A DNA stretch of 64,000 nucleotides, taken from positions 171,452 to 235,451 of the forward strand of contig JAJEKV010000076.1 in NCBI GenBank assembly GCA_021234155.1, given 5' to 3'. Position 1 is the first letter of the stretch. Every line of letters starts with the position of its first letter. This document shows positions 1-64,000 of the stretch, one piece after another. Under the pieces are notes generated by a model. The model saw only the letters and a program-made list of their open reading frames with translations. It ran no database searches and was not told the DNA's origin. The stretch is from Isoetes taiwanensis (lineage: Eukaryota; Streptophyta; Lycopodiopsida; Isoetales; Isoetaceae). A program made the translations under genes and the position numbers.

Positions 1-1777
1 CTGCATTTTGAATCTTGCATTTGGTCAGGAAAGCTTACAATCTCTATTCAAAGCTAGAAACAAACAAAAAACAAGCATAAATAACTCAGTCCAGACTCAG
101 AGTCCCTTTTTCCCTTTCCAAGTGCGACATATTCTTCTCCTTGTTCTTGCAAAACCGGAATGATGAAGTAAGCGTCCAGACTAACATCAACAGCTCGGTA
201 GTTGTTCTTGCATCTAAAAAGCAGATGATAACCCCGGTTATGGATTGGTTGTGGATGAAGAAATCCGAAGGCTTGCTTGCAGAGAAAGATGGTAGGCTAG
301 TGTCGGATCGCATGTCTCTGTAGCAGCATAACCCTAAATAAGCTTGCATTAAACCGTTTCGGATTGACTGCTGCTTTGCTCTCAAGTAAACCAGTTCTAC
401 TCCAACCTCTTGAAACCACTATCTTGGTTCCACTCCTCCGCAACCTTGCAAGCTCGCCCTGCCCCTTTTTATACGAAACCAAAGAGCCTTTCAAACTTGC
501 AAGAGAAGCTTCTAGACACTTTTAGAATGCAGAGAGGCCCTCTAGAAACTCCAAATTAGGTCCATTCTAGACTAGAATGAAAGGAAGCTTCTCGATGCTT
601 CCTAAACTTTTTGAAGCTTACACGTGTTTACCATCCGAGGGTCTGAGATGTGCCATGTGGCATCACCTTGGCTATCGATGGGCCGTGACTTACAGACACT
701 ATTTTTCTTATTATATAGGAGGAGTATTATATAGGAGGAGGATTATACTATTCTAACATTTTCCATTTTCTCATTTCTCTGTTCACCATATTTACAACGA
801 TGTCATAGACAATTTTGGGTATCTTTCAAGTATTTCCTTTCACTGCACTATTTTCTAATTATATAGGATACAAGAATTTAGCGCGGGCGGAGCTGGAGCC
901 CCATGCACCCCTGGGACCGAACTGAAGTGCGCGATTTGGAGAGGGACGAGCATCGATCCTTACATTCCAATAGCAAAGAAAATTGTGATAGTAAAGGTGT
1001 TAAATATTCTTACATTGCAATCATGATCTAGTTCGGCCAACAATCATACGCCCCAATTCCATATAAAGGGTCCAATTGCCAAAGCCCTTAACATTGAAAG
1101 ATAGTTACCGATGTTTATGTATTAGTGTCCATCAAATGCAAGACCAATTTTGACTATGGCATCAGCAACACATTACATGCAAACTGTGTAAAACATCATT
1201 GGACTATGGCGAGGATTCTTGTATAGTCCTTTTGTGACTTTATTTAAGCTCCAATATATGCATGGAAAAGGCTAAAATGTAAAGTTAAGGTTTTGTGATT
1301 CAAAAATTAGATGTTGGACAGGTAAGGTTATCGGTCCGCCGAGGTCGTGATAACCAAAAAATGCGGTGATCGAGGTTATGCGTCCGAGGCTAGAAATTTG
1401 CACGTAAGGGCAAGGCCGCTTGAGGGCCGAAGGCCAGCCGAGGCCTTACGTGCCAAATATATGGCCAAGGACATACAACTGAGGCCACGCATTTTAGCCG
1501 CTCCAGAGATCAAGACTCGAGCAGTTTTGGCAGTCTATGGCAAAACTCTATTCATATGCATCAGCCTACATCTCTGGAAGGGCGATGACACCTAGGAGCC
1601 AACGGTTCAATTAAGAAGCTAGCTGCAAACGGAACAGAAATTGATGCTATGGTGGCAGCATTATGCAAGCAAGCATGTGAAGCTGCCACATACAAACGGG
1701 GCAAATGCTCTCCATGTCTTCTCAAAAATACAGCCGGAAAAGCCATTCCAAAATGTCACTAATTCCCAAAAAAAAAA
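1..1777. other. AT-rich non-coding stretch, unit 1
   Basis: I recognise no gene here. Two overlapping open frames exist, minus 86-385 (99 codons) and plus 141-323 (60 codons). Both recur unchanged in unit 2 because the DNA itself is nearly identical, so conservation does not tell them apart from chance. Bases 500-610 carry GAA/TTC inverted pairs around GAAGCTTCTAGA and GAAGCTTCTCGATGCTTC, resembling imperfect heat-shock elements. Bases 1340-1540 are GC-richer and differ strongly between units. Confidence 0.6.
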
Positions 1778-1794
1778 AAAAAAATTGTTAATAA
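1778..1794. repeat. Poly(A) tract of variable length
   Basis: This is a run of 17 A. The equivalent run is 23 A at 28932-28954 and 24 A at 56038-56061, so the homopolymer differs in every unit. It lies beside the minus-strand relic at 1790-2144. It could be a retroposition tail or simple slippage, and homopolymer miscalling is equally possible. Confidence 0.85.
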
Positions 1795-2144
1795 TCGTAT
1801 ATATAGGAAGGACAGAAGCCAAGCCATCCAAGAAAGATCCTCTATCAGCATCTTGTTGAAATTGTTGTGACTCAAACAACAATTTATTGGATGGAATAGG
1901 TCTTCAGCTTCGGCTATGTCCTGCAAGCTCCCAGCAAACTCGACGATGTATTCTGCAAAGAAATCCACAAATTTTCTACCTCAAAAGCCAAGCCATCCAA
2001 GATAGATCCTTTATCAGCATCCTGTTGAAATTGTTGTGACAGATTAAGTTTTTCTATCTCCATCGTTTCAATAATTTCTTCTTTCCATCCCCTATCTCTT
2101 AGCCTTTCTGCAATGTCCTGCAAATAACCATTTGACTCAAACAA
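1790..2144 (-). pseudogene. Coding-like relic with a duplicated QQFQQDADxGSxLDGLA motif
   Basis: On the minus strand, 2144-1914 is open for 76 codons and reads as an ordinary soluble, acidic protein segment (DIAERLRDRGWKEEIIETME, then QQFQQDADKGSILDGLA). About 180 bases further along, the same peptide recurs as QQFQQDADRGSFLDGLA in another frame. A piece of about 90 bases has therefore been duplicated and the second copy is out of frame. I do not recognise the family. The unit 2 and unit 3 equivalents (28975-29340, 56090-56440) carry the same doubled motif with further breaks. It is probably a decayed exon, but a chance open frame in duplicated DNA is possible. Confidence 0.35.
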
Positions 2145-2460
2145 TGATTTATTGGATGGAATAGATCTTCAGCTTGTAAGAAGCAAAGAAAATCTTCTGC
2201 TTCAACAAAAAACAAAATTCTCACGCCCACTCTAGAGATCAAGACTCGAGTAGTTTTGGCAGTCTATGGCACAGCGGTATGGTAAGATGCCTAGGTAGAT
2301 AGATATTTTGAAGATAGAGTTTTGAAGATAGATATTCTTCTGTTGAGAAAATGAAGTCCACAGTTTTTCTAAGTGGATAAAAACCTATGCTAGATCTAGA
2401 CAAAGCTTACGCATTTTACGATCGTAGGTTCAACCAAGTAACCCTCATGTTTTGTGCCTT

Positions 2461-2877
2461 GGGACTATGGTAGGTGGCACTAGGATGGTGAGGCTAAAAG
2501 CCATGCCCCTAGAGTTGCCCCTAGGACCTAGACTTCCTAAGGCGGGATTAAATCCTGCCTACAAAGTGTGCATGTAAGGCAAAAGTTTTATCCAACGGAT
2601 GTGTGGTGAGTTGGTATAGGCCTAGTAATGCCAAAATAAATGTACATTTGGTCATGGGTTCAAATTTTGCCAGTTTCATTTATATTTGGAAGTTGGTTAC
2701 TAGGGGTATACGATGATGATCCCTGACGTGGTAGAACTTAAAAGCCTATATGTGTCCTCCACTTTGGTTGTCGCAAGGAGGCGTGGGATAAACTAGCTAG
2801 TCTGTACAAGATTAGTCTAGTATGGACCTTAAATAAAATAATAAAAAATCAATGGGACTATGGTAGGTGGCACTAGG
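2461..2877 (+). mobile_element. SINE-like element flanked by 24-bp direct repeats
   Basis: A 24-bp word (GGGACTATGG to ACTAGG) stands at 2461-2484 and again at 2854-2877. The body has a candidate RNA polymerase III A box TGGTGAGTTGG near 2605 and a B-box-like GGTTCAAATT near 2658, and it ends in an A-rich tail (AAATAAAATAATAAAAAATC). This arrangement fits a tRNA-derived plant SINE. The 24-bp flanks are longer than normal target-site duplications, so they may instead be part of a tandemly repeated element. Counterparts are at 29618-30051 and 56729-57146. Confidence 0.5.
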
Positions 2878-3260
2878 CAAGCAACCCTGAATGTTACCAA
2901 CATGCCCAACACACTTAAGACACCTTATGCAATTCGTAATTATTATATTTAAGAAGTTAGAAGTGACATGTATGCAACAGGATCATAGGACATACTCACG
3001 GGGAGACCCAAAAAACTCAGGGATTAGACATGCTTCTAAGAGGAGAAGGAGAAAAAGAATAACAGTGAAGCACTTACTTACTTAAGGGACATCTTTATAC
3101 CTAGGGATGAATGAACTACGTACCAAAATTTATGACAAACCTGGCAGATGATTAGTTTAAATTTGTTGGTTGAATTGGTCAATCCAAAAATAAAATTATG
3201 CCAGAAAGAAATTGATCAACTTCATGTCTATGAAGAATAACACTGAACCCAAAACCCGGT
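2878..3260. repeat. Dispersed ~380-bp duplication, copy A
   Basis: The block from GCAACCCTGAATGTTACC to AATAACACTGAACCC recurs about 2.7 kb downstream at 5599-5982 in the same orientation with modest divergence. Both copies are present in all units, so this duplication is older than the 27-kb one. It contains short open frames on both strands but nothing I can assign to a protein. SINE-like sequence sits on both sides of copy A only. Confidence 0.85.
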
Positions 3261-3263
3261 AAG

Positions 3264-3719
3264 CAAAAAGCCATGCCCTAGAGTTGCCCCTAGGACCTAG
3301 ACTTCCTAAAGGCGGGATTAAATCCACGCCTATAAAGTGTGCATGTAAGGCAAAAGTTTGCCGAACGGATGTGTGGTGAGTTGGTATAGGCCTAATAATG
3401 TCAAAATAAATGTACATTTGGTCATGGCATCAAACCTTGTCGGGTGTCATTTATAATTGGAAGTTGGTTACTATGGCGTGGTAGCCTCCACTTTTGGTCG
3501 CCGTAAGGCTATGGGATAAACTAGCTAGTCCGTACAACATTAGTCTAGTATGGACCTTAAACGAAGTAATGAAAAATCAATGGGACTATGGTAGGTGGCA
3601 CTAGGATGGTGAGGCTAAAAGCCATGCCCCTAGGGACCTAGACTTCCTAAAGGCGGGATTAAATCCGCCTACAAAGTGTGCATGTAAGGCAAAAGTTTTG
3701 CCCAACGGATGTGTGGTGA
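3264..3719 (+). mobile_element. Partial SINE-like copies in tandem
   Basis: The segment 3264-3581 repeats the body and tail of the element at 2461-2877 with an internal loss around the GATGATCCCTGACGTGG region. It runs into the shared 24-bp word at 3582-3605, which starts a third copy that stops at 3719 in the GTGTGGTGA word. Three head-to-tail, progressively shortened copies suggest local unequal exchange after one insertion. Equivalents are at 30433-30888 and 57531-57986. Confidence 0.55.
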
Positions 3720-5095
3720 ACCCTAAAATCGAAGAACACTAAATCGACAATTCCACTAGCCGTAGCTCCAACTTTGTTCTAGAATTGCCCAAATTCCTGA
3801 AAATCACTAGGGATTAGCTTTCTACCGATTTTGGCCTGCATTAGCTCGATTTTTAGGTTCTGATAGTTCAGATTTTTATTGTCCATGCATCGTTGCGAGT
3901 GTTTTTCACAAATCTGGCTCCATTCTGCGTGAATCTACTAATGAATCGTTCTAAACCGAGCACCCGTTGAAGCAGCAAGAACCGTAATTTTTTTGTTCGA
4001 CATTTTTTTGCAACGTGGCTTCGACGTGGCGATGGCCAAGATCTTGGTCAGGAGATAACCCCCGACCAAAAGCAGGTTGCTTGCCAGTTTCGGAGAAAAA
4101 GAATGTCAAAATCTTGAGAAAAGCACAAAACTCTATTCATATGCATCATTCTACATCTCTGGAAGGGCAATGATTTTCAATTAAGAAGCTAACTGCAAAC
4201 AGAACAGAAATTGATGCTATGGTGGCGGCGTTATACAAGAAAGCACGTGAAGCCGGCACATACAAACGGGGCAAATGCTATCCACGTCTTACCGAAAAGT
4301 CACTAATTCCAAAAAATCTTTTTTTGCTAGTAATCATATATATCGGAAGTCTCATTTCTCTATTCACCATATTGTTCACCATATTTACAACCATGTTATA
4401 AACAATTTTGGAAATATTTCCTTTCAATGCAAAATGTGATGGCCGTTTCATGTCTATAATGACACTTTCCTTAAGCCTCAAATAAGAGAGAGAAAATATG
4501 CCCCATTATTTTCTGCTCTTAAATTCTGGTGATTTTTTAAGAATCTCCATGTAGAAAGTTATAATCACTTTACTATGAACAGAGCAGTATCCAAGTGCAG
4601 TACTCAAGTCACTCCAGCAAACATCTTCATGTTAGTGCAATGAAATCCAGGAGTAGAATGTTTGAACAAACACATGGACAACATGATTATCTATGCAGCC
4701 AACTAAGACTCACGTAGGAGAGCTAATTGCAAATATATATTGATGCTCAAAAGTCACATCCTGCAAAATGCAAAAAGTAACAAGAGTCATGCAAATGAGC
4801 TCAATGAAGTGCCCAACATAATATCATTGACATAAAGAAAGAGGCAAACAAAGTAGATAACATGAACTTAGACTAAGACAGCCTAGTAACTCTGGGAGCA
4901 TAGATATTTGTCCAAGGTCTTACATTAAGTATGCAAACTGGCTGCCATTGGCACTGTCTCCTACTTAGCCATTACAACCAACCTCCATTGAGTAAAGAAT
5001 TGAAAATATTAGTGGAGAAACTTCCTATTACATATGGTAAAAATTTTAACATGCCCCCATCAATATTCACCTCACTTCAGAATCACAGTCGACAA
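3720..5095. other. Non-coding stretch, unit 1
   Basis: I see no gene and no repeat structure I can name. Bases 4120-4440 partly echo the sequence at 1540-1760 (CAAAACTCTATTCATATGCA, then a CTATGGTGGC word and a TACAAACGGGGCAAATGC word), so a piece of the early part of the unit was copied here. The rest is AT-rich and full of stops in all frames. Confidence 0.6.
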
Positions 5096-5111
5096 CTTAC
5101 ACTAACTTACA

Positions 5112-5680
5112 CTAAGTGACAGTGGAATAATTGCAGCACACAATTTGAGGTTCATAACATTTCGGTAGTAGTGATGCCAATCTAGATAGGCCTATTTCAT
5201 CGGGGCGCACAAAATAGAAGCATGTATCAAATCCATCATCTCTCAATGAATGGAGATATAAATGGATGTAAAGAAAGATATGTCCATCACTAAAAGGAAA
5301 AATACACAAGAAAACTTTGATCTAATTCAGCAGCCCCTCTGAGAGTGAGATGCCAGACATGCCTGCGGCTGCAGTTATTATAGCCAAATGTTTATTTCTA
5401 AAATAAATCAAAGCCAGAACACATCAAAATCTTCGCATTTGAAGCACTAAACTTTATCGTCCTAGCAAAATGCTTTGGTTGGGCCGATACTTTTCGATCA
5501 TTTCTGTACCAAGCATCCAAGAGCCACCTTTATGGTAAGGCACAAAGCACGGGCGCCTTTTAATATATTCTTTTTGAAACAAGAGGCTCTACCCCCGCAA
5601 GCAACCACGAATGTTACCAACATGCCCAACACACTTGAGACACCTTATGCAATCCGTAATTACTATATTTAAGAAGTTAG
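5112..5680 (-). pseudogene. Minus-strand coding-like debris, unidentified
   Basis: Minus 5309-5112 is open for 65 codons (including LYIHLYLHSLRDDGFDTCFY), and its unit 2 equivalent 32497-32300 is open too. Just upstream on the same strand, the unit 2 frame 32768-32586 reads FQKNILKG, then LCLTIKVALGCLVQEMIEKV. In unit 1 and unit 3 that stretch is split by frameshifts. I do not recognise either peptide. Because all copies are recent, shared openness is weak evidence. These may be decayed exons of one gene or chance frames. Confidence 0.2.
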
Positions 5681-5982
5681 AAGTGACTTTGTATGCAACG
5701 GGGGATCATAGGACATACTCCTCGGGGAGACACAAAAACTCGGGGATTAGACATGCTTCTAAGAGGAGAAGGAGAAGGAGAATAACAAAGAAGCACTTAC
5801 TTACTTAGGGACATCTTTATACCTAGGGATGAATGAACTACGCATACCAAAATTTATGACAAACCCGGCAGATGATTAGTTTAAATTTGTTGGTTGAATT
5901 GGTCAATCCAAAAATAAAATTATGCCGAAAGAAATTGATCAACTTCATGTCTATGAAGAATAACACTTGAACCCAAAACCCA
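5599..5982. repeat. Dispersed ~380-bp duplication, copy B
   Basis: This is the second copy of the block at 2878-3260. After the shared end it continues into AAGACTTGGGCTACCTAAAG rather than the SINE-like sequence that follows copy A. That places the duplication or SINE breakpoint near 3260 and 5982. Equivalents in later units are near 32786-33160, 35778-36155 (nested duplicate) and 59873-60245. Confidence 0.85.
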
Positions 5983-6371
5983 AGAAGACTTGGGCTACCT
6001 AAAGCGGTATACCTACTTGGTGTCGGTTTTATTTGCTCAAGATGATCCGACAAAACGCATAAACTTGTAAGTCACAATTGCAAACCAGAAATGGGCAACA
6101 TAAAACAAATTCCGCCTTGCTTGCTTTCATTTGAATCCTCTAGGGGCCCATAAACCCTAAAAAATTCGACTTTTAATCTTGCCTTTAAAGTCATTTTGCG
6201 GAAGCATTTGGCGATTTCTTTGATTCAACCCTAGTCGATCTTGCGGTCGATTCGGACCATTTTTGTGATTATTTGCCTTATCCAAGCAGCTGTGAGCTCT
6301 GCCGGGGAGATACCACTTTGTAACTTCTGAGGAGGAAGAAAGAAACCCTTTTCCAAAATCCGGATAAAAGC
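5983..6371. other. Short non-coding interval before the 6372 frame
   Basis: No gene is recognised. The stretch TGTGATTATTTGCCTTATCC through AACCCTTTTCCAAAATCCGG (6270-6365) recurs at 8885-8975, just upstream of the small secreted-peptide frame, so both loci share a ~100-bp leader-like sequence. That shared block could be a duplicated promoter or 5' region or another dispersed repeat. Confidence 0.5.
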
Positions 6372-6707
6372 ATGGCCGGAAGAAATTTTATAGGGCAAAA
6401 GGTTAAAAGGTACAAGAAATTTATCGCGGCGGCCTTGAACATTTCTCTTCACTTCACTTCACTTCACTTCACTTGGATTTCAACTCAGATAACGAGGGTT
6501 TTGCAGGGTTTTCGAGCAAAAGAAGCCAATAGTGAGAAGCTCAAGTCATTCCGAACTGCATTATGTAAGTCTACAGTACGGTCCTATTCACAGTCATTCG
6601 GAACTGCATTATGTAAGTCTACAGTACGGTCCTATTCACAGGGATTCTTTCTTCAACAACTAAGGTTTTTGATAGCTAAATATGTAATTCGCACCATGTT
6701 TATTTGA
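6372..6707 (+). CDS. Possible first exon or small protein, unidentified
   Basis: This is an ATG-initiated frame of 111 codons. The middle (RVLQGFRAKEANSEKLKSF, then ALCKSTVRSYSQ and GFFLQQLR) is rich in Arg, Ser and Lys and poor in acidic residues, as in a mitochondrial presequence. The segment around GCAACAACTAAG/GTTTTCGAT (6653-6671) could be an exon end, though no acceptor was identified. In unit 2 the frame shifts soon after the microsatellite, and in the nested duplicate most of it is deleted, so if this was a gene it is intact in unit 1 only. No family is recognised and confidence is low. Confidence 0.25.
   Translation: MAGRNFIGQKVKRYKKFIAAALNISLHFTSLHFTWISTQITRVLQGFRAKEANSEKLKSFRTALCKSTVRSYSQSFGTALCKSTVRSYSQGFFLQQLRFLIAKYVIRTMFI
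6411..6446. repeat. GC-rich half-palindrome in an AT-rich flank, site 1
   Basis: ACAAGAAATTTAT, then CGCGGCGGCC, then TTGAACATTTCT. The nested unit 2 copy (36611-36656) has the full palindrome GCGGCGGC-GAAG-GCCGCCGC between the same flanks, while the other copies have only one arm. A nearly identical module in the opposite orientation lies at 17915-17959. Losing one arm of a GC palindrome is expected from hairpin deletion during replication, and it could also be a sequencing error at a hairpin. Confidence 0.7.
6447..6475. repeat. CTTCA pentanucleotide microsatellite
   Basis: Five to six perfect repeats of CTTCA are present here. The repeat number is lower at 33627-33650 and 60739-60762. In the nested duplicate (36657-36682) the tract runs directly into TTCAACAACTAAGG, having lost the ~170 bases in between. 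Confidence 0.85.
6548..6643 (+). repeat. 48-bp perfect-length tandem duplication, unit 1 only
   Basis: TCATTC, then GAACTGCATTATG and CCTATTCACAG, occur twice in a row with one base difference. Units 2 and 3 have one copy. The length is a multiple of three, so it adds 16 codons (including TALCKSTVRSYSQ) to the 6372-6707 frame without breaking it. Confidence 0.9.
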
Positions 6708-6923
6708 AATTTTTAATTTCTTATCGCGTTTTTCTTATCACCTTGTGAGTTCAAAGTTTTTATTATTCCACCACTTCTCATCACCTTGTGCTTATGGGAA
6801 GGTGCGAGGTGCTAAACTAAAATTATATATTCTGATGTTGATTTTGTATCAAAAGGGAGACAGACCTAGCATTTCTAGAGAAAGAGAGGTTCATTTCAAA
6901 ACGTTAGATATTGGCATCAAAGC

Positions 6924-7190
6924 TTGACCCTTGAAGCCAAATTATATGACTTAGCGTTGTTATCACGTATAGGCAACCAAACTATTTCCTCCTCCTTCAA
7001 TTTCATTCCTTCATCTGCACTGCTATCTTATTCATCCTCAAGCCTTTCCAATCCATCCCACTCTGCCCGCTCAGACCACTCTGTTGCTCCAAGCTCCTTC
7101 AATTATTTGTATTCATCATCTTTAGACTCAACAAAGACAGAATAATCTACCAGATCCTCTAGATATCGTCTGAACTTCCCGCTTTACCTC
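6924..7190 (-). pseudogene. Acidic coding-like relic with two in-frame stops
   Basis: Minus 7175 to 6925 reads in one frame as RYLEDLVDYSVFVESKDDEY, then LKELGATEWSERAEWDGLE and EEEIVWLPIRDNNAKSYNL, interrupted by only two TAA stops in about 85 codons. Composition is that of a real soluble acidic protein. The equivalents at 36950-37200 and 61150-61410 keep the frame in part. It lies on the same strand as, and just downstream of, the relic at 7268-7640, so both may be pieces of one gene. No family is recognised. Confidence 0.4.
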
Positions 7191-7267
7191 TTTCTTTTAT
7201 CTTTTCACTTATTGCCTAAAGAATAGGCTGTCTGAAACATGCCTCTTCTCTATTTGCCCGTTGATAG

Positions 7268-7640
7268 TCACGTACAGCCTTGGCAATTTCTATCTGACAA
7301 CAATATTTTTGCATCCAGCAATGCCCATCTGTTATTTTCAAGATATATCCGTTGAGAATGCTCAGCATAATAAACATCTTCTTTCTTTATTTCTGTGATG
7401 GAATCCTTCTTCTGTTGTGGCACACTCAAATTGAGAATGTTACTGGTATGACGACCCCATTGCCTGCGACTGCCAATTTCTTTTAGAATTTGGAAGCCAT
7501 TGGACTGTCCTGCAATTCCATTCAAAGCTGTGACATGATTGCTGAACCTTAAATGAGCTATGAGTTCCACATGATGCCATTGACATGGTTGACGATGCAT
7601 TTTCAGAATGATTACATGCAGTAGCAACAGGTGTGAATAA
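7268..7640 (-). pseudogene. Minus-strand coding-like relic, unidentified
   Basis: Minus 7627-7268 is open for 119 codons. A different frame of the same strand also reads plausibly (SMASCGTHSSF, then QQSCHSFEWNCRTVQWLP), and near the end a third frame gives EIAKAVRDYQRANREEACFR, which runs toward the acidic relic at 6924-7190. The coding signal moves between frames, as expected of an exon with several indels. I do not recognise the protein. Unit 3 has a counterpart near 61500-61850. Unit 2 has lost it. Confidence 0.3.
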
Positions 7641-8871
7641 ATATATGCTTTGTAGGTTGTTTGGAATTTAACCAGCTCTACATGAATGCATGCTACATAG
7701 AATGAAAGGACAACTGAACTCCCTAAAGTTATGTGGCACTTCCATCAAAGAGAATGAATGCCTGTCACAGGTAAGACATGAGGCTTATAAGCATCCTTGA
7801 ATAATTTAGCAAAATAAAGGAGAGCTAAACTGGCATGATTTAGACAAAATAACGTGCAGTAAACAAACATGAAAAGAAATAACTCTGACGGCCGAAATTT
7901 TTGCATAAATCTGAAAATGTAGTGCAACAAAATCTCATCAAGGCCAAATAAGAAAACATACAACTTTCTGCAACATATGATGATGCCTCATATATTGATG
8001 CCTAATACAGATATATTTATCTAAAAATCATGGTATACGAAAAGCATCTGCAAGTCTATGAAATAGTAGATCACGGCCAACTAATATTTAAATTGGAGAG
8101 CTGGGAATTGCTGGCCACAGTGAGGAGAGAATGCTGATTCAGGTTGATAAACGGGGAAATCGATTAGGTTAAAGAACTGAAAAGAATGCGGCAATTTACC
8201 TGAAGCATGTTATGGATTGGCATCGCTTGGTTGAGGGGCGCAGCCAGATTGACAGAAGTCTGCGACATGTAAAATTAGCCACGCCACTAACTTTATAGAC
8301 TGCATCCTTAATGATGCTTGGAGCTTCTGGCTATGGCAGAACAGGGACGCCCAAAACCAGAGCCTTCTCATTACCTTTTACACCCAAGCTTAAAAGTATG
8401 AAGCACAACATCGCCCACAGCAGGCACCATTAGATTTAGCATGCAAACTCGAGTTTTCAAAACCCAAAATTGCGTTCATGTTTCTCACAAGAGAATCTCT
8501 GCCAATGGCGCCTTTGTGGGACGAATTCTTCCGGCATCACAATCTAGGATTTCAATTGTTTGAGGCAGAGATTTGGTGCTGCTTCATCGACCAGTCAGAA
8601 AGCTTAACATCGAAGTATCTGTTCTGGGTCATCAAGATATGCCTGTGTACCTTTACGGTGACCATAAACCCATAACCTATTTTCCTGATAATGTAAGCTT
8701 CACGCCGCTTAAACCTGAATCATTGAACTTATTTCCGGGGCTTTTTCTCAACAATACTGCATCTACCTTTTCTTGAACACTGCATGAACACTGCCGGAAG
8801 ATTTGCTTCCTTGATGAAGTTCTTGCACTAAAGCCATCATCTCAAACAGTGTAGGGCTGCCTTATCCAAGC
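7292..8871. other. 1.6-kb segment present in units 1 and 3, absent from unit 2
   Basis: Unit 2 passes from the equivalent of 7291 (CCTTGGCAA) straight to the equivalent of 8872 (CTGTGATTTTTTGTG) at about 37316. The two ends share only a short CAA, typical of a simple deletion with microhomology. The segment holds most of the minus-strand relic at 7268-7640 and otherwise AT-rich DNA. Confidence 0.9.
8195..8470 (-). pseudogene. Possible minus-strand exon remnants
   Basis: On the minus strand an ATG at 8268 opens MSQTSVNLAAPLNQAMPIHN and ends at a splice-donor-like CAG/GTAAAT near 8200. Just upstream another frame reads KALVLGVPVLP, a stop, then APSIIKDAVYKVSGVANF. Unit 3 has lost the donor (62519-62527) by a small deletion. 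These look like fragments of a real gene, perhaps the same one as the relics at 6924-7640, but I cannot identify it. Confidence 0.25.
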
Positions 8872-8884
8872 AACTGTGATTTTT

Positions 8885-9066
8885 TGTGATTATTTGCCTT
8901 ATCCAAGCAACTGTGAGCTCTGCCAGGAGATACCACTGTAACTACGGAGGAAGAAAGAAACCCTTTTCCAAAATCCGGCCGGAAGAAATTTATAGGGCAA
9001 AAGGTTAAAAGGTAAAAGGAAAAAGATAGAAGTAGGGTAATTATAAGAAGTCCAAGGCTATAAGCA
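8885..9066 (+). promoter_or_regulatory. Possible promoter and leader of the secreted-peptide frame
   Basis: The shared ~100-bp leader-like repeat (see 5983-6371) ends near 8975. It is followed by purine-rich DNA and two TATA-like words, TTATAAG at 9041 and CTATAAG at 9058, then a CA-rich stretch (CACCACCAACAAATAAGCAA) just before the ATG at 9107. Spacing fits a TATA box with a 30-60-base 5' leader. The arrangement is kept in units 2 and 3. No transcript evidence is visible. Confidence 0.3.
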
Positions 9067-9106
9067 CCACCAACAAATAAGCAAACAACCGAATCTGCTT
9101 CATTTC

Positions 9107-9360
9107 ATGGCAAGCAAGAAGGTTATGGTTTGCTTTTTGTTTTCATTATTATTATGTGTCTCCTTAGCACAAGGCCGCGCCACCAGGATACTTTCGACCC
9201 AAAAATTACTTCAAAAAATATAGTCAATAACAATAATGGTTTATTCGGTTTGGAGATTGATGGGGCTTCGGGCTCAACAGCCTGGAACAGGAAGCAAGTG
9301 GATTTCAAAGGTGAATGTTTCCCTTTTGAGTCTTGTGGGGATTTGATGGAAGAGCCTTGA
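9107..9360 (+). pseudogene. Small secreted-peptide precursor frame, frameshifted in unit 1
   Basis: The ATG opens a textbook signal peptide (residues 1-24: MASKKVMVCFLFSLLLCVSL, then AQGR), followed by a polar, Asn-rich region and a C-terminal part with two cysteines seven residues apart (GECFPFESCGDLMEEP) before TGA. In this copy an A run is one base short, giving a stop after LLQK. The rest stays open in the next frame to 9360. Restored, it would be ~84 residues, a usual size for a plant peptide-hormone or secreted cysteine-peptide precursor. No known family motif is visible. Unit 2 keeps the A run but shifts later, so each copy fails at a different homopolymer-like site and base-call error is a real possibility. 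Confidence 0.5.
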
Positions 9361-9697
9361 GATTAGACGGAAGTGGCCAGGCTATAGAAGGTTTATAATT
9401 TTGTTTCATAGGAGGTTTATAGGTTGCTTTTCTCCGGAGGCCACATTATAATTATTGTTGATAATGTTGCCATAATAGACTTTCAATGCTTCTCATATAG
9501 ATTATTTTTAATGAAATAATTTTCAAAGTTCACTTTCCCTTATACATTAGAGAAACTTACAAAATACTCTTAATTATTGACTAAATTATCAAAAAGCTTC
9601 TTAAACAAATCCTAATTTAATTTAAAATTTCCCAACTTGCCCATTTTTCCTAACAATCTTCTTGCATAACTTGGATAGGTGGAATTACATTTCTAAA
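9361..9697. other. AT-rich 3' flank of the peptide frame
   Basis: No gene is seen. A short duplicated AGGTTTATA word occurs at 9389-9421, and AATGAAATAATTTTC (9510-9524) could serve as a plant polyadenylation signal for the peptide frame. The rest is AT-rich. Confidence 0.4.
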
Positions 9698-9960
9698 GGG
9701 TGATATTGAAGCATAATTAAGGGCTAGTTTGAATGTATATGGATGTTCACGTACACCTTTACAAAAAAAAGAATATCATAGAAGATAAGAACTCGTATAT
9801 AATTGTAGGGATTGGATGTCCAGAAGGGTGATATTGAAGCACAAAAGATAAGCAATTAAGGGCTAGTTTGAATGTATGCGGATGACCACTCACACCTTTT
9901 CAAAAGTAATGTCGTAGAAGATGAGAACTCGTAGTATCATTATAGGGACAAAATGGATAG
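9698..9960. repeat. ~138-bp imperfect tandem duplication
   Basis: GGGTGATATTGAAGCA starts at 9698 and again at 9836. Both copies continue through AAGGGCTAGTTTGAATGTAT, a GGATG word and GATAAGAACTCGTA/GATGAGAACTCGTA. The copies are clearly diverged, and the same pair exists in unit 2 (about 38164-38410), so this duplication predates the 27-kb one. Confidence 0.8.
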
Positions 9961-10170
9961 AGCCCGTGCAAATAACGAAAGAGAATTTCTCCATTTAATT
10001 GGTCTAATCCTAGACCCATAAATGGCACATGCCTATTTATATTCAAATCAGATATAGCATGAAATTCAAGATACCATTATCTTAACATATATAAACAAGA
10101 AATTTAATGCGTCCTACGGTGCATGTTCGAGTTTTAACATGTTCCTACGTGCAAGTTCTTGTCGTGCCCT

Positions 10171-10870
10171 ACATTCTAAAAGAATCTCTTGAGAATACTC
10201 TAAATTCATAGATTCTCAAAGATTCTACCAAGGTTCTCTTAGAGGTTTCGTGAGCATTTCTCTAAATTTTATAAGATTCCCTCTAGATTCCATTAGATTT
10301 CCCTAGATTCTCCAAGATTCTATGAAGATCCCCTTGGATTCCCTTAGATTCCTTTAGATTTTATGAGATTGCCCTAGGTTCCCTTACATTACATGAGATT
10401 CAAAGAGATTCTATAAAGATTCCCTTAGATGCTCTAAGATTTCATCAACATTTTCTTAGATTCCCTTAGATTTTATGAAGATTCCTTTAGATCCCCCAGA
10501 TTTTAAGAGATTCCCTTAGGCTTGTAAATATTTTTCTAGATTCTCTTACATTTTATAAGATTTTCTTAGATTCTATTAGATTCTTTCGATTCCTTTACAT
10601 TCTAGAACTTTTTTAGAACATTCTAAGACTTTTCTCGGAACATTCTAAGACTTTCAATATATTCTAGAACTTTTCTCGAAGTATTTCCCTAGATTTCCTT
10701 ATATTCCTGTAGATTCTCCTACATTCTAGAACATTCCAAAACTTATTAGAACAATTTGGAACTTTCTGGAAGAATTTTCTTAGATCCCCCCTAGATTCTC
10801 TTATGTTCTAGAACTTTCTAGAGAGCCTTCCAGAACATTCTAGAACTTTCTTGAACTAGCTAGAACGTTA
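10171..10870. repeat. Degenerate short-word array rich in heat-shock-element-like TTCTAGAA
   Basis: About 700 bases are built from two related words: GATTCCCTTAGATTC in the first part, and TTCTAGAACATTCTAGAAC with variants in the last ~300 bases. TTCnnGAA repeats in alternating orientation are exactly the heat-shock factor site pattern, and runs such as TTCTAGAACATTCTAGAA meet the three-unit consensus. The array sits ~1 kb downstream of the peptide frame. It may be only a decaying minisatellite that happens to resemble HSEs. Unit 2 has the same array at 38640-39335. Confidence 0.75.
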
Positions 10871-10932
10871 TAGTCTATTTTATCTTAATGGGAAAATTAC
10901 CCTTAAGTATATTTGAAACATAAATTATTCTT

Positions 10933-11010
10933 AGAGTTAATGCTTGGTCTAGTGGTTAGCATGGGGGGCTGAGGGGTCAATGGCCAGGGTTCGAATGCCC
11001 ACATAACATA
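10933..11010 (+). mobile_element. tRNA-like SINE head with A and B boxes
   Basis: TGGTCTAGTGG at 10945-10955 matches an RNA polymerase III A box, and GGTTCGAATGC at 10988-10998 matches a B box, at tRNA-like spacing. I cannot fold a proper acceptor stem around them, so this is not a functional tRNA. A tRNA-derived SINE head is the best reading. In unit 2 (39395-39460) the A box has been deleted, leaving GCTGGTTAGC, and the B box reads GGTTTGAATG. Confidence 0.5.
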
Positions 11011-11122
11011 AAAATTTTAAAAGCCTTTTCCTAAGGGATGAGCATTCAACTTGGGCCGTAGAATCTTGGACTCGATCACGGGTCGAGATCTCACCACGTG
11101 ACAATAATTAAAGCAATATGAT

Positions 11123-11460
11123 AGGATCTATTATATATAATTCCCAAAGTCATGTGCACCGTAGGATATGTGCCAAGCCAAGTGAGCCGTAAGATCTCGG
11201 ATCGATGATCAGGATCGGATCAACCTAGACCGTAGGATCGATTACATATAATTCCCAAAGCCATGTGCACCGTAGGATGTGTCCCAAAGCAACGTGAGTC
11301 GTAGGATCTCGGACCGACGATCAGAATCAGATCAACCTGGACGGTAGGATTGCCTACATATAATCTACAAACAAACTCCCAAGCCATCTGGGCCATAGAA
11401 CACGTCCCAAAGCCACGTGAGCCGTAGGATCTCGGATCAACGGCCGGATTCAGAAGGACA
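11123..11460. repeat. 111-bp satellite, three units, with G-box-like ACGTG words
   Basis: Units begin at 11123, 11234 and 11346 (AGGATCTATTATATATAATT, AGGATCGATTACATATAATT, AGGATTGCCTACATATAATC). Each carries a CCGTAGGAT word and a GCCACGTGAGCCGTAGGATC-type segment, with the perfect form in the last unit. CACGTG is the plant G-box core, and another stands just upstream at 11095. Unit 2 has the same array at about 39648-39985. Confidence 0.85.
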
Positions 11461-11495
11461 AACATAAGAACATATATATGTTATGATATGATATT

Positions 11496-13036
11496 CTAGA
11501 ATGGGACTCGCAAGAAACCAACAAACCGCCCGACTACCAGAGAACTTCCTTACAAACTAGGATCAAGGACAATGTCACAGGACGAGGCCAAAGGCCGGTA
11601 AAGGATAGCAAGAAAGATACGCCAAATTGGCTAAACCAGGCAGGAAGAAGCCCCTCCCCTGCCTGGAAACAATTCATAGATAGGCTTCTCATTCATCTCA
11701 GCAGATTTTCTACAATGGTGGACAGTGGGTAGCCGCACACATGCGAACTACCCACGAAAAATAAAGGGAAAATCCAATTATATCATTTGGACCCCAAAAA
11801 AATACAATGCTAATAGATGAGTGGCTGATGTACCTGCCGAAAGCTTATCACCGGGATTAAAAAACCCCGCCCTTTCGGGTTTTCGAGGAAAAACCCTAGT
11901 GATAAGCCTTCGGCAAGGGGCTTAGACAAACGTAAGGCATAGAATCGCTCCCAAAAACCCCCGCATGGAGAAGTCGAAACAGATGCCGCTCGCCAACCTG
12001 TACCTGCACATCACCAACACAACAAACGAGAAAACATACCAGAGAATAGCATCACCCAGCGGGTGGAAAAATATGATAAATAGAACTTGTACAAAATATA
12101 ATAAACAAAGAAGGGGGAGGGTGGGTTCAAGAGAATAAGATATCTTCTGAGAGAGAAGAGGAAGCACCGATGAGTCGTGGATGCGTAAAACGAGCCCGAA
12201 ATAGTCAAATTCCCAACCGTAATCCGCATGGGCCGCCGCGATGCATGCATGACATGCATGCTCGTCCCATTTCTAGAATGGCGATCCGATGTCTCCGGAT
12301 CGATGCGATTCTAGAATGGGACTCGCAAGAAACCAACAAACCGCCCGACTACCGCGAGAGAACTTCCTTACAAACTAGGATCGAGGGACCGAAGGTCACG
12401 GGGACGAGGCCAAAGGCGGTAGGAAGGATAGCAAGAAAGGTGCACCAAAGTGGCTAAACCAGCAGAAGAAGCCCCTCCCCCGCCACGGAAATAATTCAAG
12501 AGAATAAGGTAATCGCCGAGAGAAGAGGAAGCGCCGATGAGACGTGGATGCGTAAACGCTACCGAAATAGCGAACTCCCAACCCAAAACGGGCATGCGCC
12601 GCCGCATGCATGCATGACATGCATGCTCGTCCCCATTCTAGAATGGCGATCCGATGTCTCCGGATCGATGCGATTCTAGAATGGGACTCGCAAGAAACCA
12701 ACAAAGCCCGACTACCGTAGAGAACTTCCTTACAAACTAGGATCAAGGACGAGGTCACGGGGACGAGGCCAAAGGCCAGATAAAGGATCGCGAAGAAAGA
12801 TACGCCAAATTGGCTAAAACCAGCGGGAAGAAGCCCCTCCCCCTGCCTGGAAACAATTCAAAGAGAATAAGGTACTGCTGAGAGAAGAGGAAGCGCCGAT
12901 GAGACGTGGATGCAGAAACGCGCCTGAAATAGCGAACTCCCAACCCAAAACGGGCATGCGCCGCCCGCATGCATGCATGACATGCATGCTCGTCCCATTC
13001 TAGAATGGCGATCCGATGTCTCGGATCGATGCGATT
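11496..13036. mobile_element. 1541-bp unit 1-specific insertion of three tandem repeats
   Basis: Unit 2 reads straight from GATATGATATT to GTAGGTTGATTCC (near 40006), so everything between is extra. It consists of three repeats starting at 11496, 12311 and 12676, each beginning CTAGAATGGGACTCGCAAG and ending CGGATCGATGCGATT. The last two are 365 and 361 bp. The first is longer because of a nested 453-bp insert. Each repeat ends in a hairpin (CCCATTCTAGAAT pairing with ATTCTAGAATGGG around CGATCCG/CGGATCG) next to a CATGCATGCATGACATGCAT word. No protein is encoded and no flanking target duplication is seen. Confidence 0.85.
11677..12129. mobile_element. 453-bp insert inside the first tandem repeat, with an inverted repeat
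   Basis: The first of the three repeats is interrupted relative to the other two, with TTCA at both edges (11673-11676 and 12126-12129), consistent with a 4-bp target duplication. Inside, CCTGCCGAAAGCTTATCAC (11833-11851) is inverted as GTGATAAGCCTTCGGCAAGG (11899-11918), and a smaller AAAACCCC/GGGTTTT inversion lies between them. No coding frame is recognised. It could be a small non-autonomous element. Confidence 0.55.
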
Positions 13037-13732
13037 GTAGGTTGATTCCTCTAGAACATTATTCTGAAATTCCTATCTAGAATTTTGACACCTCAGCCAA
13101 CTTCGTGCGCAACACTTCTCCATAAAAAAATTTGAAACGTATAATAAATTGAGGCAAAGGAACAATCGAAAGCTCCAAAGGCGGAGGGAAAGAATGGATC
13201 GATGGAGCAGTCAGCGAGAGGGCTCCATTTAATTGATCTAATCCTAGACCTATTTGTATTCAAATCTGGTATAGTATGTGATTCTAGCATGAAATTTAGG
13301 ATACTAATATTATCTACTCTTATATAATCGATATAAGCCAAGATTCGATTCCCATATTCCTTGGATTCCCGTCCGGGGAAAAAAATAGGGTGCTCGTGTG
13401 AAAAAAAAGGAAAAATAAGAACCGTATCAGGGTGGACATCTGTCGATCGAAGATATTTTTGTTGTGACAAATGGCAGTCGTGAGTTCGTCTCGTCGTTGA
13501 TCTTATCTGCTTCTTATCTACCGAAGGACTCGCTTCCGTCAAGTGCTCTTCCCCGCCGATTCGTTTGCTCCATTTCGGCGAGCTCTCCTTTCACCGCCGC
13601 CATAACCCAGGTAGTAAAAAAATTTGTGTGTCTGTGATGCATCTCTTTGGCTATGGTTCTTTCTGGCATGGTTCGCCCTTTGGTCAGGTTGATCGCATCC
13701 CCTGTTCTTGGGTCCGATCAATGCCATCAAGC
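13037..13732. other. Upstream flank of the reductase fragment
   Basis: Part of this flank repeats sequence near 9960-10080 (CTCCATTTAATTG, TCTAATCCTAGACC, TAGCATGAAATT), showing another dispersed duplication of ~120 bp. Downstream, 13400-13730 is GC-richer and pyrimidine-rich, as expected of a 5' leader. TTTGTGTGTCTGTGATGCAT and the following bases recur unchanged in unit 2. No other gene is seen. Confidence 0.5.
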
Positions 13733-14673
13733 ATGGCCGCTTCCAATTCATGCAAATCCGAACAGAGAGGCCTGCTTTGTGCCACCGGAAACTGGGGACT
13801 TCTTGGGTGTTCTATTATCAGGCCTCTCATTAGGGATTTTTTGAGATCATAAAAGGGCCTTCTAAGAACTGCTGACTAAGCTATATGAACTACCAATCGG
13901 AAAACAGAACTGGTAATCCAGTCAGCAAAACAGTTATAACTAACTTACTGGATCACATTTTCTAGCATAAGTGTTGATAGAAAAGTCCAAATGAGCTCTT
14001 GTTTGGTGCAATAGATAGATCTCATTGAGATCTTTCCAACCTTGGGTGGTTTGCATATCTTTTAGTCCCGTAGGATAGTAAAAAATGGTAAAAACCATAT
14101 TTTTTAGAGTTTTGACAATCATAAGTGGTTAGAATATGTGCAGCACCTAAGGTTGGAAAGATCTCAATGAGATCTATCTATTGCACTAAAGGAGAGCTCA
14201 TTTGGACTTTTCTATTAATAGTTATACTAGAAAATGTGATCCAGTGAGTTAGTTATAACAGTTTTGCTGACTGGACCCGTCAGGCTCTGATTTCTGATTG
14301 GTAGTCCATTTATCTTCATTTGGCTTAGTTGGCATGTTTTGAAGGCCCTTTTTTAATCTAAAAAAAAACCTAATGTCTTTTTAAAGGCTACCATGCCCGC
14401 TGCACAATTAGCATCACACCAGGTTAGATTTGTTAATGTGGAAAAAGAAATTTTCCTTTTTTCTGCCATCTAAAATGGCTATCTCATTTCTAAATTTTGC
14501 AAAACCCGGAGCATGCAAGTTTGATTAATGTAATCTTGCTGTGCAGAGGTGAGTCATGAGCTTGTGCATGCTTATTTGCTTAGCTACAACAGCCTTTCTA
14601 AGGCATTAATGGCTGTGAAGGAGTCTTCCATGTTCCCGCTCCACATGAAATAATTGGCACTAGAGATTATCCA
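13733..14673 (+). pseudogene. Cinnamoyl-CoA/dihydroflavonol reductase-like fragment, disrupted
   Basis: This is the unit 1 copy of the two-exon fragment described at 40732-41125. The first exon starts MAASNSCKSEQRGLLCATGN and is cut at 13827, inside the codons following the TGNWGLLG dinucleotide-binding motif, by a 548-bp MITE. It resumes at 14376 and reaches its donor at 14422. The second exon (14547-14673) has lost one C in AAGGCATTAATGG compared with unit 2, shifting the frame. The gene also lacks all later exons (the family usually has about 320-340 residues). It is certainly non-functional here. Confidence 0.75.
13828..14375. mobile_element. 548-bp hairpin MITE inside the reductase exon
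   Basis: Terminal inverted repeats begin CATTAGG and end CCTAATG and extend through AAAAGGGCCTTC/GAAGGCCCTTTT. The interior is also a long imperfect palindrome (for example GTGCAATAGATAGATCTCAT near 14007 against ATGAGATCTATCTATTGCAC near 14170). The element has no coding frame. Unit 2 has the uninterrupted exon GGCCTCTTCTTTCTAAAGGC. Joining the unit 1 flanks reproduces it with one mismatch and no duplicated bases, so no target-site duplication is visible. The superfamily is undetermined. Confidence 0.85.
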
Positions 14674-15213
14674 GTAAGTTTGGTAAAGTTTCCTCTGGTT
14701 TTACATTTGCAAAACTAAAGGTTACTAGGCGGTTTAAAGGGAAAATGCTTAATCTCCTTTATTCTTCATGTTTAATCGATGAGCCGTCGGTTGTTACTTT
14801 ATTTTTCCGTTTAATCTCACATTTGCAAGGGCGTCTCGATCTTTGAATCATACAGTTTTCCCTTTGTTCCAGCAGAGAGGTTTTGCCTTTTCCAATTTCG
14901 ATGCGGTGATGTTGACATGGGTTTGGAGCTGCTGAAAATAAGCCGTGCAATGGATAGGACATTTTCCGTTTTTTCGGAAATAGGTTTGGTTGGTTGTCTT
15001 TGGGATAATAGCCACGTGTAGGCTTTTATGTCGTTTGTTTTTTGCCGGAGTTGAGCTCAGATATAAATCGGGAGACTTCATGCCGGTTTAGGGAAAGTAA
15101 AGCCAAAGGACACCAAGGTAGCTATTTGCATTATACTTCATATTGTCTTTTTTTTGTACAGATTTGACATTAAAGTCCGGGTCAATATTTTTATTGTTTC
15201 TCTTGAAGGGCAG
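14674..15213. other. Interval after the reductase exons
   Basis: Intron-like, T-rich DNA (TTTATTTTTCCG, TTTGTTCCAGCAGAG). Around 14890-14960 a short plus-strand reading (DMGLELLKIS in unit 2 spelling near 41360) looks coding-like but cannot be joined to the reductase frame. No further reductase exon is recognisable. Confidence 0.4.
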
Positions 15214-15980
15214 GGAGCAAGCGACCTTAAAAAGAAATCTACTACAAAACAAGGAGTTCAAGTTGATCCAAGTGCATTAAGTGTTGTTAGAGTTCCTACT
15301 TCCACTTTCGGGGGTGTGAAGATCTGGTTTTGAAAGCTCGATGATGGAGATGAACAACAAAGGCGTCTCACCATAGTCTCACCATAGCACCGCCCATTTG
15401 TCCCATTGTTGGGCCCCTGAATCACAAATATTGTCACATTCCGCATGAAGCAAACTTTGATAAAAGCCCAAAGTAAGGAAGATGTCGGAAGTTCTTGTTT
15501 GATTCTTTCTATCCTAGAGGTTAAATTTACACGAAGTCTCTTCCGCATAGGTCTGCGGAAGGGAACTTGTTGGCTTCGTGAAATAGAAATGTGGAACACA
15601 AGTCCTTAGTGAAGCTTCTTCCCATACAAGTCCAACAAATGCGGTGATTTTATAGCTTGAAGTCCGGCATGGGGGTCCGTGTTGCCAAATCTCAAACTAT
15701 CCCATGTGTGCTACATAAAAAAATGAACGTCCCGCCATCATCGAGCTTCAAAAGCCCTGTTTTTTTGTCGTGGAATTGGGTTATGGGGGGCTTCCAACTC
15801 TGATTCATGCGGTTATGTGGTATATGCATATCTCGCATTTCCCATCATTCTAAAAATCTGATACAGAAAGTGAAACAGGGAAACGGGGAACAGGAATGGA
15901 ATGGATCTTCCAAATGGTGATTCTAATTTCTTTGCTTTCGATTACGCAAAGGACGAGGACATAATCTTTTAACTGTGATT
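15214..15980 (+). pseudogene. Unidentified coding-like relic, unit 1 copy
   Basis: This is collinear with the longer frame in unit 2 at 41650-42474. In unit 1 it is cut by several small indels. Fragments such as GVQVDPSALSVVRVPTSTF remain readable. The protein is not recognised. It lies on the same strand as the reductase exons but its peptide does not resemble any part of that family, so the arrangement is probably an accidental juxtaposition. Confidence 0.35.
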
Positions 15981-17115
15981 CACCAAAATTGTTAGTAAGG
16001 CAACTGACTTCATGTCAAATTATAAATGTTCTGCAATAGTATAGGTAATTGAGTCCTGCTTTTAATATAATAGGATAGAATTTAAAAGAATTCTAAATTG
16101 AGACTGCACAGATATACTTATCTATAGTCAAAAAAAAAAATAGATATTCTTCTCCTCGAAATGATGGCCCTAGCTCGCATATATTATTTTATAAATTTTC
16201 TGAATCATGTTATCGGCAAAGTGATTGTTGTCGATGCCTAACAAAAGCCATTGATTTTAAACATCCAGTAGTTCTTAGGCTCCTTTAACATTATCTATAA
16301 TTTACGCAGTCCCATTGTCTAAATGGTCTGATTTGGTTTTATTTTTTCATAAGATTTGTTGTGTGTAATTTTTAACCCAGGATTCCCTTCTGCTAGATGT
16401 TTGTAATTCACTAAACATTGTGCTAAGACTGTTAATGGACATCACCTCTGTCTTGCAATCAAAACAGCAAAGCATTGAAGTCCTTGCTTACAGCATATTG
16501 ACTGCATTTTACTTGCATGATATATAACTCACTGGCACCCTTTACTTCATTTTTCGATTCTTTGGCCCAAATATGTGCGAGGCATTTTATTTTTACACCA
16601 CAACTCAATCATTGAGGATATTAAGAAGCTAAAGCTTTCGCAATAGCTTGATCTAAGCGTGCATCATTGGCATCTGTCATTTGAATCACCTTGCAAAGGC
16701 ACTTTGTGCCACATTGTGTTTAAATATATAAAACATCATGCGTGTTGTATTATTCAGAATATTGGAATAATGGTTAGCCTCATAAGGCAAGCTCCTTAAA
16801 ACTGATTGTTTTAAAAACATCTTTCAAGATCGTCATGGTTTCCCAATTGTAGAATTCTAATTTTGACTAAAGAATCCCAATAATTGAAGATTCTCATGTT
16901 GGATTCCCAATTGAAGGATTTTGATTTTGGCTTAAGAATCTTACTCCCAAAAGATGAAAACCAAGTTGCTACATTGCATTGAGTTGTCGAAGTAGTACAT
17001 TGAACATTGATGAAGATGTTATTTTAGAAATTTGGGAAAGGATCAGTATTAGTTTCTGGAATTGTTAAGTTCCACTGGTTGCAAGATTTATTTCGGGCAA
17101 GATATTTGGAGCATT
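15981..17115. other. Non-coding stretch
   Basis: AT-rich with stops in all frames. A short local repetition of CCCAATTGTAGAATTCTAATT and CCCAATTGAAGGATTTTGATT type words occurs at 16840-16930. Nothing else is recognised. Confidence 0.5.
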
Positions 17116-17280
17116 AGCTTCCAACCACATCAGACAGATCTTAAGTTGAGCTTAGGCATCATGGCGGAGGCACATTCTTAGGAATATGAATGAGAGTAGC
17201 TTCCAACCACATTAGGCAGATCTTAAGTTGAGCTTAGGCATCATGGCCGAGGCACATTCTTAGGAATATGAATGAGAGTA
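17116..17280. repeat. 82-bp tandem duplication
   Basis: AGCTTCCAACCACAT through TTAGGAATATGAATGAGAGT occurs twice, starting at 17116 and 17198. Unit 2 has the same pair at 43553 and 43634, so it existed before the 27-kb duplication. Confidence 0.92.
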
Positions 17281-17914
17281 CAGAGAGATGCCGAATAAGA
17301 AAATATAATTTTTCAAGTCAAGCAAAATCTAGTCTTTGCCATGCCTTCTTACCTGTAATTAGAGGATAACTCGAATTTGTTGGATATAATAACATGTATT
17401 GTGATAGATTTCATATATAATTACTGGTCGTATCATTCTTATTGCATTGTTTTTTACATGACGTTCTTGAAACTCTTAAGTTACTTCTCACGTGTTTGTC
17501 CCAACACTTGATTTTGATGCAAGGCTTGGTTGAAAGGAAATCGTTCGAATACTACATCGTAGAAAAATGTGCACCTACGAGTACTCAAGGAAAAGTCTCC
17601 TCTTGACATGTGTGATCTTTAGAACAAGATTGTGTTAAGTATTAGCATAAAGAGATGGACAATTGCAACCTAATGCCTGGCATGCAGCATTTAAATTTTG
17701 TGCAGTGAGGATCAACTACTTAGTACCATGCGGGTAGCATTTAAATTTTGAGCAAGATTCTAAAATTATCTGGTCTATCTTACGACAAGGACAAGCGTCC
17801 CATATATTCAATCCGTTCAAGAAGGCCTTTTGCGCAAATGCGAACTATGATAAATCCATTACTAAACAAGATTAGAACAAAGACTCAGGCCAACTTTATA
17901 GGGTTAGAACTAAA
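17281..17914. other. Non-coding stretch before the GC palindrome
   Basis: No gene is recognised. A 65-codon plus-strand frame (17748-17945) runs into the palindrome and has no family resemblance, and its unit 2 equivalent is broken. Confidence 0.45.
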
Positions 17915-17959
17915 GAAATGTTCGCGGCGGCCTTGGCCGCCGTGATAAATTTCTTGTAT
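17915..17959. repeat. GC palindrome module, site 2 (inverted relative to site 1)
   Basis: AGAAATGTTC, GCGGCGGCC, TT, GGCCGCC and GTGATAAATTTCTTGTA. The reverse complement is nearly identical over ~43 bases to 36612-36656, although the surrounding DNA is unrelated. Read in this orientation it is also open from an ATG (MFAAALAAVINFLYT, then stop), as is the site 1 module on its minus strand. In unit 2 (44355-44396) the palindrome is badly altered. Confidence 0.7.
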
Positions 17960-19439
17960 ACATAAACACACTTTGATGTGTGGGATGCATGGGTTGCTCC
18001 TTTCCATTTCGGTCATCAAATTTAGCTGTAAAATCTCGGCCACATGTTTAGATATGCGTACATGGCATGCGTGCATGATGGCATGCGTGCAGCAGATCTT
18101 AGTCGTTAGATCAAAAGGTGAGGATAAATCCTAGCCATTAAGTTTTTATAATAAATTGCAATGAGGTGAGGTGGCATCTTCATTAATAAAAAGGTAGCGA
18201 TTAGGTGGACTTTCTAGGAAGCTTTCTCTGTCTTAATTGCCTTCAAAGGCCTGTAACTTGCACTAGAGGGGTCGGATGAAGATGGGGCACATGCCTTGTA
18301 TTCTTCTCGTCGAGAGCTTTTCAACGACCGGTACTTTGGCACCGTTCATGTGTGTATCTTAGCATTAGGTTTCACTTTGCATTAACAATTACATACATCT
18401 TAGAAGTAAATAGCTAAACCTTTGTAATAATTCTAAACCTTGCTAATTGTGCATTGTGTAGATAATAATGTGTACCATAAAAGTGGTAGCAATGTACATT
18501 ATTGCATATAAATTGGAAAATATATTTATTAGGTTATGCCTTACACTATACCATAAAATGGCCACACTAACATAATCTATAGAATGGTCATTGTAACTCA
18601 CTAAGCATTTTAACCAATGTTAACATGAATTCTCTAGATGTTAGTTGTGGGGTTAGTTGTTTTGCAATCCTTGATGCTTATTTGTTGTTGCATTTGCTCA
18701 ACAATGTGATGCAAACGCATGCGTGATTGTAAAATTTCCAATAATGTCCTTAAAACAATGTAGAGACGCTTAGAGGTATCCATAATGTTCCTCTGGAGCA
18801 AACGATGATGATTTACCATTCTAAATGAAAAATATCTTGTATACATCAAGTATGTTTCTATATAGCAACATAAATAGACGCCCTTACATCCTTGAAGACA
18901 ATTGTCGATGCTTTATTATTTTAATTATCTTGTACACATAAGAACAGGTATAAATGTCCTTACATTCTCATGACTATCAACCACGTGAGACAACTCATCC
19001 CGAAGATGGTTGTAAACGATTTCAAAGTGGCATTTGTAATGGTTATGGACATAAAATCACTACATACAGCTAAAAGAACCCATCTTGCTACAAAACGTAA
19101 ATCTAGAGAACAATGTGCTACATATAGAAAGTTTTCAAGGTTGAGCGGAAGATCTGAGTATGGGCTGCTTGCAAAATAGGGCGCCTATGAGTTCCTTGTC
19201 GATGCACTCAGGCTCTTCTTTTGTAATCCTCAACGTCTTCAATGTACCCGATAAACAGATTCGAAGCATACTCTGTTTTGCACCAAATGTAACCATCCAT
19301 ATTTCTTTCTATAATTCATGCTTCGACGTCTTCTTCTGGACCAAAATCTTAGATGCTCATACCAACACATTTTATGCCTATGAAAGGCTTATAAATCAGA
19401 GTTAAAACACGGGTGGAACAAAATACAGGCAAATAGTTC
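17960..19439. other. Long non-coding stretch
   Basis: Repeated GGCATGCGTGCA words near 18065-18090 form a small palindromic cluster. Short frames (18970-19179, 19160-19405) have no recognisable product and are not preserved in unit 2. No RNA gene is seen. Confidence 0.5.
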
Positions 19440-19812
19440 AAGGCCATGCTTTCTATGGAAAAAAAGAGCTTAAGATGTTGTTAGTGGCTATGTTAGAACT
19501 GATAGTGTTCATCTCGTGTGTTTCAGTGGAAAGGTCACATACATTAACTTTCTTCCATATCGTGCCATGGCTATCTTTTAGTCCAATTTTTGTACTAATA
19601 TTTGGAATCTATCCAAATGCAACTCCCAATGTACCCCAGTGGTAATCCTAACAATAAATGATTCTCCCATCAGAATTTGTTGGCATGCCCACTCCAGTTG
19701 GACATGTTCCGATGATCCAATCAGGTCCTTTACATTGTTCAATCTCAGTAATAGTGCTCCTACTACCAGATCATCTTCTAGCTCCTTGTCCATCCCCTGC
19801 AATTGAAGAGCT
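19440..19812 (-). pseudogene. Minus-strand coding-like relic, truncated in unit 1
   Basis: The minus strand reads EIEQCKGPDWIIGTCPTGVG, then MPTNSDGRIIYC, a stop, DYHWGTLGVAFG, a stop, and IGLKDSHGTIWKKVNVCDL. Only a few stops in over 100 codons, together with the composition, point to a real ancestral protein. In unit 2 the reading continues upstream through a segment that unit 1 has deleted (see 45960-46640). The family is not recognised. It may belong to a transposon or a host gene. Confidence 0.4.
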
Positions 19813-20829
19813 GCAATTGAAGGAACTCCCCTTTATAAATCTTAGGAGGTGTATCACTTATGGACCTCACCGCACTGCTTGATTAATGGAACAGCTAAAG
19901 CAAGCTCCTTAACTTTTGGAATTTTAGAAATAGCTAACTCTATTTTGACTGAACTCTAACAACCAGACGTCACATGACTAAAAGTCATATTTGTTACAAT
20001 ATCAGAGTTACAATAAATAAAACTGTGGAATTAGCTCATCATAAAGAAATACTTAGAACCCGTATACACTATTCCTGCTTATATACTGAAGTTTTTGTTA
20101 TGCACATGATTCAGATTTAACAGTGCCAGCCAATTCCTCAAGAAATCCTGCTTCGCAAAGCTTTGCAATATCTTCTAGTCCATGTTCTTTTTCTGCATAT
20201 TTTAGCTTATTATTTTTGCTTGATTTCCTTATCAACATAAAGCTTATCATCAGACTGTAAGTTATCATTTTCGTTTTTACCTAAGCATATAAAAGTGTCT
20301 ACCTCACAAGTTATGCAATTGATTTCTTGTTAATGTTGGACGGATATGGCTGCTTCAAAATATTTATCACATATGAGAAAGTATTCCAATGTAAAGAGAA
20401 TGGAATAAAGCAAGTGGACTATATGGAAAGGTTCGATTTCTACATGATGAAAAAATGAGACCTCTTTTATGAAAGGTGGAATTGAAGGTATGTGTTCATG
20501 AGACAAACTTATGTATTCTTTTTTATCTTTTAGTGTGGCCTACAATGAATGGATTACGAACGCTTATGTTCAATATCAGAATTCCACCGCCCATTTCTCT
20601 CACAGTCTAGAAAATATTCTTTAGCATGAATAGAGACATGTACTTTGCCTGCATCCTTCATGTTGGATTGTTTTCATGAAGAAAACAATTGATTAACTGA
20701 TAAATAGAGTTAGGTTTTAAAGCACATGATTTCTTACTATATTAGTAAGATTAAGGCACTCTAGATCCTTCTTTCTCCTGCTACCTCATTAGTAAGACTG
20801 AGGTAGTAAGATTATTAGGGGTTTGGAGA
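19813..20829. other. Non-coding stretch upstream of the LINE relic
   Basis: AT-rich, no gene recognised. A local TACCTCATTAGTAAGACTGA/CTGAGGTAGTAAGATTATTA near-inverted pair occurs at 20781-20815. Confidence 0.5.
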
Positions 20830-22150
20830 AGCACTTGTTCTGGTGGTCCACATAAAGTTGTCTCTTGGGGTCGCGATTACAATTGGCCAAGTCGGGTCCT
20901 TAGTAGTACCCATGTTTGTATGGCATCCTTACTGCTAGCCCCACAGATCAACGTGCGTGAGCTCATTGCAATAGTTTGGAACTTTATTTGGGCGAAGGTG
21001 GCTTGGTCGAAGTGTATCCTTCCAAGATGGGCAAGTGGTCTGGGTATGATGGACTTCTTACTGCAGAGCAAAGTGCTTATTTCAAAGTTCATTTGGAGAC
21101 TCCTGAATAGTGAGGATGACTCTCCTGGTTCATGCCTTCTTAGACAAGCTCTTCGTCACTGTATCCTTCTAGGCAAGAAGGCTGTCAAACCAATCCTACC
21201 TTGGGCTTTATTTCAGACTCTGCAGCCTTTTCCAAGTGCTTCTCCATTTTTGCGTGGCTTGTTGACTGAGATGGAAGGCAAATCAGGACATCTTTTTCCG
21301 CCATGCCCCTCTATCCACACCCTATTGAGACTCCATGGTGGTGGGCACCACTACCTCCGGACCCCTCGGCACCTCCATTGGCAAAGACATCGGGTTCATC
21401 CCCTTACACGAGATGATGGGTCCTTGCGTGTGTTGTCTCTATTCAAGCATAGTATGAAGCGGGTCACCCTCTTGTCTTGGCCTGAATTTCGGGCAAAGTT
21501 CCGCGCTCTCGTTGGGATGTATCTCTATGGGAGAAGGTCGCAGAAAATTTGCCTCTTATAGTGCAAGTTGGTGTTCTTTGAAAAGGGTGCCATGGGACTG
21601 TCATGAAAATATTCACAAAGGCAAGCACTTTGTCGATCAAGATATCGCCTTCTTTTTAGCACCACGACCCCTCCGGTTGCCGGATGGGTGGCACCTCACA
21701 GTTCCACAACCCATTTTGTGTCGCGACATGGCGATGGCTTTGGGATAGGTTGCTCCACCCTAAAGTCTCTCAGATTGTAGTGGCGGGTTATCCACGTGTG
21801 CTGCGGGTTAATGCCTTTCGACATCACTATGATCCTCGTGATATCTGCAGTATACCCGCTCTCTCTTCGGGACGTTGAGACTCTTGAGCATTGTCTCTTT
21901 TATTGTTGTGGGGTTCAACCAGCGTGGTCACGGCTATAAGGTTTATTTAACAAGACATTGGACCTGCCGATGCATCCTCTTGGCGCCCTATCCCAACGCA
22001 TGACCTCCATCTAAACAAAGGGCTTCCATCTTGGTTCGATTAGCTCTTATGGTCGATATGGGAGCGTCGCCAGACACCACATCTTTCGGGCATTAATTCA
22101 TCGCGACGCGATTTTATTATGGTTGCCCGTAAAAAGATATTGATGACCTA
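20830..22150 (+). mobile_element. LINE (L1-type) 3' relic: end of reverse transcriptase and zinc-knuckle region
   Basis: The frame 20920-21561 has the pattern that follows the catalytic core in plant LINE reverse transcriptases: VCMASLLLAP, a short linker, AIVWNFIW, then VAWSKCILPRWASGLGMMDF, then a KVLISKFIWRLLNSED segment. About 300 bases further (21877-21906), in another frame, ETLEHCLFYC matches the conserved motif of the zf-RVT domain near the end of LINE ORF2. No YxDD catalytic box or endonuclease is present, so the 5' part is missing, and several frameshifts break the rest. A clear poly(A) tail is not seen. Confidence 0.75.
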
Positions 22151-22396
22151 CGAAAGTGTTCCTCCCTTGAATCGTAAATGATGGAACGCATTTGGATTCG
22201 ATATCTCAATTGATTCTTCTCGTTAGTCTCCTATTTCGGAGTAAGTACACCGTGCTCCGTGTGCTCGTGTTCTGTGGCATTTTTTTGTGCTTACGGTTAG
22301 ATGATGTGGCGTTCGAGGGAAATATCGCCATAAATACGTATATTTCCAGGTCCATCACTATACAAGTCTATCTTCATAGCCTTGTATACCATAGAT

Positions 22397-23947
22397 TGTG
22401 GCACTAGGGGGCATGACTAAGTTATTCATATAACTTAGCCAACCTTAGGTTAAGACCATTTTCCACATGGCCTTAACCTATTGGGCACCCGCCACACGGA
22501 CTTACCCTATTGGAGCCACGTGGCATAACACGTGAACCCTAACCTATAAAGGCCTAAACCCTAACCCTAGGCCTCTTTTCTGGCTCCAACAGTCCGGGAA
22601 CATTCTTCGCGCTCGAAACTCCGTTTCGAGAACCGCTTGTCGTGGGCACAAAGATAGCATGGCAGCCCCCAGAGCGTGAGCGCATCAGCAGGAGTGGGAG
22701 CTACCTCGAACACTTCAAAGACCATGGAGATGCCAGGATTGGGAGGGAGTGCTTCTGGGGCAGGTATATAGAGTAGTGCTCTTAGTAGTTCATCTGGAAG
22801 TTAGCACTCCAGATGGGTTAGCATTTCGTATCTAGAGTAGAGCCATCCTAGAACCCTTATTGAACATCTTGAACCCTAATCAAGGAACCCTAACTGTAAG
22901 TTATATATGTATGATCAGGTTAAGATGTTCTTATGATGATTATCATGATATGATATTATGTGATGTTGGTTGATCATGTTTACTCCTCTTGTATTGGGAA
23001 GGGGGGTAGAGACCTAGTAGCCATTACGTAGCATGCTCCTAGTTTAGACCCCTTAGTTCCTATTATTTGTGCATAGGAACCCACCGGGCTATGGAGGCCA
23101 TGATGTGATTCAGCACTACACAACGGGGCTAGAGGCAATGCGGAGGGAGGATCCCTGCCGAGCGGGGGCTACGGGGGATCCCATAGTGAGCTAGGCTTAT
23201 GGTCGGTCACTTCGTGTGGGCCGGGCATGGGTACGACACCTCCTGGGGCAATGGTGTCGCCCTGCCTCTCAAGAGTTGCAAGTGTTGGCTTGGCTCTTGT
23301 TTTGGGGGGTTAAGTCGGGTATGAATCGTGTGTCGCGACGATTCTCTAGCCACTCGTGGAACCTCTAGACCCCGGGAAGGGGAGATGCAACCATTCCTGC
23401 CTCCACGGACCAGGGAGATGCAACCTGGAGTAGTCCCGATGGGTGATGCCATGGGATTGCGTATCCGGAAGGCTAGAGTCATGCCAGAGCTTGATCTAGC
23501 CCATCTGCAAAGTATGCACAGGAGGGGCGGATGGAGTGGTCAACCCTAGCCATTGTCTATAGCCAGCCCCACCATTGTTATGACTCGGTCTGCTCTATCT
23601 TGAGGCCTAGCGGTCCAGTCCAACCTCCTCATGAGTCGGAGCCATGGGTAGGAGCTCTCATATTTTATGGCATATGTTTATCTTTTTTGTAGCTATGGAT
23701 ATGTGGATGGACTACCCTTCGAGGTAGTATGATGTGTTGTTATTGCTAGTTCTGACGTTGTTTATGCTTCCGCTGTGATAGGAGCCCATAGGGGAAGGGC
23801 GCGCAAGACACCTTCGTGTCCCCTTCCCGCAATTAGGTGATCCCAAAGTGCGGGATAGACGGAGGGCCCGTGCGGTCGGAGGACCGGATGGGGGATTTCC
23901 TACGGAGTGTACGGCCGGGTGCCGTATATTTTGTAGGGAGCATCACA
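22397..23947 (+). mobile_element. Single LTR of an LTR retrotransposon
   Basis: It starts TGTGGCAC and ends GCATCACA, giving the usual TG/CA termini with short inverted ends, and is followed after one base by a primer binding site. At 1551 bp it is a normal LTR size. Inside are a CCAAT-like/G-box/TATA cluster near 22510-22550 and a CCTAAACCCTAACCCTAGG telomere-like word just after the TATA box. No second LTR is found downstream in the same unit, so the element is truncated or its 3' half was lost. The exact start is my choice of the best TG and could be off by some bases. Confidence 0.7.
22510..22550 (+). promoter_or_regulatory. LTR promoter: CCAAT-like word, G-box and TATA box
   Basis: ATTGG (CCAAT on the other strand) is followed by CCACGTGG (22516-22523, a perfect G-box) and TATAAA (22545-22550), in an order and spacing typical of an LTR U3 promoter. 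Unit 2 keeps all three (TATAAA at 49496-49501). Confidence 0.55.
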
Positions 23948-23948
23948 A

Positions 23949-23960
23949 TGGTATCAGAGC
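23949..23960 (+). other. Primer binding site for initiator tRNA-Met
   Basis: TGGTATCAGAGC is the classic plant LTR-retrotransposon primer binding site, complementary to the 3' end of initiator methionine tRNA, where minus-strand DNA synthesis begins. It lies one base after the LTR end. Confidence 0.9.
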
Positions 23961-24599
23961 AATGTTCTTGGTTGACCAAGAGCTAGCCCTGACCATATCC
24001 TTGAATAGGTAGACTAACTGGCTTAGCTAATAAATGGAATGGGAATTCCAGTCTTGAACCGCGAAATGTGGGAGAAATTTTTTCCCCATTAGCAAGGTCA
24101 TAATTAGATTGAATATAGTCTAAGTGAGAAATAATATAGTCAAAAGAAACCTTCTAGTAAATTTGAGGTCAAGTTGTTCATGAACCGCACCTTTCAAGAA
24201 AAAATTGAACGAGAAATCGCTCAAAAGAAGCTTGAAAGAAAATGGCGTGAAATGACCACTACTTGGCCCAAAAGAAATTAGGAAATTATGAGAAATAGTT
24301 AGGTGATTAGGGAAAGTACCTTAATTAATAACCCATAGTTATAATAAAATTACTCTTAAGAAAAGTAGCTATTAAATCTATGGAAGCACCTCTACTCCTT
24401 AGAAATTCCCAAAGAGTAGCTTGAACCTGTCCTTTACCCTTGTAAGGCGAATTATAAACTAATCTCTGAAGCTGCCATAAGAGCGTCGATCGACTCAAAG
24501 GAGCTGCGAATAGACATAGTCGACAATTAACAGAGGCAAGATCGCTCGAAGAGGCCAGCATCAAAGAATTAAACAAGTAGCTAGGAAGGTTGGAAGCTC
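23961..24599 (+). other. Untranslated leader and start of the internal domain
   Basis: A short ATG frame at 24180-24281 (MNRTFQEKIEREIAQKKLER, then KWREMTTTWPKRN, stop) is highly charged and lies where gag would begin, but it is only 33 codons. The rest has frequent stops. A minus-strand frame at 24325-24624 shows no family resemblance. Confidence 0.4.
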
Positions 24600-25430
24600 C
24601 AGCTTGCACCAGAACGTTAAGCACTCAAGGTGGGCGGCGACAAGCAAATTCTTGAGGCCCGGCGACCTAGGCCAGATGACCTCGGCAGTAGGAGCCAACA
24701 CCAGGAAGAGCAGGTGAGGAGCAAATAGCAAGAGCAACCTCAACAACAGGAGCAACCACAACACCAGGAAGAGTAGGTGAGCAGCAAGTAGCAGGAGCAA
24801 CCTCGGAATACGAAAGCAACCCCAAAGCAGAACAACAAACAAAGAAGGGGCAATCAATCACGCGAAAAGAAAAGGAAGGAAGGGACGAGGCAAGGGAGAA
24901 GCGAGAAAGAGGCGGAAGCTAGGAAGGGGAGGGGGCGTGGTTATCGAGAACAAATGCCTGCATTTAACCGGAGGAGGATGAGCTCGAGGAGGAAAGACCA
25001 CACCAACAAGAGGAGGGAGCAAGAGGCTAAAGAAGAAGAGGAGGAGGAGGCCAAAGAACGTGACGGAGTCTCACGCCAAGCAACCATATCCAATGCAGTC
25101 CAAGGAGGGCAACATCGTGAGAAGCTACTTAAAGCTGAAGCAAGATATGGAGTACGAGAAGAAGAAGGCAGCATGCAAGATTTATCTCCCGCCAATGGAT
25201 CGACAAGGTAGCGACCGTGGTCGAAAAGCAAGCCTCCACCACCTCGACTCGACTCTCCGAAGAAGGTCCTCCATGGGCCAAACTCCCGGCACGCTCGGGT
25301 GTTTAAGGAGATTAGGCACTTTCAACAGTGTATTAATCTCCTAATAAGGAAAGCGCCATTCAAACACCTTCTTCGCTAAGTATCACGGGGAGTTCCGGAC
25401 TGATTCTGTGGTCATACCTCTAACCACCCG
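24600..25430 (+). pseudogene. Gag-like relic, rich in Gln, Glu, Arg and Lys
   Basis: The plus strand reads a Gln-rich repeat (QEQPQQQEQPQHQEE), then an Arg/Lys/Glu-rich stretch (REKKRKEGRGKGEKRERGG), then in another frame KQDMEYEKKKAACKIYL, RQWIDKV, KQASTTSTFDS and GPPWAKL, with the end VFKEIRHFQRCINLLIR best seen in unit 2. At least three frame changes and several stops interrupt it. Its place after a primer binding site suggests gag, but no CCHC zinc knuckle, protease or polymerase is present. It could also be a captured host sequence. Confidence 0.4.
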
Positions 25431-26440
25431 GGCCCCCAAGAAGAAGCCTCCGAAGTAGAGCCTCTAAAGTGAGCGAGAGCTTTTATACAAGATACCATTG
25501 TGGGTTCAAAGAGGTATACCAAGAGATCAAACTCAAATAACATCCTAAGCAGTCTTCCACTACCGATTCTAGTTGACCTAGAGTGCATTGAGTGAAAGGG
25601 CAACTAGTTGACCGTGATCGAGTTGATATTGGCTCGATTGACCATGGAAGTTGGTCTCTAGGGTAATTTGGATGATTTGGACGTATCTGAAAAAAGTGAT
25701 ACCATATTTTGAGTTTGATAGAAATTTTGGATTGGCCAAATGCTACATTTCCTCGTCATGCCTCTAATAATCATTACTTCTTTTTTTAAATATACAATTG
25801 ATTATATCTTTATTGGTTTCTTTGATCAACCATCCACCTTCTTCCATGTGGCCATCGGGTTTATGATCTCTTGTTCTCATTTTAGTCCGATCCATTTTCA
25901 TAGTGCATGCATGACTTTTGCAACTGTAGACCATCATAGAAAATGGATACAATATCATACTGATGCGCTATACTCTAAACCTTTGTAGATCACCAAAGGG
26001 ACAACTAAACTATATCCAACACGAAGATTTTGGGCAATGACTAATCCTCTTCCAGAGCCAGGGGATATGGGAATAAGAACATGAAAGGGTGTACACACAT
26101 ATTACTGAGTTGAAGGATGAACTTGTGCATTTCTTGGGTACGATCTAGGTGTACAACAAGATACTCTGCTTTGTTGTTTTGTAGCAGAGACCCTTAATGA
26201 TTGCAAGAGCATCCCCTGACAGCTCCCCAGAATTCTTGGCAAATTGGATCAAACTCAGTTTAAATGGATCCATCCCTCTCTTTTCGAACTCCCCTCCCAT
26301 CCTTCCAGAATGAACACCAAACAAATAGCACAAGAAACACATACCAATTGAATTTACAAGAAAAAAAATCAATTTCAATCTGCACATAAAGGCACATCCA
26401 GAAAGAGTAGTTTTTGGTGCTCATTTGTTGCAAGATCATA
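25431..26440. other. Non-coding stretch after the gag-like relic
   Basis: No gene or 3' LTR is found. A minus-strand 80-codon frame (26387-26145) begins with a hydrophobic stretch and is matched in unit 2 only with frameshifts. I do not recognise it. Confidence 0.45.
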
Positions 26441-26501
26441 GGCTTTTTTTTTTTTTCCGAACTCGTGATTGAAAATTTTCTTTTGAAGTTATTGTTATGA
26501 A
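26441..26501. repeat. Poly(T) tract, length-variable between units
   Basis: A run of T just after CATAGGC (26445-26456) is much longer in unit 2 (53562-53582, preceded by CTTTTGC). It lies upstream of the lysine-rich relic. Confidence 0.7.
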
Positions 26502-26870
26502 ATCAATGATTGGAAATTTGAAAGATGGGCTTCAAAACGTAATGCCTGCAAATACCAAAGACAAGTTGGCTGTAAAACATTCACTATTATCAATTATTGT
26601 TTGAAAAAAAGAGAGATATAAACAAGGATATTACTTCAAAATTGCTAAAGATACAACCAAGAAATTTATCCAAAGTTGCAGCAAAAAAAATGAAAATAAT
26701 GTCATTAAGCAAAGCAAACTTTGGGCTTTTTGGGAAGGAGGCCAAGATCAAATAGAATTGATAATTCAATCAAACATCGGGTTTATGGATTTTGGCTTGA
26801 TAATATCAAAATTCCACCAAAAGTTAGAGATTTCATGAAGAGGAGAACACAAGTAATATAATGCCTTGAT
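26502..26870 (+). pseudogene. Basic, aromatic-rich coding-like relic
   Basis: One frame reads NDWKFERWASKRNACKYQRQ, then VGCKTFTIINYCLKK. After a frameshift at an A run the next frame reads YKQGYYFKIAK, then NENNVIKQSKLWAFWEGGQD, then IELIIQSNIGFMDFG. Together they span about 120 residues with one frameshift. The unit 2 copy (53623-53992) breaks at a different place. No family is recognised. Lys/Tyr/Trp richness would suit a DNA-binding or transposon-encoded protein, but this is only a guess. Confidence 0.35.
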
Positions 26871-28974
26871 ATCTCACATGTTTGCTCTTGTATTTGGATC
26901 AATTCTATTTTGAGATTATGTTTTTCTTCTAAAATTATTTCAGGACTTTCTTAGTATATTTCAAAGGCAATTTTTGTTGACCTATTAATGAATCCACATG
27001 GTTTTCATGAAATGTATTGCATCTCAGTATTTTGGCAGCAGCAGCCTTGCAGTCATGTACGATTAGGTACTTTTTAGACTTAAATCCCATTATGTTTACA
27101 TGTACTTGAATATTACATTTACATCCATCTATTTAAATGTACTTTGAGATAATGAAGCCAAACAATAACATCCTGCATTTTGAATCTTGCATTTGGTCAG
27201 GAAAGCTTACAATCTCTATTCAAAGCTAGAAACAAACAAAAAACAAGCATAAATAACTCAGTCTAGACTCAGAGTCCCTTTTTCCCTTTCCAAGTGCGAC
27301 ATATTCTTCTCCTTGTTCTTGCAAAACCAGAATGATGAAGTAAGCGTCCAGACTAACATCAACAGCTCGGTAGTTGTTCTTGCATCTAAAAAGCAGATGA
27401 TAACCCCGGTTATGGATTGGTTGTGGATGAAGAAATCCGAAGGCTTGCTTGCAGAGAAAGATGGTAGGCTAGTGTCGGATCGCATGTCTCTGTAGCAGCA
27501 TAACCCTAAATAAGCTTGCATTAAACCGTTTCGGATTGACTGCTGCTTTGCTCTCAAGTAAACCAGTTCTACTCCAACCTCTTGAAACCACTATCTTGGT
27601 TCCACTCCTCCGCAACCTTGCAAGCTCGCCCTACCCCTTTTTATACGAAACCAAAGAGCCTTTCAAACTTGCAAGAGAAGCTTCTAGACACTTTTAGAAT
27701 GCAGAGAGGCCCTCTAGAAACTCCAAATTAGGTCCTAGAACGAAAGGAAGCTTCTCGATGCTTCCTAAACTTTTTGAAGCTTACATGTGTTTACCATCCG
27801 AGGGTCTGAGATGTGCCATGTAGCATCACCTTGGCTATCGATGGGGCGTGACTTACAGACACTATTTTTCTTATTATATAGGAGGAGTATTATATAGGAG
27901 GAGGATTATACTATTCTAACATTTTCCATTTTCTCATTTCTCTGTTCACCATATTTACAACGATGTCATAGACAATTTTGGCTATCTTTCAAATATTTCC
28001 TTTCACTGCACTATTTTCTAATTATATAGGATACAAGAATTTAGCACGGCCATGAGCTGGAGCCCCATGCACCCCTGGGACCGAACTGAAGTGCGCGATT
28101 TGGAGAGGGACGAGCATCGATCCTTACATTCCAATAGCAAAGAAAGTTGTGATAGTAAAGGTGTTAAATATTCTTACATTGCAATCATGATCTAGTTCTG
28201 GCCAACAATCATCTGCCCCAATTCCATATAAAGGGTCCAATTGCCAAAGCCCTTAACATTGAAAGATAGTTACCGATGTTTATGTATTAGTGTCCATCAA
28301 ATGCAAGACCAATTTTGACTATGGCATCAGCAACACATTACATGCAAACTGTGTAAAACATCATTGGACTATGAGCGAGGATTACTGTATAGTCCTTTGA
28401 CAGCTTTATTTAAGCTCCAATATATGCATGGAAAAGGCTAAAATGTAAAGTTAAGGTTTTGTGATTCAAAAATTAGATGTTGGACAGGTAAGGTTATCGA
28501 TTCCGCCGCCGAGGTCGATAACCAAAAATGCGATATCGAGGTTGTATGCGTCGAGGCTAGAAATTTGGCACGTAATGGGGCAAGCCCGCCAGGGCGAAGG
28601 CCAGGCCACCGAGGCCTTACGTGCCAAATATATGGCCAAGGACATACAACCGAGGCCACGATTTTAGCCGCCTCCGAGATCAAGACTCGGCGGTTTTGGC
28701 GGCCTATGGCAAAACTCTATTCATATGCATCGGCCTACATCTCCGGAAGGGCGATGACACCTAGGAGCCAACGGTTCAATTAAGAAGCTAGCTGCAAACG
28801 GAACAAAAATTGATGCTATGGTGGCAAAGATTATGCAAGCAAGCATGTGAAGTCGCCACATACAAACGGGGCAAATGCTCTCCATGTCTTCTCAAAAATA
28901 CAGTTCGGAAAAGCCATTCCAAAATGTAATTAAAAAAAAAAAAAAAAAAAAAAATAATTGTTAATATATAGGAA
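26871..28974. other. Unit 1/unit 2 junction region, non-coding
   Basis: The end of unit 1 passes into the start of unit 2 at 27173 without any inserted bases, short repeat or element boundary. The phase of the repeat is therefore arbitrary. The content from 27173 onward repeats 1-1790, including the poly(A) tract (28932-28954). Confidence 0.6.
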
Positions 28975-29340
28975 GGGAAGGAGGAAGCCAAGCCATCCAA
29001 GAAAGATCCTCTATCAAGATCTTGTTGAAATTGTTGTGACTCAAACAACAATTTATTGGATGGAATAGGTCTTCGCCTTCGGCTATGTCCCTGCAAGCTC
29101 CCAAAGAAACTCGACGATGTATTCTCGTGAAAGAAATTCACAAATTTTCTACCTCAAAAGCCAAGCCATCCAAGATAGATCCTTTATCAAGATCCCTTTG
29201 AAATTGTTGTGACAGATTAAGTTTGTCTATCTCCATCGTTTCAATAATTTCTTCTTTCCATCCCCTATTTCTTAGCCTTTCTGCAATGTCCTGCAAATAA
29301 CCATTTGACTCAAACAATGATTTATTGGATGGAATAGATC
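28975..29340 (-). pseudogene. Duplicated-motif relic, unit 2 copy
   Basis: Counterpart of 1790-2144. The minus strand reads LLFESQQFQQDLDRGSFLDG in one copy and a frameshifted version in the other (AAGATCCCTTTGAAATTG where unit 1 has CAGCATCCTGTTGAAATTG). The break coincides with CAG and CTG triplets. Confidence 0.35.
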
Positions 29341-29617
29341 TTCAGCTTGTAAGAAGCAAAGAAAATCTTCTGCTTCAACAAAAAACAAAATTCTCACGCC
29401 CACTCTAGAGATCAAGACTCGAGTAGTTTTGGCAGTCTATGGCACAGCGGTATGGTAAGATGCCTAGGTAGATAGATATTTTGAAGATAGATATTCTTCT
29501 GTTGAGTAAATGAAGTCCACAGTTTTTCTAAGTGGATAAAAACCTATGCTAGATCTAGACAAAGCTTCTGCATTTCTGATCGTAGGTTCAACCGTAACCC
29601 TCATGTTTTGTGCCTTA

Positions 29618-30051
29618 GGACTATGGTAGGTGGCACTAGGATGGTGAGGCTAAAAAGCCATGCCCCTAGAGTTGCCCCTAGGACCTAGACTTCCTAAGGC
29701 GGGATTAAATCCTGTCTATAAAGTGTGCATGTAAGGCAAAAGTTTTATCCAACGGATGTGTGGTGAGTTGGTATAGGCCTAGTAATGCCAAAATAAATGT
29801 ACATTTGGTCATGGGTTCAAATTTTGCCAGTTTCATTTATATTTGGAAGTTGGTTACTAGGGGTATACGATGATGATCCCTGACGTGGTAGAACTTAAAA
29901 GCCTATCGTCAGGTAGAACTCCTATATGCGTCCTCCACTTTGGTTGTCGCAAGACTGTGGGATAAACTAGCTAGTCTGTACAAGATTAGTCTAGTATGGA
30001 CCTTAAATAAAATAATAAAAAATCAATGGGACTATGGTAGGTGGCACTAGG
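29618..30051 (+). mobile_element. SINE-like element, unit 2 copy
   Basis: Counterpart of 2461-2877, with the 24-bp word at both ends (29618-29640, one base short, and 30028-30051). It carries a small local duplication of a CCTAT(C/A)-GTAGAACT segment (29905-29925) not seen in unit 1. Confidence 0.5.
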
Positions 30052-30425
30052 CAAGCAACCCTGAATGTTACCAACATGCCCAACACACTTAAGACACCTT
30101 ATGCAATTCGTAATTATTATATTTAAGAAGTTAGAAGTGACCTGTATGCAACAGGATCATAGGACATACTCACGGGGAGACCCAAAAAACTCAGGGATTA
30201 GACATGCTTCTAAGAGGAGAAGGAGAAGGAGAATAATGATTGAAGCGCTTTACTTAGGGACATCTTTATACCTAGGGATGAATGAACTCACGCATTCAAA
30301 ATTTATGACAAACCTGGCAGATGATTAGTTTAAATTTGTTGGTTGAATTGGTCAATCCAAAAATAAAATTATGCCAGAAAGAAATTGATCAACTTCATGT
30401 CTATGAAGAATAACACTGAACCCAA
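30052..30425. repeat. Dispersed ~380-bp duplication, copy A in unit 2
   Basis: Counterpart of 2878-3260. It differs near the middle (AATAATGATTGAAGCGCTTTA against AATAACAGTGAAGCACTTACT). Confidence 0.8.
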
Positions 30426-30432
30426 AACCAGT

Positions 30433-30888
30433 AAGCAAAAAAGCCATGCCCTAGAGTTGCCCCTAGGACCTAGACTTCCTAAGGCGGGATTAAATCCTGC
30501 CTACAAAGTGTGCATGTAAGGCAAAAGTTTGCCGAACAGATGTGTGATGAGTTGGTATAGGCCTAATAATGTCAAAATAAATGTACATTTGGTCATGGGT
30601 TCAAACCTTGTCAGTGTCATTTATAATTGGAAGTTGGTTACTATGACGTGGTAGCCTCCACTTTGGCTGCCGCAAGGCTATGGGATAAACTAGCTAGTCT
30701 GTACAACATTAGTCTAGTATGGACCTTAAACGAAGTAATGAAAAATCAATGGGACTATGGTAGGTGGCACTAGGATGGTGAGGCTAAAAAGCCATGCCCC
30801 TAGGACCTAGACTTCCTAAGGCGGGATTAAATCCTGCCTACAAAGTGTGCATGTAAGGCAAAAGTTTTGCCCAACGGATGTGTGGTGA
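30433..30888 (+). mobile_element. Partial SINE-like copies in tandem, unit 2
   Basis: Counterpart of 3264-3719, with the same order and the same truncation point in GTGTGGTGA. Confidence 0.5.
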
Positions 30889-32272
30889 ACCCTAAAATCG
30901 AAGAACACTAAATCGACAATTCCACTAGCCGTAGCTCCAACTTTGTTCTAGAATTGCCCAAATTCCTGAAAATCACTAGGGATTAGCTTTCTACCGATTT
31001 TGGCCTGCATTAGCTCGATTTTTAGGTTCTGATAGTTCAGATTTTTATTGTCCATGCATCGTTGCGAGTGTTTTTCACAAATCTGGCTCCATTCTGCGCG
31101 AATCTACTAATGAATCGTTCTAAACCGAGCACCCGTTGAAGCAGCAAGAACCGTAATTTTTTTTGTTCGACATTTTTTTGCAACGTGGCTTCGACGTGGC
31201 GATGGCCAAGATCTTGGTCAACCCCCGACCAAAAGCAGGTTGCTTGCCAGTTTCGGAGAAAAAGAATGTCAAAATCTTGAGAAAAGCACAAAACTCTATT
31301 CATATGCATCATTCTACATCTCTGGAAGGGCAATGATTTTCAATTAAGAAGCTAACTGCAAACAGAACAGAAATTGATGCTATGGTGGCGGCGTTCTGCA
31401 AGAAAGCACGTGAAGCTGGCACATACAAACGAGGCAAATGCTATCCACGTCTTACCGAAAAGTCACTAATTCCAAAAAATCTTTTTTGCTAGTAATCATA
31501 TATATCGGAAGAATTATACTATTCTAACATTTTCCATTCTCATTTCTCTATTCACCATATTGTTCACCATATTTACAACCATGTTATAAACAATTTTGGA
31601 AATATTTCCTTTCAATGCAAAATGTGATGGCCGTTTCATGTCTATAATGACACTTTCCTTAAGCCTCAAATAAGAGAGAGAAAATATGCCCCATTATTTT
31701 CTGCTCTTAAATTCTGGTGATTTTTTAAGAATCTCCATGTAGAAAGTTATAATCACTTTACTATGAACAGAGCAGTATCCAAGTGCAGTACTCAAGTCAC
31801 TCCAGCAAACATCTTCATGTTAGTGCAATGAAATCCAGGAATAGAATGTTTGAACAAACACATGGACAACATGATTATCTATGCAGCCAACTAAGACTCA
31901 CGTAGGAGAGCTAATTGCAAATATATATTGATGCTCAAAAGTCACATCCTGCAAAATGCAAAAAGTAACAAGAGTCATGCAAATGAGCTCAATGAAGTGC
32001 CCAACATAATATCATTGACATAAAGAAAGAGGCAAACAAAGTAGATAACATGAACTTAGACTAAGACAGCCTAGTAACTCTGGGAGCATAGATATTTGTC
32101 CAAGGTCTTACATTAAGTATGCAAACTGGCTGCCATTGGCACTGTCTCCTCCTTAGCCATTACAACCAACCTCCATTGAGTAAAGAATTGAAAATATTAG
32201 TGGAGAAACTTCCTATTGCGTATGGTAAAAATTTTAACATGCCCCCATCAATATTCACCTCACTTCAGAATC
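30889..32272. other. Non-coding stretch, unit 2
   Basis: Counterpart of 3720-5080. No gene is recognised. It is the most conserved part of the array between units 1 and 2, with only scattered single differences. Confidence 0.55.
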
Positions 32273-33810
32273 ACAGTCGACAACTTACACTAACTTACAC
32301 TAAGTGACAGTGGAATAATTGCAGCACACAATTTGAGGTTCATAACATTTCGTTAGTAGTGATGCCAATCTAGATAGGCCTATTTCATCGGGGCGCACAA
32401 AATAGAAGCATGTATCAAATCCATCATCTCTCAATGAATGGAGATATAAATGGATGTAAAGAAAGATATGTCTATCACTAAAAGGAAAAATACACAAGAA
32501 AACTTTGATCTAATTCAAGCAGCCCCCTCGAGAGTGAGATGCGGACATACCATGTACTGCAGTTATTATAGCCAAATGTTTATTTCTAAAATAAATCAAA
32601 GCCAGAACACATCAAAATCTTCGCATTTGAAGCACTAAACTTTATCGTCCTAGCAAAATGCACTGGTTGGGCCGATACTTTCTCGATCATTTCCTGTACC
32701 AAGCATCCAAGAGCCACCTTTATGGTAAGGCACAAAAGGGCGCCTTTTAATATATTCTTTTGAAACAAGAGGCTCTACCACCGCAAGCAACCCCTGAATG
32801 TTACCAACATGCCCAACACACTTGAGACACCTTATGCAATCCGTAATTATTATATTTAAGAAGTTAGAAGTGACCTGTATGCAACAGGATCATAGGACAT
32901 ACTCACGGGGAGACCCAAAAAACTCAGGGATTAGACATGCTTCTAAGAGGAGAAGGAGAAGGAGAATAACAGTGAAGCACTTACTTAACCGGGACATCTT
33001 TATACCTAGGGATGAATCAACTACGTACCAAAATTTATGACAAACCTGGCAGATGATTAGTTTAAATTTGTTGGTTGAATTGGTCAATCCAAAAATAAAA
33101 TTATGCCAGAAAGAAATTGATCAACTTCATGTCTATGAAGAATAACACTGAACCCAAAACCAGTAAGACTTGGGCTACCTAAAGCGGTATACCTACTTGG
33201 TGTCAGTTTTATTTGCTCCGCATGATCCAGACAAAAACGCAACTAATAACCTGCATAAGGTTTCAGTTGTAAGTCACAATTGCAAACCAGAAATGGGCAA
33301 CATAAAACAAATTCCGCCTTGCTTGCTTTCATGCTGAATCCTCTAGGACGCCCATAAACCCTAAAAAATTCCTGACTTTTAATACTGCCTTAAAGTCATT
33401 TGCAGAGCAGCTGCTGATTTGCTGATTCAACCCTAGCTGATCAGGTCGATTCAGACCATTTTTTGTGATTATTTGCCTTATCCAAGCAACTGTGAGCTCT
33501 GCCAGGAGATACCACTGTAACTACGGAGGAAGAAAGAAACCCTTTTCCAAAATCCGGATAAAAGCATGGCCGAAACAAAAGGTTAAAAGGTACAAGAAAT
33601 TTATCGCGGCGGCCTTGAACATTTCTCTTCACTTCACTTCACTTCACTTGGATTTCAACTCAGATAACGAGGGTTTTGCAGGGTTTTCGAGCAAAAGAAG
33701 CCAATAGTGAGAAGCTCAAGTCATTCGGAACTGCATTATGTAAGTCTACAGTACGGTCCTATTCACCTATTCACAGGGATTCTTTCTTCAACAACTAAGG
33801 TTTTCGATAG
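32273..33810. repeat. Nested tandem duplication in unit 2, first copy
   Basis: The segment from CTTCAGAATCACAGTCGACA to GGTTTTCGATAG is immediately followed by a second copy of itself starting at 33811. The normal continuation CTAAATATG is replaced by CTTCAGAATC, leaving only CT in common at the join. It carries minus-strand debris (32300-32768), copy B of the dispersed repeat and a shortened version of the 6372-6707 frame. Confidence 0.9.
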
Positions 33811-34139
33811 CTTCAGAATCACAGTCGACAACTTACACTAACTTACACTAAGTGACAGTGGAATAATTGCAGCACACAATTTGAGGTTCATAACATTTCG
33901 GTAGTAGTGATGCCAATCTAGATAGGCCTATTTCATCGGGGCGCACAAAATAGAAGCATGTATCAAATCCATCATCTCTCAATGAATGGAGATATAAATA
34001 TGTAGCATAATAACAGGGGGTTTTCTTTGTGTTTTTATACGCTTTTCACTAAGGTTTTCCTATGATTTCGTGATGTATTCAAATGGATGTACTAATGCGT
34101 ACATCTAGAGTGCACCATTTCTGAGCCATTGATTTTAGC

Positions 34140-34390
34140 CTTTTTTTTTCAATGGTCAACAACCAATGGCTCACAACAAAAGCCCTTTTTTTGTGCGTGT
34201 GGTGCATAATGGGCACATGAAGATTGATTTTAGCCCAACAAACCAATGGCTCACAACAAAAGCCCTTTTTTTGTGCGTGTGGTGCATAATGGGCACATGA
34301 AGGACCATTGATTTTAGCCCAACAACCAATGGCTCACAACAAAAGCCCTTTTTTTGTGTGTGTGGTGCATAATGGGCACATGAAGTGCTT
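34140..34390. repeat. ~83-bp tandem array, three units
   Basis: Each unit has CAATGGCTCACAACAAAAGC, then CCTTTTTTTGTG, then GGTGCATAATGGGCACATGA, joined by ATTGATTTTAGCC words. Copies are nearly identical, so the array is young. A frame crossing it on the minus strand simply repeats the unit. Confidence 0.92.
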
Positions 34391-35097
34391 GAAGGGCGCA
34401 TGTAGTGTAGTTTCCCCTTCGGCAACACATTTCTTATCATAACGTTTGATCCAGAGCTCTGTTTGAGATGATTTTTATTGCGTTGGAAAGCTCTCTCCGA
34501 GATCTTTTTGATAGTGTATGATATGGATATATTTGGTTTAGTTATCTATGCTAAAACAGCAATGTTTCGGCCGGGTTTGGTAGGCTAACACATCCTACCA
34601 GCTGATTAATACAGGATTGTGCTATTGGATATTGTTTTATGGCTCATTCCGAATGAAGCTTGCAAAAAATTACCATGTATTTTTAGATTTTGAGGCAGTT
34701 ATTAAGCAAATTCCAAGGCTTCTAGATCCTTGTGCTAACAAGCAGAAAAGTTTCCCACTTTGGTTTCTCACCACAAGAATCCATGGAGGCCAAAGGCTGC
34801 TGTTAAATTCCAGTTGAAAAATGTTTGTGTATGAGTGTTGCAAACTTTATGACTTTCAGAATAATGGGATCAATCTGCTCTATCTTTATAGTAACTTTTA
34901 CTTATGTTCTATTTGTTTTATTGTGATCAAATTCAAAAGCTACAGGTGATGAAAGCCTCAAATGAATTCTAGTTTTTTTTTTTTGTTTGAATTCTAAAAA
35001 TTTTGTCACAGGGGGCATCCCTAAGGCCTCGAAGGGGCCAAAAAAAAATTTTTATCAACACAAACCATTAACATCCAACATATAAAAATTAAATCCC

Positions 35098-35165
35098 CCA
35101 ACACATAACAACCAACACATAACAACCATTTACATTAATAACCAACACATAACTACCATTGACAT
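35098..35165. repeat. Short AACCAACACATAAC repeats
   Basis: Three to four irregular copies of CCAACACATAAC, interspersed with CCATTTACATTAATA and CCATTGACATTAATT. A low-complexity, A/C-rich patch. Confidence 0.7.
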
Positions 35166-36611
35166 TAATTAACACAACTATTGGGTCCAACACATTTAAA
35201 TTAAAATCCCCCTTAAACCCCCTTTGGTTTGGGTGCATATTCACACGGGGGGTGACGTAGGGCAGCGAGAGCCCTCATAATTGTATTTTGCACGTACAAA
35301 ATCAACACCATATAGTATTTCGCTTGAAATCTTATAGTATTTTGCGAATCTTGTTATATAGTATAGCAAATTTTGTACTTGCATACCCCACAAACGAGGA
35401 ACTTTACGTACGGTGTAGATTAAGGAATAAGGGGTGAATATGCCTATCCAAAGAAAGATATGTCTATCACTAAAAGGAAAAATACACAAGAAAACTTTGA
35501 TCTAATTCAGCAGCCCCTCTGAGAGTGAGATGCCAGACATGCCTGCGGCTGCAGTTATTATAGCCAAATGTTTATTTCTAAAATAAATCAAAGCCAGAAC
35601 ACATCAAAATCTTCGCATTTGAAGCACTAAACTTTATCGTCCTAGCAAAATGCACTGGTTGGGCCGATACTTTCTCGATCATTTCCTGTACCAAGCATCC
35701 AAGAGCCACCTTTATGGTAAGGCACAAAGCCTGGGCGCCTTTTAATATATTCTTTTGAAACAAGAGGCTCTACCCTGCAAGCAACCCTGAATGTTACCAA
35801 CATGCCCAACACACTTGAGACACCTTATGCAATCCGTAATTATTATATTTAAGAAGTTAGAAGTGACCTGTATGCAACAGGATCATAGGACATACTCACG
35901 GGGAGACCCAAAAAACTCAGGGATTAGACATGCTTCTAAGAGGAGAAGGAGAAGGAGAATAACAGTGAAGCACTTACTTAAGGGACATCTTTATACCTAG
36001 GGATGAATGAACTCACGCATCAAAAATTTATGACAAACCCTGACGGATGATTAGTTTAAATTTGTTGGTTGAATTGGTCAATCCAAAAATAAAATTATGC
36101 CAGAAAGAAATTGATCAACTTCATGTCTATGAAGAATAACACTGAACCCAAAACCAGTAAGACTTGGGCTACCTAAAGCGGTATACCTACTTGGTGTCAG
36201 TTTTATTTGCTCCGCATGATCCAGACAAAAGCGCTTAACTAATAACCGCATAAGGTTTGGGTTGTAAGTCACAATTGCAAACCGAAATGGGCAACATAAA
36301 ACAAATTCCGCCTTTGCTTGCTTTCATCTTTGAATCCTCTAGGCGCCCATAAACCCTAAAAATTCTCGACTTTTAATATCGCCTTTAAAGTCATTTTGCA
36401 GAAAGCAAGCCGCCGATTTCTTTGATTCAACCCTAGCTGATCTTGCGTGTCGATTCAGACCATTTTTGTGATTATTTGCCTTATCCAAGCAAACTGTGGA
36501 GCTCTGCCGGGGAGATACCATCAGAATTACGGAGGAGGAAAAAAAAACCCTTTTCCAAAATCCGGATAAAAGCATGGCCGGAAGAAATTTATAGGGCAAA
36601 AGGTTAAAAGG

Positions 36612-36656
36612 TACAAGAAATTTATCGCGGCGGCGAAGGCCGCCGCGAACATTTCT
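36612..36656. repeat. Complete GC palindrome module at site 1
   Basis: TACAAGAAATTTAT, CGCGGCGGC, GAAG, GCCGCCGCG and AACATTTCT. The two GC arms can form an 8-9-bp perfect hairpin. The single-arm versions at 6411-6446 and 33591-33626 are explained by losing one arm. Confidence 0.75.
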
Positions 36657-36949
36657 CTTCACTTCACTTCACTTCACTTCAACAACTAAGGTTTTCGATA
36701 GCTAAATATGTAATTCGCACCATGTTTATTTGAAATTTTTAATTTCTTATCGCATTTTTCTTATCACCTTGTGAGTTCAAAGTTTTTATTATTCCACCAC
36801 TTCTCATCACCTTGTGCTTATGGGAAGGTGCGAGGTGCTAAACTAAAATTATATATTCTGATGTTGATTTTGTATCAAAAGGGAGACAGACCTAGCATTT
36901 CTAGAGAAAGAGAGGTTCATTTCAAAACGTTAGATATTGGCATCAAAGC

Positions 36950-37315
36950 TTGACCCTTGAAGCCAAATTATATGACTTAGCGTTGTTATCACGTATAGGC
37001 AACCAAACTATTTCCTCCTCCTTCAATTTCATTCCTTCATCCGCCTTTGCTATCTTATTCATCCTCAAGCCTTTCCAATCCATCCCCTCTGCCTGGCTCG
37101 GACCACTCTGTTGCTCCAAGCTCCTTCAATTATTTGTATTCATCATCTTTAGACTCAACAAAGACAGAATAATCTACCAGATCCTCTAGATATGCGTCTG
37201 AACTTCCCGCTTTACCTCTTTCTTTTATCTTTTCACTTATTGCCTAAAGAATAGGCTGTCTGAAACATGCCTCTTCTCTATTTGCCCGTTGATAGTCACG
37301 TACAGCCTTGGCAAC
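36950..37315 (-). pseudogene. Acidic coding-like relic, unit 2 copy, cut by deletion
   Basis: Counterpart of 6924-7190 on the minus strand. The frame is shifted where unit 2 reads CATCCGCCTTTGC and unit 1 reads CATCTGCACTGC. Its upstream partner (7268-7640 in unit 1) is deleted, the join lying at about 37312-37318. Confidence 0.35.
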
Positions 37316-37554
37316 TGTGATTTTTTGTGATTATTTGCCTTATCCAAGCAACTGTGAGCTCTGCCAGGAGATACCACTGTAACTACGGAGGAAGAAAGAA
37401 ACCCTTTTCCAAAATCTGGCCGGAAGAAATTTATAGGGCAAAAGGTAAAAGATAGAGGTTAAATTGGAAAAAGATAGAAGTAGGGTAATTATAAGAAGTC
37501 CAAGGCTATAAGCACCACCAACAAATAAGCAAACAACCGAATCTGCTTCATTTC

Positions 37555-37797
37555 ATGGCAAGCAAGAAGGTTATGGTTTGCTTTTTGTTTTCATTATTAT
37601 TATGTGTCTCCTTAGCACAAGGCCGCGCCACCACGATACTTTCGACCCAAAAATTACTTCAAAAAAATATAGTCAATAACAATAATGGTTTATTCGGTTT
37701 GGAGATTGATGGGGCTTCGGGCTCAACAAACTGGAACAGGGGAAGCAAGTGGATTTCAAAGGTGAATGTTTCCCTTTTGAGTCTTGTGGGGATTTGA
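37555..37797 (+). CDS. Small secreted-peptide precursor frame, best copy
   Basis: This is the longest version. Signal peptide (residues 1-24, hydrophobic core VCFLFSLLLCVSL) is followed by TTILSTQKLLQKNIVNNNNG, then LFGLEIDGASGSTNWNRG. Compared with unit 1 there is one extra G after AACAGGGG, so the cysteine-containing end (CFPFESCGDLMEEP in unit 1) is replaced by SKWISKVNVSLLSLVGI before TGA. The true C-terminus is therefore uncertain. A GTGAATG after TTTCAAAG could also be a splice donor, in which case the end lies in a missing exon. No peptide family is recognised. Confidence 0.45.
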   Translation: MASKKVMVCFLFSLLLCVSLAQGRATTILSTQKLLQKNIVNNNNGLFGLEIDGASGSTNWNRGSKWISKVNVSLLSLVGI

Positions 37798-38639
37798 TGG
37801 AAGAGCCTTGAGATTAGACGGAAGTGGCCAGGCTATAGAAGGTTTATAGGCTGTTTCATAGGAGGTTTATAGGCTGTTTCATCGGAGGCCACATTATAAT
37901 TATTGTTGATAATGTTGCCATAATAGACTTTCAATACTTCTCATATAGATTATTTTTAATGAAATAATTTTCAAAGTTCACTTTCCCTTATACATTAGAG
38001 AAACTTACAAAATACTCTTAATTATTGACTAAAATATCAAAAAGCTTTTTGCGTTTACAAAATTCTTAAACAAATCCTAATTTAATTTAAAATTTCCCAA
38101 CTTGCCCATTTTTCCTAACAATCTTCTTGCATAACTTGGATAGGTGGAATTACATTTCTAAAGGGTGATATTGAAGCATAATTAAGGGCTAGTTTGAATG
38201 TATATGGATGTTCACGTACACCTTTACAAAAAGAATATCATAGAAGATAAGAACTCGTATATAATTGTAGGGATTGGATGTCTGTAAAGGGTGATATTGA
38301 AGCACAAAAGATAAGCAATTAAGGGCTAGTTTGAATGTATGTGGATGACCACTCACACCTTTTCAAAAGTAATGTCGTAGAAGATGAGAACTCGTAGTAT
38401 CATTATAGGGACAAAATGGATAGAGCCCATGCAAATAACGAAAGAGAATTTCTCCATTTAATTGGTCTAATCCTAGACCCATAAATGGCACATGCTATTT
38501 ATATTCAAACCTGGTATATAGCATGAAATTTAAGATACCATTATCTTAACATATATAAACAAGAAATTTAATGCGTCCTACGGTGCATGTTCGAGTTTTA
38601 GCATGTTCCTACGTGCAAGTTCTTGTCGTGCCCTACATT
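37798..38639. other. 3' flank of the peptide frame, unit 2
   Basis: Counterpart of 9361-10170, including the AATGAAATAATTTTC possible polyadenylation signal and the ~138-bp duplicated pair. No other gene is seen. Confidence 0.5.
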
Positions 38640-39335
38640 CTAAAAGAATCTCTTGAGAATACTCTAAATTCATAGATTCTCAAAGATTCTACCAAGGTTC
38701 TCTTAGAGGTTTCGTGAGCATTTCTCTAAATTTTATAAGATTCCCTCTAGATTCCATTAGATTTCCCTAGATTCTCCAAGATTCTATGAAGATCCCCTTG
38801 GATTCCCTTAGATTCCTTTAGATTTTATGAGATTGCCCTAGGTTCCCTTACATTACATGAGATTCAAAGAGATTCTATAAAGATTCCCTTAGATGCTCTA
38901 AGATTTCATCAACATTTTCTTAGATTCCCTTAGATTTTATGAAGATTCCTTTAGATCCCCCAGATTTTAAGAGATTCCCTTAGGCTTGTAAATATTTTTC
39001 TAGATTCTCTTACATTTTATAATATTTTCTTAGATTCTATTAGATTCTTCTGGATTCCTTTACATTGTAGAACTTTTTAGAACATTCTAAGACTTTCTGG
39101 AACATTCTAAGACTTTCAATATATTCTAGAACTTTCTGGAAGTATTTCCCTAGATTTCCTTATATTCCTGTAGATTCTCCTACATTCTAGAACATTCTAA
39201 AACTTATTAGAACAATTTGGAACTTTCTGGAAGAATTTTCTTAGATCCCCCCTAGATTCTCTTATGTTCTAGAACTTTCTAGAGAGCCTTCCAGAACATT
39301 CTAGAACTTTCTTGAACTAGCTAGAACGTTATAGT
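38640..39335. repeat. Heat-shock-element-like word array, unit 2 copy
   Basis: Counterpart of 10171-10870 and close to identical. Several TTCTCGAA-type words of unit 1 (for example CTTTTCTCGGAACATTC) appear as CTTTCTGGAACATTC here. That is another CHG-site difference, and it means unit 2 is nearer the original at those points. Confidence 0.75.
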
Positions 39336-39394
39336 CTATTTTATCTTAATGGGAAAATTACCCTTAAGTATATTTGAAACATAAATTATTCCTA

Positions 39395-39590
39395 GAGTTA
39401 ATGCTGGTTAGCATGGGGGGCTGAGGGGTCAATGGCCAGGGTTTGAATGCCCACATAACATAAAAATTTTAAAAGCCTTTTCCTAAGGGATGAGCATTCA
39501 ACTTGGGCCGTAGAATCTTGGACTCGATCACAGCCTTTTCCTAAGGGATGAGCATTCAACTTGGGCCGTAGAATCTTGGACTCGATCACG
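39395..39590 (+). mobile_element. SINE-head relic without A box, plus 58-bp duplication
   Basis: The A box present in unit 1 is missing (ATGCTGGTTAGC), so polymerase III transcription would not be expected. Downstream, AGCCTTTTCCTAAGGGATGA through TGGACTCGATCAC occurs twice in a row (39474-39531, 39532-39589). Unit 1 has one copy. Confidence 0.6.
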
Positions 39591-39647
39591 GGTTGAGATC
39601 TCACCACGTGACAATAATTAAAGCAATATGAGCCATAGGATCTATTA

Positions 39648-39985
39648 TATATAATTCCCAAAGTCATGTGCACCATAGGATATGTGCCAAGCCACGTGAG
39701 CCGTAAGATCTCAGATCGATGATCAGGATCGGATCAACCTAGACCGTAGGATCGATTACATATAATTCCCAAAGCCATGTGCACCGTAAGATGTGTCCCA
39801 AAGCAACGTGAGCCGTAGGATCCCGGACCGACGATCAGAATCAGATCAACCTGGACGGTAGGATTGCCTACATATAATCTACAAACAAACTCCCAAGCCA
39901 TCTGGGCCATAGAACACGTCCCAAAGCCCGTGAGCCGAGGGATCTCGGATCAACGGCGGATTCGGAAGGACAAACATAAGAACAT
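39648..39985. repeat. 111-bp satellite, unit 2 copy
   Basis: Counterpart of 11123-11460 with the same three units. It leads directly into GATATTGTAGGTTG, the empty site of the 1541-bp insertion. Confidence 0.8.
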
Positions 39986-40731
39986 ATATATGTTATGATA
40001 TGATATTGTAGGTTGATTCCTCTAGAACATTATTCTGAAATTCCTATCTAGAATTTTGACACCTCATCCAACTTCGTGCGCAACACTTCTCCATAAAAAA
40101 ATTTGAAACGTATAATAAATTGAGGCAAAGGAACAATCGAAAGCTCCAAAGGCGGAGGGAAAGAATGGATCGATGGAGCAGTCAGCGAGAGGGCTCCATT
40201 TAATTGATCTAATCCTAGACCTATAATTGGTCCATGCCTATTTGTATTCAAATCTGGTATAGTATGTGATTCTAGCATGAAATTTAGGATACTAATATTA
40301 TCTACTCTTATATAATCGATATAAGCCAAGATTCGATTCCCATATTCCTTGGATTCCCGTCCGGGGAAAAAAATAGAGTGCTCGTGTGAAAAAAAAAAAG
40401 GAAAAATAAGAACCGTATCAGGGTGGACATCTGTCGATCGAAGATATTTTTGTTGTGACAAGCGGCGGTCGTGGAGTTCGGATCTCGTCGTTGATCTTAT
40501 ACGCTTCTTATCTACGCCGAAGGACTACGCTCCGTCAAGTGCTCTTCCCGCATGGATTCGTTTGCTCCATTCCGTGCCGAGCTCTCCTTTCACCGCCGCC
40601 ATAACCCAGGTAGTAAAAAAATTTGTGTGTCTGTGATGCATCTCTTTGGCTATGGTTCTTTCTGGCATGGTTCGCCCTTTGGTCAGGTTGATCGCATCCC
40701 CTGTTCTTGGGTCCGATCAATGCCATCAAGC

Positions 40732-41125
40732 ATGGCCGCTTCCAATTCATGCAAATCCGAACAGAGAGGCCTGCTTTGTGCCACCGGAAACTGGGGACTT
40801 CTTGGGTGTTCTATTATCAGGCCTCTTCTTTCTAAAGGCTACCATGTCTGCTGCACAATTAGCATCACACCAGGTTAGATTTGTTAATGTGGAAAAAGAA
40901 ATTTCCCTTTTTTCTGCCATCTAAAATGGCTATCTCATTTCTAAATTTTGCAAAACCCGGAGCATGCAAGTTTGATTAATGTAATCTTGCTGTGCAGAGG
41001 TGAGGCATGAGCTTGTGCATGCTTATTTGCTTAGCTACAACAGCCTTTCTAAGGCCATTAATGGCTGTGAAGGAGTCTTCCATGTTCCTGCTCCACATGA
41101 AATAATTGGCACTAGAGATTATCCA
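40732..41125 (+). pseudogene. Cinnamoyl-CoA/dihydroflavonol reductase-like two-exon fragment
   Basis: Exon 1 (40732-40873) starts MAASNSCKSEQRGLLCATGN and contains TGNWGLLG, matching the TGxxGxxG NADP-binding motif of this extended short-chain dehydrogenase family, then IIRPLLSKGYHV as in the first helix and strand. It ends at CAG/GTTAGA. Exon 2 (40998-41125) follows TGTGCAG and keeps phase: ELVHAYLLSYNSLSKAINGC, then EGVFHVPAPHE, aligning with the family's DLLDYxSLxxAIxGCxGVFH(V/T)AS block, and ends at CCA/GTAAGT. The catalytic Ser-Tyr-Lys exons (KNWYCYGK-like region) are absent, so this is a fragment of a lignin- or flavonoid-type reductase. Second-position T in TAYL for TADL is unusual. 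Confidence 0.7.
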
Positions 41126-41649
41126 GTAAGTTTGGTAAAGTTTCCTCTTGTTTTTTGTTGCAAAACTAAAGGTTACGGGCGGTTTAAAGGGAAAATGCTT
41201 AATCTCCTTTATTCTTCATGTTTAATCGATGAGCCGTCGGTTGTTACTTTATTTTTCCGTTTAATCCTGTTGCAAGGACGTCTCTGATCTTTGAATCATA
41301 CACAGTTTTCCCTTTGTTCCAGCAGAGGTTTTGCCTTTTCCAATTTCGTGCGATGATGTTGACATGGGTTTGGAGCTGCTGAAAATAAGCCAGGCAATGG
41401 ATAGGACATTTTCCAGATTTTCGGAAATAGGCTGGTTGGTTGTGCTGGAATAATAGCCACAGGTAGGCTTTATGTCGTTTGTTTTTTTGCCGGAGTTGAG
41501 CTCTGTATAAATCGGGAGACTTCATGCCAGTTTAGGGAAAGTAAAGCCAAAGGACACCAAGGTAGCTATTTGCATTATACTTCATATTGTCTTTTTTTTG
41601 TACAGATTTGACATTAAAGTCCGGTCAATATTTTTATTGTTTCTTGAAG
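41126..41649. other. Interval after the reductase exons, unit 2
   Basis: Intron-like T-rich DNA. A short reading MGLELLKISQAMDRTFSRFS (about 41361-41420) looks coding-like but cannot be placed. No third reductase exon is recognised. Confidence 0.4.
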
Positions 41650-42474
41650 GGCAGGGAGCAAGCAGCCTTAAAACAGAAATCTACTACAAAACAAGGAGTT
41701 CAAGTTGATCCAAGTGCATTAAGTGTTGTTAGAGTTCCTACTTCCACTCGGGGTGACAGAAGATCTGGTTTTGAAAGCTCAGTGATGGAGATGAACAGCA
41801 AGGCGTCTCACCATAGTCTCACCATAGCACACGCCCATTTGTCCCATTGTTGGGCCCTGAATCACAAATATTGTCACATTCCACGCATGAAGCAAACTTT
41901 GATAAAAGCCCAAAGTAAGGAAGATGTCAGAAGTTCTTGTTTGATTCTTTCTATCCTAGAGGTTAAATTTACACGAGTCTCTTCTGCAGGGCTGCGGAAG
42001 GGAACTTGTTGGCTTCAGGAAATAGAAATGTGGAGCCTGAAGTCCTTAGTGAAGCTTCTTCCCATACAAGTCCAACAAATGCAGTGATTTTATAGCTTGA
42101 AGTCTGGCATGGAGGGTCTGTGTTGCCAAATCTCAAACTATCCCATGTGCTACATAAAAAAAATGAACGTCCTGCCATCATCAGAGCTTCAAAAGCCCTG
42201 TTTTTGTCGTGAATTGGGTTGCGGGGCTTCCAACTCTACAGATTCATGCAGTTATGTGGTATATGCATATCTCGCATTTCCCATTCTAAAAATCGATCTG
42301 AGAATAGGAAGCGAGGGAGCGAGGGAGCAGGGAATGGATCTTCCAAATGGTGATTCTAATTTCTTTGCTTTACGATTACGCAAAGGGCGAGGACATAATC
42401 TTTTAAGCGTGATTCACCAAAAGTTGTTGGTAAGGCAACCGACTTCATGTCAAATTATAAATGTTACGCAATAG
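41650..42474 (+). pseudogene. Unidentified coding-like relic with long frames
   Basis: The frame ending at 42087 is open for 166 codons. Its first part (EQAALKQKSTTKQGVQVDPS, then ALSVVRVPTSTRGDRRSG) reads as a real protein. After about 41830 the better composition moves to another frame (AAEGNLLASGNRNVEPEVLS, then LPNLKLSHVLHKKNERPAII), and 42320 onward to a third (MDLPNGDSNFFALRLRKGRG). This is the pattern of a decayed gene with a few indels. I do not recognise it. It follows the reductase exons on the same strand but does not match that family. Confidence 0.4.
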
Positions 42475-43552
42475 TATAGGTAATTGAGTCTGCTTTTAAT
42501 ATAATAGGATAGAATTTAAAAGAATTCTAAATTGAGGCTGCTTGCGGATATACTTATCTATAGTCGAAAAAAAAAAATAGATATTCTTCTCCTCGAAATG
42601 ATGGCCTAGCTCGCATATATTATTTATAAATTTTCTGAATCATGTTATCGGCGGTGATTGTTGTCGATGCCTAACAAAAGCCATTGATTTTAAACATCCA
42701 GTAGTTCTTAGGCTCCTTTAACGTGTATCTATAATTTACGCAGTCCCATTGTCTAAATGGTCCTGATTTGGTTTTATTTTTCATCAGATTTGTTGTGTGT
42801 AATTTTTAACCCGAATTCCCTTACGCTAGATGTTTGTAATTCACTAAACATTGTGCTAAGGCTGTTAATGGACATCACCTCGTCTTGCAATCAAAAGCGA
42901 CAAAGCATTGAAGTCCTTGCTTACTGACATATTATTGCGCATTTTACTTGCATGATATATAACTCTTTGGCACCCTTTACTTCATTTTTCGATTCTTTGG
43001 CCCAAATATGTGCGGGCATTTTTATTTTCTGACCACAACTCAATCATTGAGGATATTAAGAAGCTAAAGCTTTTCTGCAATAGCTTGATCTAGCGTGCAT
43101 CATTGGCATCTGTCATTTGAATCACCTTGCAAAGGCACTTTGTGCCACATTGTGTTTAAATATATAAAACATCATGCGTGTTGTATTATTCAGAATATTG
43201 GAATAATGGTTAGCCTCATAAGGCAAGCTCCTTAAAACTGATTGTTTTAAAAACATCTTTCAAGATTGTCATGGTTTCCCAATTGTAGAATTCTAATTTT
43301 GACTAAAGAATCCCAATAATTGAAGATTCTCATGTTGGGTTCCCAATTGAAGGATTTTGATTTTGGCTTAAGAATCTTACTCCCAAAAGATAAAAACCAA
43401 GTTGCTACATTGCATTGAGTTGTCGAAGTAGTACATTGAACATTGATGAAGATGTTATTTTAGAAATTTGGGAAAGGATCGGTATTAGTTTCTGGAATTG
43501 TTAAGTTCCCACTGGTTGCAAGATTTATTTCGGGCAAGATATTTGGAGCATT
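42475..43552. other. Non-coding stretch, unit 2
   Basis: Counterpart of 15981-17115. No gene is seen. Differences from unit 1 become frequent here and concentrate at CTG/CAG/CCG triplets. Confidence 0.5.
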
Positions 43553-43714
43553 AGCTTCCAACCACATCAGGCAGATCTTAAGTTGAGCTTAGGCATCATG
43601 GCGAGGCACATTCTTAGGAATATGAATGAGAGTAGCTTCCAACCACATTAGGCGGATCTTAAGTTGAGCTTAGGCATCATGGCGAGGCACATTCTTAGGA
43701 ATATGAATGAGAGT
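43553..43714. repeat. 81-82-bp tandem duplication, unit 2 copy
   Basis: Counterpart of 17116-17280, starting at 43553 and 43634. Confidence 0.9.
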
Positions 43715-45959
43715 CTGAGGAGAGATGCGAATAAGAAAATATAATTTTTCAAGTCAAGCAAAATCTAGTCTTTGCCATGCCTTCTTACACGTAATTAGAG
43801 GATAACTTCGAATTTGTTGGATATAATAACATGTATTGTGATAGATTTCATATATAATTCTTGGTCATTATCATTCTTATTGCATTGTTTTTACATGGCG
43901 TTCTTGAAACTCTTAAGTTACTTCTCACGTGTTTGTCCCAACACTTGATTTTGATGCAAGGCTTGGTTGAAAGGAAATCGTTCGAATACTACATCGTAGA
44001 AAAATGTGCACCCTCACAGTACTTAAGGAAAAGTCTCCTCTTGACATGTGTGATCTTTAGAACAAGATTGTGTTAAGTATTAGCATAAAGAGATGGACAA
44101 TTGCAACCTAATGCACGGCATGCAACATTTAAATTTTGTGCGGTGAGGATCAACTACTTAGTACCATGCGGGTAGCATTTAAATTTTGAGCAAGATTCTA
44201 AAATTATACGGTCTATCTTCACGACAAGGACAAGCTCCCCATATATTCAATCTGTTCAAGAAGGCCTTTTGCGCAAATGCGAACTATGATAAATCCATTA
44301 CTAAACAAGATTAGAACAAAGACTCGGGGCCAACTTTATAGGGTTAGAACTAAAGAAATGTTGCGGCCCGGCCTTGGGCGATAAATTTCTTGTATACATA
44401 AACACACTTTGATGTGTGGGATGCATGGGTTGCTCCTTTCCATTTTGGTCATCAAATTTAGGTGTAAAATCTAGACCCACATGTTTAGATATCGTACATG
44501 GCATGCGTGCATGGCATGCGTCGCGGCGAATCTTAGTCGTTAGATCAAAAGGTGAGGATAAATCCTAGCCATTAAGTTTTTATAATAAATTGCAATGAGG
44601 TGAGGTGGCATCTTCATTAATAAAAAGGTAGCGAGGTGGCAAGCGCATTTATTAGGTGGACTTTCTAGGAAGCTTTCTCTGTCTTAATTGCCTTCAAAGG
44701 CACGTAACTTGCACTAGAGGGGGGATGAAGATGGGGCACATGCCTTGTATTCTTCTCGTCGAGAGCTTTTCAGCGGCCAGGTACTTTGGCACCCGATCCA
44801 TGTGTGTATCTTAGCATTAGGTTTCACTTTGCATTAACAATTACATACATCTTAGAAGTAAATAGCTAAACCTTTGTAATAATTCTAAACCTTGCTAATT
44901 GTGCATTGTGTAGATAATAATGTGTACCATAAAAGTGGTAGCAATGTACATTATTGCATATAAATTGGAAAATATATTTATTAGGTTATGCCTTACACTA
45001 TACCATAAAATGGCCACACTAACATAAACTATAGAATGGTCATTGTAACTCACTAAGCATTTTAACCAATGTTAACATGAATTCTCTAGATGTTAGTTGT
45101 GGGGTTAGTTGTTTTGCAATCCTTGATGCTTATTTGTTGTTGCATTTGCTCAACAATGTGATGCAAACGCATGCGTGATTGTAAAATTTCAATAATGTCC
45201 TTAAAACAATGTAGAGGCGCTTAGAGGTATCCATAATGTTCCTCTGGAGCAAGCGATGATGATTTACCATTCTAAATGAAAAATATCTTGTATACATCAA
45301 GTATGTTTCTATATAGCAACATAAATAGGCAGCCCTTACATCCTTGAAGACAATTGTCGATGCTTTATTATTTTAATTATCTTGTACACATTAGAGCGGT
45401 ATAAATGTCCTTACATTCTCATGACTATCAACCACGTGAGACAACTCATCCAGAAGGTGGTTGTAAGCGATTTCAAAGTGGCATTTGTAATGGTTATGGA
45501 CATAAAATCACTACATCTGACTAAAAGAACCCATCTTGCTACAAAGCGTAAATATCATCTAGAGAACAATGTGCTACATATAGAAAGTTTTCAAGGTTGG
45601 CGGAAGATCGAGTATGGGCTGCTTGCAAAATAGAGCCTATGAGTTCCTTGTCGATGCACTCGTGCTCTTCTTTTGTAATCCTCAGCGTCTTCAACGGCCA
45701 GATAAGCAGTTAGAAGCATACTCTATTTTGCACCAAATGTAACCATCCATATTTCTTTCTATAATTCATGCCGGCGTCTTCTTACGGACCAAAATCTTAG
45801 ATGCTCATACCAACACATTTTATGCCTATGAAAGGCTTATAAATCGAGAGTTAAAACACGGGTGGAACAAAACAGGACAAATAGTTCAAGGCCATGCTTT
45901 CTATGGAAAAAAGAGCTTAAGATGTTGTTAGTGGCTATGTTAGAACTGATAGTGTTCAT
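43715..45959. other. Long non-coding stretch with damaged GC palindrome, unit 2
   Basis: Counterpart of 17281-19560. The GC palindrome of site 2 reads TTGCGGCCCGGCCTTGGGCG (near 44361-44380) instead of a clean inverted repeat. An extra GAGGTGGCAAGCGCATTTAT word near 44633-44652 is not in unit 1. No gene is recognised. Confidence 0.5.
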
Positions 45960-46640
45960 CTCGTGTGTTTCGAGGTGGAAAGGTCACATACATTAACTTT
46001 CTTCCATATCGTGCCATGGCTATCTTTTAGTCTAATTTTTGTACTAATATTTGGAATCTATCCAAATGCAACTCCCAATGTACCCCGGTAGTAATCCTAA
46101 CAATAAATTATTCTCCCATCGAGGAATTTGTTGGCATGCCCCTCGAGTTGGACATGTTAGATGATCCAATCAGGTCCTTTACATTGTTCAATCTCGGTAA
46201 TAGTGCTCCTACTACCCGGATCATCTTCTAGCTCCTTTTCCATCCCCCGCAATTGAAGAGCTGCAGATTTAATCCTTGAAATATACTCCTCTCTCGGAGG
46301 CCCAATCTTTCAACCGTGGTGAAGATTACGGATTACAAATTTTCTTTGAGAGAAGTGTCTCTTAGGTAGATCTTTGACAATTGCTTCTTTGGCATAGCTA
46401 ATTTGCTTCGACTGTGCTATCATAGTATCATCTATAGCGCATCATTCGATTGCCTTCCAATATCGTTGGAGCCATTTCAAGAGAGCTTGTCTCTCTGCAT
46501 CATTCCCTTATTTGCCTTCGGTTGATGTTTCATCTTTAACCACATGGGCTGCATTTTGCCTTGTGATATAGCGGTCTTGGCTCATCTCAGGAAACCACAT
46601 GCGAGTCCCTTCTCTGTCAATTTGCCTCGCACCTTTATAA
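45960..46640 (-). pseudogene. Minus-strand coding-like relic, longer unit 2 copy
   Basis: The minus strand reads ARQIDREGTRMWFPEMSQDR, then YITRQNAAHVVKDETSTEGK, a stop, ERQALLKWLQRYWKAIE, a stop, IAQSKQISYAKEAIVKDLPK, then after a stop and a shift PREEYISRIKSAALQLRGME, KELEDD and the EIEQCKGPDWII part shared with unit 1. About 200 residues with few stops is good evidence of a former protein. The 46265-46785 part is missing from unit 1. I see no motif that names the family. A transposon protein or a host enzyme are both possible. Confidence 0.4.
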
Positions 46641-47779
46641 ACCAATAAAGGCATTAGCATGCGTTAGTATTTCAATTCTTCCCATCTCGCCTGGCGGGAT
46701 CAACAATCCAACGCCCGGAGGATTGACCCGATTCGATACCATATTAGAGGCGGGAAGAAATACCATCAAAAGGCATTGATCTATTGAAGGAACTCCCCTT
46801 TATACATCTTAGGAGGTGTATCATTTATGGACCTCACCGCCTTTGCTTGATTAATGGAGCAGCTAAAGCAAGCTCCTTAACTTTTGGAATTTTAGAAATA
46901 GCTAACTCTATTTTGGTGAACTCTAACAACCGGGCGTCACATGACTAAAAGTCATATTTGTTACAATATCGAGTTCAATAAATAAAAGCGTGGAATTAGC
47001 TCATCATAAAGAAATACTTAGAGCCCGTATACACTATTCTGCTTATATCTTGAAGTTTTTGTTATGCACATGATTCAGATTTACTTGATGCCGACCAATT
47101 CCTCAAGAAATCACCGCCCAAAGCTTTGCAATATCTTCTAGTCCATGTTCTTTTTTGCATATTTTAGCTTATTATTTTTGCTTGATTTCCTTATCAACAT
47201 AAAGCTTATCATCAGACTGTAAGTTATCATTTTCGTTTTTACCTAAGTATATAAAAGTGTCTACCTCACAAGTTATGCAATTGATTTCTTGTTAATGTTG
47301 GGCCGGATATGGCTGCTTCAAAATATTTATCGGATATGAGAAAGTATTCCAAGGTAAAGAGAATGGAATAAAGCAAGTGGACTATATGGAAAGGTTCGAT
47401 TTCTACATGATGAAAAAATGAGACCTCTTTTATGAAAGGTGGAATTGAAGGTATGTGTCTGAGACAAACTTGCGTATTCTTTTTTATCTTTTAGTGTGGC
47501 CTACAATGAATGGATTCTGAGCGCTTATGTTCAATATCAGAATTCCACAGCCCATTTCTCTCACGAGTCGAGGAAAATATTCTTTAGCATGAATAGAGAC
47601 ATGTACCCCTTTTGCATCCTTCATGTTGGATTGTTTTCATGAAGAAAACAATTGATTAAGCGATAAATAGAAGTTAGGTTTTAAAGCACATGATTTCTTA
47701 CTATATTAGTAAGATTAAGGCACTCTAGGTCCTTCTTTCTCTGCTACTACCTCATTAGTAAGGCTGAGGTAGTAAGATT
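46641..47779. other. Non-coding stretch upstream of the LINE relic, unit 2
   Basis: Counterpart of 19813-20829 plus the last ~150 bases of the segment deleted in unit 1. No gene is recognised. Confidence 0.45.
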
Positions 47780-49110
47780 ATTAGGTGTTTGGAGAAGCAC
47801 TTGTTACGGTGGTCCACCGCAAAGTTGTCTCTTGGGGTAGCATTCACGGTGGCCAAGTCGGTCCTTAGTAGTACCCATGTTTGTATGGCATCCTTCTTGC
47901 TAGCCCCACGGATCAGCGTCGTCGTGAGCTCATTGCAATAGTTTGGAACTTTATTTGTAGTAGTAAGGAAGGTGTTGTGCTTAAGGTGGCTTGGTGAAGT
48001 GTATCCTTCCAAGATGGGCAAGTGGTGCGGGTATGATGGACTTCTTCTTTGCTTGAGAGCAAAGTGCTTTTCAAAGTTCATTTGGAGACTCTGAATAGTG
48101 AGGATGACTCTCTGGTTCATGCCTTCTTAGACAAGCTCTTGGTCCTTTGTATCCTTCTAGGCAAGAAATTTTGTCAAACCAATCCTACCTTGGGCTTTAT
48201 TTGGGACTCTGCGGCCTTTTCCAAGTGCTTCTCCATTTTTTGCGTGGCTTGTTGGCGGCATGGGAGGCGATCGGACATCTTTTTACGGCCATGCCCCTCT
48301 ATCCACACCCTATTGGAGACTCCATGGTGGTGGGCACCACTACCTCCAGACCCCTCGGCACCTCCATTGGCGGCATCGGTTCATCCCCTTACCACGAGAG
48401 ATGATGGGTCCTTGCGGGTGTTGTCTCTATTCAAGCATAGTATGAAGCGGGTCACCCTCTTGTCTTGGCTTTGAATTTGAGGCAAAGTTCTGCTCTCTCA
48501 TTGGGATGTATCTCTATGGAAGAAGGTCTTTGAGAAAATTTGCCTCTTATAGTGCAAGTTGGTGTTCTTTGAAAGGGTGCCATGGGATTTGTCATGAAAA
48601 TATTCACAAAGGCAAGCACTTTGTCGCCTTCTTTTAGCACCACAACCCCCTCCGGTTGCGGATCTCGCCTTCTTTTAGCGTCACACATGGTGATGGCTTT
48701 GGGATAGGTTGCTCCACCCTAAAGTCTACGTATTGTAGTGGCGGGTTATCCCGCGGGTGCACAGCGGGTTAATGCCTTTCGACATCACTATGATCCTCGC
48801 ATATGCGGTATACCCGCTCTGTCTTTGGGGCGTTGAGACTCTTGAGCATTGTCTCTTTTATTGTTGTGGGGTTCAACCCAGCGTGGTCACGGCTATAAGG
48901 TTTATTTAACGGTACATTGGATTTGTCGATGCATCCTCTTGGCGTCCTATCCCAGCGCATGGCCTCCATCTAAACAAAGGGCTTCCATCTTGGTTCGGTT
49001 GGCTCTTATGGTCGATATGGGGCGTCGTAGACACCACATCTTTCAGGGCATTAATTCATCTGCACGCGATTTTATTATGGTTGCCCAGAAAAAGATATTG
49101 ACAGCCTACG
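47780..49110 (+). mobile_element. LINE 3' relic, unit 2 copy
   Basis: Counterpart of 20830-22150. It adds a piece missing in unit 1, FVVVRKVLCLRWLG in one frame or SSKEGVVLKVAW in another. That fits the FIWSSSKEG-type linker of LINE reverse transcriptases, so unit 1 has lost about 20 bases there. The zf-RVT motif ETLEHCLFYC is kept near 48835-48864. It is more frameshifted overall than unit 1. Confidence 0.7.
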
Positions 49111-49346
49111 AGTGTTCCTCCCTTGAATCAGAAATGATGGAATGCATTTGGATTGGTATCTAATTGATTCTTTCGTTAGTCTCTTATTGCGGGTAAGTAC
49201 AGCGTGCTCGGGCTCGTGTTCTGTGGCATTTTTTGTGCTTACGGTTAGATGATTGTGGCGTTCGAGGGAAATATCGCCATAAAATCGTATATTTCCGGGT
49301 CCCATCACTATACAAGTCTATCTTCATAGCCTTGTATACCATAGAT

Positions 49347-50888
49347 TGTGGCACTAGGGGGCATGACTAAGTTATTCATATAACTTAGCCAACCTTAGGT
49401 TAAGACCATTTTCCACATGGCCTTAACCTATTGGGCACCCGCCACCGCGGACTTACCCTATTGGAGCCACGTGGCATAACATGTGAACCCTAACCTATAA
49501 AGGCCTAAACCCTAACCCTAGGCCTCTTTTACGGCTCCAACGGTCAGGGAACATTCTTGGCCTTTCGAAACTCCGTTTTGAGAACCGTTCTTGTGGCCGC
49601 GACATAGCATGGCAGCCCAGGCGTGGCGCATCGGCAGGAGTGGGAGCTACCTCGAACACTTCAAAGACCATGGAGGCGCCCGGGATTGGGAGGGAGTGCT
49701 TACGGGCGGTATATAGAGTAGTGCTCTTAGTAGTTCATCACGGAAGTTAGCACTCGGATGGGTTAGCATTTAGTATCTAGAGTAGAGCCATCCTAGAACC
49801 CTTATTGAACATCTTGAACCCTAATCAAGGAACCCTAGCGTAAGTTATATATGTATGATTAGGTTAAGATGTTCTTATGATGATTATCATGATATGATGT
49901 TATGTGATGTTGGTTGATCATGTTTACTCCTCTTGTATTTGGAAGGGGGTAGAGATCTAGTAGCCATTACGTAGCATGCTCCTAGTTTAGACCCCTTAGT
50001 TCCTATTATTATGCGGCTGTGCATAGGAACCCAGGGCTATGGAGGCCATGATGTGACTCGGCACTACACAGCGGGGCTAGAGGCAATGCGGAGGGAGGAT
50101 CCCCCGGGCGGGGGGCTCTCTGGGGGATCCCATAGTGGGCTAGGCTTATGGTGGGTCACGCCGTGTGGGCGGGCATGGAGTGCGACACCTCTGGGGCAAT
50201 GGTGTCGCCCCTGCCTCTCAAGAGTTGCAAGTGTTGGCTTGGCTCTTGTTTTGGGGGTTAAGTGGGGGTATGAATGGGTGTGTGCGGCGATTCTCTAGCC
50301 ACTCGTGGAACCTCTAGACCCGGGAAGGGGAGATGCAACCCTTCCTGCCCCGCGGACGAGGGAGATGCAACTTTGGGTAGTCCAGATGGGTGATGCCATG
50401 GGATTGCGTGTCAGGAAGGCTAGAGTCATGCGAGCTTGATCTAGCCCATGCAAAGTATGCACATGAGGGGCGGATGGAGTGGTCAACCCTAGCCATTGTC
50501 TATAGCCAGCCCGCCATTGTTATGACTCGATGCTGCTCTATCTTGAGGCCTAGCCCGGTCAGTCCAACCTCCTCATGAGTCGGAGCCATGGGTAGGAGCT
50601 CTCATATTTTATGGCATATGTTTATCTTTTTGTAGCTATGGATATGTGGATGGACTACCCTTGAGGTAGTATGATGTGTTGTTATTGCTAGTTCGGCGGT
50701 GTTTATGCTTCATTTGTGATAGGAGCCCATAGGGGAAGGCGGCGCCAAGACACCGCCGTGTCCCCTTCCGCAATTAGGTGATCCCAAAGTGCGGGATAGG
50801 CGGAGGGCCCGATGCGGTCGGAGGGCCGGATGGGGGATTTCCCTCTGAGTGTGCGGCCGGGTGCGTATATTTTGTAGGGAGCATCACA
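49347..50888 (+). mobile_element. Single LTR, unit 2 copy
   Basis: Counterpart of 22397-23947 with the same TGTGGCAC start and GCATCACA end. The primer binding site that follows (50890-50900) reads TGGTATCGAGC. The CAG of the canonical site has become CG, which would weaken tRNA pairing if real but matches the CAG-site error pattern. Confidence 0.7.
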
Positions 50889-51119
50889 ATGGTATCGAGC
50901 AATGTTCTTGGTTGACCAAGAGCTAGCCACGACCATATCCTTGAATAGGTAGACTAAGCGGCTTAGCTAATAAATGGAATGGGAATTCGGTCTTGAACCA
51001 TGAAATGTGGGAGAAATTTTTTCCCCATTAGCGAGGGTCATAATTAGATTGAGTATAGTCTAAGTGAGAAATAATATAGTCAAAAGAAACCTTCTAGTAA
51101 ATTTGAGGTCAAGTTGTTC
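50889..51119 (+). other. Leader after the LTR, unit 2
   Basis: Counterpart of 23948-24179. No coding frame. Confidence 0.4.
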
Positions 51120-52520
51120 ATGAACCGCACCTTTCAAGAAAAAAATTGAGCGAGAAATCGCTCAAAGAAGCTTGAAAGAAAATGGCGTGAAATGACCACT
51201 ACTTGGCCCAAAAGAAATTAGGAAATTATGAGAAATAGTTAGGTGATTAGGGAAAGTACCTTAATTAATAACCCATAGTTATAATAAAATTACTCTTAAG
51301 AAAAGTAGCTATTAAATCTATGGAAGCACCTCTACTCCTTAGAAATTCCCAAAGAGTAGCTTGAACTGTCCTTTACCCTTGTAAAGTGAATTATAAACTA
51401 ATCTCTGAAATTTTGCCATAAGGCGTCGATCGAACAAATAGTATCGCGAGATCGACTCAAAGGAGGCTGCGAATAGACATAGTCGACAATTAGAGAGGCA
51501 AGATCGCTCGAAGAGCCACCATCAAAGAATTAAACAAGTAGCTAGGAAGGTTGGAACTCCGGCTTGCACCCGAGCGTTAAGCACTCAAGGTGGGCGGCGA
51601 CAAGCAAATTCTTGAGGCGGCGACCTAGGCGGATGGCGAACTTAGCCACTCAAGCTCTTGGACAAATTGTTCCACTCGTGGAGGAGCAATGACTTAGCAC
51701 TTGGTGAATGATCGCAAGGCTCGGGGAAATTGAGATCGTATTTGGCGTGCATACGGAGGTGAAGATCAAGTAGCAAGAGCAACCTCGGCGGTGGGCCAAC
51801 ACCGGGAAGTATAAAGCGGTGAGGAGCAAATAGCAAGAGCAACCTCAACAACAGGAGCAACCACAACACGGGAAAGAGTAGGTGTTTAAAAGCAGTTCAA
51901 GTAGCGGGAGCAACCTCGGCAATCTGAGCAACCCGGAGGGCCGTATTTTTGGGAACAACGATCAAGCGGGGGCGTTATAAAAGCAATCAATCTTGAAAGA
52001 AAAGGAAGGAAGGGGCGTAGGCAAAAAGAGCAACCGAGAAGAGGCGTGAAGCTAGGCGTAGGGGGCGTGGTTATCAAGAGAACAACAGGGCCAAACGGCT
52101 GGAGGAGGATGAGCGAGGCGAGGAGGAAAGACCACACCAACAAGAGGAGGGAGCAAGAGGCTAAAGAAGAGGAGGAGGAGGCCAAAGAAACGGCTTAGAC
52201 GTTTCGGCAACCATATCAATGCAGTCAAGGAGGGCAACATCAGTGAGAAGCTACTTAAAAGCTGAAGCAAGATATGGAGTCTGACGAGAAGAAGAAGGCA
52301 GCATGCAAGATTTATCTCCGCCAATGGATCGACAAGGTAGCCGGCCGAGGGTCGAAAAAGCAAGCCTCCACCACCTCGACTTTCGACTCTCAGAAGAAAG
52401 GTCCTCCATGGGCCAAACTCGGCACGCTTCGGGTGTTTAAGGAGATTAGGCACTTTCAGCGGTGTATTAATCTCCTAATAAGGAGCCATTCGAACACCTT
52501 CTTGAAGTAATGTCATGGGG
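51120..52520 (+). pseudogene. Gag-like relic, unit 2 copy with extra segment
   Basis: Counterpart of 24180-25430. The frame 52274-52510 joins KKKAACKIYLRQWIDKV to KQASTTSTFDSQKKGPPWAK and LGTLRVFKEIRHFQRCINLL without a break, giving the best reading of the C-terminal part. Bases near 51635-51770 are absent from unit 1 and also repeat the AGCAAGAGCAACCTC word, so a Gln-rich repeat has changed length here. Confidence 0.4.
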
Positions 52521-53561
52521 AGTTAGGACTGATTACATGGTCATACCTCTAACCACAGGGCCTGCAAGAAGCCTTAGAAGTAGAGCCTCTAAAGTGAGCG
52601 AGCTTTTATACAAGATACCATTGTGGGTTCAAAGAGGTATCCCAAGAGATCAAACTCAAATAACATCCTAAGCGGTCTTCCACTACCGATTCTAGTTGAC
52701 CTAGAGTGCATTGAGTGAAAGGGCAACTAGTTGACCGTATCGAGTTGATATTGGCTCGATTGACCATGGAAGTTGGTCTCTAGGGTAATTTGGATGATTT
52801 GGGCGTATCGAAAAGTGATACCATATTTTGAGTTTGATAGAAATTTTGGATTGGCCAAATGCTACATTTCCTCGTCATGCCTCTAATAATCATTACTTCT
52901 TTTTTAAATATACAATTGATTATATCTTTATTGGTTTCTTTGATCAACCATCCACGTTCTTCCATGTGGCCATCGGTTTATGATCTCTTGTTCTCATTTT
53001 AGTCGATCTCATTTTCATTGTGCATGCATGACTTTTTGCAAGCTGTAGACCATCATAGAAAATGGATACAATATCATCTTGATCGCTATACTCTAAACCT
53101 TTGTAGATCACCAAAGGGACAACTAAACTATATCCAACACGAAGATTTTTGGGCAATGACTAATCCTCTTCGAGAGCGGGGGATATGGGGATAAGAACAT
53201 GAAAGGGTGTACACACATATTCTTGAGTTGAAGGATGAACTTGTGCATTTCTTGGAGTGCGATCTAGGTGTACAACAAGATACTCTGCTTTGTTGTTTTG
53301 TACTTGAGATCCATAATGATTGCAAGAGCATCCCACGGCGGCTCCCAATTCTTGGCAAATTGGATCAAACTTCGGTTTAAATGGATCCATCCCTCTCTTT
53401 TGAACTCCCCTCCCATCCTTCGGAATGAACACCAAACAAATAGCACAAGAAACACATACCAATTGAATTTACAAAAAAAAATCAATTTCAATCGCACATA
53501 AAGGCACATCGGAAAAGAGTAGTTTTTGGTGCTCATTTGTTGCAAGATCATAGGCTTTTGC
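52521..53561. other. Non-coding stretch, unit 2
   Basis: Counterpart of 25431-26440. No 3' LTR or gene is found. Minus-strand frames around 53160-53551 correspond to the unit 1 frame 26387-26145, with shifts. Confidence 0.45.
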
Positions 53562-53622
53562 TTTTTTTTTTTTTTTTTTTTTCGAACTTCGTGATTGAAA
53601 ATTTTCTTTTGAAGTTATTGTT

Positions 53623-53992
53623 ATGAAATCAATGATTGGAAATTTGAAAGATGGGCTTCAAAAGCGTAATGCACGCAAATACCAAAGACAAGTTGGCTGC
53701 AAAACATTCACTATTATCAATTATTGTTTGAAAAAAAAGAGATATAAACAAGGATATTACTTCAAAATTGCTAAAAGATACAACCAAGAAATTTATCCAA
53801 AGTTGCAGGCAAAATGAAAATAATGTCATTAAGCAAAACAAGCTGTGGGCTTTGGCGGGAAGGAGGCCAAGATCAAATAGAATTGATAATTCAATCAAAC
53901 ATCGGGTTTATGGATTTTGGCTTGATAATATCAAAATTCCACCAAAAGTTAGAGATTTCATGAAGGAGAACACAAGTAATATAATACCTTGA
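53623..53992 (+). pseudogene. Basic coding-like relic, unit 2 copy
   Basis: The first half is open from 53623 (DGLQKRNARKYQRQVGCKTF, then TIINYCLKKKRYKQGYYFKI) and the second from another frame to 53992 (NSIKHRVYGFWLDNIKIPPK, then VRDFMKENTSN). It is broken at different points from unit 1, so the two copies together support one ancestral frame of ~120 residues. Confidence 0.35.
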
Positions 53993-56089
53993 TATCTCAC
54001 ATGTTTGCTCTTGTATTTGGATCAATTCTATTTTGAGATTATGTTTTCTTCTAAAATTAAGGACTTTCTTACGTATATTTGATTGCAATTTTCAGTGACC
54101 TATTAATGAATCCACATGGTTTTCATGAAATGTATTGCATCTCGGTATTTTGGCGGCGGCAATACTTGCGTCATATGCGATTAGGTACTTTTTAGACTTA
54201 AATCCCATTATGTTTACATGTACTTGAATATTACATTTACATCCATCTATTTAAATGTACTTTGAGATAATGAAGCCAAACAATAACATCACGCATTTTG
54301 AATCTTGCATTTGGTCGGAAAGCTTACAATCTCTATTCAAAGCTAGAAACAAACAAAAAACAAGCATAAATAACTTCGGTCGGACTTCGAGTCCCTTTTT
54401 TCCCTTTCAAGTGCGACATATTCTTCTCCTTGTTCTTGCAAAACCCGGAATGATGAAGTAAAGCGTCGGACTAACATCAACGGCTTCGGTAGTTGTTCTT
54501 GCATCTAAAAGCGGATGATAACCCGGTTATGGATTGGTTGTGGATGAAGAAATCGAAGGCTTGCTTGCGAGAGAAAGATGGTAGGCTAGTGTCGGATCGC
54601 ATGTCTGTAGCAGCATAACCCTAAATAAGCTTGCATTAAACCGTTTAGGATTATTTGCTGCTTTGCTCTCAAGTAAACCAGTTCTACTCCAACCTCTTGA
54701 AACCACTATCTTGGTTCCACTCCTCCTTAACCTTGCAAGCTCACCCCTGCCCTTTTTTTATCTGAAACCAAAGAGCCTTTCAAACTTGCAAGAGAAGCTT
54801 CTAGACACTTTTAGAATCTTGAGAGAGGCCCTCTAGAAACTCCAAATTAGGTTCTAGAATGAAAGGAAGTTTCTCGATGCTTCCTAAACTTTTTGAAGCT
54901 TGCGTGTTTACCATCAGAAGTGCGAGATGTGCCATGTGGCATCACCTTGGCTATCGATGGGCGTGACTTCTGGACACTATTTTTCTTATTATATAGGAGG
55001 AGGTATTATATAGGAGGAGGATTATACTATTCTAACATTTTCCATTTTCTCATTTCTCTGTTCACCATATTTACAGCGATGTCATAGACAATTTTGGGTA
55101 TCTTTCAAATATTTCCTTTCTTTGCACTATTTTCTAATTATATAGGATACAAGAATTTAAGCCTTGGTGAGCTGGAGCCCCATGCACCCACAGGACCCGA
55201 ACTGAAGTCTTGTGATTTGGAGAGGGGCGAGCATCGATCCTTACATTCCAATAGCAAAGAAAATTGTGATAGTAAAGGTGTTAAATATTCTTACATTGCA
55301 ATCATGATCTAGTTACGGCCAACAATCATACGCCCCAATTCCATATAAAGGGTCCAATTGCCAAAGCCCTTAACATTGAAAGATAGTTACCGATGTTTAT
55401 GTATTAGTGTCCATCAAATGCAAGACCAATTTTGACTATGGCATCGGCAACACATTACATGCAAGCTGTGTAAAACATCATTGGACTATGGCGAGGATTC
55501 TTGTATAGTCCTTTGTGACTTTATTTAAGCTCCAATATATGCATGGAAAAGGCTAAAATGTAAAGTTAAGGTTTTGTGATTCAAAAATTAGATGTTGGAC
55601 GAGGTAAGGTTATCGATGCGGCGAGGCTGATAACCAAAAAATGCGGTATCGAGGTTATGCGTCAGAGGCTAGAAATTTGTACGTAAGGGCAAGGCCGCCC
55701 GGGGCGAAGGCAGCCGAGGCCTTACGTGCCAAAAATATGGCCAAGGACATACAAGCTGAGCCCGCATTTTAGCCGCTCGAGATCAAGACTTCGGCGGTTT
55801 TGGCGGTCTATGGCAAAACTCTATTCATATCATCAGCCTACATCTCGGAAAGGCGATGACACCTAGGACCAGCGGTTCAATTAAAGCTAGCTGCAAAGCG
55901 GAGCGAGAAATTGATGCTATGGTGGCGGCATTATGCAAACAAGCATGTGAAGGCTGCCACATACAAGCGGGGCAAATGCTCTCCATGTCTTCTCAAAAAT
56001 ACTGTAGGAAAAGCCATTCCAAAATGTCACTAATTCCAAAAAAAAAAAAAAAAAAAAAAAATTGTTAATAATGGTATATATAGGAAGGG
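53993..56089. other. Unit 2/unit 3 junction region, non-coding
   Basis: Unit 2 passes into unit 3 at 54291 (CTGCATTTTG appears as ACGCATTTTG). There is no extra sequence at the join. The stretch repeats 26880-27172 and 1-1790. Confidence 0.55.
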
Positions 56090-56440
56090 ACGAAGCCAAG
56101 CCATCCAAGAAAGATCCTCTATCGGCATCTTGTTGAAATTGTTGTGACTCAAACAACAATTTATTGGATGGAATAGGTCTTCAACTTGACTATGTCTGCA
56201 AGCTCGACAAACTTCGGACAATGTGATACGCAAAGAAATCCACAAATTTTCTACCTCAAAAGCCAAGCCATCCAAGATAGATCCTTTATCGGCATCTGTT
56301 GAAATTGTTGTGTGATTAAGTTTGTCTATCTCCATCGTTTCAATAATTTCTTCTTTCCATCCCTATCTCTTAGCCTTTACGCAATGTCACGCAAATAACC
56401 ATTTGACTCAAACAATGATTTATTGGATGGAATAGATCTT
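56090..56440 (-). pseudogene. Duplicated-motif relic, unit 3 copy
   Basis: Counterpart of 1790-2144. The frame 56159-55917 still reads LLFESQQFQQDADRGSFLDG. The second motif copy is shifted, with KGSILDGLAFEVENLWISL intact. Confidence 0.35.
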
Positions 56441-56728
56441 GACTTGTAAGAAGCAAAGAAAATCTTACGCTTCAACAAAAACAAAATTCTCCGCCCACTC
56501 TAGAGATCAAGACTTCGAGTAGTTTTGTGATCTATGGCCTGTGGTATGGTAAGATGCCTAGGTAGATAGATATTTTGAAGATAGAGTTTTGAAGATAGAT
56601 ATTCTTACGTTGAGAAAATGAAGTCCACAGTTTTTCTAAGTGGATAAAAACCTATGCTAGATCTAGACAAAGCTTACGCATTTACGATCCTTGAGGTTCA
56701 GCAAGTAACCCTCATGTTTTGTGCCTTA

Positions 56729-57986
56729 GGACTATGGTAGGTGGCACTAGGATGGTGAGGCTAAAAAGCCATGCCCTAGAGTTGCCCCTAGGACCTAGAC
56801 TTCCTAAAAGGCGGGATTAAATCCTGCCTACAAAGTGTGCATGTAAGGCAAAAGTTTTATCCAGCGGATGTGTGGTGAGTTGGTATAGGCCTAGTAATGC
56901 CAAAATAAATGTACATTTGGTCATGGGTTCAAATTTTGCGGTTTCATTTATATTTGGAAGTTGGTTACTAGGGGTATCACGATGATGATCCACGGCGTGG
57001 TAGAACTTAAAAGCCTATATGTGTCCTCCACTTTGGTTGTCATTAAGGCTGTGGGATAAACTAGCTAGATCACGTACAAGATTAGTCTAGTATGGACCTT
57101 AAATAAAATAATAAAAATCAATGGGACTATGGTAGGTGGCACTAGGCAAGCAACCACAGAATGTTACCAACATGCCCAACACACTTAAGACACCTTATGC
57201 AATTCGTAATTATTATATTTAAGAAGTTATAAGTGACTTTGTATGCAATGAGGATCATAGGACATACTCACGGGGAGACCCAAAAACTTCGGGGATTAGA
57301 CATGCTTCTAAGAGGAGAAGGAGAAGGAGAATACTTGAGTGAAGCACTTACTTAGCAGGGACATCTTTATACCTAGGGATGAATGAACTCGTACCAAAAT
57401 TTATGACAAACTGGCGGATGATTAGTTTAAATTTGTTGGTTGAATTGGTCAATCAAAAATAAAATTATGCGAGAAAAGAAATTGATCAACTTCATGTCTA
57501 TGAAGAATAAACTTGAACCCAAAACCGGTAAGCAAAAAGCCATGCCCTAGAGTTGCCCCTAGGACCTAGACTTCCCTAAAGGCGGGATTAAATCCACGCC
57601 TACAAAGTGTGCATGTAAGGCAAAAGTTTGCGAGCGGATGTGTGGTGAGTTGGTATAGGCCTAATAATGTCAAAATAAATGTACATTTGGTCATGGGTTC
57701 AAACCTTGTCGGTGTCATTTATAATTGGAAGTTGGTTACTATGGCGTGGTAGCCTCCACTTTGGCTGCCCCCAAGGCTATGGGATAAACTAGCTAGTGCG
57801 TACAACATTAGTCTAGTATGGACCTTAGGCGAAGTAATGAAAAATCAATGGGACTATGGTAGGTGGCACTAGGATGGTGAGGCTAAAAGCCATGCCCTAG
57901 GACCTAGACTTCCTAAGGCGGGATTAAATCCACGCCTACAAAGTGTGCATGTAAGGCAAAAGTTTTGCCCAGCGGATGTGTGGTGA
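56729..57986 (+). mobile_element. SINE-like cluster with copy A of the dispersed repeat, unit 3
   Basis: Counterpart of 2461-3719: SINE-like element (56729-57146), dispersed-repeat copy A (57147-57525), partial SINE-like copies (57531-57986). The B-box-like GGTTCAAATT near 56928 is kept. Confidence 0.5.
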
Positions 57987-59872
57987 ACCCTAAAATCGAA
58001 GAACACTAAATCGACAATTCCACTAGTAGTAGCTCCAACTTTGTTCTAGAATTGCCCAAATTCACGAAAATCACTAGGGATTAGCTTTCTACCGATTTTG
58101 GCCTGCATTAGCTCGATTTTTAGGTTACGATGGTTGATTTTTATTGTCCATGCATCGTTCGAGTGTTTTCACAAATCGGCTCCATTACAGCGAATCTACT
58201 AATGAATCGTTCTAAACCGAGCACCCGTTGAAGCGGCAAGAAGCGTAATTTTTTTGTTCGACATTTTTTGCAGCGTGGCTTCGACGTGGCGATGGCCAAG
58301 ATCTTGGTCAGGAGATAACCCCCGACCAAAAGCAGGTTGCTTGCCAGTTTCGGAGAAAAAGAATGTCAAAAGCTTGAGAAAAGCACAAAACTCTATTCAT
58401 ATGCATCATTCTACATCTCTGGAAGGGCAATGATTTTCAATTAAAAGCTAGCGCAAAGCGAAGAGAAATTGATGCTATGGTGGCGTTATACAAAAAGCGT
58501 GAAAGGCGGCACATACAAAGCGGGGCAAATGCTATCCCGTCTTACCAGAAAAGTCACTAATTCCAAAAATCTTTTTTGCTAGTAATCATATATATCGGAA
58601 GAATTATACTATTCTAACATTTTCCATTCTCATTTCTCTGTTCACCATATTGTTCACCATATTTACAACCATGTTATAAACAATTTTGGAAATATTTCCT
58701 TTCAATGCAAAATGTGATGGCCGTTTCATGTCTATAATGACACTTTCCTTAAGCCTCAAATAAAGAGAGAAAATATGCCCCATTATTTTACGCTCTCAAT
58801 TACAGTAGGTGATTTTTTAAGAATCTCCATGTAGAAAGTTATAATCACTTTACTATGAGCATTATCCAAGGCGTACTCAAGTATCAAGTCGCGTTACTCA
58901 AGTCGAGGAATAGAATGTTTGAACAAACATGGACAACATGATTATCTATGCGACCAACTAAGACTCCGTGGGAGAGCTAATTGCAAATATATATTGATGC
59001 TCAAAAGTCACATCACGCAAAATGCAAAAAGTAACAAGAGTCATGCAAATGAGCTCAATGAAGTGCCCAACATAATATCATTGACATAAAGAAAAGAGGC
59101 AAACAAAGTAGATAACATGAACTTAGACTAAAGGCGACCTAGTAACTCACGGGAGCATAGATATTTGTCAAGGTCTTACATTAAGTATGCAAAGCGGCTG
59201 CCATTGGCCTTGTCTCCTCCTTAGCCATCACAACCAACCTCCATTGAGTAAAAAAGAATTGAAAATATTAGTGGAGAAACTTCCTATTAAGTATGGTAAA
59301 AATTTTAACATGCCATGCCCCAATCAATATTCACCTCACTTGAGGGATCCACGATTCGACAACTTACACTAACTTACACTAAGTGGCGCGGTGGAATAAT
59401 TGCGACACACAATTTGAGGTTCATAACATTTCGGTAGTAGTGATGCCAATCTAGATAGGCCCTATTTCATCGGGGAGCACAAAATAGAAGCATGTATCAA
59501 ATCCATCATCTCTCAATGAATGGAGATATAAATGGATGTAAAGAAAGATATGTCTATCACTAAAAGGAAAAATACACAAGAAAACTTTGATCTAATTCAG
59601 TGAGCCCCTCACGAGGTGAGATGCGGACATGCACTGCATTACTGCGGTTATTATAGCCAAATGTTTATTTCTAAAATAAATCAAAGCGAGAACACATCAA
59701 AATCTTAGCATTTGAAGCACTAAACTTTATCGTCCTAGCAAAATGCCTTTGGTTGGGCGATACTTTCTCGATCATTTCTGTACCAAGCATCCAAGAGCCA
59801 CCTTTATGGTAAAGGCACAAAGCTTTGAAGCCTTTTAATATATTCTTTTTGAAACAAGAGGCTCTACCACGC
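57987..59872. other. Non-coding stretch with minus-strand debris, unit 3
   Basis: Counterpart of 3720-5598. Around 58860-58920 about 80 bases of unit 1 are missing and the rest is scrambled, the worst local disagreement in the window. The minus frame 59907-59671 retains AKILMCSRFDLF and RTIKFSASN from the coding-like debris. Confidence 0.45.
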
Positions 59873-60250
59873 AAGCAACCACGAGATGTTACCAACATGC
59901 CCAACACACTTGAGACACCTTATGCAATCCGTAATTATTATATTTAAGAAGTTAGAAGTGACACGTATGCAGCAGGGATCATAGGACATACTCACGGGGA
60001 GACCCAAAAACTTCGGGGATTAGTCATGCTTCTAAAGAGGAAGGAGAAGGAGAATAACGGTGAAGCACTTACTTAGGGACATCTTTATACCTAGGGATGA
60101 ATGAACTACGTACCAAAATTTATGACAAACTGGCGGATGATTAGTTTAAATTTGTTGGTTGAATTGGTCAATCAAAAATAAAATTATGCGAGAAAAGAAA
60201 TTGATCAACTTCATGTCTATGAAGAATAACATTGAACCCAAAACCCGGTA
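59873..60250. repeat. Dispersed ~380-bp duplication, copy B in unit 3
   Basis: Counterpart of 5599-5982, leading into AGACTTGGGCTACC as in unit 1. Confidence 0.8.
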
Positions 60251-61149
60251 AGACTTGGGCTACCTAAAAGCGGTATACCTACTTGGTGTCGGTTTTATTT
60301 GCTCGCATGATCGGACAAAAAGCGCACAACTAATAACACATAAGGTTTTGGTTTGTAAGTCACAATTACAAACCGAAATGGGCAACATAAAACAAATTCC
60401 GCCTTGCTTGCTTTCATCTTTGAATCCTCTAGGGCGCCCATAAACCCTAAAAAATTCGACTTTTAATCTTGCCCTTAAAGTCATTTTGCGGAAGTGATTT
60501 GCTGATTTCTTTGATTCAACCCTAGCTGATCTTGCGGTCGATTCGGACCATTTTTGTGATTATTTGCCTTATCCAAGCAAGCGTGAGCTCTGCCGGGGGA
60601 TATACCTTTGTAACTTCTGAGGAGGAAGAAAAAAACCCTTTTTCAAAATCGGATAAAAGCATGGCGGGAAGAAATTTATAGGGCAAAAGGTTAAAAGGTA
60701 CAAAGAAATTTTCGCGGCCAGAGGCCTTGAACATTCTCTTCTTCACTTCACTTCACTTCACTTGGATTTCAACTTTCGGATAGCGAGGGTTTTGCGGGGT
60801 TTTCGAGCAAAAAAGCCAATAGTGAAGCTCAAGTCATTGGGCGCATTATGTAAGTCGGTCTGATGCGGTCCTATTCGAGGGATTCTTTCTTCAACAACTA
60901 AGGTTTTCGATAGCTAAATATGTAATTAGCACCATGTTTATTTGAAATTTTTAATTTCTTATCGCATTTTCTTATCACCTTGTGAGTTCAAAGTTTTTAT
61001 TATTCCACCACTTCTCATCACCTTGTGCTTATGGGAAGGTGCGAGGTGCTAAACTAAAATTATATATTCTGATGTTGATTTTGTATCAAAGGGAGACAGA
61101 CCTAGCATTTCTAGAAAGAGGTTCATTTCAAAACGTTAGATATTGGCAT
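60251..61149. other. Interval with microsatellite and former 6372 frame, unit 3
   Basis: The leader-like block, one-armed GC palindrome (near 60685-60730), CTTCA tract and single copy of the 48-bp unit are all recognisable. The plus-strand frame of unit 1 is broken by several indels here. Confidence 0.5.
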
Positions 61150-61850
61150 CAAAGCTTGACCCTTGAAGCCAAATTATATGACTTTAGCGTTGTTATCACG
61201 TATAGGCAACCAAACTATTTCCTCCTCCTTCAATTTCATTCCTTCATCTGCACTGCTATCTTATTCATCCTAAAGCCTTTCCAATCCATCCCACTCTGCC
61301 CGCTCGGACCACTCTGTTGCTCCAAGCTCCTTCAATTATTTGTATTCATCATCTTTAGACTCAACAAAAGACAGAATAATCTACCGGATCCTCTAGATAT
61401 CGTCTGAACTTCCGGCTTTACCTCTTTCTTTTATCTTTTCACTTATTGCCTAAAAGAATAGGCTGTCTGAAACATGCCTCTTCTCTATTTGCCCGTTGAT
61501 AGTCCGCGTACAGCCTTGGCAATTTCTATCTGACAACAATATTTTTTGCATCCAGCAATGCCCATCTGTTATTTTCAAGATATATCCGTTGAGAATGCTC
61601 CGCATAATAAACATCTTCTTTCTTTATTTCTGTGATGGAATCCTTCTTCTGTTGTGCACACTCAAATTGAGAATGTTACTTGGTATGGCGACCCCATTGC
61701 ACCGACTGCCAATTTCTTTTAGAATTTGAAGCCATTGGACTGTCCTGCAATTCCATTCAAAGCTGTGACATGATTGCTGAACAACAAATGAGCTATGAGT
61801 TCCACATGATGCCATTGACATAGTTGACGATGCATTTTCAGAATGATTAC
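61150..61850 (-). pseudogene. Acidic and SMASCGTHSS relics, unit 3 copies
   Basis: Counterparts of 6924-7190 and 7268-7640. The minus frame 61821-61624 reads SMASCGTHSSFVVQQSCHSF, then EWNCRTVQWLQ, the same frame that looked most protein-like in unit 1. This strengthens the case that it is the true one. Confidence 0.35.
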
Positions 61851-62104
61851 ATGCAGTAGCAACAGGTGTGAATAAATATATATATGCTTTGTAGGTTGTT
61901 TGGAATTTAACCAGCTCTACATGAATGCATGCTAAAAACAGAATGAAAGGACAACGCTGAACTCCCTAAAGTTATGTGGCACTTCCATCAAAGAATGAAT
62001 GCCTGTCACAGGTAAGACATGAGGCTTATAAGCATCCTTGAATAATTTAGCAAAATAAAGGGAAGGCTAAGCTGGCATGATTTAGACAAAATAGCGTGCA
62101 GTAA

Positions 62105-62302
62105 GCAAACATGAAAAAGAGAGAAATAACTCTGACGGCGAGAATTTTTTGCATAAATCTGAAAATGTAGTGCAGCAAAAAATCATCAAGGCCAAATGAA
62201 AACATACAACTAAAGAAATAGCTCTGGCCGGCCGGAAATTTTTTATAAATCTGAAAATGTAGTGCAACAAAATCATCAAGGCCAAATAAGAGAAAACATA
62301 CA
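62105..62302. repeat. ~95-bp tandem duplication, unit 3 only
   Basis: GAGAAATAACTCTGACGGC through AAGGCCAAATGAAAACATAC is followed at once by a second version, GAAATAGCTCTGGCCGGCCG through GGCCAAATAAGAGAAAACAT. Unit 1 has one copy at 7875-7965. Confidence 0.85.
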
Positions 62303-63411
62303 ACTTTCTGCAGCATATGATGATGCCTCATATATTGATGCCTGAATATATTTATCTAAAATCATGGTATCTGAAAGCATCTGCAAGTCTATGAAATAGT
62401 AGATCACGGCCAACCAATATTTAAATTGGAGGCTGAAGATTGCTGGCCACAGTGAGGAAGATGCTGTGATTCAGGTTGATAAACGGGAAATCGATTAGGT
62501 TCAAGAACTGAAAGAATGCGGAAGCATGTTATGGATTGGCATCGCTTGGTTGAGGGCGCAGCCAGATTGACATGAAGTCTGCGACATGTAAATTAGCCAC
62601 GCCACTAACTTTATAGACTGCATCCTTAATGATGCTGGGCTTCTGGCTATGAACAGGGACGCCAAAACCAGAGCCTTCTCATTACCTTTTACACCCAAGC
62701 TTAAGAGTATGAAGCACAAGCATCGCCCACAGCAGGCACCATTAGATTTAGCATGCAAGCTCGAGTTTTCAAAGAGCAAAATTGCGTTCATGTTTCTCAC
62801 AAGAGAATCTCTGCCAATGGCGCCAGCGTGGGACGAATTCTTCCGGCATCACAATCAGGGATTTCAATTGTTTTGAGGCAGAAATTTGGTGCTGCTTCAT
62901 CGACCGATCAAGCAGCATCGAAGTATCTGTTCTGGGTCATCAAGATATGCCTGTGTACCTTTACGGTGACCATAAGCCCATATTTTCTGATAATGTAAGC
63001 TTCACGCCGCTTAAACCTGAATCATTGAACTTATTTCCGGGGCTTTTCTCAACAATACTGCATCTACCACCTTTCTTGAACACTGCATGAACACTGCCGG
63101 AAGATTTGGCTTCCTTGATGAAGTTCTTGCACTAAAGCCATCATCTCAAACAGTGTAGGACTGCCTTATCCAAGCAACTGTGATTTTTTTGTGATTATTT
63201 GCCTTATCAAGCAACTGTGAGCTCTGCCAGGAGATACCACTGTAACTACGGAGAAGAAGAAACCCTTTTCGAAATCCGGCCGGAAGAAATTTATAGGGCA
63301 AAAGATTTAAAAGGTAAAAGGAAAAAGATAGAAGTAGAGGGTAATTATAAGAAGTCCAAGGCTATAAGCACCACCAACAAATAAGCAAAACAACCGAATC
63401 TGCTTCATTTC
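62303..63411. other. Interval upstream of the peptide frame, unit 3
   Basis: Counterpart of 7966-9106. The splice-donor-like CAG/GTAAAT of unit 1 is lost here (AATGCGGAAGCATG). The leader-like block is present at 63175-63290. Confidence 0.45.
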
Positions 63412-63672
63412 ATGGCAAGCAGAAGGTTATGGTTTGCTTTTGTTTTCACCAGTATTATGTGTCTCCCTTAGCACAAGGCCGCGCCACCAGGATACTTTCG
63501 ACCCAAAGAAATTACTTCAAAAAATATAGTCAATAACAATAATGGTTTTATTCGGTTTGGAGATTGATGGGGCTTCAGGCTCAACAGCCTGGAACGGGAA
63601 GCAAAGTGGATTTCAAAGGTGAATGAATGTTTCCCTTTTGAGTCTTGTGGGGATTTGATGGAAGAGCCTTGA
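63412..63672 (+). pseudogene. Small secreted-peptide frame, unit 3 copy, frameshifted
   Basis: It begins MASRRLWFAFVF because one A of AAGCAAGAAGG is missing, so the signal peptide is lost. Downstream the words for LFGLEIDGASGST and CFPFESCGDLMEEP are still readable in other frames, with an extra AATG near 63620. This is the most damaged copy. Confidence 0.5.
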
Positions 63673-63984
63673 GGGTAAAGGCAAGGAAGTGGCAGAGGCT
63701 ATAGAAGGTTTATAAGAACATTTCATAGGGTTTATAAGTTTGTTTTCGCGGAGGCCACATTATAATTATTATTTGATAATGTTGCCATAATAGACTTTCA
63801 ATGCTTCTCATATAGATTATTTTAATGAAATAATTTTCAAGTTCACTTTCCCTTATACGTTAGAGAAACACAATACTCTTAATTATTGACTAAATTATCA
63901 AAAGCTTCTTAAACAAATCTAATTTAATTTAAAATTTCCCAACGCCCATTTTTCCTAACTTTCAATCGCTTCTTGCATAACTTA

Positions 63985-64000
63985 GGCAATACGTAATACC
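63985..64000. other. Non-repeat terminal bases resembling a nanopore adapter
   Basis: The copy follows unit 1 up to CATAACTT (63976-63983) and then reads AGGCAATACGTAATACC instead of GGATAGGTGGAATTAC. GCAATACGTAA (63986-63996) equals the first 11 bases of the common nanopore ligation adapter strand as I remember it. If so, these bases are not genomic. Confidence 0.4.

Follow-up and report, generated by a model that had tools for sequence, protein, structure and literature searches.

Nanopore base-calling errors mediated by DNA modification have been described in Listeria, where they fall at the motifs GCTGG and GCAGC (PMC10687267), and a strand-dependent A/G ambiguity at RACG has been described in Klebsiella (PMC11610573). 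In plants, nanopore read accuracy is reported to be lower, with methylation named as a likely cause (PMC9749173, PMC7501810), and dedicated tools (DeepSignal-plant, PMC8514461; DeepPlant, PMC11971355) retrieve CG, CHG and CHH methylation from nanopore reads. As far as the consulted portions of these sources extend, the differences between repeat copies that we describe here (in a tandem array of the genome assembly of Isoetes taiwanensis) resemble the bacterial errors of the Listeria kind in being confined to motifs, tied (presumably, in our case) to a modification and left behind in the consensus, and those of Klebsiella in that the strand being read determines which wrong base is called. Unlike the bacterial cases, which concern a few strain-specific motifs, they affect CG and CHG contexts in a eukaryotic repeat array and are switched on and off along the contig and between copies. 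With the loss of accuracy in plants they share the proposed cause (i.e. native plant DNA confronted with a general base-calling model); in the portions consulted those studies deal with read accuracy and do not connect miscalls with CHG triplets, nor do they bring up the strand asymmetry or the leftovers in the consensus as a record of methylation with which we are concerned here. Moreover, in contrast to DeepSignal-plant and DeepPlant, which work on the raw signal, only the finished letters were used. Modification-mediated nanopore errors as such are already known, and the twist here would be a copy-resolved CHG record within an assembly; among the matches listed in our search of the open-access literature (nanopore errors, methylation and plant base-calling), no paper was found that, in the portions returned, read consensus errors as a methylation record.

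The window (the whole stretch of 64,000 nucleotides that was analysed; C1085:171452-235451 of the 1.66-Gb assembly) holds two copies (A and B) of a ~27-kb tandem unit together with about a third of another (C) (Table 1). Further copies or parts of the unit were found, among the best 40 candidates per search, on C1085 from near the start of the contig and on C1034 at 5.1-6.7 Mb. Copy A was taken as judge for B and C; the clean part of copy B contains one short mixed patch near 28.2-29.2 kb. Within the unit, the segment A7001-9000 is set apart by its content of CAG/CTG (observed/expected 1.63 and 1.54 per kb, against 0.34-1.08 in the other 1-kb bins of the unit). The Core-2/I-branching-like match (E 1.3e-4, under the Pfam cut-off) was the best of 20 open stretches tried, the other 19 of which gave nothing or E >0.02, i.e. 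no clear Pfam family; among the matches listed in a genome search with PF02485 there was no locus of the array.

Table 1. Coordinates of the features discussed, in nucleotides from the first letter of the window
Feature	Position	Strand	Remarks
Unit copy A	1..27172	+	mostly clean, but suspect in small patches near 6-6.6 and 14.5-16 kb
Unit copy B	27173..54292	+	mostly clean to ~42.2 kb, error-rich beyond
Unit copy C, partial	54293..63994 (end approximate)	+	error-rich over its whole length
CAG/CTG-rich segment in copy A	7001..9000	+	24 other copies were compared with it in the census
Open stretch, Core-2/I-branching-like (GT14, PF02485) fragment	8394..8675	+	22.1 bits, Pfam cut-off 23.4
Raw, apparently hardly polished stretch with one-stranded errors	42200..64000	+	left edge sharp at ~42.2 kb; right edge runs into N
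Part with probable CHG/CG-specific miscalls	42200..60980	+	CAG/CTG changed at roughly 60-90% per 2-kb bin
Unmethylated-like segment, random errors persist	61073..63994	+	CAG/CTG changed about as often as other letters

The first-pass annotation had placed the unusual differences between copies at 42,000 to 62,000, an interval that holds in outline and needs correction at both ends. The start of the error-rich zone near 42.2 kb follows from the comparison of B with A over A14500-16500, in which 3 events fall within the first 1,250 bases and 20 within the next 750; on the right, errors of the raw type run on to the end of the window, and the CHG/CG bias stops already at about 60.9-61.07 kb. At least 10,000 N lie directly beyond the window (they could be a gap or a withheld stretch), and the polarised error at AT-only triplets rises in their direction (successively 4%, at 60-61 kb, 8%, 24% and 12%), a rise of random error that is explained by what we take, in terms of coverage, to be a thinly covered assembly end.

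The six strings by which the differences had been exemplified each occur once, on the + strand, within 12 bases of where they had been put (at 22575, 49526, 17675, 44113, 85 and 54374). The accompanying claim, that the differences cluster at CAG/CTG/CCG and CG sites, was borne out by a tabulation of the mismatches by trinucleotide context: the ten worst of the 64 triplets (rates against copy A, unpolarised) all hold CG or CHG, with rates from 0.85 to 0.33 (the eleventh triplet has 0.31), which amounts to a strong CHG/CG enrichment. This ranking covered the C part and 46.8-54.3 kb of B; the stretch 42.2-46.8 kb, lost in chaining, was covered instead by the binned CAG/CTG counts, the event spectrum and the signature counts. 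Furthermore, private changes were polarised with other genomic copies as judges, in C over the homologue of A1-3000 and in B over 47-51.6 kb. They were found at 20 of 29 CAG/CTG sites in C and 47 of 59 in B (69% and 80%), at 12/21 and 17/36 CCG/CGG sites (57% and 47%), at 28/70 and 68/154 of the other CG triplets, at 54/835 and 114/1322 of the CHH-type triplets or their complements, and at 21/567 and 23/590 of the AT-only ones, and the remaining copies carried private changes at 0 to 11 CAG/CTG sites each (0-39%). The density of private changes alone (42.7 per kb in C, 60.6 in B; 5.3 and 8.6 in A over the same two stretches) does not make C and B outstanding, as other copies reach 10 to 51 per kb without a concentration at CAG/CTG, and it is this concentration that sets the two apart. 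A stricter definition of private changes (i.e. those that no other copy shares) was dropped, because errors recur at the same sites across copies and the signal was lost with it. In both C and B the rate at CAG/CTG is nominally above that at CCG/CGG, on few sites and with letter effects included. In this preference for CAG/CTG over CCG the miscalls resemble plant CHG methylation of the CMT type, in which, according to the portion of the source consulted, CCG is under-represented among the methylated CHG sites (PMC5221884); the lean fits such an under-representation, although the likeness is drawn here from miscalls, whose rate is also letter-dependent, so that letter context may contribute.

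The spectrum of the changes was counted on the 847 events of 41.9-60.9 kb, with the 247 events of a control part of A and B for comparison. Single C>T and G>A changes together make up 50 of the 847 zone events, as compared to 38 of the 247 control events, in agreement with the earlier claim that the differences are not deaminations. As for the substitution types that it had named, CAG>CGG and CTG>ACG proved to be among the commonest of those counted, and CTG>TTTG turned out to be rare (2 events). The commonest types are also strongly one-stranded, a feature absent from the first-pass annotation: in the zone we counted 25 CAG>CGG against 2 of the mirror change (control 3 and 2), 25 ACG>GCG against 0 (control 0 and 2), 19 CTG>ACG against 1 (control 1 and 0) and 9 CCTG>CTG against 0, and A>G outnumbers T>C by 76 to 6 (5 to 13 in the control), a strand lean of which the control events are free. 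Some of the A>G changes that precede a cytosine stand in CHH context and are not accounted for by the explanation given below.

Counted per 500 bases, the signature of this orientation (+) runs throughout the zone and is sparse elsewhere. Scattered signatures of both orientations occur in A and B outside the zone, notably in A opposite 41-42.5 kb of B, and since copy A is without 21 of the 30 CAG/CTG of B in the 33-kb bin and 20 of the 31 in the 41-kb bin (with mixed signatures), this main reference itself has suspect spots. Among 23 copies of A1-3000, nine besides C show a signature at least 4 times, either in the + orientation (+:mirror 19:0 in C, 12:0 in L010, 9:0 in L036, 7:0 in L033 and 7:2 in L007) or in the mirror one (0:9 in L029, 0:7 in L011, 0:7 in L034, 0:4 in L014 and 1:7 in L030). 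Two of these one-stranded patches belong to copies that rank high for private changes at CAG/CTG outside C and B (L010 11/28, L011 8/27), and the other two copies with such values are ambiguous in orientation (L022 10/31, 1:1; L013 8/27, 2:1). At three CTG sites (near 1952, 2117 and 2196) ACG stands in the + patches and CCG or CTCG in the - patches, and at a fourth (2020) a C is lost in the + patches where the - patches have CCG; the wrong base at one and the same site thus depends on the strand, the strand of reading being deduced from the mirror patterns. As an inherited change would not form mirror pairs at one site, we attribute the differences of the zone to sequencing error. That they should instead be real divergence (through methylation-driven decay, repeat-induced mutation or a mutator targeting methylated CHG) would agree with the methylatable contexts in which the changes lie and with the real-looking C>T decay seen in clean copies. 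Yet C>T/G>A is not raised in the zone, the lean to one strand persists over ~19 kb, mirror copies exist, single sites have strand-dependent products, many indels accompany the substitutions, and the zone ends at a run of N; on the spectrum, the mirror patches and the same-site strand dependence we reject both decay and mutator, and regard real divergence as extremely improbable.

We consider it very likely that the differences of the zone are nanopore miscalls at methylated CHG/CG cytosines in a thinly covered end made of one-stranded reads (platform, 5mC and read depth being deduced from the letters). This explanation, whose core (base-calling errors at methylated CHG/CG cytosines) had already been advanced in the first-pass annotation, has its support in the mirror patches, in the dependence of identical sites on the copy and in the agreement with deamination (both described below), alongside the observed context bias, strand asymmetry, same-site strand dependence and border; the nanopore origin and 5mC remain its presumptive parts. 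The zone would be where an assembled piece ends in thin coverage, resting on one or few nanopore reads and hardly polished, with the reads derived from native DNA and from one DNA strand. For a base-caller without training for plant CHG methylation, 5mC in CHG (and less so in CG) would shift the current in such a way that neighbouring bases are miscalled repeatably and in a strand-dependent manner, on the strand of the zone as CAG to CGG, CTG to ACG and ACG to GCG. Many reads from both strands, or accurate reads, would yield a correct consensus, and few reads would let the miscalls persist; the pattern of spared and changed CAG/CTG would then report the methylation of the molecule or molecules read, with the flanks of the repeat methylated and the gene-like segment beyond 61.0 kb for the most part unmethylated. 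Taken as part of the organism's own sequence, the differences are artefactual; taken as a record, they are informative on methylation borders and on the states of single copies.

The list of CAG/CTG sites places the border between A6640 and A6832 of the unit. With A as reference (unpolarised), copy C has 91 of 121 CAG/CTG sites changed to the left of it and 13 of 78 to the right, and the same border is seen in L029 (100/121 and 3/78) and L030 (74/121 and 0/78), in both of which the total error also drops to the right, so that polishing could contribute to their decrease. Copy C is still raw in the segment (AT-only 65/395, CHH 28/224, CAG/CTG 13/76), its random errors there equalling or exceeding those to the left, with 18 A>G against 5 T>C and a slight + signature (4:0 in one count, 5:0 in another); its segment may be partly methylated, or some of the segment errors may not be driven by methylation. 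L072 is probably a raw copy of the mirror kind with the same border (CAG/CTG changed at 26/31 sites to the left; in the segment CAG/CTG 15/76, AT-only 55/395, CHH 47/224), being rich in indels, with 15 T>C against 4 A>G and with 35 of its CAG/CTG changes to the left of non-decay types against 2 of decay types; it may also be a truly diverged copy rather than a raw one. The border bears on the explanation by local letters only, by which the base-caller is weak at CTG, CAG and CG and methylation has no role, and to which the fixed contexts and the recurrence of errors at identical sites from copy to copy would conform. In the raw segment of C, and in that of the probably raw L072, CAG/CTG are nonetheless changed about as often as AT-only sites, and after matching by pentamer 12 of 74 segment sites are changed in C where 56.1 would be expected from the rates to the left; in 20,000 stratified permutations so low a count never occurred. 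As identical sites are, moreover, changed or spared depending on the copy, letter context alone is rejected by the pentamer match together with the census of copies, and we hold it to be very unlikely.

The census of the segment comprised 24 copies other than A (its best 24 matches, A among them, and copy C of the window; 40 of 137 candidates were scored). In 20 of the 24 only 0-4 of the 76 CAG/CTG sites are changed (of 57 in L080 and L081), and L069 and L070 have 58/76 and 49/76 changed, at low rates elsewhere (CHH 6/224 and 3/224; AT-only 19/395 and 12/395, respectively). Their changes are, for example, of CTG to CCG or CG and of CAG to CAAAG; with few single C>T (1 and 3) and no G>A (0 and 0), they are not decay. 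The signature in the segment is of the mirror kind in L069 (mirror:+ 16:1) and mixed in L070 (9:6). Their left flanks are changed too, though less than the segment (17/41 and 5/12), the contrast between flank and segment reaching p 1.4e-3 in L069 and being not significant in L070 (p 0.2). The plain reading of these miscalls is that L069 and L070 have a CHG-methylated segment and that C, L029 and L030 have an unmethylated one. Few copies are informative (C, L029, L030 and probably L072, against L069 and L070), and clean copies may derive from accurate reads, in which case they would look clean whatever their methylation. Miscalls combined with nothing more than uneven polishing (i.e. polishing or accurate reads that worked in one part, flank or segment, and not in the other) would account for the fall of total error to the right of the border in L029 and L030, and for the fewer changes of L069 to the left of the segment. 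It is at odds with the loss of the CAG/CTG bias in C, and probably in L072, which are raw across the border, and with the bias of L069 and L070 where 20 other copies have none and where CHH sites are hardly touched; uneven polishing can hide a methylation record, but it cannot create one, and as the sole cause beside miscalling we find it unlikely.

The deamination history of clean copies agrees with this border. C>T-type changes were counted in the left flank (A1-3000; 8 copies chosen as clean, those with signatures being dropped) and in the segment (A7001-9000; 20 of the 24 copies, C, L069, L070 and L072 being dropped). The flank has 37/1002 (3.7%) at CG, 34/1131 (3.0%) at CHG and 43/6439 at CHH, with 49/12234 (0.40%) transitions at A/T, and the segment has 1/1476 (0.07%) at CG, 2/3378 (0.06%) at CHG and 6/10864 at CHH, with 17/23154 (0.07%) at A/T. 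With CG and CHG sites decayed by C>T in the flank and hardly at all in the segment, the flank looks to have been methylated for long and the segment of the clean copies not. Homogenisation or constraint also contributes in the segment, as divergence there is low in every context (see the A/T transitions).

Taken together, these observations incline us, with some reserve, to the view that the leftover errors of nanopore assemblies hold a map of CHG methylation that can be read copy by copy; at this array it would comprise a border within the unit and, among 25 copies of the gene-like segment, two epialleles in the silenced state (C1034:6,586,968-6,589,410 and C1034:5,633,275-5,635,726). If this is true, such a map could be read even in near-identical arrays that are hardly mappable by short-read bisulfite sequencing, and the errors in public assemblies would offer, at no cost and without new sequencing, a methylation record of their repeats that also tells silenced copies of an array from the rest. 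On the other hand, the same errors can inflate estimates of divergence, dating and gene conversion in repeat arrays: for those copies that are listed here at 90-93% identity, part of the difference is base-calling noise.

The ~27-kb unit, which stands twice in the window (copies A and B) and, in part, a third time, belongs to a very large array of such units and partial units spread over two contigs, C1034 and C1085 (the latter carrying the window), and the start of C1085 falls within this array. The two contigs could represent two haplotypes or, alternatively, the two ends of a single array. Window 22305-23300 is a dispersed high-copy repeat, with thousands of first-look candidates and matches across many contigs.

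Extent of the array of ~27-kb units among the matches listed
Feature	Location	Orientation	Loci
Array	C1034: 5.1-6.7 Mb; C1085: start to 235 kb (including window 1-64000)	some units inverted	L001-L024, L029-L046, L048-L081

Among the 24 best-scoring matches of the segment at window 7001-9400 (copy A itself being counted among them), 16 were 97-100% identical, whereas matches of similar length to A1-1500 mostly reached 90-96%; change between this segment and its copies was very low and equal across all contexts. Such likeness may point to homogenisation in the recent past, or else to a gene-like piece under constraint.

Copy B, mostly clean elsewhere, contains a short patch (window 28200-29200) in which 13 of 20 CAG/CTG sites are altered, with a mixed strand signature (both + and mirror-image types of change). 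Signatures are likewise mixed at ~6000-6600 and ~14500-16000 of copy A, where 21 of the 30 and 20 of the 31 CAG/CTG sites, respectively, that B has in the matching bins are missing; these A/B mismatches may represent either small patches within copy A or sequence specific to B. In the array loci L036+L068, taken together, change is high in all contexts at unit positions 10-11.5 kb (59 and 49 events in the two bins there), perhaps denoting a raw stretch or a truly diverged one. The raw tail (window 61100-64000) shows A>G changes preceding C outside CG/CHG (AAC to AGC), a pattern that may stem from CHH methylation or from plain base-caller error.
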